Of a DNA stretch of 64,000 nt, positions 1-64,000 are shown one piece after another. The notes under the pieces are model-generated. The model saw only the letters and a list, made by a program, of their open reading frames with translations. It was not told where the DNA came from and searched no databases. The translations under genes and the position numbers were made by a program. Where the stretch lies: assembly GCA_027475525.1 (NCBI GenBank), contig JAMWFC010000049.1, positions 1,923,297 through 1,987,296 of the forward strand, given 5' to 3'. How positions within the stretch are numbered: position 1 is the first letter of the stretch; each line of letters begins with the position of its first letter. The DNA comes from Macrolepiota albuminosa. Lineage: Eukaryota > Basidiomycota > Agaricomycetes > Agaricales > Agaricaceae.

Positions 1-1900
1 TTTTGGCAGTCTTGCATGCTCGTCTTTTCCTTTTGGGAGAAGGAATAGACGGCCGATTACTTGGTTTATCAGATCTTTGCAACCGCATTTCCGATACGTT
101 ACTTTTGGGAACCGAAACCGCAGTTTCTTCATCCGATGGAGGATTAAGGTTGTCGGAGGATAACGGATTGATGTCAGGGATATTGAGTACGGTTTGCTCA
201 TCATTGATATCATCACCTCTACCAAGTGAATATCTTCTATCAATATAGACATTGGTGGGCCCATCAGAAGGAGAATCATCCTGATCGTTTAAAGAATATG
301 GAGGAGGAGACATGAAAGACAGACGTCTGTCTGCCGCATCACACCCACCAGGTTGTCCAGTTTCATTCGTTGACTTGCTCAGATTTTTACTGCCAGCATG
401 GACATCGTCGTTGAACAGATCGTCGGTAGTATCTTGTAAAGGTGACATATGTGTCCTATGAGTATCGCAAGAATCGTCATCATCGATAGGTTGACGATAC
501 AGATTGCTACCAGCAGATTGAGAAGGATACACAGTTTTATCACGAAGCCCATCGTTGTCGAACTCATTATCATTCGTAATTCCAGATGAACAGGAATTGT
601 TGAGCACAGTGATGTCGGTACCGTAGGCGCTTCCGGATGGTGAGGGCAGGGGTAAAGAATTGTCAGGAAAAGGCAAAACATCGGAATATACCACCATATT
701 GAGCGCATCAATTACATCGGTTTGCAAAGATAGGATAGCAGGGACGCTCGAAGACCTGTTCACGAGGTTCAGCCAATGAGGCGCGGCATCCCTCACAACC
801 CCCTCCAGATGTTGAAACGCGGATCTGAGTTCCTGTAGGAGGTTCCCCCCCAGAGCTGCAGAAAACAACACCTTCCACAACGCCTGATCCGCTTCCACTA
901 CAGCAGTAGGTCGTTCTAGCCCTCCTATGTGATTCCATAACTAACACATTAACGATACATTTAACTATCAATATGGCATGCAAAAGAACAATCACACCTT
1001 AAACACTGTATCCTTTGTGCCAACTTTGTTATACTCGCGAGGATTGAGTAACATGAGAGGCAATATGGCCAACGCAATATACAAAGAATTATGAAGAACA
1101 GTTGTGCGACCTTGAGGAGCTGAACCATGAACTTGGCAAATATGCACGAGCCCAGATTGGTCATTCTCTGATCTGCGGTATCAAACTCTAAAACGTAAAT
1201 AACAACTAAACCGAATGGTATCGTACCTGGAAACTATCATACTCTCGATGGACTCGATGTCCGTAGGCAGAAATAAATTTCCCTTATACAAGCACCAATA
1301 TTTTCAGCATTAACAATACACATACAATATAAATATCAACGTACCTTAAGAAGACATCCCAAATGCAGGGCCGCAGAGGTCAAGTTGATGAGTGTAGTGA
1401 CAACATTTTTTTTGCCAATGTGCCGAGCGAGACTTGAGTACAAACAAATCAAGGGTCCACCTTCCAACAAATAATACGTGGAAGAGTCAAATTGTTTATC
1501 TCTACAAGCCTTGGATCGAAGTGCACGTATATGAGAGTTTAGGGCGTTCTGGGATCTCTCCAGTAGAGCAGGAATATTATTAAGGCTTCCCATAGGCTAG
1601 GTAATACATAAAATATCGTACTTGACCAATTGATAAAAGGCAATAGAAACAATGACACGTACTGCTTTGTAGTTGTCAACTATGGGACCAGATGAAGAGG
1701 GTCTCCGAATAGCCCCCCCATTCATCATCTCAAATACGTCCACAACACGATAGGCCATGAGAATCTGAAATCGAGCATCTATCAGGTTCTTTTCAGCTAT
1801 CGTGGGCACATCATCTCCCACTATAAGAGCGCGAAACAGAGAATACTGATCATCCTTGCAGGCAGGAGAAAATGTAGCTTCCTCTGTAATTATATGGCTA
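1..1900 (-). CDS. Spliced hypothetical gene, 3' part (continues off the left edge)
   Basis: This minus-strand gene is read from about 1900 down to the window edge in several exons. One exon (about 1900-1650) contains GDDVPTIAEKN and ARFQILMAYRVVDVF. The next (about 1587-1345) contains NNIPALLERSQNAL and SLARHIGKKNVV. A third (about 1160-1010) contains QGRTTVLHNSLYIALAIL and NPREYNKVG. From about 942 the reading frame stays open to base 1, giving a Ser/Asp/Pro-rich low-complexity tail that ends in a basic PKRKRR-type stretch. Exon borders show short introns, for example one that opens near 1001 (GTGTGA) and closes near 943 (CACATAG). I do not recognise a catalytic domain. The acidic, serine-rich tail with a basic cluster would suit a nuclear protein, but that is inference. 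The 5' end is not resolved and no start codon is asserted. Confidence 0.5.
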
Positions 1901-2571
1901 GATGAGGGAAAGTCACAGGCATATAAAGAAAATATCAGAAAGTACGTGTGTGTGTGGAGGGGGCAGGAGGGAGTACAAGATGGAGGTTTGGAGGTGTTAA
2001 CTCGCCACCTATATATATATGTATAAAATAAAAATTATAATTTTCAGTAAATAAAATATATATATGTAATAGCGGCCCATATTTAGTTTGACATCGGAGT
2101 AACTAGGTATGAATTCGAATAACAAAGATTAGTCATACAAACCAGACGACACAACCTTTAGCAAGTAAAATCATCAAACAGTAAGTACGCGCTATAATAT
2201 CAACGAATATGAAGGTCATACCGATTTAGTTTTATATGTCCATAACACTCTTACATGAGTCCGCCGGCAAATTGAAAACAATATCAATTTGGTACATCAC
2301 ACCATATTTTGTAGTCAAACACAGTGATGTACGCAGAAATAGTACAACATAGTCCAGCGAAGCAAAAAAATCAAGGTATCAGAACGCGGCAAACAACAAA
2401 ATCAAGCTTGTACCAACAGGCACAGAAAAATAAAGGAACTATACGTGGTCCACACGACAGCAATCAGATTACTTCTTTATTTTTACCTTTCCCCTTGGGT
2501 AGCCCAGCAGAACAAGTCAGCTTAGAGGTAGCACCACGAGTTGTGGCCGATGCCGATATACCAACACCAGA
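1901..2571. other. AT-rich intergenic spacer with TA microsatellite
   Basis: No gene is supported between the upstream spliced gene and the stop codon of the next minus-strand gene. The spacer holds a TATATATATATG run near 2011 and a second one near 2056, plus scattered AT-rich sequence. A plus-strand reading frame from 2324 lies opposite the last exon of the neighbouring gene and is treated as antisense noise. Confidence 0.5.
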
Positions 2572-3702
2572 TCAGGGAGAAGCAGTCGAACCAGTGACGC
2601 GAGACGTCTTGGCGCTGGCACTACAGCGTTCGGAGGGTATACCACCCACAGAACCAGAAGAAGAAATAGCTTTTGACCCTCCCAGAGCACCAGATGCAGG
2701 CCCTTCAAGACCACCGGGTTTCATCAAGGATGCCATGCGCCTGGTGCCTGCACCACCAACCACAACAAGATCAGGGGTGTGAAGAACCATGACGAACTTG
2801 ATGTTAGTAGAAAGGAACCTAAAAATAAGTAAATAAATAACCAATAAGAATATCGTAACAAATAGTGAACGTACACTGAAGAGGAACCTTCAAACCATCC
2901 AGCTGTGTAACCCACGGCAACAACGGACCCCTCGGGAACATCGGACGTGTTACCATTGTATGAGCGCCAACTAGTGATAGCATTGAAGTCGGCAGCCGAA
3001 AACCGAAAGGCAGGCCCAGTTTCCGAACGACCGTCGTATACAGGAACTGGAAAGAAAGAAATAAATAAGTAGTCAAATAATGACACGGAAGACACACCTG
3101 TCGATTCATAATTTATTACCGCCTCCACAGAACTCTTGAACTTCGGAGTCGGTACGATAGGAGCAGATTTGACAGAAAACATGGAATCGTCTGTAAGTAC
3201 AGGAGGCTTTGAAAGAGCAGGCACTGAGTAGCCACCCACTACAAAGTGCAGTCAACACAAAGGTATGCTACACGCAAGTTGAAAATTTACAGTTTTTGAA
3301 GGACACACTCTTCCCTTCACCTCTGGTTACAAAGGCCATCCCATAGCTTGAGTAAGAGCCCATGGGATCAGAACATAATCCCAACGCGTTTCCAACATTG
3401 GCCATAGAACGTAGGAATTCTTGCTGGAATGGCACAATCATCAATCGTTTCTGTTTATAGGGGGACGAGTAACTGCCGACTTCTACGCCGGAATCGAAGA
3501 GATGAGAAGCAGACACGACGCCGAACATGATGTCGATGCAAAAAGCGTTACCCCCATTATTTAATGCAAGGCGACGAGATTTGGCAGTAAGATTATCAGG
3601 ATGTATGCGAGCTGAATGCACGTATAAGCCATGTTCGACCCACAAGAGGCCTCGAACCAAAGACCTATAAACATGTGTAACGATGATGCATATGAACAAG
3701 AC
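2572..3702 (-). CDS. 3' half of a spliced hypothetical gene interrupted by retroelement copy 1
   Basis: Minus-strand exons read: SLVRGLLWVEHGLYVHS through SRRLALNNGGNAF and IVPFQQEFLRSMANVG (about 3670-3292); GGYSVPALSKPPVLTDDS (about 3239-3120); VPVYDGRSETGPAFRFSAAD to VAVGYTAGWFEGSSS (about 3050-2882); and a last exon ending RVTGSTASP at the stop near 2572. The introns between them are short and end in CAG or TAG. The motif order (LALNNGGNAF, IVPFQQEF, PVYDGR, VAVGYTA, STNIKFVMVL) matches a hypothetical-protein family that I recall as common in mushroom-forming fungi; no function is known to me. The rest of the gene lies on the far side of the 10.3-kb insertion, from 14011 to 15618. Confidence 0.6.
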
Positions 3703-3707
3703 AACAT
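3703..3707. repeat. Target-site duplication of copy 1 (left), AACAT
   Basis: AACAT lies directly left of the LTR terminus TGTCA and again at 14006-14010 directly right of TGACA. A 5-bp duplication is the usual signature of Ty3/gypsy integrase. Confidence 0.9.
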
Positions 3708-4353
3708 TGTCATGACTCCTCCCCTCTGGACCCACCCCGGGACACCCCCGGAACACCATCCGGGACCCTCCCTCCGACCACACAGGGCACGCCCCGCCAT
3801 CACGACTACCGACACCGCCATCACGTGCATCAAGGACTGCCATCAGCCACCATCAGCCCTGATCAACGATCAGATCACACGATTCGCTTCCGGCCATCAC
3901 ACATCATGCATCACAGCCCCCTCCGCATCAACTGATCGCGTGCCCCACACGCGCAATCCAAGTATACAGTCCTGGCCTGCTACTCAATGACCCCTGGAAC
4001 CCATCCCAGACACCCCGGAACCCCGAGACCCGGTCCCGTAGTACTTATAGCATAGTTCCCTGTTGTATTCGTTAGTCTTGATATTACACTGTTACACTGT
4101 TTACATTTGCATTTCTTGGATTGTTGCATGCCCTCTGTTTGACTGGTACGCATTGACTGGCACGCTTGACTGGCATGCTTGAATACTCGCATGCTCTAAG
4201 ATTGGTACGCACTTCGCGACTTTAATTTACTAACTTGGTCTCGTCTTAGAACCTCCGGTTCACGACTCGACCCCCACCCTATCCTTAGCTACCCAAAACC
4301 CCTAAAACCCCCGGACCAAGTCCCCTCTCCTGGGATTACCCCTATCCACATCT
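3708..4353 (+). repeat. Truncated 5' LTR of copy 1
   Basis: It aligns with the complete 3' LTR (13246-14005) up to GGATTACCCCTATCC and then jumps directly into gag sequence at about 4354. The last ~115 bp of the LTR are missing. The proposed transcription-start motif AGTCTTGATATTA is still present at 4074-4086. A run of TTGACTGGCACGC-like units follows at about 4137-4180. Confidence 0.88.
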
Positions 4354-6907
4354 GCCCCATCTATCCACCCCTTCCGTACGAACCTCCGTATCTCCACTGC
4401 CACTGGGCCCCCGACCCATCCCTCGATGATCTGGGGCCCTTAGCCAGCTGGGCCCCTTTGCCCAACTTAGCCATGGCATGACCCGTGGAGGTCCCCTCGT
4501 ACCGAAGCATCCCCGGGGGCCTGCCGGAGACCCCACCAGTACCCAGTGGACCTCGCCCAATTTCCCCTAGCGAGGGCCCCTTTGCACCCACCCCCTACTA
4601 CGGTTACCAGCGCCCTGCCCCCCAACCCCAGGGTCCTCTCCACTACGACTACCCCCCTTGACACTACCCAACCGCCGCCCCACCCGCCCGGTCTCCCCCC
4701 TCACCGATGGGACAATGACAGCTCGAGGACTACGAACGACAATGGGACGAAGTGCTCCGCTCGCTCAGGATCTAGCCGGAGGACTTTGCGCAACGGGCAA
4801 GGGCGCTACTCACAGAACTCGGACACGACAACTTTGCAGGCACTCCAGAGGAATGGGCCCACTGCTTGGTCAAATTTGGGGATCGCCTCACGCGAGGAGA
4901 ACTCCTGGAGCAGACTATGGTAAAGTATAGGCGCAACATGATCCTCTGCGAAGAATTGCAACAACTGCTCGACAAAGTCCACGCGTCCCCTTCCCCCTGA
5001 CCCCTCAACAACCCCGCAGACCCAGGCCGCTCGATTCACATCTGGCGGGAATCCCTGGAACCGGCCCCGGCAGCCCCCGTGGTTCCCACTCTGGAGCAAC
5101 GACAATGGGAAGAGCGACAAAATGCCTCGGCCATACTACGGTCCCTTAACCTGACGGGAGGGCTATTCGATCAGCCCGCTGCCTGCACGGTAGGCTTGTC
5201 CACTCGCCGTAGGGCTAACTCCGTTTCTAGCACCTTTGAGACCTGGGGACAGCCTCAGAGACCCCTGGAACCCCTCCTGCGAACGGACAATGCCTGACCC
5301 CCGGCCCCAGCAAACCCTGGTAGACCCTGCGCGGACACCCCTAGCACAGACGATATGCTGTGCTACATCAACAAGCTCACGTGCGGCAACAACGAACAAC
5401 GCCCCGCGCCCATCCTGGTACCGCCCCCCACGTCAGCCCTGGCCCCTCCGGAACCCAACTTCTGCTGCGACCCCCCGCCCCACTTCGATCTGCGGAACCC
5501 TCCACAGCCTCCGATGCAAGCACGACCCTCTCGAGTTGAACGTCCCCCGCGCAACCCGGCACCCGACCCAGCACCTGGCCCCCCTCAGGTTGATCCAACA
5601 CCACCGAACCCTCCCCGACCACCTCCACCACCCCCAGCCAAATCTTGAGGACAACCCCCAGGCCCCCCACCTCCGCCACCCCCCGCATGGAGACCCGGGC
5701 CACCTTCCGGCAGGAACAAACCCCCCGGGTGTGGACCCCCAGGTGAGCCACCCGGAGGAGGCCCTCCAGGTGGGTGGGGTCCCGCCCTCGGTGCTTTTCC
5801 TCCACAAGGAGAGGGGGGTAATCATTACTACTACTACTACAATGCCGGCCCTCCCCCCTGCAACACTGCTGGACCGGACAATGCTCGCGATGCCCTCGCC
5901 CGCAAAGGACGTCTGGACATTCAGAAACCCGATGCGTTTATGGGCCAGGACCCCCGAAAATGGCATACATTCCTCATCCAATGTCTTAACATGTTTCAGG
6001 TGAAGCCGCTCACGTTTCAGGTTGACAGCTCCCGGGTGGCCTTTGCCACCTTGTACCTCCAGGGGATCGTCTTCGACCATTACACGGCCCTCATCTAGTT
6101 CGATCCCAACAACCCGGCACTCTCCCGCTGGCAAGCCTTTGTCGACGAGTTCTCCGGGAAATTCGGGATCTACGACACCGTGGCCGAAGCCGAGGACAAC
6201 CTCTTCAACCTCCAGATGCGCTCTGAAGAACGTTTCACTACCTTCATTGTACGTTTTGAGAAGGAAGCTTACAAGACAGGTTGGAACTATAGCGCCCTCT
6301 AGTACGCCCTCCGCCACGCCCTGCCGCAACGTATCAAGGACATCCTCTGACTCGCCCCGAAACAACCCTCCTACAACGGATACAAGGCCCTCATCATGCA
6401 GATCGACCAACGCTACTGGGAAGACCGCAGTGAGTACTCGAACTCCCGACCCCCCTGGAACCCTAGGGGAGGACCCCCATGGCCCTCCGGCGAGACCCCC
6501 AACCCCCAAATCTGAAACCCCGGTCCCCCCCACGTTCCCCGGCGGCTGACCCCCGGTGAGTTGCGGCCTGCCCAATACTAACCCCGGCTCAACGCCGCCG
6601 TGGCCGCCAACGAACCGGGCGATGCGCCAGACCCTGAGGAGCCCCCAGAAGACTCTGAAGACCCCGACTTTGCCAACGAGCGGGACGAAGAAGCCCTCCG
6701 GGCCAATCGGCTCTCGAAGAAGGGGCGATCCTGGGTCGAGGTTCTGAGGGATGTGCAGGAACAACAGAGGAGGGAGGATGTCTGTATACTCTGTGGTGAG
6801 AAAGACCATTTCATCTCCAAGTGCCCCCAATGACAGGTCATGGGACGTGCCACCTGGACCTTCGAAGGGGAGGACGCCACCTACGAGTATTCAGAAAACG
6901 ACCCGGC
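4354..6907 (+). pseudogene. gag: gag pseudogene of copy 1
   Basis: The sequence is collinear with copy 2 gag from about codon 32 onward, but the ATG is deleted and the frame is broken many times. Recognisable blocks include the capsid-like segment around 6060-6430 (DEFSGKFGIYDTVAEAE and RFEKEAYKTGWNYS) and the CCHC zinc knuckle CILCGEKDHFISKC at about 6783-6824. In-frame stops replace codons that are intact in copy 2: TAG for CAG near 6098, TAG near 6300 and TGA for CGA near 6349. The last stop, TGA just after the knuckle, is also a CGA in copy 2. Non-functional. Confidence 0.85.
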
Positions 6908-9900
6908 GATTTAGACCTGGAAGACGCCCTAAATCGCAGAATCGACCCTGACATCTTTTCCGCCCTGGTCTCACATCTTCGCTCCACGACACTCATACAG
7001 GACACCCTCACGGCTTACCTACCCTCCCACTCTTCACACTCCCTCCTCCTCAAAACCCGCCTCACCCCCTCTGGAACCCCCCTCGACACCCTCGTTGACA
7101 GTGGTGCCACCGACAACTTCATTGACAAAGCATGGTCTACCTTTGCCCCGGAACCTCCTCAGCGACTCCCGGTCCTGGTACAGCTCTGCCTCTTTGACGG
7201 AGATGCCTCTACGGCGGGGGACATCACTCACTTCGTGTGTATGCCCATTACTTTTGCCAACGGACAGACTCACACCCTCTGGATGTTGATAACCAAACTC
7301 CACCCTTCCACACCCCTGGTCCTAGGGCTCCCGTGGCTCTGAGACATCAATCCCCGCATCGATTGGCGACATCTCACCCTTTGCCTGACCCGGGACCTGA
7401 CGCCCGATGACCAGCAACTCCCCTTCAACATCCCCCACTCTCTGGACCCTACCCCAAAGGACGGGCCCCCATCACCCCCTGGACTCCAGTCCCGTTTGTC
7501 CCGATCCTTTGTCATCAATGCCAGGCTGGACGGCGCCCCAGGACCGATATCGGCCCTCATCGACAGCGGAGCCACCGGAGTTTTCATCAGCGACACTCTC
7601 GACCTCCCCCACGACTCCCTAGACCAGCCCCTCCACCTGCAACGCCTCGACGGCACCCCCTCCTCCTCCAGCCCCATCCAGAGGTCTCACTTGGGACGTG
7701 TGACCCTGGACAACAACTACAAGTTCACCTCCAACTTCCTGGTCACGCGACTCCACGAATCGACCCCAATGGTGCTGGGACTATCCTGGCTGCACGACAC
7801 GAACCCCGACATTGATTGGAGGATGCTCACCATGACCTTCCCGGGACCTGAAGACCACCCCTCGACCGCCATGCACCTCTGGGCCCTAGGAAACGACCCA
7901 ACGCCCGACACCCCCGGGACGACTGCCACGCCCCCCACGACCGTCCGAGACCGCAAGGCCCCTGATCAACCCCCAAACATTCCTTGGAACAAGTACAAAG
8001 GGCTAAACTACCCCGGCCGGTCTTGGACATGCGTCACACCCGCTCCGGCTGATGCATCCACGACCCCGATCAACCCAAACGCACTCGACATTAGGATCAT
8101 TGGGGCCGCCCCCTTCGCCCATCTCATGAAGGATGGAACTCCCACGTTTCAGCTACACACCTCGCCCTCTCTCCTGGAAGAACATCTACGAGGGGACGCT
8201 ATTCCCCCAGAAAAGAAAACCGAGGAGCAAATCCTCCGAGAAGTAGTTCCCCCGGAGTATCACGAGTTCGCTGACGTATTCTCTGAAGGAGACGCCAAGG
8301 AGATCCCCCCTCACCGCCCCTATGACCACACTATCGACCTTGAGGAAGAAGCCACCCACCCCCCCCTTTCGGCAAGGTATACAACATGTCGGAGGTCAAA
8401 CTTCGGGCCCTCAAGGACTACCTCGACAAAATGCTCGGCAAGGGATTCATCTGACCCTCCGCCTCCACCACCGGAGCCCCGGTTCTATTTTCCAAGAAGA
8501 AGGACGGCTCACTCTGACTCTGCGTCGACTACCGGGAACTCAATAAGATCACCAAGAAGAACCGCTACCCGCTCCCACTCATTGGCGATTTGGTCGATCG
8601 ACTCCGCAGTGCCAAGGTTTACATGAAGATCAACCTCCGCTTCAGTTACAACAACGTCCGCATCGCCCCAGGACACGAGTGGAAAACCGTGTTCTGCACG
8701 CGGTATGGTCTGTTTGAGTACCTTGTGATGCCTTTCAGAATGACTAACTCTCCTGCCACGTTCCAATACTTCATGAATGACATCTTCCACGACATGAGCG
8801 ACGTCTTCGTGATCGTCTACCTGGACGACATCCTCATCTATTCCAACTCGCAGGAGGACCACCAGAAACATGTCCGGCAAGTCCTTGAACGCCTCCTGGA
8901 GCACAACCTCCACGCCAAGCCCGAGAAGTGTTTATTCCACACAGGAGAAGTTGAGTATCTCGGCATCATAGTATCCCCAAATGGCGTTCGCATGGACCCC
9001 CACAAGGTCGAGGCCATTGTCAACTGGCCGCAGCCCCGGAACGTCAAGGAAGTACAATCTTTCTTGGGTTTCGCTAACTTCTACCGGAGGTTCATAGATA
9101 ACTACTCCGGTATCACAAAACCCCTCAACCGGCTCACGCGCAAGGACGTCGCCTGGAACTGGGACAGTAAGTGCCAGAGTGTCTTTAACCTGCTCAAGGA
9201 GGCTTTTACAGCCACCTCCATACTCTGGCACTACAATCCCACCCTCCTGATCATCCTAGAATGTGACACCTCCGACTACGCCATCGCCAGAATTCTCTCA
9301 CAGATGGGATTCGATGGTGGGGAGCCCTGGCCGGTCACCTTCTACACCCGGTCCATGATCGACGCTGAGCTCAACTACGACATCTATGACAAGAAGCTTC
9401 TCGCCATTGTCGAAGCCTTCAAGCAATGGCAGGCCTACCTCGAGAGAGCCTGGCACCGGATCCAGGTCTACTCGGATCACAATAACCTGCAGTACTTCAC
9501 CACGACCAAGCAACTTAGTCGACGGCAGGCTCAATGGTCTGAGATCCTCTTGGAGTACAACTTCACAATCCAGTACCACCCAGGACAGCTTGGAGCTAAG
9601 CCCGATGCCCTCATCCATCAACTGGACGTCTACCCCAAGAAGTCATTCGAGGCGGAATGCAATGTGTTCAATCATTGCGTGGTGATCCCTCCCAAACATC
9701 TAAATGCCTTACTGATCTTAAATGAGGAAGGGATCCTGAACCAGATCCACCGCTCCCCGAGACAAGTATTTCACCGACCATGACCCCTGCAACCCCCCCA
9801 ACGGAACTGACCGGGACCCCGCCTTTTCCTTGTCCCCCGACAAGAAACTCCTCCTCCGGGACGGCCGCATCTATGTCCTGGATCACGCCCGACTCCGCTG

Positions 9901-11153
9901 GAATACGTAAGACCCTCCAGCTTATCTCCCGGACTTACTTTTGGCCAGGGTTGAAGAAGGACATGACCCGCTACATTTGATCATGCGAACCCTGCCTCCG
10001 GGCCAAGGTCCCCCGACACTGACCATATGGACTCCTGAAACCCCTGCTGGTTGGGCGACGCCCCTGGTCCTCCATATCCCTGGACCACATCGTCAAATTC
10101 CCGGAATCTGAAGGGTTCAATGCCATTCTCGTTGTTGTGTGTAGGCTAACCAAACAGGGCATCTTCCTACCCTGCCACACCACGGATACCGCCCCGGACT
10201 TTGCCCGGCTGTTCCTCGAGCACGTCTTCGCCAAACATGGACTCCCGGACGACATCGTCTCCGACCGTGGCCCCCTCTTCGTGTCCAAGTTTTGGACTTC
10301 CCTGTGTAAGGCACTTGAAGTGAAGACTAACCTCTCTACTGCCTACCACCCCGAAACCGACGGCCAAACCAAAAGGGTCAACCAGTCTCTCGAGCAGTAC
10401 CTCCAACTGTACGTCAACTACTTGCAGGACAACTGGCGCGCCGAGCTCCCCCTGGCCGAGTTCACCTACAACAACACGCCGCACTCTGCCACCGGGGTAT
10501 CGCCCTTCTTTGCCAACAAGGGATATCACCCTCGACTGACGCTCTCGCTCCGGGACATCCCGTCACACGCTGCCCACGAGGTTGCCCGGGATCTCCAATC
10601 CCTTCACGAGTTTCTCCGGGAAGAGATCAACACCGCAAATCGGGCCTATGCGAAACATGCCGACCAGAAACGGGAAGACACCCCCGACTGGGCCTCCGGG
10701 ACAAAGATATGGTTAGATCGACACCACCTCCGCACCCACCGGCCCTCCCCAAAACTCGATCACAAATGCCTCGGCCCGTTCAAAATATTGAAGAAGGTCT
10801 CATCTCATGCCTACAAGATCGAGCTTCCCCCGGGACTAAAAGGTCTGCACCCAGTATTCCACATCCACCTCCTGGAACGACACCCCCCGGATCCCTTCCC
10901 CGAACGACGCCCCAAGCCCCCTCCCCCGGTCGAGGTCAAGGACGAGTACCACTACAAGGTTGAAGACATCCTCGACTCCTGGAATATTTGTGGACAACCC
11001 CACTTCCTCGTACGGTGGAAGGGATACAGCCTGGAAGACGACACTTGGGAACCGTGCCGAAACCTCGAAGGCGCCCTCGACAAACTCCGGGACTTCCAAC
11101 AACGGAACTCGGGAAACAACCTTCCCGGGCGCAGGACTCACAGACGGCAGTAG
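6821..11153 (+). pseudogene. pol: pol pseudogene of copy 1: double protease, RT, RNase H, integrase, chromodomain
   Basis: Domains in order are a first retropepsin (VDSGATDNF, about 7094), a second retropepsin (IDSGATGVF, about 7559), RT (VYLDDILIY near 8815), RNase H, integrase ([11 protein letters not shown] near 10345) and a chromodomain ending near 11090. Lesions relative to copy 2 include TGA at 8452-8454, 8515-8517, 9978-9980 and 10020-10022, each where copy 2 has CGA. There is a small insertion in a C-run near 8352. A deletion of about 56 bp near 9900 removes the first His of the integrase HHCC finger. RT to RNase H (8590-9783) and integrase core to chromodomain (10137-11153) survive as long open segments. 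Confidence 0.88.
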
Positions 11154-11441
11154 TGGGCGTAACCCCCGCCTCTGGGCTCAGTAGGGATTCAACTCCCATG
11201 TATACTTTGTGCTTTCCCTTTCTAGATCTTACTCTCTTTTAGTACCTTTTCATAGTAGTGTCCCGGAACCTGGGCAAGGTGCTCTTTTCAGTTTTCTTTC
11301 GCCCCTTACACCACCCCTTGCCCCGGGAGACCAAGTATATACATTTTACTATAAGTACAATATTTTACAAACCCACAGACGAGCAAAGACGAAAACAAAC
11401 AAAAACTACAGGCCCTTGCAACCTCCCTCCCCAGGCCAGCC

Positions 11442-13118
11442 TCAAAACCCCTCCCCCATCCCCTCCGGACCATGCTCCCGCAATACTTCCTCAGCCAACT
11501 GCTCCCAGGACGGGAGAGACTCACTCTTGTCCAGAACTCTCTCGAACCAGGAGCTGGGGGCGGGCACGTTCCTCTGCCGGTGTGCCGACACCATCCGCCC
11601 CAGCAAGTCGAGGCCCCGCTCTACCCCAGGAGTCGTCACCTCAGGGCGCTGCCCCTCCTGCAGCACCGCGAGTGCCACAGCTGCCCCGTCCAAGAGCAAG
11701 CGGTGCTCTCGGGCCCAGCCTGGGAATGTAAATGGGAAGTCGAGCCCGAGGATAAGGAGACTCACTTAATGAGGCCATATGAGCCACCACCATGTCCTGG
11801 CGCAGAGCCTCCACCAACCCCTCACTCCCTGCCCAAGCCTCGCCCTCAGAGCCTCTAGCTTGGCCTTCGCTTTCCCCCGGGCGACCCTGGCCTCCTCCAG
11901 GTCCCGGATCATTGCCTCCCGACCCTCCTCCAGATCCTGCCCGGCCGCCGCCTCCTCCCTCGCCCCCTCCCTGTGGCCCCCCTGCTCCCGCTCCTGCAGG
12001 GCCCTGACTTCGTCAGCTTGGAGTCCCCTGGACAGGGGGGAGAATGTTGCTGGGGATAGGCGCAGGAGGGAGACCAGAGATGGGATCTCCAGGGGCAAGT
12101 GCACCCTCTTGGAGGGCCCCAGGGAAGGGCTAGGCGACACCCGCCGTTTCCCCTTGTCAGGGCACCCCTCATGTTCCTCCCGCCCTGGGGCGCTAAACCA
12201 GGTCACCCAGCGCATGATCAAGACCATGGGCTGGCCCTGGCCGCCCACCTGGACAACCCCCCGTCCTCCCGCCCCACCCCCAGGGGCCTCCCCCGGCGCC
12301 TCCTCCTGAACCGCCGCTGCCCCTGTGACCCAATCCCGTGACCCAATCCCTCTCCTCCACCCCCATCCTCTGGATGATCCCTCCCAACAGCCAACCCTGC
12401 TCCTGCAAAACGCAATATGCCCTCCAGAGGGCCGAAACGGAACATCGCTCGTAATTGAGGCAACAGGCCTCGCACACGGAAGTGTCGTGCCAGGATGAGG
12501 TGGACGGGGCCTCGAACGAACACGTCACCAAGCGACGCGTGCAGTGAAGACACTAGGAAGGATTAGCTGTGGGACCAGAGGTACAAAGCTATTTACCGGC
12601 CTGTTGCTGATACATCAGGCATGGGGAGGCAGGCCCCAGGGCCTCACCAGCGCCCCCTCAAAGGCCTCCTGCGTCGCGCTGGCCCACGCAACGCACTGGG
12701 TCTCCGGGACCTCAGAAATGGCCCCCACCACCATCCCAGAGCGACGGAAATGAGGGGCGACCAGTCTAGGACGAGGAGGGGGAGGGAGACGGGGGGGACG
12801 CACAGTCATCCGTGCAAAAGTGGGCATGGGACGACTGGTACCTGACCCCAAAGGACCCCCGGGACCTGCACCAGGGACAGGCTCCGGGAGCCGGCTGGGA
12901 CCTGCCTTCGGGGCAGTAATGTTGTGTTGTTCTGAAAAGGGAAGGTCAGTAATGACAAGCGGGTGGCGCGGGAAGCACTCATGTTGTTGCGCAAGAGCTG
13001 CCATGTGCTTCCAGTCCAGGCGGGCTTGGTACCGCGCATCCCGGGCCTCCCAGGCCATGAGGGGCGCGACCTCGTTAGTTTGGGGGGGCGTCGGGGAATG
13101 CGTCGGCGTACGTGACAT
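11442..13118 (-). pseudogene. Antisense intron-containing zinc-cluster/coiled-coil gene inside copy 1 (degenerate)
   Basis: It is read on the minus strand from ATG at 13118 (MSRTPTHSPTPPQTNEV). Blocks in order are a Pro/Arg-rich segment (about 12890-12640), a cysteine cluster ending CEACCLNYERC (about 12480), a DKGKRR-type basic segment (about 12150), a coiled coil with EEGREAMIRDLEEARVARGK (about 11960-11850), and a C-terminal domain with REHRLLLDGAAVALAVL and ERGLDLLGRMVSAHR (about 11720-11460). Introns sit at the same places as in copy 2, but the first donor is ATGAGT instead of GTGAGT, so splicing is probably lost. The coiled-coil block, absent from copy 2, is kept here and shows the full architecture. 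The gene is collinear with the stand-alone gene at 20159-22279. A role in DNA binding is only an inference from the cysteines. Confidence 0.75.
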
Positions 13119-13245
13119 AGTTGAGTTTGATGGTAAAAAATTTTTTGATACGTGGCAGATCAGGTGCCGGATCCCACGATTGGACCCCAGCCCGAACCAC
13201 CGGCTACGCGCACCTCAGAGGGTCTCAGCACTGAAGGGGAGGTGA

Positions 13246-14005
13246 TGTCACGACCCCTCCTCTCCGGACCCACCCCGGGACACCCCCAGAACACCATCCA
13301 GGACCCTCCCTCCGACCCCACAGGGCACGCCCCACCATCACGACTACTGACACCGCCATCATGCGCATCAAGGACCGCCATCAGCCGCCATCAGCCCCGA
13401 TCAACAATCAGATCACGCGATTCGCTTCCGGCCATCATGCATCACGCATCACAGCCCTCTCCGCACCAACTGATTGTGCGCCCCACACATGCGATCCAAG
13501 TATACAGTCCCGGCCCGCTACTCAATGACCCCCGGAACCCATCCCAGACACCCTGGAACCCCAAGACCCGGTCCCATAGTACTTATAGCATAGTTCCCCG
13601 TTGTATTCGTTAGTCTTGATATTACACTGTTACACTGTTTACATTTGCATTTCTTGGATTGTTGCATGCCCTCTGTTTGACTGGTACACATTGACTGGCA
13701 CGCTTGACTGGCACGCTTGAATACTCACATGCTCTAAGATTGGTATGCACTTCGCGACTTTAATTTACTAACTTGGTCTCATCTTAGAACCTCCGGTTCA
13801 CGACTCGACCCCCATCCTATCCTTAGCTACCCAAAACCCCTAAAACCCCTGGACCAAGTCCCCTCTCCCAGGATTACCCCTGTCCACGTCTTGAACCCCG
13901 GAGTCCTAGCCCCGGAGTTCCAGACACCTGAGTATCCGTAGGTCAAGTCTGCATTGTAAGGGCAATTGCTTTCCTGGAAAGCCCCCGACTCAGCGGAACC
14001 TGACA
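13246..14005 (+). repeat. 3' LTR of copy 1, complete (760 bp)
   Basis: It starts TGTCACGACCCC and ends CCTGACA, and is preceded by the purine-rich tract GAAGGGGAGGTGA (polypurine tract). It is followed by the AACAT duplication at 14006-14010. It has the same sub-motifs as the other family LTRs: a TATA-like CTTATAG, then AGTCTTGATATTA near 13612, then TTGACTGGCACGC-type repeats. Confidence 0.93.
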
Positions 14006-14010
14006 AACAT
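14006..14010. repeat. Target-site duplication of copy 1 (right), AACAT
   Basis: It matches 3703-3707 and follows the LTR terminus TGACA. Confidence 0.9.
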
Positions 14011-15618
14011 AATCACATACTCTGCATTTTCTCTGGACATCTTTGATGTCGTGGCTGATATACGTGCAAATCGCACTGATCCATCACTGATTTGTTTATC
14101 ATATCTATATGGTATGATATTGAACATGCGACTGTGCGAAAAATATGTCAATAAATGGTAACAGAATGGTACTTATTGCAACGCGGATGCTATAAACAGA
14201 CATACGGAAGAGATGGGAGGGTATTATATGTAGCGGCGAACATAGGATCCTGTACATCCGGCTGCATAACCAGAGGATTAGTAACCATAACAGTCGGATC
14301 AGTAGCACCGTCGAATCTAATAAAAAAAAAAAAAGAAAAAGAAAAAAAAAATCAGAATGCAGAAATCAATCAAGCAAATAATAAGACGCTACTCTTCAAT
14401 ATCATAGTGTTCACCAGCACCAACATTGACAGGATCGTTGCGTTTAGTAGCGACGCCATGCACAGACATACTGGCATCTTCCATAACACGACAATCTTCA
14501 TTATCACCAGCACTCTCTTGCTCATTGGCGGAGGCAGCAAACCCTAATGATTTGTCATTGGAATTGTCGCATGCAATTGGTGCACTGTCTGAGAAAACTA
14601 AGTCTGCCGCATCAGCTTCACCATCGGGTAATTCCAACGACTCAAAGCCACTCCCGTCGACCCCGTCGTTGGAGGCGTCTTTATCAACAATAGAGTTACT
14701 AATGGCGTAGAATTTTGTCGTCCAATGAATGGGCAGGCGGTTTACGAACGCAAGATGTACCGATACCACAAATAAGAATAAAAATAAAAGATACACTGCA
14801 TGAGCAGTATTTACAATAAATTTAAATATAAAATACTGACACTTCCAGCAAATCGTCGCTTTCTGCAAGCGATATGATGCTATTTCTGTTATCCGGGGAA
14901 TTTTCAGGCACCGAGTTATCATCAGCCTTTATGTTGGAAAGGATACGTGTGGTCGATTTTGTGACCCCTGCAACCTGAGGGTTATCTGAAAGGGTGCGAC
15001 TGCGCCTGAAGATATATGAGAAACAACATTTTCAGGTGGATCATATTACAAATAGTGTAATCCGACTAACATAGTTTGCCCAGTTGGAGTGGACATTACA
15101 TCATCTGTACTGGCCAAAAGCTTCTCCAAGGCACGTCTAAATGAACAGTATGCAGTCAACCGAAGGTCAAGAACATAACAGTAGTACGCACATGACCGGG
15201 GACTCAACGCTTGAAGGGCCACCCGCCCTCTTCTTTTTGGTGAAGGCGTACAGGGCATACTATCACTACAAATGATAAGCAATCATTGAAATCGACATGA
15301 TATACAAGCATGTACACATCACGGGCAACACCAATTTTGTGCTTGGCTGAAGAGGAAGATGCAGAATCGGCATCAACAGGCGAGTTGCCAGCTAACACAG
15401 CTGCAAATATACTGATAGCGCATGTCAAGGTTGTACATACAAATGATTACATAATGCACGCGTTCAATTGGTCTGCATTTCTTATAGTCAAATACATCAG
15501 TATAAAAATAATACGTAGGCAGACATAAATTTACAAAGCTTGCAGCTGCTCGTACAAAGGACGTGTCATATCTTCCGGTTTATCTGTGGTCTTCTTTGAC
15601 TTTTTGCATGGGGGCATG
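14011..15618 (-). CDS. 5' half of the interrupted hypothetical gene
   Basis: The likely start is ATG at 15618 (MPPCKKSKKTTDKPEDM), with a first exon that ends at a GTAAAT donor near 15534. Further minus-strand coding blocks are AVLAGNSPVDADSASSSS (about 15410-15300), CTPSPKRRGRVALQAL to RALEKLLASTDDV (about 15260-15090), SRTLSDNPQVAGVTKSTTR (about 15000-14850), an acidic block with VDGSGFESLELPDGEADAA (about 14710-14390), and the exon ending SKMSRENAE at about 14022. Joining that exon across the intron GTATGT...TATAG puts it in frame with SLVRGLLWVEHGL on the left side of the insertion, so both halves are one gene. The N-terminal two thirds is polar and low-complexity; function unknown. Exon limits were read by eye and are approximate. 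Confidence 0.55.
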
Positions 15619-15639
15619 ATAGTACCAAGTATAACAAAA

Positions 15640-16885
15640 TAGAAACAAATATAGCGAGAGATAGATAGAGCAGAAGAGTGATGATAAGGATGCCTACAGC
15701 ACGCAGGTTTTATGGTGTCCCGGCAGACTAACAGACACGTAAACGTCAAAAGTAATGGAAGTTGAATAATCCAAATATAATAGTACAAGTACCCATGGTT
15801 GAATGATAAACTGAATATACAGGCCAAATATAGGGGGAAAAGGGTTTAAAACAAATAAAAATAAAAATAAAAATACAGAAACACAGAGTTTACATTGGGT
15901 TAGAAGCTTTGAGCCAGCCATTCGGTAGACGGATAAAGAATAATTAATACTCACTTAGACAAATTGAACGACACCACCTGCGTAAGAAAACGCGACTTCA
16001 CATAAGCTCTACATGCGCCAGACCGGTGAGCCTGGATATAGAAAAGCAAAAAAGCGGAAAGATCCAGATACTACAAGAAATGTAGCAATAACGGTGTAAG
16101 AAGGAAGGGATACAATAGGCAAGCCAAAAGGTTAATTTGAAGTAGCCTTGTTCAATCCCATAGTAATAACAGAGTAATATGTAGGTAATATGAATAGGCA
16201 AACTAATCAGTCAGTTTGAATTAACCTATTTCAATCCTAAAAGATGATAGAAGCAAGTAACCCACTCAGTATCAAGGGAACAGACAATCTATAAGCCAAA
16301 ATCAAATAAACTGATACAACGGAATAAGCAATATATCGACACGGAAATGCACATGCTTCAAAACAAAGAGAAAAGAACACAATCCCGTGGGACAGGAGAA
16401 TCCATGGGAAAGAAGTTGCCTGTGAGACAGTTAGAGGTTTTGCAGACAGGGAGACGCAACAAATCGGGTCAGTCTTATCTTTCCAAACATGTTGAATAGG
16501 AGAGATAAAATATATCCGAATCGCTAAGAAGCCGGAAAGAAGCCACGCAGATAGTCGACCCTGAAAAGATGCTTATAATAGACGTCTGCCGTACGACACG
16601 AGACAGCATCAGCTCACCAGACATTCCGTAGCCCATCTTATCATCGCATACACATATATACAAATGAACAACGAGTACGACAAAAGCAATGCAAGTGCGT
16701 ACTAAATGAAGCCTTTTAGAATTATAAAAGAAAAATATATATATTTACACGGACATTGACATAGGAAGTACCTTGGAATGACATGTCAAGTATGACAAGC
16801 ACCGGGGAGAAGCACGACTTCATGACATTCTTCAGGTAAAATGAAAATATATATGTATGGTGTCCACACATAGATTTAATGGATT
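15640..16885. other. AT-rich intergenic region, no gene seen
   Basis: I see only short frames with no codon bias or motifs. There are A-rich runs such as AAATAAAAATAAAAATAAAAA near 15855 and two loosely similar segments near 16130 and 16220 (TTTGAA...CCT.TTTCAATCC). Promoter sequence for the minus-strand gene starting at 15618 would lie here, but no element is clear enough to call. Confidence 0.4.
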
Positions 16886-16909
16886 GTGAAGATTCTGGAA
16901 TGGAAAAAT

Positions 16910-17799
16910 ATGGTAATAGTCCGGCAATACAAGAGCCCAAAAATATGGAGACTACTGCTAGCAGATGAGGACGGCAAGGTGACGAACGAGGAAGCAACAT
17001 TCACGGTGTATGGTGCAATAGCAGACATAGATCTGCCCCCATTTAAGATAGGAGGATCTATAAAGTGAGCGTTCAATGATGCTACACATATTGAAGATGG
17101 CTGATAGGGATGTAGTGAATTCAATCGGAAGTGTAAATACCTCAAACAGTCAATAAAACTGGATGGGCTTGGCACGCAGCAGTTTGACGACGCCATGGCT
17201 GCGTCAAAAACAGTATACAAAGCATTTGACTGGGAGTTCAAAGAGGGCGAACTGGAAGAATGGTCAGAAGAAATGTCAGATGAAGGAAACAAGATATTGT
17301 ATGCAAACAATAGGGTGTTTACACCCGCAAAGGACTCGGACAAACAAGAAGTTCACATTCCGTTCAAAAAGGATACTGACCCCAACAGATTGCTCGAAAA
17401 AATTGCATGAGGAGGATTCAAGAGAACATCAGACAATGTCGTCGAGTATGCGCAAGCAAGGATAACATTGGAAGGAGATAAAATGTAAGAATACATGGAC
17501 AACGACCATAAAACATATATGCTCACACAAATCAAAGGTTCAAGAGGATCAAACCGCAGACCTTCCAAATCGGCGATATAGTTGCGGCGCAGGTATCCTT
17601 CGCAGTTGTTCCATTGAGGGGAGGGAAGTACAAGATGTTAACAGTTTTGAGATCGATAACGCTGCTGGACGAAACATTTGCACTAGTGAGTGGCCATATA
17701 AACAATAAATGTATTCTTCTCACTCTGACAATTACCAAGAAGAGGAAGGGGCAACCGCTCAAATGCAAAGACTACGAGCCGGTGAAAAGGAAGCTCTGA
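16910..17799 (+). pseudogene. Spliced hypothetical gene with one in-frame TGA
   Basis: Coding blocks on the plus strand are MVIVRQYKSPKIWRLLLADE to PPFKIGGSIK (16910-17066), then FDDAMAASKTVYKAFDWEF to NRLLEKIA (to 17407), a short block with VVEYAQARITLEGDKM, IGDIVAAQVSFAVVPLRGGK to LLDETFAL (about 17550-17685), and KRKGQPLKCKDYEPVKRKL with a stop at 17797-17799. The introns start GTGAGC (17067), GTAAGA (17485) and GTGAGT (17686). The block VAAQVSFAVVPL.GGKYKMLTVLRSI.LLD resembles hypothetical proteins I recall from agaricomycetes. A TGA at 17408-17410 interrupts an otherwise open exon (KIA*GGFKRTS). Function unknown. The ATG choice is the first in frame with the conserved block. Confidence 0.5.
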
Positions 17800-18558
17800 A
17801 CGTATGAAGACGACGGAGAACCCCAACAGAGGGCCGGCAAGGTGGTCAGTACCGGCAATTTCGAGCAACAAATGTTGAATTACATGAACATTGACAACTG
17901 ATATCTTACAATGGCTTTGATACTACCTCTTGAGACATTTTTACCCAACGCGGTCTGTTATATTTTCACCGAGTTATCCTATTTCTCACATCTGGTCAAT
18001 CGGTCATCCCTGCTGAATTGTTCCGCAAGCTCTCATTGCCGTTTCCTCATTGCCTTTCTATATTAACCCAAGTACCGAGCACCGCATATACCACCGTCCA
18101 TAGCGCTAACATACCACATACTACCGCCCACATCATGTTGTGTCCTTTGTTTGTTTTTTTTTTTTTTTGTATTTTTCCCAGTTAATACAGTAATAACTAA
18201 GTGTCATCCATCAAAACAACATGTCATAATAAGTGTCATTGCATCAAAATAATACATTGATTATATAATCAACCGTATGGACAAACGGTTTGGCAATACC
18301 TACCAAAGGGAATTATATGTATATATTATTATTATTATTTTTTCTCCCTTAATGCTTGATCAATGAATTATCTAAGTACGATACCTTTATAAACCGCAGA
18401 CCAAGGAAAATTAAATATGACATCGACGGATAAATAGTTATATCACCTCAAACAATACGTGAAGGTAAAAGCAATATTACACGTTTTAGATTCAATTAGA
18501 TTGTTTCGCACTCGAAAGAATGTAATAATACGGAATACATGTAGCAAGCACAGAACTC

Positions 18559-18600
18559 GTGGCTGTACAGCAATAGTATACTTGAACGATGCACAGCCAC
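18559..18600. repeat. 42-bp palindromic element, copy a
   Basis: GTGGCTGT, then 26 bp, then ACAGCCAC. The arms are perfect inverted repeats. Confidence 0.8.
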
Positions 18601-18908
18601 AATAACACGATTGGGATAAATAATTAAATACAGCCGTACGTCTACAATGCTATCTACTTCCGCTACATGGTAGCTAAGGACATATCAGGTAGGAAACACC
18701 TTGGTAGACCCACAGCTGAACAGTATAGGCATAACTAAAAGGGTGCAATTGGGGTAGCATCAAAAACCCAATGAAGAAAGCTTGCCACCACCACAAGCGA
18801 AATCCACTATTTACATAAAGGAAGAGTTTGAAGGATAAGGCTATTATGATAGAAAGGGCCTGTTAGGATACAACTAAGCCAGCAAGCGAGCGTTGGACCC
18901 AACCCCTG

Positions 18909-18950
18909 GTGGCTGTATATTAGTCAAATATACGATTGATACACAGCCAC
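18909..18950. repeat. 42-bp palindromic element, copy b
   Basis: It has the same 8-bp arms, GTGGCTGT and ACAGCCAC, at exactly the same 26-bp spacing as copies a and c. The core is diverged (ATATTAGTCAAATATACG). Confidence 0.8.
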
Positions 18951-19032
18951 TATATGCATGAAATTACACACTATTACTATATTGACAATAAATAATTAAA
19001 TATATAATATAAAATGTATGTTCATGATTATA

Positions 19033-19074
19033 GTGGCTGTGCAACGGCCGCATATTTGAATGGTACACAGCCAC
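19033..19074. repeat. 42-bp palindromic element, copy c
   Basis: It has identical arms and spacing to copies a and b. The core shares TTGAA and a TGGTAC/CGATGC-like right end with copy a. Confidence 0.8.
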
Positions 19075-19593
19075 AATGACAAATAGATCATATATTTATT
19101 CATTTATTTATTTATTTATTTATAAACGAGTGAATACTTCGGAGGAGGCTGACGTCCTATGCGCCTCTTCACCCGGGTGGCTGCATACCTGGGACCAAAA
19201 CAATGTACTGGTTTCAGACAGCAAACATACTCACGAAGAAATGCTATCACACACAGGTGTGATGATACATACAAACCCTAAGATGCCCTTTCGATTTTAT
19301 GTAGCCAGCAAGCCATAACACTGACTTAAAATGCGTTGGTAAATGAACGATGGTATTATAACAATATTATAACTCACCAGATATTTGTATTAACCCTCTA
19401 TCTCTCTCTCTCTCCTCTCCCCCTCATTTAGTCAAAATATAGTTATGCTCTAACCAATCATAATCAGCATCAAAATCGGCATTGGATGTATTATATATTA
19501 CCTGCATTGACCCCAGGGCACCTGTACCCAAAATATGGTTCAAGGCGGCCGTGTCTTGTCGTTGAGGATAGTGAAACCAAAGTCACGCTTGCC

Positions 19594-19714
19594 GATAATC
19601 GGCAGTCTATTTGGCGATCACGTTCCATGTGGATCCGCTGATGCCGAGCATCTGATGATCGGCAGTCTATTCAGCGATCACATTCCATGGGGGTCCGCTG
19701 AATGCTGAGCATCT
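19594..19714. repeat. Tandem duplication of a ~60-bp unit
   Basis: Unit 1 (19594-19653) opens GATAATCGGCAGTCTATT and ends GAGCATCT. Unit 2 (19654-19714) opens GATGATCGGCAGTCTATT and ends GAGCATCT. They differ at several positions, so the duplication is not recent. Confidence 0.85.
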
Positions 19715-20158
19715 TAGGATCAACCCTGTTTGTGATCGGTGATATATTGTACCATTTGAGGCTTTGGAACGACACACTGCGTAGGTCTCACACAACCGGC
19801 AAGGAGTCTAAGTGAGTAATGACATTCCCATTCATCCTTTACGTTCAATTTTTACGACCTTTATATTGTATAAGCATTGCATATGACATTCACAACACAT
19901 GAAACAGTAAATGACGAAAACGCACTTGAAAAGTTTAGTTAAAAATACATGAACTTTGCAGAGGATTCAAAACTATCTGTATGGACACAACGCTCTTATC
20001 GTTACTTACGTACAAACTCGGGGTTTATTTTTATTTATTCATCTAAGCGATGTGGCGGTGGCTATGTATTCATAGCGGTAATAGAAGTAGAATCTTGATG
20101 CCATCATAACAAAAGGGTAGATAAGAAAAACATTTCGACCATCCATCCTTCTTTGACT

Positions 20159-22279
20159 ATGTCACACCACTCTACCCCTAACCGTTTGCCTATGCCACCC
20201 CCGCCTGGTGATAACTCAACTGCTTCATGGCTACGCTACAAGGAGCGCCGAGAAATATACGAGCGCTGTCTAGACAAGTGGCGGATAGCAGCCCTTTTTC
20301 AGCAGCGTAAGTAGTTTCCCGGCATGTCTGTGTACTCACCAGGCATGCCCTCCCCCCCCAGAGATGGCAGGCCGGTCTATGGGATCAAGTTCATCGACAC
20401 TGACATCCGACCCATTGGCACCAGAGAGGAGCACGCAGACAGCCGGTCCGAGCAGCTCAGTCCAATCAGCACCTGCTGCAAGCTTGTCGACGCGTACTGA
20501 ACAGCCTGTTCTCGGGCCCGGTCAGGTACGGCGAGTCCCAGCAACAAAGCGGATCCCTCAAGCCGATGTGACACCGGAGCAATTTGCCGCGGCCCAAAAC
20601 CGGCACCGTAGCCCTCCCACCCTCAAGTGGTGTCAGAACAAGGGTCCTGTGAGTGTTCTCCTGGCCTGATCACACGTCCTAACCATCACCAGTGCTCGTT
20701 ATGCTCACGTCGAGGTGAACCATGCAAATTCGAGGCACCAGTGGCAAAATCTCGCAGGGATAATTCCGTGTGTGTTTCCTGTTGAGCCCGGCACAAGCGA
20801 TGCTCCGTGGCTCAGGCATGGAAGGCATCTTGCATGAGCAAAGAACAGGGGTGAGACATGACCTGGGTGCTGAGCCAGTTGGCTAGTGCATCCAGATCGA
20901 GGGCTGAGGAGTCGGGTGGGGCACAGGCTGGGAGTTCATCGAGAGGAAGGAAGGCGAAGGCGTCAACTACACAGCAGGATAAGGGGAAGCGCAGAGCTTC
21001 ACCTGCGTTGACGGAGGAAGCGCCAACAGCTTGGCATGATAAGGGAAAGCGCCGAGCATCGCCGGAGCTGTACTTCGGGGAGGCAAGGAATTCGGGTTTG
21101 ATATTATTTAATCGCACGCGCGGATACGCGAATACAAAGTCATTGAGTGCGGGTAATGTGCCCAGGTCAAAGGGCGAGGAGTCAAGTGGAGCGCGGCTTG
21201 AGGGTTCATCGAAGGATGTGGGGTCGGTTGAGGCGCAGACTGAGGGTTCGTCGCAAGGAGGAAGGGTAGAAGCATTGTCTCCACAACAGGACAAAGGGAA
21301 GCGCCGAGCTTCGACTGAGTCGATGGAGACAATAGGGTACAAGCGTGTGCAGAGGTCCCCAAGCTTGGACATGTCGGATATCCGTGAAATCCCCCTGATA
21401 CCTGCCCAATCATCTATTGATGAGGAAACGCGCCAGCAGTTGCAAGAGGCCATAGCAAATGGGTACCGGGTAACATTACAGCTGCACCACATGCGAGAGG
21501 ATCTTCAGCGGGAACGACGCGCTTGGGAGGCCATGCGGAAAGAGAGGAATGCGGCTATTCGTGACAGGGACAGAGCATTTGGAGACAGGGATGCCACTTT
21601 AGTGGCACGCATGGCTATCGAAGACGAGTTGGCTGAGTTGCGAGCGCGAGTAGAGAATATCGAGAATCGAGAGTTGGACAATGCGGCACCCAGGGCGTCG
21701 GAGATAGAGGAGGTACAACAGGCGATACGGCAAGTGGAGGCAGCACAGCCACGGATTTTAAGGAGGAGGAACTGGCTGTTGAACACGTTGGCATCGTCCC
21801 ATGAAGATGTTATGCATAAGTGACCCTATGTCCCATACCATATACCTGATACATCTTCACGCCCAGGAATGGTGCACAAGTACCGACTGTTATTGGATGG
21901 TAGTTCCTCGGTGTTCGCCCTCATCCAGCAAGGGCTGCCCCAGCAGATCCCACCAGAGATTACGCAAGGAATTGATCAGTTGGGAGGTCTGTTAGCAGCG
22001 CACCGACGCAGGAATGCAGTGACACCGGGAACTTGGATGGAAGTGGCAGCGGACGCTGGCCAGCCCATGCCAACATGGAATGAAATAATTGCGATGTTGG
22101 TATCAACTTTAGAAGAAGAAATGACAACAGCGGAGGCGGGTGAAGCCGCAGTGATGACAGCAATGACGGGCAGAGGGGCAGTGGCAACAGCGGCGATGGT
22201 CGAAGCGGAAGCAGCAGCGACGACGACCATGGGAGAGACGGAGGAGGAAGATGAGGTTGGGAGGAGGCCCCTATTGTAA
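20159..22279 (+). pseudogene. Stand-alone zinc-cluster/coiled-coil gene, relative of the retroelement antisense gene
   Basis: Exon 1 (20159-20306) encodes MSHHSTPNRLPMPPPPGD and ends at a GTAAGT donor. Exon 2 (from 20362) opens with AGATGGCAGG and ends ...NKGP at a GTGAGT donor at 20649. Exon 3 starts at 20693 with CSLCSRRGEPC (CX2CX6C) and continues CVSC-stop-ARHKRC (second CX2CX6C), three DKGKRRAS motifs (about 20980, 21035, 21292) and a coiled coil (QRERRAWEAMRKERNAAI, about 21505-21680). The last exon (from about 21870) carries MVHKYRLLLDGSSSVFAL and GIDQLGGLLAAHRRRNA, then an Ala/Thr/Glu tail. Two in-frame TGAs (20783-20785, inside the second cysteine half where Arg is expected, and 20852-20854) suggest a pseudogene. 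Intron positions and phases equal those of the antisense gene in the chromovirus. Confidence 0.7.
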
Positions 22280-22751
22280 TTTCTTGCTCGCAACCCTAAA
22301 TATTGTACATTGTATATGTCGTACTGTATATGGTATATGGTTGAACGTTGTATATAGTGTACTACAGATGTAGATAGTGTACTACATTGGACTAACGGGC
22401 TATACATCAGGACGGTGTGACACCGACAATGTTTCATTGCGGACGTTGTAAGTGATCGGATGACTTGGACATGCTAATAATCAATTGTATTTAACAAGCC
22501 TACGGTATCACAATCAGAAAATTGAAGTATTAAACAGTGTAGGGGAATAACAAATCATGATACTATGATACCGATTAAGGTGTTTTGGTAATCCTTTTAC
22601 CTACTGGCAATAAAGCTCAGTTAGCTGAACGTTGATGATCCAGGTTGGCATAAAGACATCATATACGAAAATATGAACGGTTGACTAGTAGTAAGCACTA
22701 ATGGCACCCAATTGTGTTTCCTTTAAAAAAAAAAAAAAAAAAAAGTGAAAA

Positions 22752-22867
22752 GGAAAACTGTTATGCCATTTCCAATGTATCAATTTTCGATAGAAAAAAG
22801 TCTTCAGACAGAGGAAATTTGCCTGTTTCTATTGTAAAACCTAGCTACGAAACAGGCAACAGTTTTC
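22752..22867. repeat. Small nested inverted repeat (possible foldback element)
   Basis: The outer arms are GAAAACTGTT near 22753 and AACAGTTTTC at 22858-22867. The inner arms are TTGCCTGTTTC (22819-22829) and GAAACAGGCAA (22849-22859). A poly-A tract precedes it at about 22724-22744. It could be a MITE relic; no target duplication is evident. Confidence 0.5.
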
Positions 22868-25045
22868 TTTGCCCTTTTTTTGATAAGAAACAAATTATGG
22901 CCTCAGTAGTGAAGTATTAATGTAATTATTAGCTGCACCAATACAAATGATTAATAAAGGGTCTTCTACTATTATTATGAAACCGTTCCACTAAAGACGT
23001 TTAATCTATAAGAGCTTTACTGACAATAGAGCAAAGACGACGTACCATTCAATGTTCCTCATGAGAATTGCGCCTAAGGCTCCAATGACGGTGGACACCG
23101 AACACCGCATAAACCCAGCAGCATGTGTTTAGTCTTGACGTCCAGCTACGGGTATAGAATGTATATATAGATATTCTACTAACTACAATAAAAATAACTA
23201 GAAACAGAACGTTTAGTATGAGTGTTTCGATATGCATAAAGCGAACATACCTCTAGTCGAGCATGAAAATATTGGCCTTTATGCCCAGATCTACTTGATG
23301 AGGTATCGTTACGTTGCCGCACTGCGCATAACATTAAGCAAGTTCGATCGTCAAGAACACTTCACATACCAAATCCTTTCCACATGAAGTGAAATCAGGC
23401 TCGTTAGGCTCGCGGCGTACTATATGTTTGGCGACGATGAGCTTTGCGTTCCACTCGACCTCTTTCAAAGCATCCGAGTAAGTCCAAACTTCATCAAGCC
23501 GTTGATTTTTGTGAGTATGGAATGCGGCAATGAGAATTCCTCGTCCATCGAAAGCTTTCGTTGTGAGATGGGTCCGTTTGTCACGATGCGTATAGCTCCT
23601 GACTCAAGGTCAATTAACGAGCGAACCAAGAAGTCAAAACATACAGAAAAACGAGATGAGCGGGTCTAATGTGATACAGCACATCTGAATACCTCTCCGT
23701 CACCTGGAGAATCCCCTGACAAGACATGGCGCGCATCTTGATTCCAGAGGGGCGATGGGAGGATGTGTGAGGGCACCACAATAGGATATCGCGGTAGTGC
23801 TCCATGTGGTAGTAAATTGAGGATGAAAGAACGTGTTGGGTGTCTTTGACCATATGTCTTGCTAGTGCAAACAACAAAACCCCAGTCCGTAACAGCATTT
23901 GAAAATGCTGAAGTCCGTAACATCATTATACGAGCATCCCAGGAGCACTATAGATTATGGCTCGTCAACACACAATGGCTGCTTAAACAGCGAATGTCTT
24001 GCTGGTAAGGGTCATAGTGTGCCGAGTCGTCTCTGCCATCATACTTAGAGGGAGGAGCACCACCAAGGGGCACATGAGGGAGCGGATAAAGACATAAAGG
24101 AAAAAATAGTGGGACGACGTAGAGAAGCTTGGATTGGAGAAGACATCAATTTGAGTAGTACGCGCCTTGGTTTTGGGAAACGAAGCATATAAATACCTCT
24201 GCTTAGGCGAGGAGATACTTAGAATCATGATGTCAATGATACGGTGACGGTGACCTGTATTTGTCACGAACACATCAATAAGGGATATAGAAACAGCGAC
24301 GGTGAACGACCACGAGAAAACACATACGATTCGGAGTAGAGTCTGAAGTAAGTAGTGGGGGAATCCGAATAACTGTCGGAAGAGTCTGAATAAGAATATT
24401 TAACTTTGAGCATAGCCCGTTGTTGCTCCATGTTAAGCCGTGGCGCATTAATAATCAGTCGTAATGATGGCTTGTCGCATGGCAGACTGTCGAAATCAGT
24501 AAGTGCCATGATCTAGTAAATCAATGATTTGTTGTCATATATCTATTGCGCTGGATAACAGACCTCTCAAGTGACAATAGGTGTTCATTAGCTAGTGGCG
24601 ATATGCTGAATCTTTTGGGGGGTATATCAGCACTGGTATTCAGGGATTGCTCTCCACAGAAGGCAGCCAAGGAAATAAGTCATAATGCATGTGTCTGCTC
24701 CAATATATGATTTTTGCGTGGCGGCTATTATCTGTGATCTAATATCGTGTCCTGTCGTGCCTGTACCAGGCAGGACATAGAAAGACTCACAATTAGTCAT
24801 CGAAATAGGCCTATTTTTCAGAGACCGCTTGATCTATGGGTCGACTGGACATCCAATACATCTGGCAAGGAAAGAACGTCAGCCAAATAAAATTGGAACA
24901 TTACGGACCGAGTGGGTGTAGAGAATGTGTTAAAACAGACCCAACCGTGGCTACATCCTGGCGTATGTAGATATCAAATATTAACATAGTAAAGCTACGG
25001 AACAAATGACGTTAAAAAGGGAAGACACTATTCCCACACATATAT

Positions 25046-25145
25046 NNNNNNNNNNNNNNNNNNNNNNNNNNNNNNNNNNNNNNNNNNNNNNNNNNNNNNN
25101 NNNNNNNNNNNNNNNNNNNNNNNNNNNNNNNNNNNNNNNNNNNNN
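25046..25145. other. Assembly gap, exactly 100 N
   Basis: A run of exactly 100 N is the conventional placeholder for a scaffold gap of unknown size. A partial direct repeat, GAAGACA plus TTCCCACACATA, lies on both sides (25021-25043 and 25197-25217). Confidence 0.95.
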
Positions 25146-26049
25146 GAAGGAAGTAATGGCAACGAGAACAAACACAGTCACATGACGGCAAAAATCGAAG
25201 ACATTTTTCCCACACATAGTCCACTGCACAGAAAAACCTCAATCTATTCTAGATCTCGGAATATTTCTTTTCACACGGACTTACAATCATTCTGAGAACG
25301 AGGGTTTGTATTCATTAGTCTCTCTAGCGATCTTCTGCTGTCACATAATGGCTATGGTGTCTCGTGCTAGTGAGTACTTTGTCGAAGATGCCTAGGTTCA
25401 GTAGTAACTCCCACAGTCATCATTCACGATTATCACCTCCTTGGACAATCCTAAGGTGGGGAGCAGTTTCGTCCTGTTTTGCATTGTCTGTCGGTTACAA
25501 ACACCTTCATGATCAGAGATGCTTGGAGCAAGCAAGGGGAAAATAAGATATGAGATGGTAGATGGAGAACGGTGTGGGAGAGATCGTCCAAATGTATATG
25601 TGATGGATCATGGAACAAGGGGTATCTGGTCAAGAGTTTTTGTATTAAGCAAACGGTGAGCGCAGGTTAGTCAGATTTTGGACTCTGAGTCTTGGCAAGT
25701 AATTATCAAAATACAATGGACTGTGCTTACAGGAACTCCATAAAGATATAGCGGACTTCTGAGTACACATAAATACTTCATACACATCGAAGTTGAACAT
25801 CTTGATGGGCGTCCATACCGATAGCCATAGATTGATGCAGGTCACCCGGTACATGCTATACAATTCTGGACAGGGGCAGAAACTGTGTACGTTGTGTGTG
25901 TAAGTACATGCTGAATGTGTTCATACCAACAGGTTAAATCTCAATTGCACAATCATATTACTATCTGGCGCTATCAAGTTGAACAATGCGCTGATACGTC
26001 TGAAGGAGCCAGCATCAAGTTATCGAAAGTACAACTATACAAGTGAATA

Positions 26050-26514
26050 CTAGTCGTAACTTTGAAGGATCTCTTGATCAGACAATTCCAGTAAGTTCTC
26101 TCCTCTATGATTGGTATCCTGATATCTGTCTTACCTACCAAACAGCTTCTTGCTAATGACGGCCTGATTATATGGCGGGCTTGGGTCATTTTTGCAGGTC
26201 GCAACAAAGTCTGGAATGTCTTGTTCTTGCTTTTCGAGACTAGATTCGTATATTGTATGCTCCAAGTATGTTACAACTCGTGTCAATACCGTCGTCCTCT
26301 CGCTAGACATCACTCAAAGGTCATCGCGTTGAGTTTTGACATCCAGATTCCGGATCCTTCTCCACCAGCCATCGAATGGACATCGTCCCAGATTTTCATG
26401 GATGTACTTCTCATGATCTATACCATGTTTTCCTTAAGTAATTTACCTGGAGATATGACAAGTTTGTGCTCTCAATTTTCACACAGACTATGTATCCTAT
26501 TCTTGTTGCAATGA
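26050..26514 (+). pseudogene. Relic of a multi-pass membrane protein gene
   Basis: After an intron-like GTAAGT...AAACAG (about 26092-26145) the plus strand reads LLANDGLIIWRAWVIFAGR, which resembles the (S/N)DG(V/L).(V/I)WRAWV..... motif of basidiomycete seven-helix hypothetical proteins (family recalled, not searched). A later hydrophobic segment, QIFMDVLLMIYTMFSLSN (near 26390), would be another helix. The frame then runs out at 26514 and no complete gene can be assembled. It is probably a truncated or heavily decayed copy. Confidence 0.4.
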
Positions 26515-27848
26515 TGATTCGGGGACCTTCTGTCATGCTAGGGATCCATGAAACTGCGAATTCAAACACCGAGTCCCAGGTCAATTCAAATATTGCATAA
26601 ATTATGGACCATAGATACAAATGTTTGTAAATTCAACTTGTGCACATAGGTCATTGTCATTTACATTCCATCACATCATACATGCAACAGTGCTATACCC
26701 CGATGTACTCCTGCTCGCTCTTGATAAAAGCCAAAATTGATCCATGACATTGAAGATTGCGTCTCGTAGATTATATGTGATACAATATCAAGGATATGAG
26801 ATGCACCTTGAAGCACGGAGAACATGGATGAGAGAAAGAACAGTTGTCGTGATATAAAAGGCTGGGACCGATATCAAACAGCAGAACACAGACTGGTCTG
26901 AAACGAAGAAAGACCAGAGGAAAAAGAAAGAAAGAGGTATCGAGAACGACCAGCTATCCGAACAAGAACAATTATGACTAAAGCTAAAGCGGTTAGTACA
27001 TACAATGAGCGCAAGATCCGAAATCAGCGTGTCACAAACTCCTCGTTCACACACCCAGTCCGATCGCCGAACAGCGAAGAAAAGAGATTGCAAGCACAGA
27101 AACAAAATGATAACAAAGTGGCTGATCAGATCCTATTTGCGGGCCCAGACACCTTTATTGAATTAACCACCTTTACAACGTCAGAAAAAAGTAGTGACGA
27201 ACCTTTCGCTTTGCATCGGAACTGTAGGTTCAAGAGGCCAGCAGGTGCTTAGAAGCCTATTTGTCGAGGTTGGTTAACCTTCTTCATATCATGAAACTTG
27301 CTATTGTTCCATTGGTCAAAACCTCCAGATATATGTTTTCCCCTTGTACCTAATGACATATCAATTACAACATCTAGACTGCGAGTCGAAGTACTTACAA
27401 GCTATGCGACGCGTCGCAAGGTAAAACTCAGTCGTATAATCACACTACACCCGTTCCGATGTCGATTAAACGAGTCTCATTACACCGTTATGGTCTCGCA
27501 GCGCAGATGCGGCTGGCGAGCTCGTGCTATTAACGAAACATACAATACTTGCAGATGCCTGCTCCATATACGAAGAACCTCGAGCGAAGGAACGACGTGA
27601 TTTAAAATCGAGTGATGACTAAAGGCAGAGCATGATGTATGTCTTTGTTATGTATGTAATGTAGTTAAGTGTATATGTATACTTTATTACAATTTATTGC
27701 CATCGGCAACAAACTCGAGTATGCCGTCCTGTGGGACGGCCCATATGGAACAGCACAATACAAACTAGTTTGAGTTGAAGAGTAACAGCCAAAAAAAAGA
27801 CAGAAAGAGAGCTATTGTACGAAAAAAAAAAAGATGAAAGAAACCTGA
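26515..27848. other. Intergenic region, no confident gene
   Basis: A plus-strand frame at 26974-27252 (starts MTKAKAVSTYNERKIR, 92 codons) is hydrophilic and may be spurious; I recognise nothing in it. The rest is AT-rich, with an A-rich tract near 27821. Confidence 0.35.
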
Positions 27849-27872
27849 ATGAATCCAACCATCCAAGCATAT

Positions 27873-28670
27873 TCATTCCTCTCCGCCGCTGCCCTCTTGA
27901 CGTCCTTGATCGTCGCCTGCGCCGCCAACCTTGAGAAACATTGGGAGTCCATCGTCGTGTTGAGGTACCATGTAGGGATAGACCTGCGGTGGCGTGAAAG
28001 GTACTATTGTCGGGTAGTAATGTGGTGGTGGTGGGTAGCCATTGTGTCCACCCCCGTGCGCCCCTTCTACAATTGGCTGTGGGACCAGTAAAAATTGTGG
28101 ATACCAGTGAGATCCATCGACGGGTGGCATAACGTGGGGCGGCAGATACTGGCCGAAAAAACCAGGGATGAATTGGCCTACGAGCGGTGGGGAAGCACTA
28201 GCCGGGGAACCGTCGTTGGAACCAGCGACATGCTGCGAGGACGCGGTTGGACTCGCACTGCCGTTGATGCAATCTCGAGAATAAAGAGGTTTACAATGTC
28301 AGTTTAAATGGAAAAAGGGTACCAGAACGGGGTACAACACACCTTTCGGATTGCGTTTCTTGTACGGACCTCTCTTGACACCCTTTTTCCGCTCCTTCCT
28401 CTGTGAATCGACACATTGCTCGGGGACACCATACGTGATGCAGCGAAAGCAGGGCCGGGCGTCGTCGCACTTTTTGCAGGACTTTTTGCAGTTTGTGCAG
28501 GCGTGCCTGACCTGGCGTCGCTTTGCAAAAGTCGGAGACTGTACTTGCGAGGGTAAGGGATACATGTGTGTGAAGTGGCCCCCGGACTGCATGATTATAG
28601 TGGGCTTTATCACATCGTCTGAGGGGGTATCGGAGAAATCTCCGCCACTCTTGGTGTCGTTGTGGGCCAT
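27873..28670 (-). CDS. Fungal Zn(2)Cys6 transcription factor
   Basis: Two exons. Exon 1 starts at ATG 28670 (MAHNDTKSGGDFSDTPSDD) and contains the binuclear zinc cluster CTNCKKSCKKCDDARPC followed by FRCITYGVPEQC, then a strongly basic segment (KERKKGVKRGPYKKRNPK) typical of the DNA-contacting linker or an NLS. The intron opens with GTGTGT just after NPK and closes at CTCGAG near 28271. Exon 2 runs INGSASPTASSQHV, GQFIPGFFGQYLPPHV, HWYPQFLLVPQPIV and ends GSGGEE at the stop near 27873. At about 240 residues it is a short protein: a DNA-binding domain with a Pro/Tyr/Gly-rich tail and no fungal-specific middle homology region. The cluster is intact, unlike most genes here, which supports function. 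Nuclear regulator, target unknown. Confidence 0.82.
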
Positions 28671-28887
28671 GTGTGGCGTCAGAGAACGAAGAACAGACAG
28701 GCTGAGCGTGTAAAAATGGACAGGACAATCATAAATACTAGAAATGTGACACTACAAGATGAATGAAAGAAAAGCAGAAATAGCAGAAAAGGGAAAGAAG
28801 GATGTCAGAGATGATATCTGATGGATTCTCTCGAAGACACACATACGTCACGATCTGCGCGTTCATAGCACGTTTCATAAGTTTGGT

Positions 28888-29195
28888 TCTCTGCCGGGCT
28901 TATCTAAGCAACCGGAGTACCATCACCCGTCACCCCGCTCAATCGATTGCAATTACTTTTCTCCGAAGACAATTCAGCTATTACACACCCAATAAACTAA
29001 TTTCTAACACCGACCAGCATGCAACTGCACACAAACACTGATACTTCGTGACTTGACCGCAGACCTCAACTTGCTTGTATGGGCCGTTGCTAGCACGGCG
29101 TGACCGAGATCTACACTTGATCAAAAGGTATTGGCCTGCGGCGGACTGAGGTCTACAGCATAGGGTGTTGAATCCGTAATGTGGCAGTGTTAATG
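28888..29195. repeat. Left 308-bp direct terminal repeat of the DIRS-type element
   Basis: It runs from TCTCTGCCGGGC to GTGTTAATG and is the partner of 33267-33574. It overlaps the last codons of the recombinase gene. Confidence 0.93.
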
Positions 29196-30242
29196 GGCTA
29201 GGTGAGTGTGGGCCATGTGAAGGAGGGACAAGAGGTGAAGGATGCGAGCGGGGTCGTTTTCAATATAGAGCTTATAAGAGTCGCTGCGCCACCTGCCCAG
29301 GAGCTGGATCTCATAGTCGGAGTACCCAGCGGCTGCTGCCGCCGAGGCTGCTCCCCTGCGAAAGCTGTGGCCAGCGTAAGGGGTGGGGTTGATGCCTGCC
29401 AGGGCGAGAGCATCCCGGACTGAGGAGACGAAGGCACTGTAAGAGAGAGCTTTGCCATCAGGCTGTTCGAACAGGGGGGCGTCGTCGGCGCGTGGGAGCT
29501 CGCTGAATAAGTTCTTGAGGGCCGTGACAGGGCAGGTGGGGCGACCGGGGGCGGCCGCCATCGTAATGGAGACGCCTTTGCGAAATGGGTCGGTTTCCGA
29601 TGCGGGGAGAGTGAGCCTGACGTGCGTGGCGTTGGCGAAACCTGGCAGGAACTGGACTGCGCCACGGGAGAGGTTGAGGCTCGCATTGAACTTCCCTCCT
29701 TTTCCGACGGTGAACTCACCGCTGCGTAGGAGGCCCGAATACGCCACGCAGCAGGCGGCGTAGATGGCGGAGTGGCCGGGGGTGACGCCTGGCCTGAGCT
29801 GGGCCAGCAGGGCTGTGAGGATGGGCAGGGTGATGGGCTGGACTGGGCGGCGGTCGCGCTCGCCGTGGAAGCGCTTGATGCCGCGGAGGAGACGCTGCAC
29901 CAGGGGGGATTCGAGCGCTGAGAAGGGGAGGTCGACGTCGACGTGGAGGGAGCGAACCAAGGCCAAATACGCTTTGATGGTTTTGGGTTGGAGCCGCGGG
30001 CCGAGGCTTGCGACCCATGACAGGACAGCTTGCTGGGATGCGGGGAGGATTGAGCCGTCGGGGTTGTAGAGGCCGTGGAGCTGGACGTGGAGAATAAATT
30101 GCCGCTGGCCCGTTGAGTAGGTTTTTCTCGTGCTGGAGGCGAGCCCGTGCCATAAGTAAAAAGCGACGGCCTTGGAGTGGTGGCGGTTCTGTTCGTACCA
30201 CCAAGCCAGAGGCGCTTCGAGGTGGGTTTCTGGTCGAGCCAC
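29190..30242 (-). CDS. Tyrosine recombinase of the DIRS-type element
   Basis: The 350-residue protein starts MARPETHLEAPLAWW and ends LHMAHTHLAH. The N-terminal half looks like a SAM-like core-binding domain (STRKTYSTGQRQFILHVQ). The catalytic half shows the first Arg in YSGLLRSGEFTV, the HxxR box in GHSFRRGAASAAAAAG and the nucleophile Tyr in GRWRSDSYKLYIE. These are the residues expected of the phage-integrase/tyrosine-recombinase fold. It would insert a circular cDNA by strand exchange through a 3'-phosphotyrosyl link. It overlaps the longer RT frame, so expression may need frameshifting or a separate start. The stop lies inside the left terminal repeat. Confidence 0.9.
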   Translation of the reverse strand: MARPETHLEAPLAWWYEQNRHHSKAVAFYLWHGLASSTRKTYSTGQRQFILHVQLHGLYNPDGSILPASQQAVLSWVASLGPRLQPKTIKAYLALVRSLHVDVDLPFSALESPLVQRLLRGIKRFHGERDRRPVQPITLPILTALLAQLRPGVTPGHSAIYAACCVAYSGLLRSGEFTVGKGGKFNASLNLSRGAVQFLPGFANATHVRLTLPASETDPFRKGVSITMAAAPGRPTCPVTALKNLFSELPRADDAPLFEQPDGKALSYSAFVSSVRDALALAGINPTPYAGHSFRRGAASAAAAAGYSDYEIQLLGRWRSDSYKLYIENDPARILHLLSLLHMAHTHLAH

Positions 30243-31891
30243 GGCGTGATGGTGAACATGCGGGAGAAAGAGAAACGAGAAGCAGCGTCAGCAATCGAAT
30301 TTTCGGAAGAAGCAAGCCAGTCAGAAGAGAAAGAAAAATCAAGGCGGCAGGCCAGGGCTATCAAGTGCCTCACGAGTTTCATTGTCGGTTGTGAGCGTAT
30401 GGACTTGGCTTGGATCGCGCGAAACACGGCGTCGTTGTCGACGTGGAAGACCACATGGCAGCCTGAGAGGGTGTCGCCCCAGCAGAGGACGGCGTGTACA
30501 ACCGCGAGCATTTCCTTGACCTGGATGTGGGCGTGGCGAAGACGACGAGGGCAGCGGGCTGAGAACCACGCAGAGCCAAAATGCCCTCCTATCCCTTTCT
30601 TCCCGCTAGCGTCCGTGAAGATGTCGACGGTGCGACGGGCGGGTGAAATGAACCTGATGCCATTCCAGCCTGGTGCGACGGAGCACCACCAGTCGATGTC
30701 GTTGCGTGCGGCGCGGGGGATGTGGCGTGAAGCGAAAGGCGTGGAGGGGAACGACGCGGCAAAGTCGTAGAGGCCTCTCAAGAAGGCCCGGGACAAGGGG
30801 ATGACTTGCGAGGTGAACTGTAGGAAGCCCGTCAATTCGTCGACGTTGCGCCGTGTACAACGCCTGAGCGAGCTCCAGGAAGATGTGAGCTCCTGGAGGT
30901 ACTCGAGCTTGTCAGCTGGCAAGCGTACTTCCATTGCCAGTGAATCCAGTTCGAGACCCAGAAACTCGATGGAGGTGCTAGGGCGCACTATTTTCGAGGG
31001 TTGAAATGTGAGACCAAGCTGCGTTCCCAGCTCCAGGGCCCATGCAAGAGATGTGTGGACAAGCGAGGCTGGTGCGTCCGGGGCGAATATGCTCAGGAAG
31101 TCGTCGAGGTAGTGGCGAATGCGCGCCGGGACATTGCGCTGGAGGATCCAGTGCAAGGCCTCCGCGAAGAGGTTGAAGATGTAAGGGGCGGAGCGGACGC
31201 CGAACGCGAGGACCGTATCGTGGTAAAATTCCCCGAGCCATTCGAAGCCTAAGAGGGACCAGTCGTGCTGCCGGATGGGGATGTGGCGGAATGCGGATTC
31301 TAAGTCTAGCTTGAGCATGAGGGAGCCAGGCCCTGATGCTATTAAATCGGTGACTGCGCGGTCGATCCTGTCGTAGGAGATGGAGGCTTCAGAGTCTGCG
31401 ATTCCGTCGTTTACGGAGGTCCCCCCAGGCCAGGAGAGGTGGTGAATGCGGCGGATCTTTGTTGAGCGCTTGCGGGAGACCGCCCCGATGGGCGAAGCAC
31501 GGAAGTTGGAAGACGGGGGCGACGCGAATGGGCCGCGTGTTCGACCACTGGCGAGTTGGGCAGCAATGTCCTGGGAGATCGACTCGATGACAGCTGGGCA
31601 AGAGAGGGCTGACTTGAGGTTGACGCACGACTGGGCAATAGAACGGTCTCCCGTGAAGCCGATGTCGGCACCAACTTGTATTATTTGGCATAAGGTATCT
31701 ACGAGGACAGGGTCTGGATATTCTCGTAAGTAATAAAGCCAGGCTTGCTCATTGAGTGGAGATCGGACGCGGGGAAGGCGGGAAATGTCAGGCAGGGAGG
31801 CGTTGGCGCGGGGGTCGGTGTTGGGGCGCATGGGAGGGAGTGAGAGGCCGGGAGCAAGGGGTTTAAGTGTGAGAAGACGAGGGGATGGCAA
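29198..31891 (-). CDS. Reverse transcriptase/RNase H of the DIRS-type element
   Basis: The frame starts MPSPRLLTLKPLAPGLSL. RT motifs: KLDLESAFRHIPI (motif A), FGVRSAPYIFN (motif B) and HYLDDFLSIF (YLDD active site near 31100). RNase H follows with DIFTDASGKKGIGG, QVKEMLAVVHAV and HVDNDAVFRA, giving the D-E-D-D carboxylates. The recognisable protein ends at about residue 550 (DAASRF, near 30240). Beyond that the frame stays open for ~345 codons but reads Ser/Thr/Pro-rich sequence opposite in phase to the recombinase, so the real C-terminus is probably near 30230 or the product is fused to the recombinase by a frame change. Confidence 0.9.
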   Translation of the reverse strand: MPSPRLLTLKPLAPGLSLPPMRPNTDPRANASLPDISRLPRVRSPLNEQAWLYYLREYPDPVLVDTLCQIIQVGADIGFTGDRSIAQSCVNLKSALSCPAVIESISQDIAAQLASGRTRGPFASPPSSNFRASPIGAVSRKRSTKIRRIHHLSWPGGTSVNDGIADSEASISYDRIDRAVTDLIASGPGSLMLKLDLESAFRHIPIRQHDWSLLGFEWLGEFYHDTVLAFGVRSAPYIFNLFAEALHWILQRNVPARIRHYLDDFLSIFAPDAPASLVHTSLAWALELGTQLGLTFQPSKIVRPSTSIEFLGLELDSLAMEVRLPADKLEYLQELTSSWSSLRRCTRRNVDELTGFLQFTSQVIPLSRAFLRGLYDFAASFPSTPFASRHIPRAARNDIDWWCSVAPGWNGIRFISPARRTVDIFTDASGKKGIGGHFGSAWFSARCPRRLRHAHIQVKEMLAVVHAVLCWGDTLSGCHVVFHVDNDAVFRAIQAKSIRSQPTMKLVRHLIALACRLDFSFSSDWLASSENSIADAASRFSFSRMFTITPWLDQKPTSKRLWLGGTNRTATTPRPSLFTYGTGSPPAREKPTQRASGNLFSTSSSTASTTPTAQSSPHPSKLSCHGSQASARGSNPKPSKRIWPWFAPSTSTSTSPSQRSNPPWCSVSSAASSASTASATAAQSSPSPCPSSQPCWPSSGQASPPATPPSTPPAAWRIRASYAAVSSPSEKEGSSMRASTSPVAQSSSCQVSPTPRTSGSLSPHRKPTHFAKASPLRWRPPPVAPPALSRPSRTYSASSHAPTTPPCSNSLMAKLSLTVPSSPQSGMLSPWQASTPPLTLATAFAGEQPRRQQPLGTPTMRSSSWAGGAATLISSILKTTPLASFTSCPSFTWPTLT

Positions 31892-31960
31892 TGCAACGCC
31901 CGGGTTTGGGCCTGGGCAAGAAACTGGGGCGGCAGAAGGGTTTCTTGCCCGGCCGGCAGG

Positions 31961-32740
31961 CTAATCCTTGTGCTGATGCCTCCCGTGATCGGCCTTCCCG
32001 CATGTGGCGCACGTGTGTGGGCGGCCCCAGGGGCACGGGTTGACCGTGCAGCATCCTTCGTTGAACTTTTTGCATACTTCGCCAGGGTTAGACGAGGGCT
32101 TGTGAGCCTTGGTGTGCTTGGACGGTGCGGCCTTCCTGTGAGCGTAGACGTGCTCAGACAGGAGGTCGTTGTCCCGCTTCCCCCACTGTGAGAAATCCCC
32201 CGCGGCCATTTCCGCGCGTCGACGATTGAAGAACACTGTGTGATAGTCGAATACTGCGGTCCACTCGTACTCTGCCACCAGCTTGACGAGGTGGGCCGTG
32301 TAGCGGAAGAAAGCGCCCGTGGCCGCGGCGTTGTTCACGTGAAACGCTAGGATGTCGAAGTATGTTTGGAGGGGAATTATAACCGAGAAGGGCGTCTTGT
32401 ACTCCCTGGCTGCCCTGTTGCTCACCTCGAACTGGTTCGTCGAGCCGTTAAACGTGTAGGCCGTTTCTTTGTCGCGGTTTGTAGGGTCCAGCTTGTGCAA
32501 GTCCGACGCTTTGAACTCGTGGGAGATGATAGCCGCGATGACCGCCGCGTCGATGTCGGGGAATTGGGAACGAAGGGAGAGGGAAGCAGCTGAGGACGTA
32601 CCGTTGACTCCTGCACCTGGGATCGGCGGAACGAACGTGCCGGCGACGGGGAGCGATGTTGCCCCGAGCGTGGGCAAGGCAGAAGGCGTGAGAGTGGCGG
32701 ACGAGGAGGTGTCCAATCTGGTCATGAGATCTTGCATCAT
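31961..32740 (-). CDS. gag-like protein of the DIRS-type element
   Basis: 259 residues from ATG at 32740 (MMQDLMTRLDTSSSATL) to HGRHQHKD. The middle part (FPDIDAAVIAAIISHEF, IIPLQTYFDILAFHV, AEYEWTAVFDYHTVFF) looks globular. The C-terminus is Cys/His-rich: CKKFNEGCCTVNPC, HTCATCGKADHGRH, a nucleic-acid-binding finger. An upstream in-frame ATG at 32812 gives MTSTDASISEELSML and is separated from this start by one TGA at 32744-32746. The original protein may therefore have started at 32812 and lost 24 residues to a single transition. Confidence 0.78.
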   Translation of the reverse strand: MMQDLMTRLDTSSSATLTPSALPTLGATSLPVAGTFVPPIPGAGVNGTSSAASLSLRSQFPDIDAAVIAAIISHEFKASDLHKLDPTNRDKETAYTFNGSTNQFEVSNRAAREYKTPFSVIIPLQTYFDILAFHVNNAAATGAFFRYTAHLVKLVAEYEWTAVFDYHTVFFNRRRAEMAAGDFSQWGKRDNDLLSEHVYAHRKAAPSKHTKAHKPSSNPGEVCKKFNEGCCTVNPCPWGRPHTCATCGKADHGRHQHKD

Positions 32741-33266
32741 TGATCAAAGCTGCGACTGCGATTCACGGAGCATGCTAAGTTCCTCCGAGATGGATGCGTC
32801 GGTTGAAGTCATGGTGGTGTCCGGAGGGCTAGGAGAGGCTCTAATGAATCGTCCGTCTGGCGCTCTAAGGGACTGCGAGGGCATGCGCAATCGAGCGCGT
32901 GCTGATCAGATTAGATCGAGAATCAAAACGCGTGATAATAAAAGAGATAACGACGGCGCTGCGAGCGCAGTGTGAGACGACGGAAATTACTAAGAGATAG
33001 ATAAATCTTACCTGCGAGCGCAGTGTGAGACGACGGGGAAACCGTGACTGCGCTCGCAGATATTTAAGGCTGGGGGAACAAAGAGGGCATGGACAAAGAG
33101 GATGGTGGCCGGTGCTCAGGGTTGTATGTGCGAGTGTGACGGGTAAGGAGTCTAATCTAAAGTGGTGGCCAGTGATCAGGGTTGTATGTGCAAATGTGAC
33201 GAGCACAGGGAATGTAATCTTCGCCCTGATTAACCCCGGGCAACCTCCTTGATCTTGCCTGATCTA
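32741..33266. promoter_or_regulatory. 5' leader of the DIRS-type element with duplicated and inverted motifs
   Basis: It holds a direct repeat of TGCGAGCGCAGTGTGAGACG (from 32960 and from 33013). A perfect 13-bp inverted repeat follows: CTGCGAGCGCAGT at 33012-33024 and ACTGCGCTCGCAG at 33047-33059. A 60-bp tandem duplication lies around 33103-33200 (GGTTGTATGTGC units at 33120 and 33180). On the minus strand the spacing also forms a possible 50-nt intron (GTAAGA...CGCAG) whose 3' end copies the preceding exon end. Confidence 0.6.
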
Positions 33267-33574
33267 TCTCTGCCGGGCTTATCTAAGCAACCGGAGTACC
33301 ATCACCCGTCACCCCACTCAATCGATTGCAATTACTTTTCTCCGAAGACAATTCAGCTATTACACACCCAATAAACTAATTTCTAACACCGACCAGCATG
33401 CAACTGCACACAAACACTGATACTTCGTGACTTGACCGCAGACCTCAACTTGCTTGTATGGGCCGTTGCTAGCACGGCGTGACCGAGATCTACACTTGAT
33501 CAAAAGGTATTGGCCTGCGGCGGACCGAGGTCTACAGCATAGGGTGTTGAATCCGTAATGTGGCAGTGTTAATG
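33267..33574. repeat. Right 308-bp direct terminal repeat of the DIRS-type element
   Basis: It is nearly identical to 28888-29195 in the same orientation. The two differences I see are CCCCACTC versus CCCCGCTC and GGACCGAGG versus GGACTGAGG. Confidence 0.93.
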
Positions 33575-34680
33575 TGACCACGTTAGCGTGATGTGCCAAC
33601 GCGGCATGACACGGTACATTAACTTAGCGCAGAAAGGAGGAATACCGGCAACATTTGTATAATATTCAATGTCCAAATCGTATATAGCAGTATCCGTAAA
33701 CATAACACATGTATATAAAAAAAAAATAAAAAAAAAATAGATTCTTCATTTGTCAACGTTGTCCCTGTACGTGTAGAATGTGTTGCCGTCGACACGACCG
33801 CCGTACAAGAATAAGTACATCCCTGTACGACGAGGCTTTGTATTCGTAGCCTGTAAAGGGGTGTTATTCGACAAATTACGTCGAAAACTGGCAACAAACC
33901 TGTTCCTTGTTACAATTCAGATCCTTGACCCTCCCTATAACCCCTTTGATGCGTCCAAATGCTCAAATAACATACACGTGCACAGATCTGCACGTCCGCA
34001 CGCAGCTAGAGGCTTTGCTGCACGACCTAAAGTTGAAAAAAAAAAAAAAAAGTTCGAAGTACAATCGATAATACCAATGTACCAATTTAGTACAAATACC
34101 TGCCCGCGATGCTCTCGTTGGCTTTAAACGGCCAACGCTGGCCCCCTCGTTGTCCTTGGAGAGTCCAGACGTGGCCGGAGGCTTTGCTGTACGTCTTAAA
34201 AAATACTAATAATAATAAAAATAAAATTGTTTGATCCACTACTGACCAGCCATTATGACACATATTCGGCTGCTGCTTTGAGCTAATATAACACAATGTT
34301 GTAAGACAAATCTTCACCAGTGTGAGTATGAACACCGATGGTATGGTTGGGATAATGCAAAGCAACAAACTATACAAGCTCTGGCATAGAGTCGGCATCA
34401 AGATAACGGTCCTGGCTATACCCAAGGCTTATGCACGGATGAACAAAGGTACTGCCTGAGACATGTAGAGTGTTTAGTGAGGGACTATCTGTTGGTAAAG
34501 AAAGGCAGACAGTCTTTTGCAACCTTGGCTGCGTGTAGATTGGTTTATTGTCATATGTTGCCAACACCGAGTAGAAAACAACTTGTGGAATGATTTTGGA
34601 GGGGCAACAAATAGAAGCAATGAAGTCGATGCCTTGATATATAGCAGAATAACGAAACAGAGCTTTCTGGTTTCACCTGA
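33575..34680. other. Intergenic spacer between two retroelements
   Basis: AT-rich with poly-A tracts near 33718 and 34038. There is a loosely repeated sentence: GAGGCTTTGC(T)G(T/C)ACG near 34010 and 34179. No gene supported. Confidence 0.45.
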
Positions 34681-34685
34681 ATCAG
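34681..34685. repeat. Target-site duplication of copy 2 (left), ATCAG
   Basis: It is repeated at 45134-45138 immediately after the 3' LTR. Confidence 0.9.
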
Positions 34686-35434
34686 TGTCACAACCCCTCC
34701 CCTCCGGGCCCACCCCGGGACACCCCCGGAACACCCTCCGGGACCCTCCCTCCGACCCCACAGGACACGCCCCGCCATCACGACCGCTGACACCGCCATC
34801 ACGCGCATCAAGGACCGCCATCAGCCGTCACCAGCCCCGATCAACGATCAGATCACGCGACTCGTGCCGGCCATCACGCATCACGCATCACGGCTCCATC
34901 CGCGCCAATTGATCGCGTGCCCCACACGCGCGATCCCGGTATACAGCCCCTGCCGCTACTCAATAACCCCCGGAACCCATCCCAGACATCCCGGAACCCC
35001 GAGACCCGGCCCCGTAGTACTTATAGTGTAGCTCCCTGTTGTATTCGGTAGTCTTGATATTACATACTTTGCATAACTGTTACTTGGATATTGCGTGCCC
35101 TCTTGTTTGACTGGTACGCCTCGTTTGGTATGCTTCGACTGGCACGCCTTAGTATTCGCGTGCTCTAAGCTTTGGTACGCACTTCGCGACTCTTAACTTA
35201 CTAACTTGGTCTCGTCTTAGAACCTCCGGTTCACGACTCGACCCCCTCTAACTCCCAGCCACTCTCATCCAAAACCCCCGGACTCTGGTCTCCTCTCCCG
35301 GGATTACCCCTGTCCCCGTCTTGAACCCCGGAATCCTAGCCCCGGAGTTCCAGACACCCGAGTATCCGTAGATCAAGTCCGCACCGTAAGGGCGTCGCTT
35401 TCCCGGAAAGCCCCCGATTCAGCGGAACCTGACA
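34686..35434 (+). repeat. 5' LTR of copy 2 (749 bp)
   Basis: From TGTCACAACCCC to CCTGACA; it pairs with 44386-45133. Inside are repeated CATCACGCATCACG-like units (about 34872) and TTTGACTGGTACGC/TTCGACTGGCACGC units (about 35105-35145). Confidence 0.94.
35017..35062 (+). promoter_or_regulatory. Predicted TATA-like box and transcription start of the chromovirus
   Basis: GTACTTATAGTG (about 35017-35028) is TATA-like. About 29 nt downstream begins AGTCTTGATATTA (35050-35062), whose exact reverse complement forms the primer site right after the LTR. If transcription starts at 35050, the first 13 nt of the RNA can fold back to prime cDNA synthesis. Pairing stops precisely at 35050, which supports that base as the RNA 5' end. 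Confidence 0.65.
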
Positions 35435-35447
35435 TAATATCAAGACT
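35435..35447 (+). promoter_or_regulatory. Primer-binding site complementary to the element's own RNA 5' end
   Basis: TAATATCAAGACT begins at the first base after the 5' LTR and is the perfect reverse complement of 35050-35062. I see no tRNA 3'-end complement (no TGG start). This matches the self-priming layout known for Tf1-type elements. Confidence 0.78.
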
Positions 35448-35467
35448 CTTTCCTTACACCGTTCTTG

Positions 35468-38253
35468 ATGGCTACGTATACTCACACTTACTACCCCACC
35501 GGGTACCAGACCGACCCTTACGGACGCCTGGTACCCGACCACTACTCCACGCAGACCCCCCGCCCCGCCTACCCACCTCTCCTGTACGAACCCCCATATC
35601 TCCACCGCCACTGGGCCCCCGACCCGTCCCTCTACGACCTGGGACCCTCAGCCAGCTGGGCCCCTCCACCCAATTTAGCCATGGCGCGACCCGTGGAGGT
35701 CCCCTCGTACCGGAGCATCCCCGGGGGCCTGCCGGAGACCCCACCTGTACCCAGTGGACCTCGCCCGATTCCCCCCAGCGAGGGCCCCTTTGCACCCACC
35801 CCCTACTACGGTTACCAGCGCCCCGTCCCCCAACCCCAAGGACCCCCCTACCCCGACTATCCCTCCCGTCATTACCCGGCCGCCGCTCCACTCGCTCGAA
35901 CCCCTCCATCGCCAATGGGACGACGACGCCTCGAGGAGTACGAACAGCAACGGGACGAGGTACTCCGCTCCCTCAGGATCTCACCAGAGGACTTCGCGCA
36001 ACGGACCAGGACGCTGCTCGTGGAATTCGGACACGACGACTTCGAAGGCACTCCGGAGGAATGGGCTCACTGCCTGGTTGAATTTGGGGATCGCCTCACG
36101 CGAGGAGAACTCCCGGAGCAAACCATGGTAAAGTATAGGTGCAACACAATCCTCCGGGAAGAATTACAGCAACTGCTTGACGAAGTCCACGCGTCCCCTT
36201 CCCCTCGGCCCATCAACGACCCCGCGGACCCAGGTCGCTCGATTCACATTCGACGGGAACCCCCGGAACCGGTCCCAGCAGTCCCGGCAGCCCCCACGGT
36301 CCCCACTCCGGAGCAACGACAACGGGAAGAACGGCAGAATGCCTCAGCCATATTACGGTCCCTCAACCCGGCTGGAGGCCTCTTCGATCAACCCGCGGCC
36401 TGCACGGTAGGCTTGTCAACTCGCCGCAGGGCTAACTCCGTCCCTAGTACCTTTGAGACCTGGGGACAGCCTCAAAGACCCCTGGAACCCCTCCCACGAA
36501 CAGACAACGCCCCACCCCCGGTCCCAGCAAACCCTGGCAGACCCCGCACGGACACCCCTAGCACGGACAACACGTGCTACATCGACGAGCTTACGCGTGG
36601 AAACAACGAACCGCGTCCCGCACCCGTGCCCGTCCCGGTACCGCCCCCTATGTCAGCCCCGGTCCCTCCGGAACGCAACTTCCGCCGCAATCCGCCACCC
36701 CACTTCGACCTACGAAACCCCCCGCGACCCCCGATACAAGCACGACCCTCCTGGGTTGAACGTCCCATCCGCCACCCCACTTCGACCTACGAAACCCCCC
36801 GCGACCCCCGATACAAGCACGACCCTCCCGGGTTGAACGTCCCCCGCGCAACCCAGTACCCGACCCAGCACCCGACCCCCCTCCGCCCGACCCGACACCG
36901 CCGAACCCTCCCCGACCACCTCCGCCACCCCCAGCTGAACCTCGAGGACGACCCCCAGGCCCTCCACCTCCGCCACTCCCTGCGTGGAGACCCGGGCCCC
37001 CTCCTGGCAGGAACGAACCCCCTTGGGACAACGGACCTCCCGGGCGTGGACCCCCAGGTGAGCCACCCGGAGGAGGACCTCCCGGCGGGTGGGGTCCCGC
37101 CCTTGGTGCTTTTCCTCCTCAAGGAGGAGGGGGTAATCATTACTACTATTATTACAATGCTGGCCCCCCTCCCCGTAACGCTGCCGGACCGGACGACGCT
37201 CGCGACGCCCTCGCCCGCGAAGGACGACTGGACATCCAAAAGCCTGATGCTTTCACGGGCCGGGACCCCCGAAAATGGCGTACCTTCCTCACTCAGTGTC
37301 TCAATACATTCCAGGCAAAGCCGCTCACGTTTCAGGTTGACAGCTCCCAGGTGGCCTTTGCCGCATCATACCTTCAGGGGATCGCCTTCGATCACTACAC
37401 GGCCCTTATCCAGTTCGACCCCAACAATCCGGCACTCGCTCGCTGGCAGGCCTTCGTCGACGAGTTCTCTGGGAAGTTCGGAATCTACGACACCGTGGCC
37501 GAGGCCGAGGACAACCTCTTCAATCTCCGGATGCGCTCGGAAGAACGTTTCACCACCTTTATCGTACGTTTTGAGAAGGAAGCTTACAAAACAGGTTGGA
37601 ACTACAGCGCCCTCCGGTACGCCCTCCGCCGCGCCCTGCCACAACGCATCAAGGACGTCCTCCGACTTGCCCCGAAACAACCCTCCTACGACGGATACAA
37701 GGCCCTCGTCATGCAGATTGACCAACGCTACTGGGAAGACCGCAGCGAGTATTCGAATTCCCGACCCCCCTGGAACCCTAGAGGAGGACCCCCTTGGCCC
37801 TCCGGCGAAACTCCCAACCCCCAAGGTCGAAACCCCGGTCCCCCCGCGTTCCCTGGCGGCCGACCCCCGGTGAGTCGCGGCCCGCCCAATGCTAACCCCG
37901 GCAGCGGCACCCGCCCCCAGGCCCAGCTCAACGCCGCCGTGGCCACCCAAGACCCGGGCGACGCGCCAAGCCCCGTGGAACCCCCGGGAGACCCCGAAGA
38001 CTTCGACTTCGACGACAAACGGGACGAGGAGGCCCTCCGAGCCAACCGGCTTCAAAAGAAGGGACGACCCTGGATCGAAGTCCCGACGGATGTGCAGGAA
38101 CGATGGAGAAGGGAGGGTGTCTGCATACTCTGTGGTGAGAAAGATCATTTCATCTCCGAGTGCCCCAAACGACAGGTCATGGGACGTGCCACCTGGACCT
38201 TCGAAGGGGAGGACGCCACCTACGAGTATTTGGAAAACGACCCGGCGATTTAG
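35468..38253 (+). CDS. gag: gag of copy 2 (frame interrupted by a 77-bp duplication)
   Basis: Starts at ATG 35468 (MATYTHTYYPTGYQTDPYG), only 33 bp after the LTR. The N-terminal ~400 residues are very Pro-rich, with RRRLEEYEQQRDEVLRSL as a short helical block. The capsid-like domain (about 37230-37750) contains ALIQFDPNNPALARWQAF, DEFSGKFGIYDTVAEAE and RFEKEAYKTGWNYSALR. A CCHC knuckle, [14 protein letters not shown], lies at 38122-38163. The first part is in frame 2 and the second in frame 1. The 77-bp tandem duplication at 36690-36843 accounts exactly for the shift, and copy 1 has only one unit there. Without the duplication gag would be about 903 residues. It overlaps pol by ~93 nt in a -1 relation. 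Confidence 0.88.
36690..36843. repeat. 77-bp tandem duplication inside gag of copy 2
   Basis: TCCGCCACCCCACTTCG begins at 36691 and again at 36768, an offset of 77 bp. The two units differ at about one internal base (CTCCTGGG versus CTCCCGGG). Copy 1 has a single unit at the same place. Confidence 0.92.
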
Positions 38254-41200
38254 ACCCGGAAGACGCCCTAAATCGCGGAATCGACCCCGACGTCTTCTCC
38301 GCCCCGGTCTCACACCTTTGCTCTACGGCACTCATACAGGACACCCTCACGGCTTACCTACCCTCCCACTCTTCGCACTCCCTCCTCCTCAAAACCCGCC
38401 TCACCCCCTCCGGAACTCCCCTCAACACCCTCGTCGACAGCGGCGCCACCGACAACTTCATCGACGAAGCATGGTCTACCCTCGCCCCGGAACCCGCCCA
38501 GCGACTCCCGGTCCCGGTACGACTCTGCCTCTTCGACGGCGACGCCTCTACGGTGGGGGACATCACTCATTTTGTGCGTATGCCCGTTACCTTCGCCAAC
38601 GGACAGACTCACACCCTCCGGATGTTGATAACCAAACTCCACCCTTCCGCACCCCTGGTCCTAGGGCTCCCGTGGCTCCGGGACACTAACCCCCGCATCG
38701 ATTGGCGACACCTCACCCTTCGCCTGACCCGGGACCCGACCCCCGACGACCAGCAACTTCCCTTCGACATCCCCCACCCCTCCAACCCTACCCCGAAGGA
38801 CGGGCCTCCACCACCCCCCGGACTCCAGTCCCGTTCATCCCGATCCTTCGTCATCAATGCCAGGCTGGACGGCGCCCCAGGACCAGTCTCGGCCCTCATC
38901 GACAGCGGAGCCACCGGAGTATTCATCAGCGACGCTCTCGACCTCCCCCACGACCCCCTCGACCAGCCCCTCCGCCTGCAACGCCTCGACGGCACCCCCT
39001 CCTCCTCCGGCCCCATCCAAAGGTCTCACTTGGGACGCGTGACCCTGGACAACAACTACGAGTTCACTTCCGACTTCCTGGTCACGCGACTTCACGAATC
39101 GACCCCGATGGTGCTGGGACTACCCTGGCTGCGCGACACGAACCCCGACATCGATTGGAGGACGCTCACCATGACCTTCCCGGGACCCGAAGACCACCCC
39201 TCGACCGCCGTGCACCTCCGGGCTCTAGGAAGCGACCCGACGCCCGACATCCCCGGAACGACTGCCGCGCCCCCCACGCATGCACCACCCCCGCCCATCC
39301 GAGACCGCAAGGCCCCCGATCGACCCCCAAACATTCCTCGGAACAAGTACAAGGGGCCGAACTACTCCTGCCGGTCTCAGACACGCGTCACACCCGCTCC
39401 GGCCGATGATTCCGCAACACCGATCGATCCAAGTGCACTCGACATTAGGATCATTGGGGCCGCCCCCTTCGCCCGCCTCATGAGGGATGGGACTCCCACG
39501 TTTCAGCTGCACACCTCGCCTTCTCTCCCGGAAGAACACCTACGAGGGGACGCTATTCCCCCGGAACCGAAAACCGAGGAGCAAATCCTCTGAGAAGTAG
39601 TTCCCCCGGAGTATCACGAGTTCGCTGACGTATTCTCCGAAGGAGACGCCAAGGAGATCCCCCCTCACCGTCCCTATGATCACACCATCAACCTCGAGGA
39701 AGGAGCCACCCCCCCTTTCGGCAAGGTCTACAACATGTCGGAGGTCGAACTCCGGGCTCTCAAGGACTACCTCGATGAAATGCTCGGTAAGGGATTCATC
39801 CGACCCTCCGCCTCCGCCGCCGGAGCCCCGGTTCTATTCGCCAAGAAGAAGGACGGCTCGCTCCGACTCTGTGTCGACTACCAGGGACTCAATAAGATCA
39901 CCAAGAAGAACCGCTACCCGCTCCCGCTCATTGGCGATCTGGTCGATCGACTCCGCAGTGCCAAGGTTTATACAAAGATTGACCTCCGCTCCGGTTACAA
40001 CAACGTCCGCATCGCCCCGGGACATGAGTGGAAAACCGCGTTCCGCATGCGGTATGGTCTGTTTGAGTACCTTGTGATGCCTTTTGGAATGACTAACTCC
40101 CCCGCCACGTTCCAATACTTCATGAACGACATCTTCCACAACATGAGTGACGTCTTCGTGATTGTCTACCTGGACGACATCCTCATTTATTCCGACTCAC
40201 CGGAGGATCACCAGAAGCATGTCCGGCAAGTCCTTGAGCGCCTCCGGAAGCACAACCTCCACGCCAAGCCCGAGAAGTGTTCATTCCATACGGAAGAGGT
40301 TGAGTATCTTGGCGTCATAGTATCCCCGAATGGCGTTCGCATGGACCCCCACAAGGTCGAGGCCATCGTCAACTGGCCGCAGCCCCGGAACGTCAAGGAA
40401 GTACAGTCCTTCCTGGGTTTCGCTAACTTCTACCGGAGGTTTATAGACAACTACTCCGGGATCACGAAACCCCTCAACCGGCTCACGCGCAAGGACATCG
40501 CCTGGAACTGGGACAGTAAGTGCCAGAGCGTCTTTAACTTGCTCAAGGAGGCTTTCACAGTCGCCCCGGTACTCCGGCACTACGACCCGGCCCTCCCGAT
40601 CATCCTGGAATGTGATGCGTCCGACTACGCCATCGCCGGGATCCTCTCACAGATGGAGCCTGACGGTGGGGAGCCCCGGCCAGTCGCTTTCTACACCCGG
40701 TCCATGATCGACGCCGAGCTCAACTACGACATTTACGACAAGGAACTCCTCGCCATCGTCGAAGCCTTCAAGCAATGGCGGGCCTACCTCGAGGGAGCCC
40801 GGCACCGGATCCAGGTCTATTCGGATCATAATAACCTGCAGTACTTCACCACGACCAAGCAACTCAGTCGACGGCAGGCCCGATGGTCCGAGATCCTCTC
40901 GGAATACGACTTCACGATCCAATACCGCCCGGGACGACTTGGCGCCAAGCCCGACGCCCTCACCCGCCGTCCGGACGTCTACCCCAAGAAGTCGTTCGAG
41001 GCGGAACGTAATGCGTTCAATCATCGCGTGGTGATCCCTCCCGAACATTTGAATGCCTTACTGATCTTAAACAAGGAAGGGACCCTGAGTCAGATTCGCC
41101 GCGCCCCCCGAGACAAGTACTTCACCGATTACGACCCCCGCAACCCCCCTGATGGAACTGACCGGGACCCCGCCTTCTCCCTGTCTCCCGACGAAAAACT

Positions 41201-42500
41201 CCTCCTCCGGGACGGCCGCATCTACGTCCCGGATCACGCCCAACTTTGCTACGACGTCCTCCGTCAACACCACGACCACAAGCTCCGGGGACATCCTGGA
41301 ATACGTAAGACCCTCCAGCTCATCTCCCGGACTTACTTTTGGCCAGGATTGAAGAAGGACGTAACCCGTTACATTCGATCATGCGAGCCCTGCCTCCGGG
41401 CCAAGGTCCCCCGACACCGACTGTACGGACTCCTGAAACCCCTGCCGGTCGGACGACGCCCCTGGTCCTCAATATCTCTGGACCACATCGTCGAGCTCCC
41501 GGAATCTGAAGGGTTCGATGCCATTCTCATCGTTGTGTGCAGGCTAACCAAACAGGGCATCTTCCTACCCTGCCACACCACGGATACCGCCCCGGACTTC
41601 GCCCGGCTGTTCCTCGAGCACGTCTTCGCCAAGCATGGTCTCCCGGACGACATCGTCTCCGACCGGGGCCCCCTCTTCGTGTCCAAGTTTTGGACTTCCC
41701 TGTGTAAGGCACTTGAAGTAAAGACTAACCTCTCTACTGCCTACCACCCCGAAACCGACGGCCAAACCGAAAGGGTCAACCAGTCCCTTGAGCAGTACCT
41801 CCGGCTGTACGTCAACTACTTGCAGGACGACTGGCGCGCCGAGCTCCCCCTGGCCGAGTTCACCTACAACAACACGCCACACTCTGCTACCGGGGTATCG
41901 CCCTTCTTTGCCAACAAGGGATACCACCCTCGACTGACGCTCTCGCTCCGGGACATCCCGTCGCACGCCGCCCACGAGGTCGCCCGGGATCTCCAATCCC
42001 TTCACGAGTTCCTCCGGGAAGAGATTGACACCGCGAACCGGGCCTACGTGAAACACGCCGACCGGAAACGGGAAGACACCCCCGACTGGGCCCCCGGGAC
42101 AAAGGTATGGTTAGATCGACGACACCTCCGCACCCGCCGGCCCTCCCCAAAACTCGATCACAAGCGTCTCGGCCCGTTCAAAATATTGAAGAAGGTCTCA
42201 TCCCACGCCTACAAAATTGAGCTCCCCCCGGGACTAAAAGGTCTGCACCCGGTATTCCACGTCCGCCTCCTGGAACGACACCCCCCGGATCCTTTCTCCG
42301 AACGGCGCCCTGAGCCCCCTCCCCCGGTCGAGGTCGAGGACGAGTACCACTACGAAGTTGAAGACATCCTCGACTCCCGGAACATTCGTGGACGACCCCA
42401 CTTCCTCGTACGGTGGAAGGGATACGGCCCGGAAGACGACACTTGGGAACCACGCCGAAACCTCGAAGGCGCCCTCGACAAACTCCGGGATTTCCAATAG
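38160..42500 (+). CDS. pol: pol of copy 2: tandem protease, RT, RNase H, integrase, chromodomain (one in-frame TGA)
   Basis: One frame runs from the gag overlap to the stop at 42498-42500, broken only by TGA at 39591-39593 (EEQIL*EVVPPEY). Protease 1 has [12 protein letters not shown] (38436) and [17 protein letters not shown]. Protease 2 has [12 protein letters not shown] (38901) and [56 protein letters not shown] (residues 145-148 counted from 39735). RNase [28 protein letters not shown]. Integrase: a His/Cys finger ending SCEPCLRAK, then [14 protein letters not shown] and [14 protein letters not shown] (D, D, E). C-terminal chromodomain: [35 protein letters not shown] chromodomain usually targets integration to modified chromatin. 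Confidence 0.93.
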
Positions 42501-42785
42501 CGGCGCCTGGGAAGCGATCCTCCCGGGCGCAGGACTCACAGACGGCAGTAGTGGGCGTAACCCCCGCCTCTGGGCTCAGTAGGGATTCAACTCCCACGTA
42601 TACTTTCTGCCTCCCCTTCTCAGGACTTACTCCTTTTCTAGTACCTTTTATCATATGTAGCGCCCGGGAACCGAAGCAGGGTCTCCCTCCAGCTTTTCCG
42701 CCGCATTACTCACACGATTCCTCTCTTACCTACTCCGAAGGACCGAGTATATACATTTTTTCTATAAGTACACTATTTTACAGTT

Positions 42786-44256
42786 CTAAGCCGGGACAAG
42801 AAACAAAAAAAACGCCACCCCTAACGCTGGGGCCCCGGATCGTGACTCCCCTCGCCCTCCCTCCCCCTTGGCCACCCCCTGGAAACCCTCCCCCACCCCC
42901 TCTGGACCATGCTCCCGCCACACTTCCTCGGCCAGGAGCTCCCAAGACGGGAGGGGCTCACCCTCATCCAGCACTCGCTCGAACCAAGACCCGGGGGCAG
43001 GTATGTTCCTCCGCCGGTGGGCAACCACTAACCGCCCCAAGAGGTCAAGCCCGCGCTCCACCCCGGGGGTCGTCACCTCCGGGCGCTGACCCTCCTGTAG
43101 CGAGGCCAGTGCCGCGGCAACCCCATCCAGGAGCAGGCGATGCTCCCGGGCCCAGCCTGGAGACGTTAGCAGACGAAGTAATTCGGAGACAGGGGACTCA
43201 CTGGGAGAGGCGTGGCGGGGAAACCGGGGGCGGGGTCTCGGTGGGCAGACGCGCCCTCTTTGACGGCCCTGGGGAAGGGCTTGGCGACGCCCGCCGCTTC
43301 CCCTTGTCAGGGCGCCCCCCGCGCCCCTCGCGGCTCCCCCCGGCCCGGGTCGCTCGGCGCGTGATGAGGACCACGGGCCGGCCCCGGCCCCCCACCCGAA
43401 TGGCGCCCCCGCTCCCCGACCCCCTTGGACCCGCAGCGGCCACCTCCCCCACCGGCTCCGTCGCCTCCCCCACCGGCTCCGCGACCCAATCTCGCTCCTC
43501 GACCCCCATCCTCCGGGTGACCCCCCCCAGCGGCCACCCCTGCTCCCAGGAGACGCAGCGCGCCCTCCACAGCGCCGACACGGAACACCTCTCGTGGTTG
43601 AGGCGGCATGCCTCACACACGGACGTGTCCCGGCGGGACGAGGGGCCCGGGACCTCGAACAGGCAGGGGACCATTCGTCGAGCGCAGTGGAGGCACTGCG
43701 CCAAAGTCAGCAACGAGACCCGAGGTAAGGAAGCACTCACCGGTCCATTATTCACGCACCAGGCGTGGGTGGGTAGACCCCGGGGCCTCTCCAGGGCCTC
43801 CCCAAATAACTCCTGCGTCGCGTCCGCCCACGCAACGCGCTGACCCTCCGGGACTTTGGATACGGCCCCCACCGGCATCCCAGAACGACGGAAGCGGGGG
43901 GCAGGTAGCCTGGGGCGGGGAGGGGGTTGAGGGCGGGGAGGGCGGACTGTCATCCGCGCAAAGGTAGGCGCGGGACGACTCGGGCGGGCCTCCGGGACGA
44001 CGCTGGGACCCGCATTGGGAGCAGGCTCCGGGTGCCGGCTGGGACCCGCGATAGGATTGCTGTGTTGTTCTGAAATAGGAAGGTCAGTGGGATAGGCGGA
44101 CGATGCGGGAAGACACTCACGTTGCTGGGCGAGCTCCGCCACGCGCTCCCGGTCGAGGCGGGCTCGGTATCGCGCGTCCCGGGCTTCCCAAGCCATGAGG
44201 GGCGCGACCTCGTTAGTTTGTGGGGGCGTCGGGGAATGCGTCGGCGTACGCGACAT
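42786..44256 (-). CDS. Antisense spliced zinc-cluster gene carried by copy 2
   Basis: It lies between pol and the 3' LTR, on the opposite strand. Exon 1 (44256-44121) is MSRTPTHSPTPPQTNEVAPL to ELAQQ; intron 44120-44070 (GTGAGT...TTTCAG). Exon 2 (44069-43741) is Pro/Arg-rich and ends NNGP; intron 43740-43696 (GTGAGT...GCGCAG). Exon 3 (43695-43202) opens CLHCARRMVPC, continues to CEACRLNHERC (paired CX2CX6C) and ends near DKGKRRASPSPSPGPSKRAR; intron 43201-43157 (GTGAGT...CTAAC...CCAG). Exon 4 (43156 to about 42786) carries REHRLLLDGVAAAL and ERGLDLLGRLVVAHRRRN. Relative to copy 1 about 280 bp (the coiled coil) are deleted at the end of exon 3, putting exons 3 and 4 out of frame. The cysteine pattern resembles a Zn2Cys6 cluster with a longer linker (15 residues). 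Function unknown. Confidence 0.75.
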
Positions 44257-44372
44257 GGTTGAGTTTGATGGTAAAAAATTTTTTTCGATACGTGGCAAGT
44301 CAGGTGCCGGATCCCACGGTTGGACCCCGGTCCGAACCCCCGGCTACGCGCGCCTCGGAGGGTCTCGGCGCT

Positions 44373-44385
44373 GAAGGGGGGGTGA
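44373..44385 (+). promoter_or_regulatory. Polypurine tract of copy 2
   Basis: The purine run GAAGGGGGGGTGA lies immediately before the 3' LTR start TGTCA. Copy 1 has GAAGGGGAGGTGA at the same place. Confidence 0.75.
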
Positions 44386-45133
44386 TGTCACGACCCCTCC
44401 CCTCCGGGCCCACCCCGGGACACCCCCGGAACACCCTCCGGGACCCTCCCTCCGACCCCACAGGACACGCCCCGCCATCACGACCGCTGACACTGCCATC
44501 ATGCGCATCAAGGACCGCCATCAGCCGTCACCAGCCCCGATCAACGATCAGATCACGCGACTCGTGCCGGCCATCATGCATCACGCATCATGGCTCCATC
44601 CGCGCCAATTGATCGCGCGCCCCACACGCGCGATTCCGGTATACAGCCCCTGCCGCTACTCAATAACCCCCGGAACCCATCCCAGACATCCCGGAACCCC
44701 GAGACCCGGCCCCGTAGTACTTATAGTGTAGCTCCCTGTTGTATTCGGTAGTCTTGATATTACATACTTTGCATAACTGTTACTTGGATATTGCGTGCCC
44801 TCTGTTTGACTGGTACGCCTCGTTTGGTACGCTTCGACTGGCACGCCTTAGTATTCGCGTGCTCTAAGCTTTGGTATGCACTTCGCGACTCTTAACTTAC
44901 TAACTTGGTCTCGTCTTAGAACCTCCGGTTCACGACTCGACCCCCTCTAACTCCCAGCCACTCTCACCCAAAACCCCCGGACTCTAGTCCCCTCTCCCGG
45001 GATTACCCCTGTCCTCGTCTTGAACCCCGGAGTCCTAGCCCCGGAGTTCCAGACACCCGAGTATCCGTAGATCAAGTCCGCACCGTAAGGGCGTCGCTTT
45101 CCCGGAAAGCCCCCGATTCAGCGGAACCTGACA
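44386..45133 (+). repeat. 3' LTR of copy 2 (748 bp)
   Basis: It matches 34686-35434 apart from scattered transitions and one single-base indel (CTCTTGTTTGAC versus CTCTGTTTGAC). It is followed by ATCAG. It lies ~130 bp upstream of the antisense gene start, so it could also serve as that gene's promoter region. Confidence 0.94.
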
Positions 45134-45138
45134 ATCAG
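45134..45138. repeat. Target-site duplication of copy 2 (right), ATCAG
   Basis: It matches 34681-34685. Confidence 0.9.
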
Positions 45139-47105
45139 GTTCGATGACACACTGTTGATTTGCATTGTAGTCCTAGAGACACGTATAGCCCTTCAACTAT
45201 CTGCCAACTTTACCACATTTGGTTTTGGCTGTATGTGATCCACTCGTGGGGCTATATAAATTTTTTAGAACATATGGTCATGCGGTTGGGAGGAGACATA
45301 CCTAGCACTTTGAATGCCAGCAGCGCATGCTTGAGCGACTCCATGAGAGCGGATGCTGACAACCAAACTGCTCAGGAGTTGCACGGAGATTGCCGTATAT
45401 ATAGCAGGTCACGTTATATAAAATATTCTAGAATAAACCGCTGGTTCCAGAAACATGTTCCATCAGAAAGCCTGCTTACCTATTTAAGGCGCTTGCACAT
45501 GTGTTAAGTAAACAGGCCGTCCAACTGAACACTTACATAACATTTATTATTTATTTATTAATTTATTTATTTATTACTTTTATTTATTTTAACATTATTT
45601 TAAATATTCCTAATTTTAAATATGATGTATATACATGTACGTCAATAGATGAATACAATTCGTATTTACTAGAATAAAATGTTAAAATACAGTGCGTTAA
45701 TACTACAATAAAATATGTGAATTATCTGTGGAACTTATAAGGACCAGTAAGCGTTAAAATTAAACCGACTTACATGAAAAATACAGACGGAATTTATACG
45801 TTCCGCTCATGTGAGGTCTGTAATGTGCCCGCACTAATAAAATTAGACGATGAAATACTGGACAACTGAATACTCACGATTTCTCTCGAAGAGGCATTGA
45901 AAATGTGATGATGAGTTATGATAGTCAGAACAATGTGCGTTACTGTTATGGCCCAAGCTGTCCAGCTGTACGATGCACCGGCATACGAATAAGTGTATGC
46001 TTCATCTAAGTGTTGCTCATCGTCACTCGGGTATAAGTGAAAAGCCGCAACGAGACGACTTTCTCAGTCGAATCTCTTTATCGTGAGATGTCACACGTTA
46101 CGGTCTCTATGAGCATAAGCGCTGATGGTAATATATAAATTCGACATCATAAAACTGCCTATAAACGCTAAAATGTCCAGAAAAACTCATCAGAACACTA
46201 GATCGGCAACGTTCACCCACATCAATACATCGAAGTACCGACTGGATACTGTAGATAAGGCAATGTCCGCTATTTTCCTCATTCGTCTGCCGTGCGATGA
46301 TGTAGCAGAAGTGCGGGGGCGCCAACACTGAATACTAGCTATGGGGAGCGCAGACATGATGTTATGTGAGTGAAATAAGAAATGTAAACATATATAAAGA
46401 TATATTGAGAGGACACATCAACATCGTACATTTGTCATGTAAAGTAGTGAGTTTGCGCTAACTATATGTTTTAATGATAACTCAACATATTGGCTGGTTT
46501 ATCAAATTAGTGTATTGTAGTTCATCCTGTTGGTGTATGAGTAACGTGTCGTATTTTCCATAGAGGTTCGTGCAGAAACGTTTCGTTTTGACTCACGCAA
46601 ATCCATAGATCAATTAGACTGACGTTCTTTCTGTACTGTATTACTTGATATACTTTTACCCATCGGGGTGTTCTAGCCCGGAGTGAGTAATAAGTACCAA
46701 GTCAATGTACAGCGACGGTATTCGCTTCCATCAGGTGTCTGTTGAGCAAGTACACGGCAACATAGAATGCTAGTACCAGTACAACCAAGCGGGGGTGGGA
46801 ATGCATTTTCTAGAGCGTACAATAGCATTTCGTAAGAGGAAGCCAGATGTAACATAGCCGGTATAAGAAACCACCGAAAGGAACCAACAGACTGAAAGGC
46901 ATAGAAAGGTGGAGAGCACATCAGGGGAGAAGAGGTGAAGGATTACGTACGTACTTTAATATATAAAAAACAAAACAGTAATACATATCATCAAATAGAC
47001 ACGTAGCATAAGTCATTTCAACATACCATAAATTCGTACCTTTTGTTTTTAAATAAACAATTGTGTTTCTTACTTTTACAAGTAGAAACCGGGTTTGCTT
47101 GTTGG
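45139..47105. other. AT-rich gene-poor region
   Basis: There is no gene I can support. TTTA-type microsatellite sequence lies at about 45541-45600. Short frames (for example plus 45160-45507 and 46125-46331) lack coding character. A diverged ~30-bp motif ending ACTTACATAACAT (45518-45543) recurs further right. Confidence 0.5.
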
Positions 47106-47110
47106 CTAGC

Positions 47111-47861
47111 TGTCACGACCCCTCCCCTCCGGGCCCACCCCAGGACACCCCCGGAACACCATCCGGGACCCTCCCTCCGACCCCGCAGGACACGCCCCGC
47201 CATCACGACCACCGACACCGCCATCACGCACATCAAGGACCACCATCAGCCACGGCCAGCCCCGATCAGCGATCGGATCACGCGACTCACCCCCGGCTAT
47301 CACGCATCACGCATCACAGCTCCCTCCGCGCCAATTGATCGTGCGCCCCACACGCGCGATTCCGGTATACAGTCCCTGCCGCTACTCAATGACCCCCAGA
47401 GCCCATCCCAGACACCCCGGAACCCTGAGACCTGGTCCCGTAGTACTTATAGCATAGTTCCCTGTTGTATTCGCTAGTCTTGATATTACATACACTGTTA
47501 CTTTGCTTTACTTGGATTGTTGCGTGCCCTCTATTTGACTGGTACGCATTGACTGGCACGCTTGACTGGCACGCTTGGATAATCGCGTGCTCTAAGGCTG
47601 GTACGCACTTCGTGACTTTAACTTACTAACTTGGTCTCGTCTTAGAACCTCCGGTTTGCGACTCGACCCCCACCCAAACTCCCCAGTTACCACCACCCAA
47701 AACCCCCGGACTAAGTCCCCTCTCCCGGGATTTCCCTGTCCACGTCTTGAACCCCGGAGTCCTAGCCCTGGAGTTCCAGACACCCGAGTATCCGTGGGTC
47801 AAGTCCGCATTGTAAGGGCGATTGCTTTCCTGGAAAGCCCCCGACTCAGCGGAACCTGACA
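47111..47861 (+). repeat. Solo LTR of the chromovirus family (751 bp)
   Basis: It starts TGTCACGACCCC and ends CCTGACA, with CTAGC on both sides (47106-47110 and 47862-47866). No internal sequence is present, so it is the product of recombination between two LTRs. It shares TATA-like CTTATAG and AGTCTTGATATTA with the full copies. Confidence 0.94.
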
Positions 47862-47866
47862 CTAGC

Positions 47867-48652
47867 CTTGTACGAAGTGGCATGACAACAAGTAAATGTA
47901 TATATGTTTGTTTGCTACGTAATATCTGAACAGTCATTCAACTGAATCATTACATAATACAAAGTCACGTTTACGAATTCGGTGTTTAATTTTACTAGTC
48001 ATTCCTTTTATAATTTAATAATCATTTAAAATAATGACAAAATAAATAAACAAATATAATTAAACCGATCGTCCCACTGAATGCTTACATAATATACCAT
48101 CACGTTAAAAATTTCACGGTTGTGAAATTGGTCAGGTGAACATATGGTGGACATAACGTGCCCAAACTCATGATTACTAACTAACAAACTACGTTTAATA
48201 CACGTGAATACATGCACATCGGGAAAATAAATAAGTAATTAATTAAATAAATATATAAGTAAATCGATCATCCCACCAAACGCTTATATAACATGCACCT
48301 TTGTTCACTTAATAGGTATACCGAGGATTGTCTTTACGGACTACTTAGTCCTTATTTAGCTGTTGTAGATGAAAATAAATTATATTTTAGTTTAAATCAG
48401 ATTAAATTGTATTCTCTATGGGCACATTTAACATATATTATGTCAGCATTCGGGTGTATGACCGGTTTGAAGATCATATGACCTCACAGCATCCAAATTC
48501 ACATTAACTGTCCTGATTTTGCAAGGGGGTCATTTGAACAATATCACTTCTAGCATAGATGTATGGCTTTGTAGTAATATGGTAATATGACCTATATCCT
48601 TAAATACACAGACTTGATTCAAACTAAACAACTCCCCATCGGTAATATATGA
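47867..48652. other. AT-rich spacer with a recurring ~30-bp motif
   Basis: CGATCGTCCCACTGAATGC...TACATAATAT at 48066-48095 and CGATCATCCCACC...TATATAACAT at 48265-48294 are two diverged copies. A third is at 47931-47960 and a fourth at 45518-45543. No gene seen. Confidence 0.5.
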
Positions 48653-49574
48653 TTACGCCACTCTGACATATAACACTATTGTTGCTTTACTACCTCTGCA
48701 GACTTGTATATCCAACGTATCCAGGCTGCCTTCTTCGACAATCAACCTTCTACCAGTAATTAAACCATCATTGAACCACACCCTCAAGGACGAATCCACA
48801 TATCGACAAGTAAAATGACTGTTTGCAAAATATATGATACCTTTTAGGATATATCGTCTGTCTCCCGACCCATAAACCGGCACATCAACATATCTATTAA
48901 TCGTGACGTCGATTGACGCCACATCGAAAGACAGTATTGGTGCCATGTATACTGTTTTTATTATTCTAAGTAATTCAGACGCGCATGTTATGCACCGAGA
49001 TTCGATAAGAAAGTCTATAAAATCTAATTTGCATATATTATTATTATTTTTTTTGTACAAGGGTTTGGGGAAGGGGTGGGGTAATGTTCCTTAAGAAATG
49101 TTGTATTGACGGCTGTGAATTATCTAGTATGGCAATCTGACACAAATTCGACGTAACAGCTCTTCTGTTAACTGCATGACCGTGTGGACAGTGCATGTAT
49201 GATGTGTATACATTTCGCTTGTATGTAAGCAACTCTTCAATCACAGCATGAACACTTGTTAGTTCACCATACAAAAAGTTTCTCAGATTGCGATTGTTCA
49301 TACAATTTCTCAAATCCTCTCTTGCATCCTCCAGCGTGATTTTACTTTTGTGTGTTGATAAGAAGTTGCTTTTCATTCTTCGCATAATTGATGTCCCAAA
49401 TGATCGGAAAGTCATCGACCATAGTGACATGTCATCTTGCCACATATTGTACAATATAGTTATCACCACGTTGTACGCACAACTGTTGGCATTCCACTTA
49501 GTTCCAACCAGTCCTCCACATCTGTCCAAATTTAATTCCTGATCACCGCTTATATGATTTTTCAAAATTTTCAA
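48653..49574 (-). CDS. Ubiquitin-peptidase-like protein (C19-like), probably spliced
   Basis: The minus-strand first block starts at 49574 and reads GTKWNANSCAYNVVITILYN, with a Cys in the Asn-Ser-Cys-Ala-Tyr context, followed by helices (NCMNNRNLRNFLYGEL) and CPHGHAVNRR. The second block ends at 48653 and reads MAPILSFDVASIDVTINR, YILKGIIYFANSHFTCRYVD and VWFNDGLITGRRLI, which fits the His-containing strand and WxxDG end of ubiquitin-specific peptidases. An AT-rich junction near 49050 probably holds a short intron (GTACAA...AATTAG). Similar NSCAYD...ILYN proteins occur in agaricomycete genomes, often near transposons (from memory). The N-terminus may extend further. Catalytic activity is unproven. 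Confidence 0.5.
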
Positions 49575-50967
49575 GTTGGGTGAACCATCATCGCGGTTCC
49601 AGTTTACATGTCATATGTTGTACGGGAGCTCGCTTTGTGCCATACCATACATGTCCAGCGGAGTCCGCTACACTAGAGCGGAGCAGTCCCCACAGTGCCA
49701 TAGAATACAGAGCCGCGGATGTGTCACAATGTGCTGTATAACACGGTCCACTGGATCGATAAAAGGCAGGCACACACATGCGCATGCAGGCACAGCGGAT
49801 GCCAGCAGACACTAGCAGACGTCAATGTGTGTCAGTGGCCGCTGGCAGGCATCAGCCCACGAGTGAAAACCTCCTCCATTGGCAGACTTCATGGCATGAA
49901 TAAACCCTCCTCGAGATTCCCCACTTCCCTCCCTCTCCCTTCCTCCCCACAATAACTCGAGGCTGCACGTCTCCTCTTCCCTCCTTTTCCCACCCCTGAC
50001 ACCAGCATACATCCACAAAAGGGCCCTGCAAACCTATGCAGGCCTACGCAAGCCACCAGCAGACATCCACACAGACGTACATCGACGGACTCAAACCTAC
50101 ACAGGCCCTCCCAGGCCTGCGCAGGGCACCAGCAGACATCTGCAGAGGCCTATGCAGGTCCACGGGGTCAAGGTAACGTTGTCTTGCCCGTTGTATGCCT
50201 GTCGGGGGAAATCAAACCACTGGCCTTGGAAAAGCCTCCAGCAACAGAACACACATTTAACCGTTGCACCACAGGTCCGTTACTAACGGATAGATTCAAA
50301 GGTCGGATAACACAATGAATGGACGCCCACCTACGTTTCCGCAGGTTCCCGTATGGATTTTTTGAGGTGGAAGGGGGGTGGCATACCTCCCAAAAGAGTT
50401 TTCGTGGCATGAAAGGGGGGTTGGCATCAGCAGCCATCAGCTGGCCATCAGCTGGCATCCGTCGGAGTTTGTCAGCAGCTGTCGTGACCTGCTGGCATTC
50501 ATTGGCATCCGTTGGCATCCGCTGGATATCTGCTGATATCCGTCAGCATCCATGGGAATCCATCGGCATCGTCCGGCATCAGGGCAGGAGAGAACAAAAT
50601 GGGCTGCATGGGCATCCGCCGCATGAGGTGGTGTCTCGGGGAGCGTGGGGGGTGGCGGAAGAGGGATGGGGGTGGGGAGAAAGAGGGGGAAGGGGGAAGG
50701 GGAGGAGTGTGGGTGTCCGCTGGTACGCCAGCGGACATAGCAGACATCGGACGTCAGGTCAGGAGGGAGGAGGGAGGCGGGGTGCATGTGGTGGACGGGG
50801 GTGGCATGTGAGGTAGTGTGGGAAGTGGAGAGGATGGCACTGGGAAGAAAGAGGAGGAAGGGTGGAAGAGGGCACATAAGTGTCCGCTGTCTGCTGGCAT
50901 GCCAGCGGACGGTAGCTGACGGTAGCTGACGTTGGCATGTGAGCCAGCTGACATCAGCGGTGCAACC
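49575..50967. repeat. Degenerate minisatellite region around a tRNA-like unit
   Basis: Left of about 50160 the plus strand repeats CCAGCAGACATCCACAC- and GCAGGCCTACGCAAGCC-like units. Right of 50420 it repeats GGCATCCG(C/T)TGGCATCC and CAGCTGGCATCCGTCGG-like units, partly the complement of the left side. GGAGGGGAG-type purine tracts follow (50640-50790) and GCCAGCGGACGGTAGCTGACG near 50900. No coding gene; open frames here are repeat readings. Confidence 0.65.
50198..50280 (-). repeat. tRNA-derived SINE-like unit 1
   Basis: On the minus strand a box A-like TGGTGCAACGG (50271-50261) is followed 42 nt later by a box B-like GGTTTGATTTC (50218-50208). These are RNA polymerase III internal promoter motifs. 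No complete acceptor stem pairing, so not a functional tRNA. Confidence 0.55.
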
Positions 50968-51050
50968 AGTCCCAGTGGTTCAGTGGAATATTTGTTTATT
51001 GATATTCAATATTGTGTACAGCGGTGGGTTCTACTCCCCCTACTCCACCT
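50968..51050 (+). repeat. tRNA-derived SINE-like unit 2
   Basis: Box A-like TGGTTCAGTGG (50976-50986), then GAATATTTG..., then box B-like GGTTCTACTCC (51027-51037), 40 nt apart. It shares AGTGGAATATT and GTGGGTTC with units 3-6. Confidence 0.6.
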
Positions 51051-51430
51051 TAACGGGGACTAATGATGTGTTTTTATATGGGTGCATTTTTGCTCTACAT
51101 GTACATCGTACTGACCTGTAGTAAGCGCATGTGGTAGTTGATCTGACCAAAACTCTAGCAATTACTGAAGTGGGATAGGATGGAGGAGTTGACGCATGAG
51201 ATCAATCCAGCGCTCATGACAAGTGACAATACACCAGGGCTGACTACCATTTTTACAAAGACCAGCACAAAGGTCTCCAGCCACAGTGTATTATCAACTT
51301 GTCATGAGCTCTGGAATGAACACCCGTGCAAACTCGTCCATCTTATGCCACTGCAGAAAACTCTGAAGTTTTCAATGGATCAAATTCATGACGCTAGTGG
51401 ACGTCAGCGGCCTGTTGCTATTATATAATG

Positions 51431-51510
51431 TGAACTAGTGGGAGTCGAACCCACTCTTGTGCACAATATGAAATATCAATTTATGAATATTCCATTGTAC
51501 TACAGGCACT
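51431..51510 (-). repeat. tRNA-derived SINE-like unit 3
   Basis: On the minus strand, box A-like TAGTACAATGG (51502-51492) and a consensus box B GGTTCGACTCC (51451-51441) inside a good T-arm (GTGGG...CCCAC). It includes GAATATTCATAAATTGATATT between the boxes, as in the other units. Confidence 0.6.
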
Positions 51511-51527
51511 TACTACAACTCAGGATG

Positions 51528-51840
51528 GTGTTCATGTAGTGCACAAATAGACCCATACACAATTTGAACGGATAGAGATTTTACTGCAACTGGTGCATCT
51601 GTATTGAATTGACAATATTAGACTGATATTTAATTACACCATAGAAGTATACAGGAAAGAGAACAACCATGGGGTGTAGCAGACAGTGTTCATGTAGTGC
51701 ACAAATGGACCCATACAATTTGAACGGATAGAGATTTTACTGCAACTGGTGCATCTGTATTGAATTGACAATATTAGACTGATATTTAATTACACCATAG
51801 AAGTATACAGGAAAGAGGAAAACCATGGGGTATAGCAGAA
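51528..51840. repeat. Tandem duplication of a ~158-bp unit between SINE-like units
   Basis: GTGTTCATGTAGTGCACAAA occurs at 51528 and 51686. The copies run through CTGCAACTGGTGCATCTG to ATGGGGT(G/A)TAGCAGA and differ by a few substitutions and a short indel. A third partial copy (ATTAGACTGATATT) follows at 51842. Confidence 0.9.
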
Positions 51841-51879
51841 TATTAGACTGATATTAATTTATACCATATCATTCTCCAC

Positions 51880-51965
51880 AAGGCGTCTGTGGTGAAGTGG
51901 AATATTTCCAATTGGTATTCCTTGTTTCTTGCAATAGGTGGGTTCGACTCCCCCTAATGCATTAA
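51880..51965 (+). repeat. tRNA-derived SINE-like unit 4
   Basis: Box A-like TGGTGAAGTGG (51890-51900) and consensus box B GGTTCGACTCC (51941-51951). The body is GAATATTTCCAATTGGTATTC, and it ends CCCCTAATGCA. Confidence 0.65.
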
Positions 51966-52040
51966 TATCAAACTGTCAAGAATTTTTGTCCACACACAGA
52001 ATATTAGACTGATGTTTATTTATATCATAGCAGAATACAG

Positions 52041-52115
52041 TAAGCATCAGTGGTCTAGTGGAATATTATCCATTATGTCTTGCAGTAGGCAGGTTCGATT
52101 CCTACTAGTGCATTT
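52041..52115 (+). repeat. tRNA-derived SINE-like unit 5
   Basis: Box A TGGTCTAGTGG (52051-52061), as in Gly/Glu/Asp-type tRNAs, and box B GGTTCGATTCC (52092-52102). Flanked by CTACTAGTGCATTTA. Acceptor stem not paired. Confidence 0.65.
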
Positions 52116-52243
52116 ACGTCAAACTGTTTAGAATTTTTGACCTGCTTAGCTAATTGTTATTTACTACACAGTATGATAAACAAAGTAAGGTCCTAATTTA
52201 AATAGGCTGACATGATATCTATTTAGACTATAGCTGTGTACAT

Positions 52244-52328
52244 TAAGCTTTGATGGTCTAGTGGAATATTATCTATTGGTGTTCATTGTGTGTTGCAGTA
52301 GGTGGGTTTGACGCCTGCTTAGGGCAAT
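52244..52328 (+). repeat. tRNA-derived SINE-like unit 6
   Basis: Box A TGGTCTAGTGG (52254-52264) and a diverged box B GGTTTGACGCC (52305-52315). It shares GAATATTATC.ATT and TTGCAGTAGG with unit 5. Confidence 0.6.
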
Positions 52329-52522
52329 GAACATTAAGATGTTTGCTATTTTTGGCCTGCTTAGCTAATTGTTATCTACTAAACTGTAAGATAAACAAGG
52401 TAAGGTTTTGTCAAGCAATAAATCAAACTTCTTTTGTAATTTAAACAGGGTCACATGATATCTATTTTCAGAACTTGCTTCGTGTAAAGTTCTCGTCCGT
52501 TTCTTTAATCCTCCATCTGCCA

Positions 52523-53894
52523 TGTCTAACAAAGAACTCCACCAACGGGTCGTTGACGCGAATGTTTGAGTATTATACCTTGCTCTTGCAGGAGACCTGC
52601 GACAACTCAAAGCACAGCAGAAGGACCTGGTAAGATACAAGCACTCCTGCCTAATAGACATGCACTAATAGTCATCCTGTAGATTGACATGTGGTTCAAG
52701 GTTAGGGACGTCAAGGATGACAAGAAACTCCTTCTTGATGCCAGGAGAAGTTTCATCAACAAAGTTATCCCGCTACTCCAGAGCAAGCTTTCTGACGAGG
52801 ATATGACCAGGCGGTTGAAGGACGCTGCGAAGAAATGGACCCAGAGGAGCAGAAGGGGGGAAGAACCAAGTGGGGGCGAAGAACGACCTGATCCGTCGAC
52901 CAAGGCTGGTCCGTTGACAGCACCGGCACAAGAAGACTGGATAGGTCATAGGCCGGCAGCAGGAGATTTGTCTGGTCTGTCACCAATTCCAAAGAAGAGA
53001 AAACAACCGAGTCCTCCAGCGGCAGGAGATTTGTCTGGTCCATCGCCAAATCCCAAGAAGCTAAAACGGGTGACCTATATTGGTCAACGTCCTCCTGGTA
53101 CCTATCATCGACAGAAGGAGCAGGAGGACAAGGATGAGGATGAGGATGAAGAGGAAGAACAAGAGGGCAGGATACTGAAGGGGGAAATTACTGGAGGGAT
53201 GCTGTTGGGCAGGTATCTGAGGACAGCACCTCATCGCGAGGGTCAGCACATCAACCCCCCTTGCCAATATTGTGCAAGTAAGCAGCTACAGTGTGTCAGG
53301 ACAAAGGGCAGCACCGCATGCGATCCCTACTGGCTCATTCGCAAACAAACGTGCAGCCTGATGATTGTCAAGAAAACCGTCAAGCCCAGCAACAAGAGAA
53401 AGGGGAAAAAACCACTGAGAAAGAAGTCAGTGATGATTATTGAGAGTGATGACGGTATGAAACTCTTTTCCTGCTCAAATAGCTAACCAATAGTTAGCAG
53501 ATGAACCAGCCAGTCCAATCGCGGGACCATCAAAACCATCCGTCCGTCCATCCCAACCATCAACCTCCAACTGCCCAGCGGATCCTCTTCCGGTCAAGGG
53601 AAAGGGCAAGGAGTGGGCAATGGAGTCTAGTCACAGTGAGGACATTGTGGCTGGTATAATAGCAGTGGTGGAGAGCCATTTGGACAGGATGGAGAATGGG
53701 TTCCAGGAAGCATTGTGGAATGTTGGGGAGCAGGTGCGGGAAGGGTTTGTCATGGCTGAGGAGAGCTGGTTACCGTGTATTGAGGACTTCTTCCATCGCT
53801 ACCAGACTCAGGTCGACATGCTTGGTGGCTGCATGGAAACCCTGCAAACCAATGTTTCTCATGCAGGTGAGACGCTTGCATCCCATGACGGACG
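52523..53894 (+). pseudogene. Zinc-cluster-type hypothetical gene truncated by a gypsy element
   Basis: Starts MSNKELHQRVVDANV (ATG 52523), meets an in-frame TGA at 52568-52570, then GDLRQLKAQQKDL, an intron (GTAAGA...TGTAG, about 52630-52682), and a long exon IDMWFKVRDVKDDKKLLLD to KKWTQRSRRGEE. Two related segments, RPAAGDLSGLSPIPKKRK and PPAAGDLSGPSPNPKKLK, form an internal repeat with NLS-like ends. After an acidic EDEDEEEEQEG stretch comes CQYCASKQLQC (CX2CX6C) and a second half ACDPYWLIRKQTC in which Tyr stands where the second Cys is expected (TAC versus TGC). After an intron (GTATGA...TTAGCAG, about 53455-53500) a helical domain follows (VESHLDRMENGFQEAL, MLGGCMETLQTNV). The frame runs into the LTR at 53895; the rest of the gene would lie beyond the element. 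Confidence 0.6.
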
Positions 53895-54068
53895 TGTAAC
53901 CTGGGTTACGAGTTAGAACTATCTTGTGTGTATCACACAAGTGCTAAATCAGACCGCAGTATCGGATTTGACTAGTACTTAGAGTGAAAACAAGATGTTA
54001 TCTTATGTAATACTCTACTAAACAATTATAGCATCGTTGACGCTTGTAACATGGATGACTCCATTACA
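53895..54068 (-). repeat. 3' LTR of the second gypsy element (174 bp)
   Basis: The plus strand reads TGTAACCTGGG...CTCCATTACA, so the termini TGTAA/TTACA are inverted as expected. It lies between the cut gene exon and the polypurine tract. The partner LTR is outside the window, so length and limits rest on the termini only. Confidence 0.7.
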
Positions 54069-54079
54069 TACCCCCCAAT
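54069..54079 (-). promoter_or_regulatory. Polypurine tract of the second gypsy element
   Basis: The minus strand reads CATTGGGGGGTA directly before the LTR terminus TGTAATGG. Confidence 0.7.
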
Positions 54080-54430
54080 GAGACCGAATACTTGGTCTTT
54101 AGAAAGGGAGATAGATCAAGATGAAAGATGCACGGTAGTGCAAACAACGGATGAATACACGCGTATGGCATGGCTGCAAGGCATTAGCACTCATGCGCAG
54201 TGTAGATGTGTCGTCTGGACACAATAGGAGGCAGTCCTTATCAGACAAGGGCGCAGGTTGTGCCAGCAGTAGATAAAAAATGATTATGTATAAACAAATA
54301 AGAAAAACAAAAAAGAGTGACCCCTCCTCTGGGTCCGCTGTATCTACACGCAACTCTAGAATGCGTATCAGCCAAAATGGTTCAAGTGACATACTCGGAA
54401 GTACATACACAATAAAGTACTAACATGGGT

Positions 54431-57358
54431 CTAGGACCCGGATGACGATGCTCCCGCAACTGCGCCCGTCTCAGTCACCATTGACTCCTCCTCCAGTGCA
54501 ATGTTAATCGCGGGAGGGGGAGGCACCAATTCCGTCCTCGGTGGGGTTATAGGCCCCTCGACTGCAGGCGTGTCTACCACCATAGGCTCTGTTAGTGCGA
54601 TGTTAATCGCTGAAGCTGTGGTGGTGAGCGTACCCTGCTCTGCCGTGCATGACAGGAGATTGACCCAGCCTGGATCCATGTCCGCTGTTGGCAGGTCATG
54701 CGCTGCCATGCGTTTTAGGAGGTTGACCTGATTCGGGTCCATGCCAATCAAATAATAGAGGCCGTTGGCCTCAGGGTTTTCCGGGAGCTTGCTCTCCTCG
54801 TGATGCTTGAACATAAGACAATAGTGATTGTCTTCAGTCATCTCCCGCCATCCATCCCATTGCGGGATTGCGGCAGGGGTGCCATACTTGGAGAGGCGCT
54901 CCATGCGCTCGTCATCGACCTGTTTGAAGATGTCCATTGACATTGTGGGGGAATGGAACTGCTGTTCCAGGAAGACTACGCCGTATGTATATGCATGGTC
55001 CACCCATTCCAGCGGGATCCAGTTGTGTAGAAGGATGTGTAACGCGTCGTTGTTGGAGAAGTTCCGTGCATGGTTGTCGGGCACGTGAACTTGGTGAATT
55101 TTGAGCTGCGGCCCATGTTGGGGCTCAAATAGCTGCTCGGGGAACATGGTGTCATACAAGGCAATTGCCTCTCAATAAAGCCCTGGACGGGCCACGACAA
55201 GAGTCATGCGCCACACAATCACCGGCTTGGCTGTGCTGTTAGCGCACAGGGCTTGACATAAGGTGAACCCGAAGAGGGTCTGCCAGTGCATGTGATAGGC
55301 ATGATCCACAGCAATACCTTGATAGGTATTTTCCAACCCGGGTTGGCCAAAGACCAGCGTGTACTGCGCCAGCTGGTCGAGGTCAAACAGTGTGGCTGGA
55401 TCCTGAGCGTGCATTACACACAATGCTGTGGTGCCATCGTCTTTTGTGTGCAAGAAGCGCCCCAGAATGTGTCGTCGCTCGACAAGAGCGAGGTCGTCAG
55501 GGCCCTGCATTGGGTTGACAAGTTCCTGGTACATAGGCTCCCTCATCAGGAGCTGCATGGTTCGATCATGCAGAGCCTCAACTGTCCGCTGCGTGAACAT
55601 CTGGAGCTCTGTGATCAACATGTATGCGATGATTCTGTCGCGACGCGGGACGTGCACATTTACGTAGTACTTATAGAGCCGGTCCAGCTCTAGCAGAGTG
55701 CGGGGAAGACCGTGCGGGGCGTGCTTATACACAATTGTACCTGGGATGTGGGCAGGATGGCCAGAGGAATACTCATATGACGCCGCTTGATTGGTGTCAG
55801 CTCCCATCAGCACCATATTTGTGGCATACAAATAATAGGTGCAGTGGCTGAGTGCTCCTCTAAAGCACAAATTCATTTGCTCGATATCGAGTGGACCCCA
55901 CACCTTCACCCCCAAGCCATCAGGGATCCTCCCCGAGAATTCATCCTCGGCCCTATACTTCTGGGCCTTTAGCTCCTTGGCGCGAATTGCCTTCTTCTTT
56001 GCAATGCGCTTATTGCGCGATACTCGTTGGAATTGGTCCACGGCCAATTCCCCCTCCTCCCTGTCCTCCTCCTGCTCTGAACTCGACTCTCCATAGTCGC
56101 TCTCGTTGGACAGGGATGGTACTGGTTTTTTGCCTTTTTCAGGCATGGTCTTCCCTCTCGAGGTTTCCACCAGACCATCATACTGCTCCAGCGTGCGGGG
56201 GTCTGGGGTCAATACAACCACGGGGTAGTGTTCTGGTGGGGCCGGTACAAACACAGGCAGCATAAACAGCATCTGGACTTCTCCTGCTCATGTGGGAATG
56301 CCAGCAGGAAATATTATCACCTGCATCGAGAGGCAGCTTGCGGCCGCAGTGCTGATGAGACGGCCCTGACTTGGTTGGGGCGGACGATTCTAGTTGTGGC
56401 TGAGCCACCGGAGGGGCAGGCGCATTTCGCGCCAGAGTTCTCTCTCCAGGCTCAGCGCAAGGAGTGATGGTAACAGGCGCTCTTGGCACCACAGCGACAG
56501 TTTTGGGCCCCCTAGGTGGGGCCCGGGATGATGCGGTTTCCCGCTGGCCCAGGGACAGACCTGCCAAGGGTTCACTGACTGCAGTCAGCGACTCTGAGGA
56601 GGCCTGAGGGCCCGACTCAGGCTGAGCAGGCTGCTCATGGCACGCGAATTGCGTGTCCGACGGCACCCTTGCCCGTGGATGGTCGACTGGTCGACTGGTC
56701 GACTGGGCTGATATTTAGCCCTCTTGACCTCGGCGGTCAGTTCCTCACCCATGGCGATTTTGCACTTAGATGCACATTTGATCTGTTCCAGCGCTGCGAT
56801 GCGCTGCCTCTTCATCAGCTCAATCTGGTCGAGCAATCCCTCCATCACCATCACGGCCAAACTGTCCTGCAGGAAGGACGCAGTTGCAGAGACTGGCTGT
56901 CCTGCTGCTTCCAGCCTGCCCAACAGCACGTCTGACACTGCTAAACTCTGCGCTTGTGGCGCAGGCTCCCTATATGACTCTTCCACAGGCTGATGCGCCC
57001 ATGGTACTGATGGCGGCCCCATCACCACACCCGCATACGTCGGATGCGACACAGCTGGACATGCCGACGGTTCCTGATAGTAGCGCTCATGGCGCGTGCT
57101 GTCTCCCAGGCGCCTATAGCGCCCTTCGTCATTGACCTCCATCTTTTGCGAGTGGAGGGGTGTCTGGTATGGAAGCGGCTTGTCACAGCCTGGATAGGCC
57201 ACGCCCGCTGACTGAAACTGGCTTACCGCCGGATATGGCGGCTGCCTCTGGTACTGATCGGGATAATCACGGTTTTGTATATTCAGGGGTCTCCCCCCTC
57301 CACTAGAGCCTTGCCGGCTCTGATCACCCTTTTGCGGCCCCCAATAGGCCATTTTCAC
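54431..57358 (-). pseudogene. Extra ORF downstream of integrase in the second gypsy element
   Basis: Three overlapping frames and one stop make up what looks like a single protein of roughly 970 residues. Frame A (57358-56585) starts MKMAYWGPQKGDQSRQG and contains LLDQIELMKRQRIAALEQIK (helical). Frame B (56666-56178) contains SESLTAVSEPLAGLSLGQRE. Frame C (56272-54431) contains LYATNMVLMGADTNQAASYE, HAPHGLPRTLLELDRLYKYY and DRIIAYMLITELQMFTQRT, with TGA at 55172-55174 inside RPGLY*EAIALYD. The A to B shift coincides with three 8-bp repeats (GGTCGACT, 56681-56704). I recall similar hypothetical proteins in agaricomycetes but know no function. No signal peptide or membrane segment is evident, so it does not look like an envelope protein. 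Confidence 0.6.
56681..56704. repeat. Three tandem 8-bp repeats GGTCGACT
   Basis: GGTCGACT occurs three times in a row, within the extra ORF and at the point where its frame changes. Gain or loss of one unit would shift the frame. Confidence 0.9.
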
Positions 57359-57515
57359 TAGACACGTAGACTACGTGTATTGGGACTGAGAAAAGAAAGA
57401 AAAAAAAACAATCTCCCAACTCCGCTAGTAGTGTAAACAACCACAAATACACGCCACCTGGCCTCTCACCGGCGATCAAAGTGGACTTCGTCCACATTCC
57501 ACCACCACATGCATG

Positions 57516-59657
57516 TTACGCGTGTTTTGCTAGCTGTTGAGGGTGTTTCACGCCCTGCAACTCTAGATACCTGTTCATCGCTGCAAGGTCTTTGCAGTTT
57601 ACTAGCGGTTCCCAGGTAGTATCACCTAAGCTCCACCTTACCTCGAATTTGAGGTTTCCTTTTGTCCACCGATGACCTATGAGGTCATCTACGAACCACT
57701 CCTGGTCATTGCCAGTTCCAAAGTCATACGGCTCCGGAGTTGCGCAATTAGGGAAGAGCGCATCACTACTAGCCATATATGGTCGCAATAGCGACACATG
57801 AAACTTGGGAACTATCCTGTGCACTTGCAGTGTGTGGGGTAGTTCCAACACGTAGTTAGACGTGCTCGGCTCCGCCTTAAGGACCTTATATGGTCCAATC
57901 CACTTCGGACATAACTTACTCACCCTGCCTTTCAGCAGGTTCAAGTTCTTCGTCGAAAGGTACACTAGGCTCCCTTTCTCAATGTCCGGCTCATCACGTC
58001 TGCAATGATTCGCATGTTTAGTCTGCCATACACGCAATGCTATAATCGCGTCATGGGCATCTGCCAGATTCCTTAGCGCATTGCACGCAAACTGCTTTAC
58101 TCCCACATGAATAACTTCGTCCGTACGAAGTTCACAAATCATGGATGGCATGTAGCCATTGTTGAGTTCAAAGGGTGAGTACCCTGTGGTTTCCGATATA
58201 CTCGCGTTTATTGCGAATTCCACGAGTGGACATCTATCCACCCAGTCCTTCTGATCAGGACGTACAAATGCTCGCAATATTTGCACAATATTTCTATTCG
58301 CACATTCAGTTTGACCATCCGTTTGCGGATGAACCAATGTCGACATGAGCAACTTTGCTCCTAGCAGGTTGTGCAGCTCCTTCCACTATTTGGAAGTGAA
58401 TTTAGCATCTTGATCGCTTACGATTGAGCTTGGCAATCCATGGAGGCGCACTATCTCCTTGAGATAGATCCACGACAAGTCCGACGCTGTCATGGTGGTT
58501 CTCACCGGAATAAGATGGACCATACTGGTCATTCTGCAGATCACTACCCAGAGGTAGTTAAAACCCTTTGACTCAGGGAACGGACCTATAAAATCCATCC
58601 TGATCGAATCCCAGGGTTTGACCAGTATGGGTAGCGAATGAAGCTTTTCCGGTGGCTTCAAAGTCGATACTTTTGACTGTTGACATAGCTCGCATGTCGA
58701 GCAAAATTGGCTCGTCTCTTTGGCCATTTGCGGCCACCAGTACCAGCGTCGCACATAGTCCAGCGTTTTCTGAGTTCCAAAGTGGCCCACTACTCTATGG
58801 GCCTGGTCCAGGATAGTCGTAATCAACGACCTCTCCCGGGGAATGCAGATGACTTTGGACCCCGTGGGTCTGGTAAGGTAGACGAGCTGCTGCTCCACCT
58901 TGAAGCGCGGATGCGCTTGGATATTGTTCAGAATCTCTAAGAAGAGATTATCATCCTTGTATCCTTGCTGGATACGTGTGCGGAATTGCGCATTGCCTAA
59001 GTCAGCCAGTGCAGGTGTATGGTCCTGTGACTCCAGCGCTTGCTGGAGCGTTATACCAGTACCTCCCGTAGGCACCCCTTGCCTCGTCTCTTCACTTGGC
59101 TGAGGGGCCTCATGATCCACTAGCACCTGGGCTTCGATATCGCGAGTCTCTCGCTGTTCATGCAGTTGCTTACTGTGACATGCTTCCTGCGCTTGCATGG
59201 CACGTAGCTCGACCCTATGTTCCCTGATTTCGTGGAATTGATGCAGAGGCAAATCTTTGCCCTCTGGGTCTATACGTTTGTCTGCCTGGACATAGTCATG
59301 CGCGTCATGGACGTCATCTCGAGTATCACTCTCAAAATATTGAGACAGGCAATCCGTGACTTTGTTCAATTCACCTTTTACATAGGTGATGTCAAACTGG
59401 TACCGCAACATGTAGTCAATCCAGCGACGTTGTCGCAGAGACAGGTGCACCTGAGTCTTGAAGAACTCTAGTGCTTTGTAATCCGTACTAATGTGGATCT
59501 TATATCCCATCAGTTTATCCTCCCACTTTAGGAGGGCTTCCAGGATTGCGAGTGTTTCTAACTCGTGCACAGCATAATTCTGCTGAGCAGCAGTGAATTT
59601 ACGGGACATAAATCCCGCTGGTCGGCAAGTCTGCCATGTTTTACCCTGGCCAAACAT
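57516..59657 (-). pseudogene. pol: RNase H and integrase region of the second gypsy element
   Basis: The frame opens just left of the 77-bp duplication at 59648 and reads GFMSRKFTAAQQNYAVHELE and KIHISTDYKALEFFKTQ (RNase H). The integrase zinc finger follows: HRVVGHFGTQKTLDYV, CSTCELCQQSK. The catalytic core has MDFIGPFPESKGFNYLW (first D), SSIVSDQDAKFTSK (second D), then TAG at 58386-58388, and continues in the same frame with HPQTDGQTECANRNI (E). The C-terminal part has LPHTLQVHRIVPKFHVSLL and ends RWSLGDTTWEPLVNCKDL, a chromodomain-like end that is weaker than in the other family. The stop and the frame shift make it non-functional as written. Confidence 0.85.
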
Positions 59658-59801
59658 GGCCCCAACCCCAGTCTTCGACGCATCGCAAATGAGCCAGATG
59701 GGCTCATTGATGCGTGGGTCAATTGGCCAAACATGGCCTCAACCCCAGTCTTTGACGCATCACAAATGAGCCAGATGGGCTCGTCGATGCGTGGGTCAAT
59801 T
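59648..59801. repeat. 77-bp tandem duplication in RNase H of the second gypsy element
   Basis: GGCCAAACATGGCC starts at 59648 and again at 59725. The units differ at about five positions, so they are not identical copies. Confidence 0.92.
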
Positions 59802-59936
59802 GGCCAGATGACTGGTGTTTTTGCGCATATGCACTTAATCATCTCAAAACACCGCTGATGCAGTGGTCTCCAATGAAACGGTGACCCATTCTGGGTCATG
59901 GCCATAAGTGGCCCAGTGTATGCAGTGATGTCTGGC

Positions 59937-60090
59937 AAGAAGTTGCCAATATAGTTCACCAGTCCGACAAATCGTTGGATATCATTATATGTGCATGGAG
60001 TACGCCACTCTCCAAGAAGTTGCCAATATAGTTCACCAGTCCGACAAATCGTTGGATATCATTATATGTGCATGGAGTACGCCACTCTTG
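59937..60090. repeat. 77-bp tandem duplication in RT of the second gypsy element
   Basis: AGTTGCCAATATAGTTCACC starts at 59941 and again at 60018. The two units look identical through GTACGCCACTCT. Confidence 0.93.
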
Positions 60091-61572
60091 GATTTGGTCG
60101 AGCTTATCCATATCTGGATGAATGCCCTTCTCGTCAATGACGTGACCGAGACAATCTATACTCGTTGCGTACAACTCGCACTTCTTCCATTTGAGATAGA
60201 GACTGGCCTTCTGTAGCCATTCAAATACGACTCGTAGGTGCTGCTCATGCTCCTCAATGGAGTTAGAAAATATGAATATATCATCTAAATAGACGTGCAT
60301 GAACTTCCCGATTACATCTCGGAAGATTAAGGTCATTAGCCTCTGAAATGTCGCTGGTGCATTACAATCACCAATCTGCATGATGTTACTCACAAACATC
60401 CCCATCAGGGATGAGAACAGCGTCTTTGGTATATCCTCTTCGCAGATACAAACCTGTTCGTACGCATCTGTGAGGTCAATTTTGGACCTATACTTTGCTG
60501 TCGCGACATCTTCTCGTATTACTTCCTGGTCTGGAAGAGGTGTCACATCCTTGACTGTATTATCATTGCGCTGTCGCGCATCCAATGCCGTCCTTAACGT
60601 TCCATCCTTCTTGGGAATACAAAGTAATGGTGCAGCTTGCACCGCTGGTCGTGGTTCCCACCACTTTGCATTTATGTATCTATTCGTCTTTTCATGAAGT
60701 TGATCCTGTAGTGCTCGCGGGCAGCGAGGCAAATGATATTTGTACTGCTTGTTATCGTCAATGAGGTTGATCTCATGATTAACCTCCCACCACGGAGGAA
60801 GCTCTTTCTTCGTCCCATTGACGATATCAGCAAACTCCAGTTGCCATTGCTGGCGCAATCGAGGAATATCCTCCTCTGTAAGGCTCACAGCCTTACCTTT
60901 TCCTTTGGCTACGTGTGCTATACGCAGTTGAACCTTTGGTTCAAATTGCTCCTGTAAGGCACGTACGTGCTCCTCTGTGAGATCTCCCAGATTCAACCTT
61001 ACAACCGGTTGTTTCCTTGTCGTATTTGCCGACGACTGCACGCTTCTCGCTTTCAGCGAGAGTCTGTCAAACACAATATCCGATGTTTCGGAAATCTTGT
61101 CCTCTCGTGCGTGATGGTACACTTCTCCCGTCTGGGTCGCCTGCACCCTTCCCATAGCCTGTGTCACCATTGACGCTACCAACTCATTCCACTCCCATGG
61201 CATTCGTGGGTCATACGCCCATTGCACTCCTGGCCGAGGCACTGGTCGATCCATTAGCGACCTAGTGCTACCCACAGTTCCCATTGTACTGTATACCTTG
61301 TCCTTGACGAGATCCTCAACCTTCACTCGAGAGCTAGTCGGCTGGCATTCCAGCGACTCCACCACGCGTTTACTACGCTCATTCTTGCACTGCACAGCCT
61401 GTTTAGGCTTTCCATTGGTACACCCAGTCACATCCGGGTGCTTCCCCTTCTTCAGAGTTCCTTGAAACTCTTCCTCAGACATCAGTATAGCCGGCGAGTC
61501 TGCCGGCAGGCTTTTTGGTGGGACCTGTTCATCTTCCACCTCCTGTACAGTCGCTCTCCTGCGACCATCTAG

Positions 61573-62076
61573 TCAGTTGCGTTCATCGCGCTGCTTTTCA
61601 GTTGGGCAATAGCGCCTCAACCGACCATCTGTGTCGTTTAACACCACTTTCTCTGCCTTCAAAGGCGTACCATTCACAACAATCATGTTGTTCACAAAAT
61701 CCAGCAACACCTTGTTCTTACGCATAAACGGTGTACCAATGATCATGTCGTAGCGATAAAAATTTGCTATATCCACATATTCTTTTGTCGACGTTCCTGA
61801 TGTCTTTATTCTCACTTCCATGCCAAACTGCACCATGGCACGACTCCCTACAGTCCCCAGCTGGAGCATCAGCAGCTCCTCCAGTTCATGAACACAAATC
61901 GCGTTGACGTGAGCAAACTGGGGCGTAATGCCCGTAGTGGTACTCCTGGAGTCCCACAACATCCATGCTGGATGTCCATTGACATCAACATACGTGACCA
62001 GGCACTCCTTCTTCTCAGGAGTATAGCGTGGCCTGTGCAACTTATTAGTTGCCTTCTGCAGGGTTACGCGTCTCAT
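61573..62076 (-). pseudogene. pol: Aspartic protease region of the second gypsy element
   Basis: The frame holds LVTYVDVNGHPAWMLWDSRS, FYRYDMIIGTPFMRKNKV and LLDFVNNMIVVNG, the retropepsin layout. The catalytic DSG is DSR here (AGG for GGG, a G-to-A transition), which should inactivate it. It is bounded by in-frame TGAs at 62077-62079 and 61573-61575. Confidence 0.8.
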
Positions 62077-64000
62077 TCAGACGCGCTGATTTCCACGGCA
62101 CTCAGTCAGTGCAAACAGGTGTTCTTCCTGGTGCTCACGAGCATAATAGTTGCTGTCATACACATCCACTGCAATGTATTCGTTGCCATCAATCTGGACG
62201 CTCTTGGCGTCATCTACTTCCAACCTGTCAGCCTCTACTTGCGGCTCCTCCTCCGTTTTGTCGACGATCTCATCATCCTCGTTGTCACTGACGACATCGC
62301 TCAGTGCCGCAGCCATATGGGCTGCTCGGATGTGTGCCTTAGGAGGGGCGGGGCACTCCTTAGCGAAATGTCCGCTCCTGCCACAATTGTAACATGCTGA
62401 GGGATCCCCAGCAGGCCTTCTCTGGGCCGCTCCTGGAACCCCAGCGGCTTTGCCCGCCATATGCGCTGCAGGCACCACCACTCCTCTCAGTGCTACTTGA
62501 TTCTGACCCAAAAAGGGTCGACTATCCTTCGCTGGCAATTGTCCAGCAGGCTTCAACCAAGGCCGTTGGCCTCCAGGGATTGTCTTACAAACAACAAATC
62601 GCGGATTGCGATTGTTCTCCATCTCTGTCCGTTTGGCTAGGAAGGTTCCCACCTTCACTGCCTGACGGTTCACAGTTCCTCGTCAGGAACTCCGCTGCTC
62701 ATAATGGTTTGCCGTCTGTGTCGACTGCTCATACCGGATGGCATATGCCAAGAATTCAGTCACATTATTGACCTCCGGAGACAAATTGTCATTGCGTATC
62801 AATGCTCTCCTCATGTCTGCGGGTATTCCGTCCAGGAATGTCTTGCGAATAGTGTATTCGTCTGGATAGATGGCCATATTCTGTGCATGACCCACCAGGT
62901 CATCATAAAAGGTCTGGACGCCAGTCTTAGCATCATACACTGCCTTTCTAAAGGCATCACGAGCTTCCTGCATCGTAGCAGCGTTGATGAAGCAATTGTA
63001 CAGTCCTATCAGGACTTCTTTAAATGTCCAATGCAGCTTGTCGCGATTAATGTGGAGGACATGGCGACGGAACCAATTCCGAGCCTCTCCTTCTATAAAT
63101 TTGTGTAGCACAAATATCCTCTCCTGGTCCATGTCGTCTCCACCATAGCAGCAGGCTGCGAGGTGGTAGCACACATCCATGGCCCAGTCCTCCAGTTGAG
63201 AGAACCTATGTCCTCCAACGTACGCACGTATGTGCTTACCATCAGATTTACGGGGACTTACCCCAGCAGGAAACTTAAATCTGACTCCAAGGGAGTCATC
63301 CACCAGACGAGTGAGGCGGTCATGCATATGATCCATATGGATCCTGACCGCTTCATTCATTCCCGGCGTAGTTTCACGCAATTCATGAGATGCGGGCATC
63401 AAAAATGCCCGGGGACTGCGAAACAGGTGTTCATTGGCCGTTCGTTCTGGCCGTGGGGTGGGCTGTTGCCCTACTTGTGGCTCTGCTGGTTCTCCACCAG
63501 CCTCCCTGCCACTATCACAACAATTATTATTGTCTTGATCATTATTTTTGCGATCACAATCTCTACCGTTGTTATTGCGACGACTTGGCTCCCTCCGTTC
63601 GTAGTGACCACTACTATCATCACTACCACCCGGATCTCTGTCCGGTTCAGCAGTCCGAGCCGCGAATTGTTGCCGCATGTCATTGACAGGCGTTACACCC
63701 TCACGCCCTTCAAAGACTACCCCCTGGTTGTCAATTAACGACTCACCATGATTGCGCAAGTCCTGGTTGCATATCCTCTGGTAATTAACACGTTCATTCC
63801 AGTTGTCCACTAGGTGGACGTGTCGCACTATGTGTCGTGGTCATGTTTGCTCCTCAAGAATGTGGACTTCGTCCACCTCTTCCTTGATTGTAACTTGCTT
63901 CTGAGGTGTCTTAACCTCCTGCACTGCAAGTAGTGCCTCTGGCTCTGCCGGAGTCGTCGTCACAGTCTCCACCTCAGACAATGCCTGCTGAGGCACTCTG
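62077..64000 (-). pseudogene. gag: gag of the second gypsy element (start outside window)
   Basis: The frame is open from the right edge apart from TGA at 63841-63843 and 62683-62685. It has an Asn/Asp/Arg-rich low-complexity part (about 63600-63500) and a capsid-like domain (DWAMDVCYHLAACCYGGDD, HKFIEGEARNWFRRHVL, FRKAVYDAKTGVQTFYDD, FLDGIPADMRRALI). The CCHC knuckle CYNCGRSGHFAKEC lies near 62390-62350. The acidic stretch SDNEDDEIVDKTEEEPQVE follows. gag, protease and RT share one frame, so this family made a single polyprotein, unlike the -1 arrangement in the chromovirus. Confidence 0.85.

What the first reader, a model, noticed from the sequence alone, without database searches (positions are those of the whole stretch)
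42786..44256. Chromovirus carries an intron-containing gene on its antisense strand
Between pol and the 3' LTR copy 2 has a four-exon minus-strand gene with three canonical 45-51-nt introns (GTGAGT donors, CAG acceptors). The same gene, in the same place and orientation, is in copy 1 (11442-13118). Only an antisense position lets introns survive retrotransposition, because they are not spliced from the genomic RNA. Antisense ORFs are known in some plant gypsy elements; a spliced, zinc-cluster-type one in a fungal chromovirus is new to me.
Basis: partly seen in the sequence, partly recalled or inferred. Interest (0 to 1): 0.9.

Follow-up and report, generated by a model that had tools for sequence, protein, structure and literature searches.

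The report
Spliced antisense gene in fungal retrotransposons
Many copies of a fungal jumping element carry, written backwards between their main genes and their end repeat, a real protein gene with three introns that looks like a nuclear DNA-binding regulator; in this particular copy the gene is broken.

Summary
The minus-strand gene is real and a family trait. I compared 57 loci of the same 100-Mb genome. Introns 1-3 vary in length (49-53, 43-48, 44-48 nt in the first 49 loci), almost always with GT...CTRAY...AG. In 13 of 13 intact models tested, exons 1-3 keep the same remainders mod 3 (1, 2, 1). Retaining intron 1, 2 or 3 destroys the C terminus in 6, 7 and 7 of them. dN/dS among eight representatives is 0.19-0.43 (median 0.26); pN/pS is 0.34 in frame, 1.5-1.9 in four other frames and 0.52 in a mirror frame. 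The gene lies beside 50 of 91 scored pol copies by listing; of the other 41 I fetched 8, and 8 of 8 have it.

The protein (522-564 aa) has a Zn2Cys6-spaced cysteine cluster, a bipartite-NLS-like stretch and a conserved C terminus. I infer an HBZ-like nuclear regulator of the LTR; transcription and function are untested. New: the gene is an island of old alleles between conserved pol and LTR.

The parts
34686..45133 (+). Copy 2, Ty3/gypsy chromovirus with both LTRs (10,448 bp), 5-bp target duplication ATCAG on both sides
   Evidence: LTR match 98.0% over 749 nt and flanks
34686..35434 (+). 5' LTR of copy 2
44386..45133 (+). 3' LTR of copy 2 (an antisense promoter may lie here or in the leader; inference)
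36760..38253 (+). gag ORF (stop to stop): Retrotrans_gag, zinc knuckle
38139..39593 (+). ORF with aspartyl protease; ends at an in-frame stop before RT, whereas the open frame holding integrase is 1473-1477 aa long in several relatives
39594..42500 (+). pol: RT, RNase H, integrase, chromodomain
44257..44385 (-). Conserved leader upstream of the antisense ATG (candidate antisense promoter/5' UTR); on the + strand its end holds a polypurine tract (about 44373-44382, by eye)
   Evidence: 200 nt upstream of the ATG, which include the leader: 90% mean and 76% minimum identity over 13 loci, introns 61-75% mean over 8; leader alone 88-98% in 8 pairs
44121..44256 (-). Antisense gene exon 1 (136 nt in all 13 intact models)
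44070..44120 (-). Intron 1 (51 nt; 49-53 in the family)
43741..44069 (-). Exon 2 (329 nt here)
43696..43740 (-). Intron 2 (45 nt; 43-48 in the family)
43202..43695 (-). Exon 3, cut short by a 293-nt deletion whose 9-nt breakpoint overlap is at 43203-43211
43585..43695 (-). Six-cysteine cluster C-x2-C-x6-C-x15-C-x2-C-x6-C at the start of exon 3
   Evidence: 35 of 36 distinct stop-free pieces keep all six Cys
43249..43305 (-). Bipartite-NLS-like stretch KGKRRASPSPSPGPSKRAR
   Evidence: read by eye; no NLS program run
43157..43201 (-). Intron 3 (45 nt; 44-48 in the family)
42821..43156 (-). Exon 4 with the conserved C-terminal domain (out of frame with exon 3 in this copy)
3708..14005 (+). Copy 1 of the element, target duplication AACAT; LTRs 93.0% alike over the first 646 nt
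11442..13118 (-).

Best explanation
Chromoviruses of this fungus carry an accessory gene on their antisense strand between pol and the 3' LTR. SHOWN by comparison: it has four exons and three spliceosomal-type introns, it is maintained by purifying selection, and it accompanies the family. INFERRED: a promoter in the conserved 129-nt leader and/or the 3' LTR drives an antisense transcript; the host spliceosome removes the introns; the protein enters the nucleus through its basic bipartite stretch, pairs through a coiled coil and binds DNA through a Zn2Cys6-like cluster to regulate LTR transcription of its own family. That would be the role HBZ plays in HTLV-1, with an unrelated DNA-binding module. 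Because the introns are antisense, genomic RNA never loses them, and only RNA from the antisense promoter can make the protein.
For: Gene reality: intron lengths vary while exons 1-3 keep remainders 1, 2, 1 in 13 of 13 models; unspliced frames are as short as 56 aa against 546 aa spliced. Donor is GT in 46/49, 47/47 and 44/44 measured introns 1-3; CTRAY branch sequence in 49/49, 46/47 and 42/44 (boundaries were found with exon anchors, so these counts are not independent of the model). dN/dS median 0.26 over 28 pairs; pN/pS 0.34 in frame against 1.62 and 1.74 in the other gene-strand frames. Prevalence: 50 of 91 pol copies by listing and 8 of 8 sampled from the remaining 41. Regulator reading: six Cys kept in 35 of 36 pieces; Zn_clus 22.2 bits against cut-off 21 for one 70-aa piece; weak fold matches to the Leu3 DNA-binding domain and 1cld; basic stretch and C terminus conserved. 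Analogy: HBZ and APH proteins (PMC10186651 passages), nuclear GENE23 of Grande (PMC7264820).
Against: No transcript evidence at all. No homologue in two protein searches. Zn_clus is below cut-off for the full L048 protein (16.7) and the L012 piece (16.1), and absent for the unspliced L022 ORF at E<=1; only 5 of 27 exon-3 pieces reach E 0.01. Fold models have low confidence (pLDDT 69.6 and 66.1) and no significant match; the top Foldseek row for the cluster is a spliceosome chain. One mirror frame on the opposite strand has pN/pS 0.52. No NLS or coiled-coil program was run. Nothing here shows DNA binding or a target.
Confidence: 0.55

Rival explanations
1. A real antisense accessory protein, but not a transcription regulator: for example it helps nuclear entry of the integration complex or steers integration, with the cysteine cluster as a protein- or RNA-binding module.
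For: Zinc-cluster profile and fold matches are weak; the C-terminal piece is conserved (83% mean column identity) and has no significant match. PMC7264820 section 7 raises nuclear entry as a role for such proteins.
Against: Cysteine spacing is that of Zn2Cys6 proteins (spacing recalled); 4 of 7 weak Foldseek rows are the Leu3 Zn2Cys6 domain, though the top row is not.
Confidence: 0.25
2. A host zinc-cluster gene captured in antisense and now carried as cargo.
For: Introns are what a captured genomic fragment would have.
Against: It accompanies divergent subfamilies; no homologue was found in two protein searches. A free host copy in this genome was not excluded, because listings are truncated.
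Confidence: 0.08
3. The antisense RNA itself is the functional product (dsRNA/siRNA control) and the protein is incidental.
For: Antisense RNA control is described for other elements (PMC7264820 passages; PMC7175516 passages on Ty1 and Tf2).
Against: Purifying selection in one frame and frame-preserving introns need a protein. Both roles may coexist.
Confidence: 0.07
4. Chance: a GC-rich antisense ORF mirroring other constraints, with accidental GT-AG pairs.
For: The window holds many long chance ORFs; the opposite strand of the gene has pN/pS 0.52 in one frame, which shares third positions with the gene.
Against: as above; the region lies outside pol, so no overlapping known gene accounts for the pattern.
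Confidence: 0.02

Closest known systems
aORF-3R genes of plant gypsy elements (Grande gene23, RIRE2, Retand TRP28, PvRetro13)
   Same: Antisense gene between pol and 3' LTR, kept in most copies, some nuclear or predicted DNA-binding (PMC7264820 passages and sections 5-7; PMC11963269 passages)
   Different: Here three introns and a cysteine cluster. Neither paper's main text contains the word intron; no Pfam family reached its cut-off in the two full proteins scanned, PF04195 (Retand TRP28) not among the rows
brtn of Boty-like elements, Botrytis cinerea (Zhao et al. 2011)
   Same: Antisense gene in a fungal gypsy element with a chromodomain (PMC7264820; PMC4227169 and PMC8365987 passages)
   Different: The paper is not held; only its title and second-hand mentions were seen, so introns, domains and homology could not be compared
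HTLV-1 hbz and HTLV-2/3/4 APH genes
   Same: Spliced antisense transcript from the 3' end, mostly nuclear regulator of the virus's own LTR (PMC10186651 passages)
   Different: HBZ has a bZIP domain, which was not found here; this gene has three introns inside its coding part and lies in a retrotransposon
Antisense homing-endonuclease genes with spliceosomal introns in rDNA group I introns (PMC9548176)
   Same: An antisense gene of a mobile element broken up by spliceosomal introns (title and start of abstract seen in the listing)
   Different: Group I intron host, not a retroelement; not read further
Fungal Zn2Cys6 transcription factors (Pfam Zn_clus, Leu3)
   Same: C-x2-C-x6-C-x15-C-x2-C-x6-C spacing, weak profile and fold match
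   Different: Below Pfam cut-off in the full proteins tested; no other domain of that class found; lies within a mobile element

Membership tests
Ty3/gypsy chromovirus (element) | RT, RNase H, integrase and C-terminal chromodomain in pol | tested here: met
   RVT_1, RT_RNaseH, Integrase_H2C2, Chromo (4.7e-13); rve below its cut-off (25.6 vs 32.6)
Ty3/gypsy chromovirus (element) | LTRs, 5-bp target duplication, polypurine tract | tested here: met
aORF-3R (antisense gene between pol and 3' LTR) | Position and antisense orientation | tested here: met
aORF-3R (antisense gene between pol and 3' LTR) | Present in most family copies | tested here: met
   50 of 91 by listing plus 8 of 8 fetched from the other 41: at least 58 of 91; 33 not examined
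aORF-3R (antisense gene between pol and 3' LTR) | Antisense transcription | not testable with these tools
   no RNA data for this genome
Zn2Cys6 DNA-binding domain (PF00172) | Six-cysteine spacing | tested here: met
   (spacing rule recalled)
Zn2Cys6 DNA-binding domain (PF00172) | Profile match above gathering score | tested here: inconclusive
   22.2 bits vs 21 for one 70-aa piece of L048; 16.7 for the whole L048 protein and 16.1 for the L012 piece; 5 of 27 pieces at E<=0.01
Zn2Cys6 DNA-binding domain (PF00172) | Fold | tested here: inconclusive
Zn2Cys6 DNA-binding domain (PF00172) | Binds two zinc ions and DNA | not testable with these tools
   needs bench work
HBZ (antisense bZIP factor) | bZIP domain | tested here: not met
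   no bZIP family among Pfam rows of the L022 ORF (E up to 1) or the spliced L048 protein (E up to 10)
HBZ (antisense bZIP factor) | Spliced antisense transcript from 3' LTR | not testable with these tools
   introns shown by comparison only
Retand-type TRP28 antisense protein (PF04195) | TRP28 domain | tested here: not met
   not among the Pfam rows
Boty brtn | Sequence homology to brtn | not tested
   no brtn sequence or paper held

The most novel reading that the evidence does not exclude
The antisense gene is an exchangeable regulatory cassette. Divergent allele types of a Zn2Cys6-like regulator are kept for long times and swapped between nearly identical pol/LTR backbones, so that each allele type may control its own copies (a self/non-self control among competing subfamilies), with splicing restricting its production to antisense RNA.
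Probability: 0.2. Interest if true: 0.85.

Novelty: new variant of a known kind. Interest (0 to 1): 0.6.

Why it matters
The function of antisense genes in LTR retrotransposons is stated as not known in a 2020 review (PMC7264820, section 5). Here is one with three introns, clear purifying selection, a DNA-binding-like module and several divergent natural allele types in one genome. That makes a regulator-of-own-LTR hypothesis directly testable and offers a non-viral parallel to HBZ. It also warns annotators: reading the gene unspliced would lose the C terminus in 11 of the 13 intact models, and in the other two (L022, L010) would add intron-encoded residues.

Tried and rejected
Chance ORF: rejected. 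Intact gene in copy 2: rejected. Gene absent from the pol copies without a listed hit: rejected for the 8 of 41 sampled. Protein homologues: searches with the unspliced L022 ORF (7992 candidates scored, none at E 0.001) and with residues 103-228 of the spliced L012 protein (129 candidates, none at E 10) found nothing. The pol search (best 120 of 7970 listed) reached Termitomyces sp. T112 (up to 80% identity) and Lentinula, so fungal proteins are in that database; genes masked as repeats may still be missing. Viral contigs: none for gene or pol. PDB sequence searches: nothing convincing (best E 0.012, a ribosomal L29 chain over 25 residues). No Rfam match in the window at gathering score. C-terminal fold model: 14 Foldseek rows, none at E<=0.001.

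Papers: ten searches (open-licence library only). No title or abstract start listed there describes a spliced antisense gene in a fungal LTR element; lists were cut at 5-20 rows, one search matched 586 papers with 15 shown, and searches returned nothing. This is not proof that none is in print.

Results against the reading: opposite-strand frame 1 has pN/pS 0.52; the zinc profile is mostly below cut-off; 2 of 49 intron-1 donors read AT and 1 reads GC, one intron-2 acceptor is CAA, and 2 loci for intron 2 and 5 for intron 3 could not be measured. The eight dN/dS representatives and the 13 splice models were chosen because they are intact.

Full report
What was checked. The window lies in a 100.1-Mb genome of 129 contigs. 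Copy 2 is an LTR element at 34686-45133: LTRs 98.0% alike over 749 nt and target duplications ATCAG. Its pol has RT, RNase H, integrase and chromodomain. Copy 1 (3708-14005, AACAT) is older by its LTRs (93.0% over the first 646 nt). Among named proteins listed, the highest pol identities are to Termitomyces sp. T112 (up to 80%); Lentinula reaches 71%. The host is therefore probably an agaricomycete (inference).

The gene in the family. The gene region of copy 2 matched 40 scored places (of 678 candidates), and the protein of one open copy gave 88 matches from 77 scored places. I took 39 places as 5.6-kb stretches, plus copies 1 and 2, plus eight further representatives, 49 loci in all. In 37 of the 39, pol lies downstream of the gene on the opposite strand; L019 and L020 are the exceptions, and L020 holds a run of N. 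Intron 1 measures 51 nt in 41 loci, 52 in 3, 50 in 2, 49 in 2 and 53 in 1. Intron 2 measures 45 in 38, 48 in 3, 44 in 2, 47 in 2, 46 in 1 and 43 in 1, with 2 not measurable. Intron 3 measures 45 in 21, 46 in 18, 44 in 3 and 48 in 2, with 5 not measurable. Boundaries were located with short exon anchors.

The decisive test. In 13 intact models the lengths of exons 1-3 always leave remainders 1, 2, 1 when divided by 3, while introns 1 and 3 take all three remainders and intron 2 takes two. Keeping intron 1, 2 or 3 destroys the conserved C terminus in 6, 7 and 7 of the 13. In L048 the unspliced frame is 56 aa and the spliced one 546 aa; in L058 56 and 538; in L060 56 and 551. These 13 were chosen because they are intact. 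By my count, 21 of 57 loci read through to the conserved end (17 of 49 and 4 of 8). The others carry stops, frame changes or missing parts, or could not be modelled; one, L014, was mis-anchored by a repeat of its start and was left uncounted. Copies L022/L023 and L010 are open even unspliced, which is why splicing could not be judged from single copies.

Selection. Over 28 pairs of eight representatives, dN/dS runs from 0.19 to 0.43, median 0.26. Differences by codon position are 1937, 1783 and 4663. Pooled pN/pS is 0.34 in the gene frame and 1.62 and 1.74 in the other two frames of that strand; on the opposite strand it is 1.54, 0.52 and 1.90. The 0.52 frame shares third positions with the gene. 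By segment, pooled pN/pS is lowest in the middle segment and the cysteine cluster (0.23 each), then the C terminus (0.29), N terminus (0.32), basic stretch (0.36), coil (0.52) and linker (0.70).

Prevalence. A search with integrase-chromodomain scored 91 pol copies at 94-100% identity (of 4350 candidates). 50 have an antisense gene hit listed or 55 within 2.6 kb. Gene lists are truncated, so I fetched 8 of the 41 others: all 8 carry gene sequence, of more divergent alleles, and 4 of the 8 are intact after splicing. 33 of 91 remain unexamined.

State of the window copies. Relative to L010 and L022, copy 2 lacks 293 nt at the end of exon 3, with 9 nt shared by both edges. The splice donor survives, but the frame does not. 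Copy 2 also has an in-frame stop before RT, where several relatives have a longer frame.

An unexpected pattern. Between the same copies, synonymous divergence in the antisense gene averages 0.50, against 0.15 in the last 130 codons of pol (about 80-114 synonymous sites); for L012 against L050 it is 0.63 against 0.04. The three pairs within one allele type (L041, L046, L054) go the other way: gene 0.10-0.13, pol 0.12-0.22. Along the stretches (8 pairs), the LTR part is 86-95% alike and the leader 88-98%; the last 1.2 kb of pol is 92-98% in the six pairs without L010, whose contig has a gap there. For the four pairs of L012 or L022 with L041 or L046, exons 2-4 fall to 77-81%, exon 1 to 79-90% and introns to 65-69%. 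Within the gene, L012 and L010 share exon 2 completely but exon 4 only at 76%. The gene is therefore an island of old alleles, reshuffled between and within copies, probably by template switching during reverse transcription (inference). A locally raised mutation rate is not excluded.

Mechanism. Shown: structure, selection, prevalence. Inferred: antisense promoter, splicing in the cell, nuclear import, DNA binding, LTR control. The HBZ parallel (PMC10186651, passages read) is one of way of working, not of membership: no bZIP was found.

Relation to known work. [quoted passage not shown] PMC11963269, passages; PMC8365987 and PMC4227169, passages; Zhao et al. 2011 seen as a citation only). The main texts of PMC7264820 and PMC11963269 contain no occurrence of 'intron'. 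A mussel gypsy element has a 67-aa antisense ORF (PMC10974842, passages). Antisense genes with spliceosomal introns are reported for another mobile element, rDNA group I introns (PMC9548176, listing only). My ten paper searches listed no spliced antisense gene in a fungal LTR element, within an open-licence library only.

Noticed in passing
L012, L022, L041, L046, L048-L050, L054: The antisense gene is an island of high synonymous divergence (mean dS 0.50) beside pol (0.15) and conserved LTR and leader, with mosaic exons between allele types.
   Followed up: partly
window 36690-36843: A 77-nt stretch of copy 2's gag region is duplicated in tandem (99% alike).
   Followed up: no
window 28888-33566, minus strand: Another retroelement, about 4.7 kb, with direct terminal repeats 99% alike over 300 nt and an RT ORF at 29198-31960.
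   Followed up: no
window 57516-61572, minus strand: A further gypsy-type element with RT, RNase H and integrase split over several ORFs; whether it has an antisense gene was not checked.
   Followed up: no
window 47111-47130: An exact copy of the first 20 nt of the element's LTR 2 kb beyond copy 2; perhaps a solo or broken LTR.
   Followed up: no
L013 (G000:C114:605366 and 605946): Exon 4 of the antisense gene is listed twice, 580 nt apart, suggesting a tandem duplication of the gene's end.
   Followed up: no
L026-L036, L045 and others: Divergent copies look rich in C-to-T and G-to-A changes in the part of the alignment that was shown, as expected of methylation or RIP-like decay; not quantified.
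   Followed up: no
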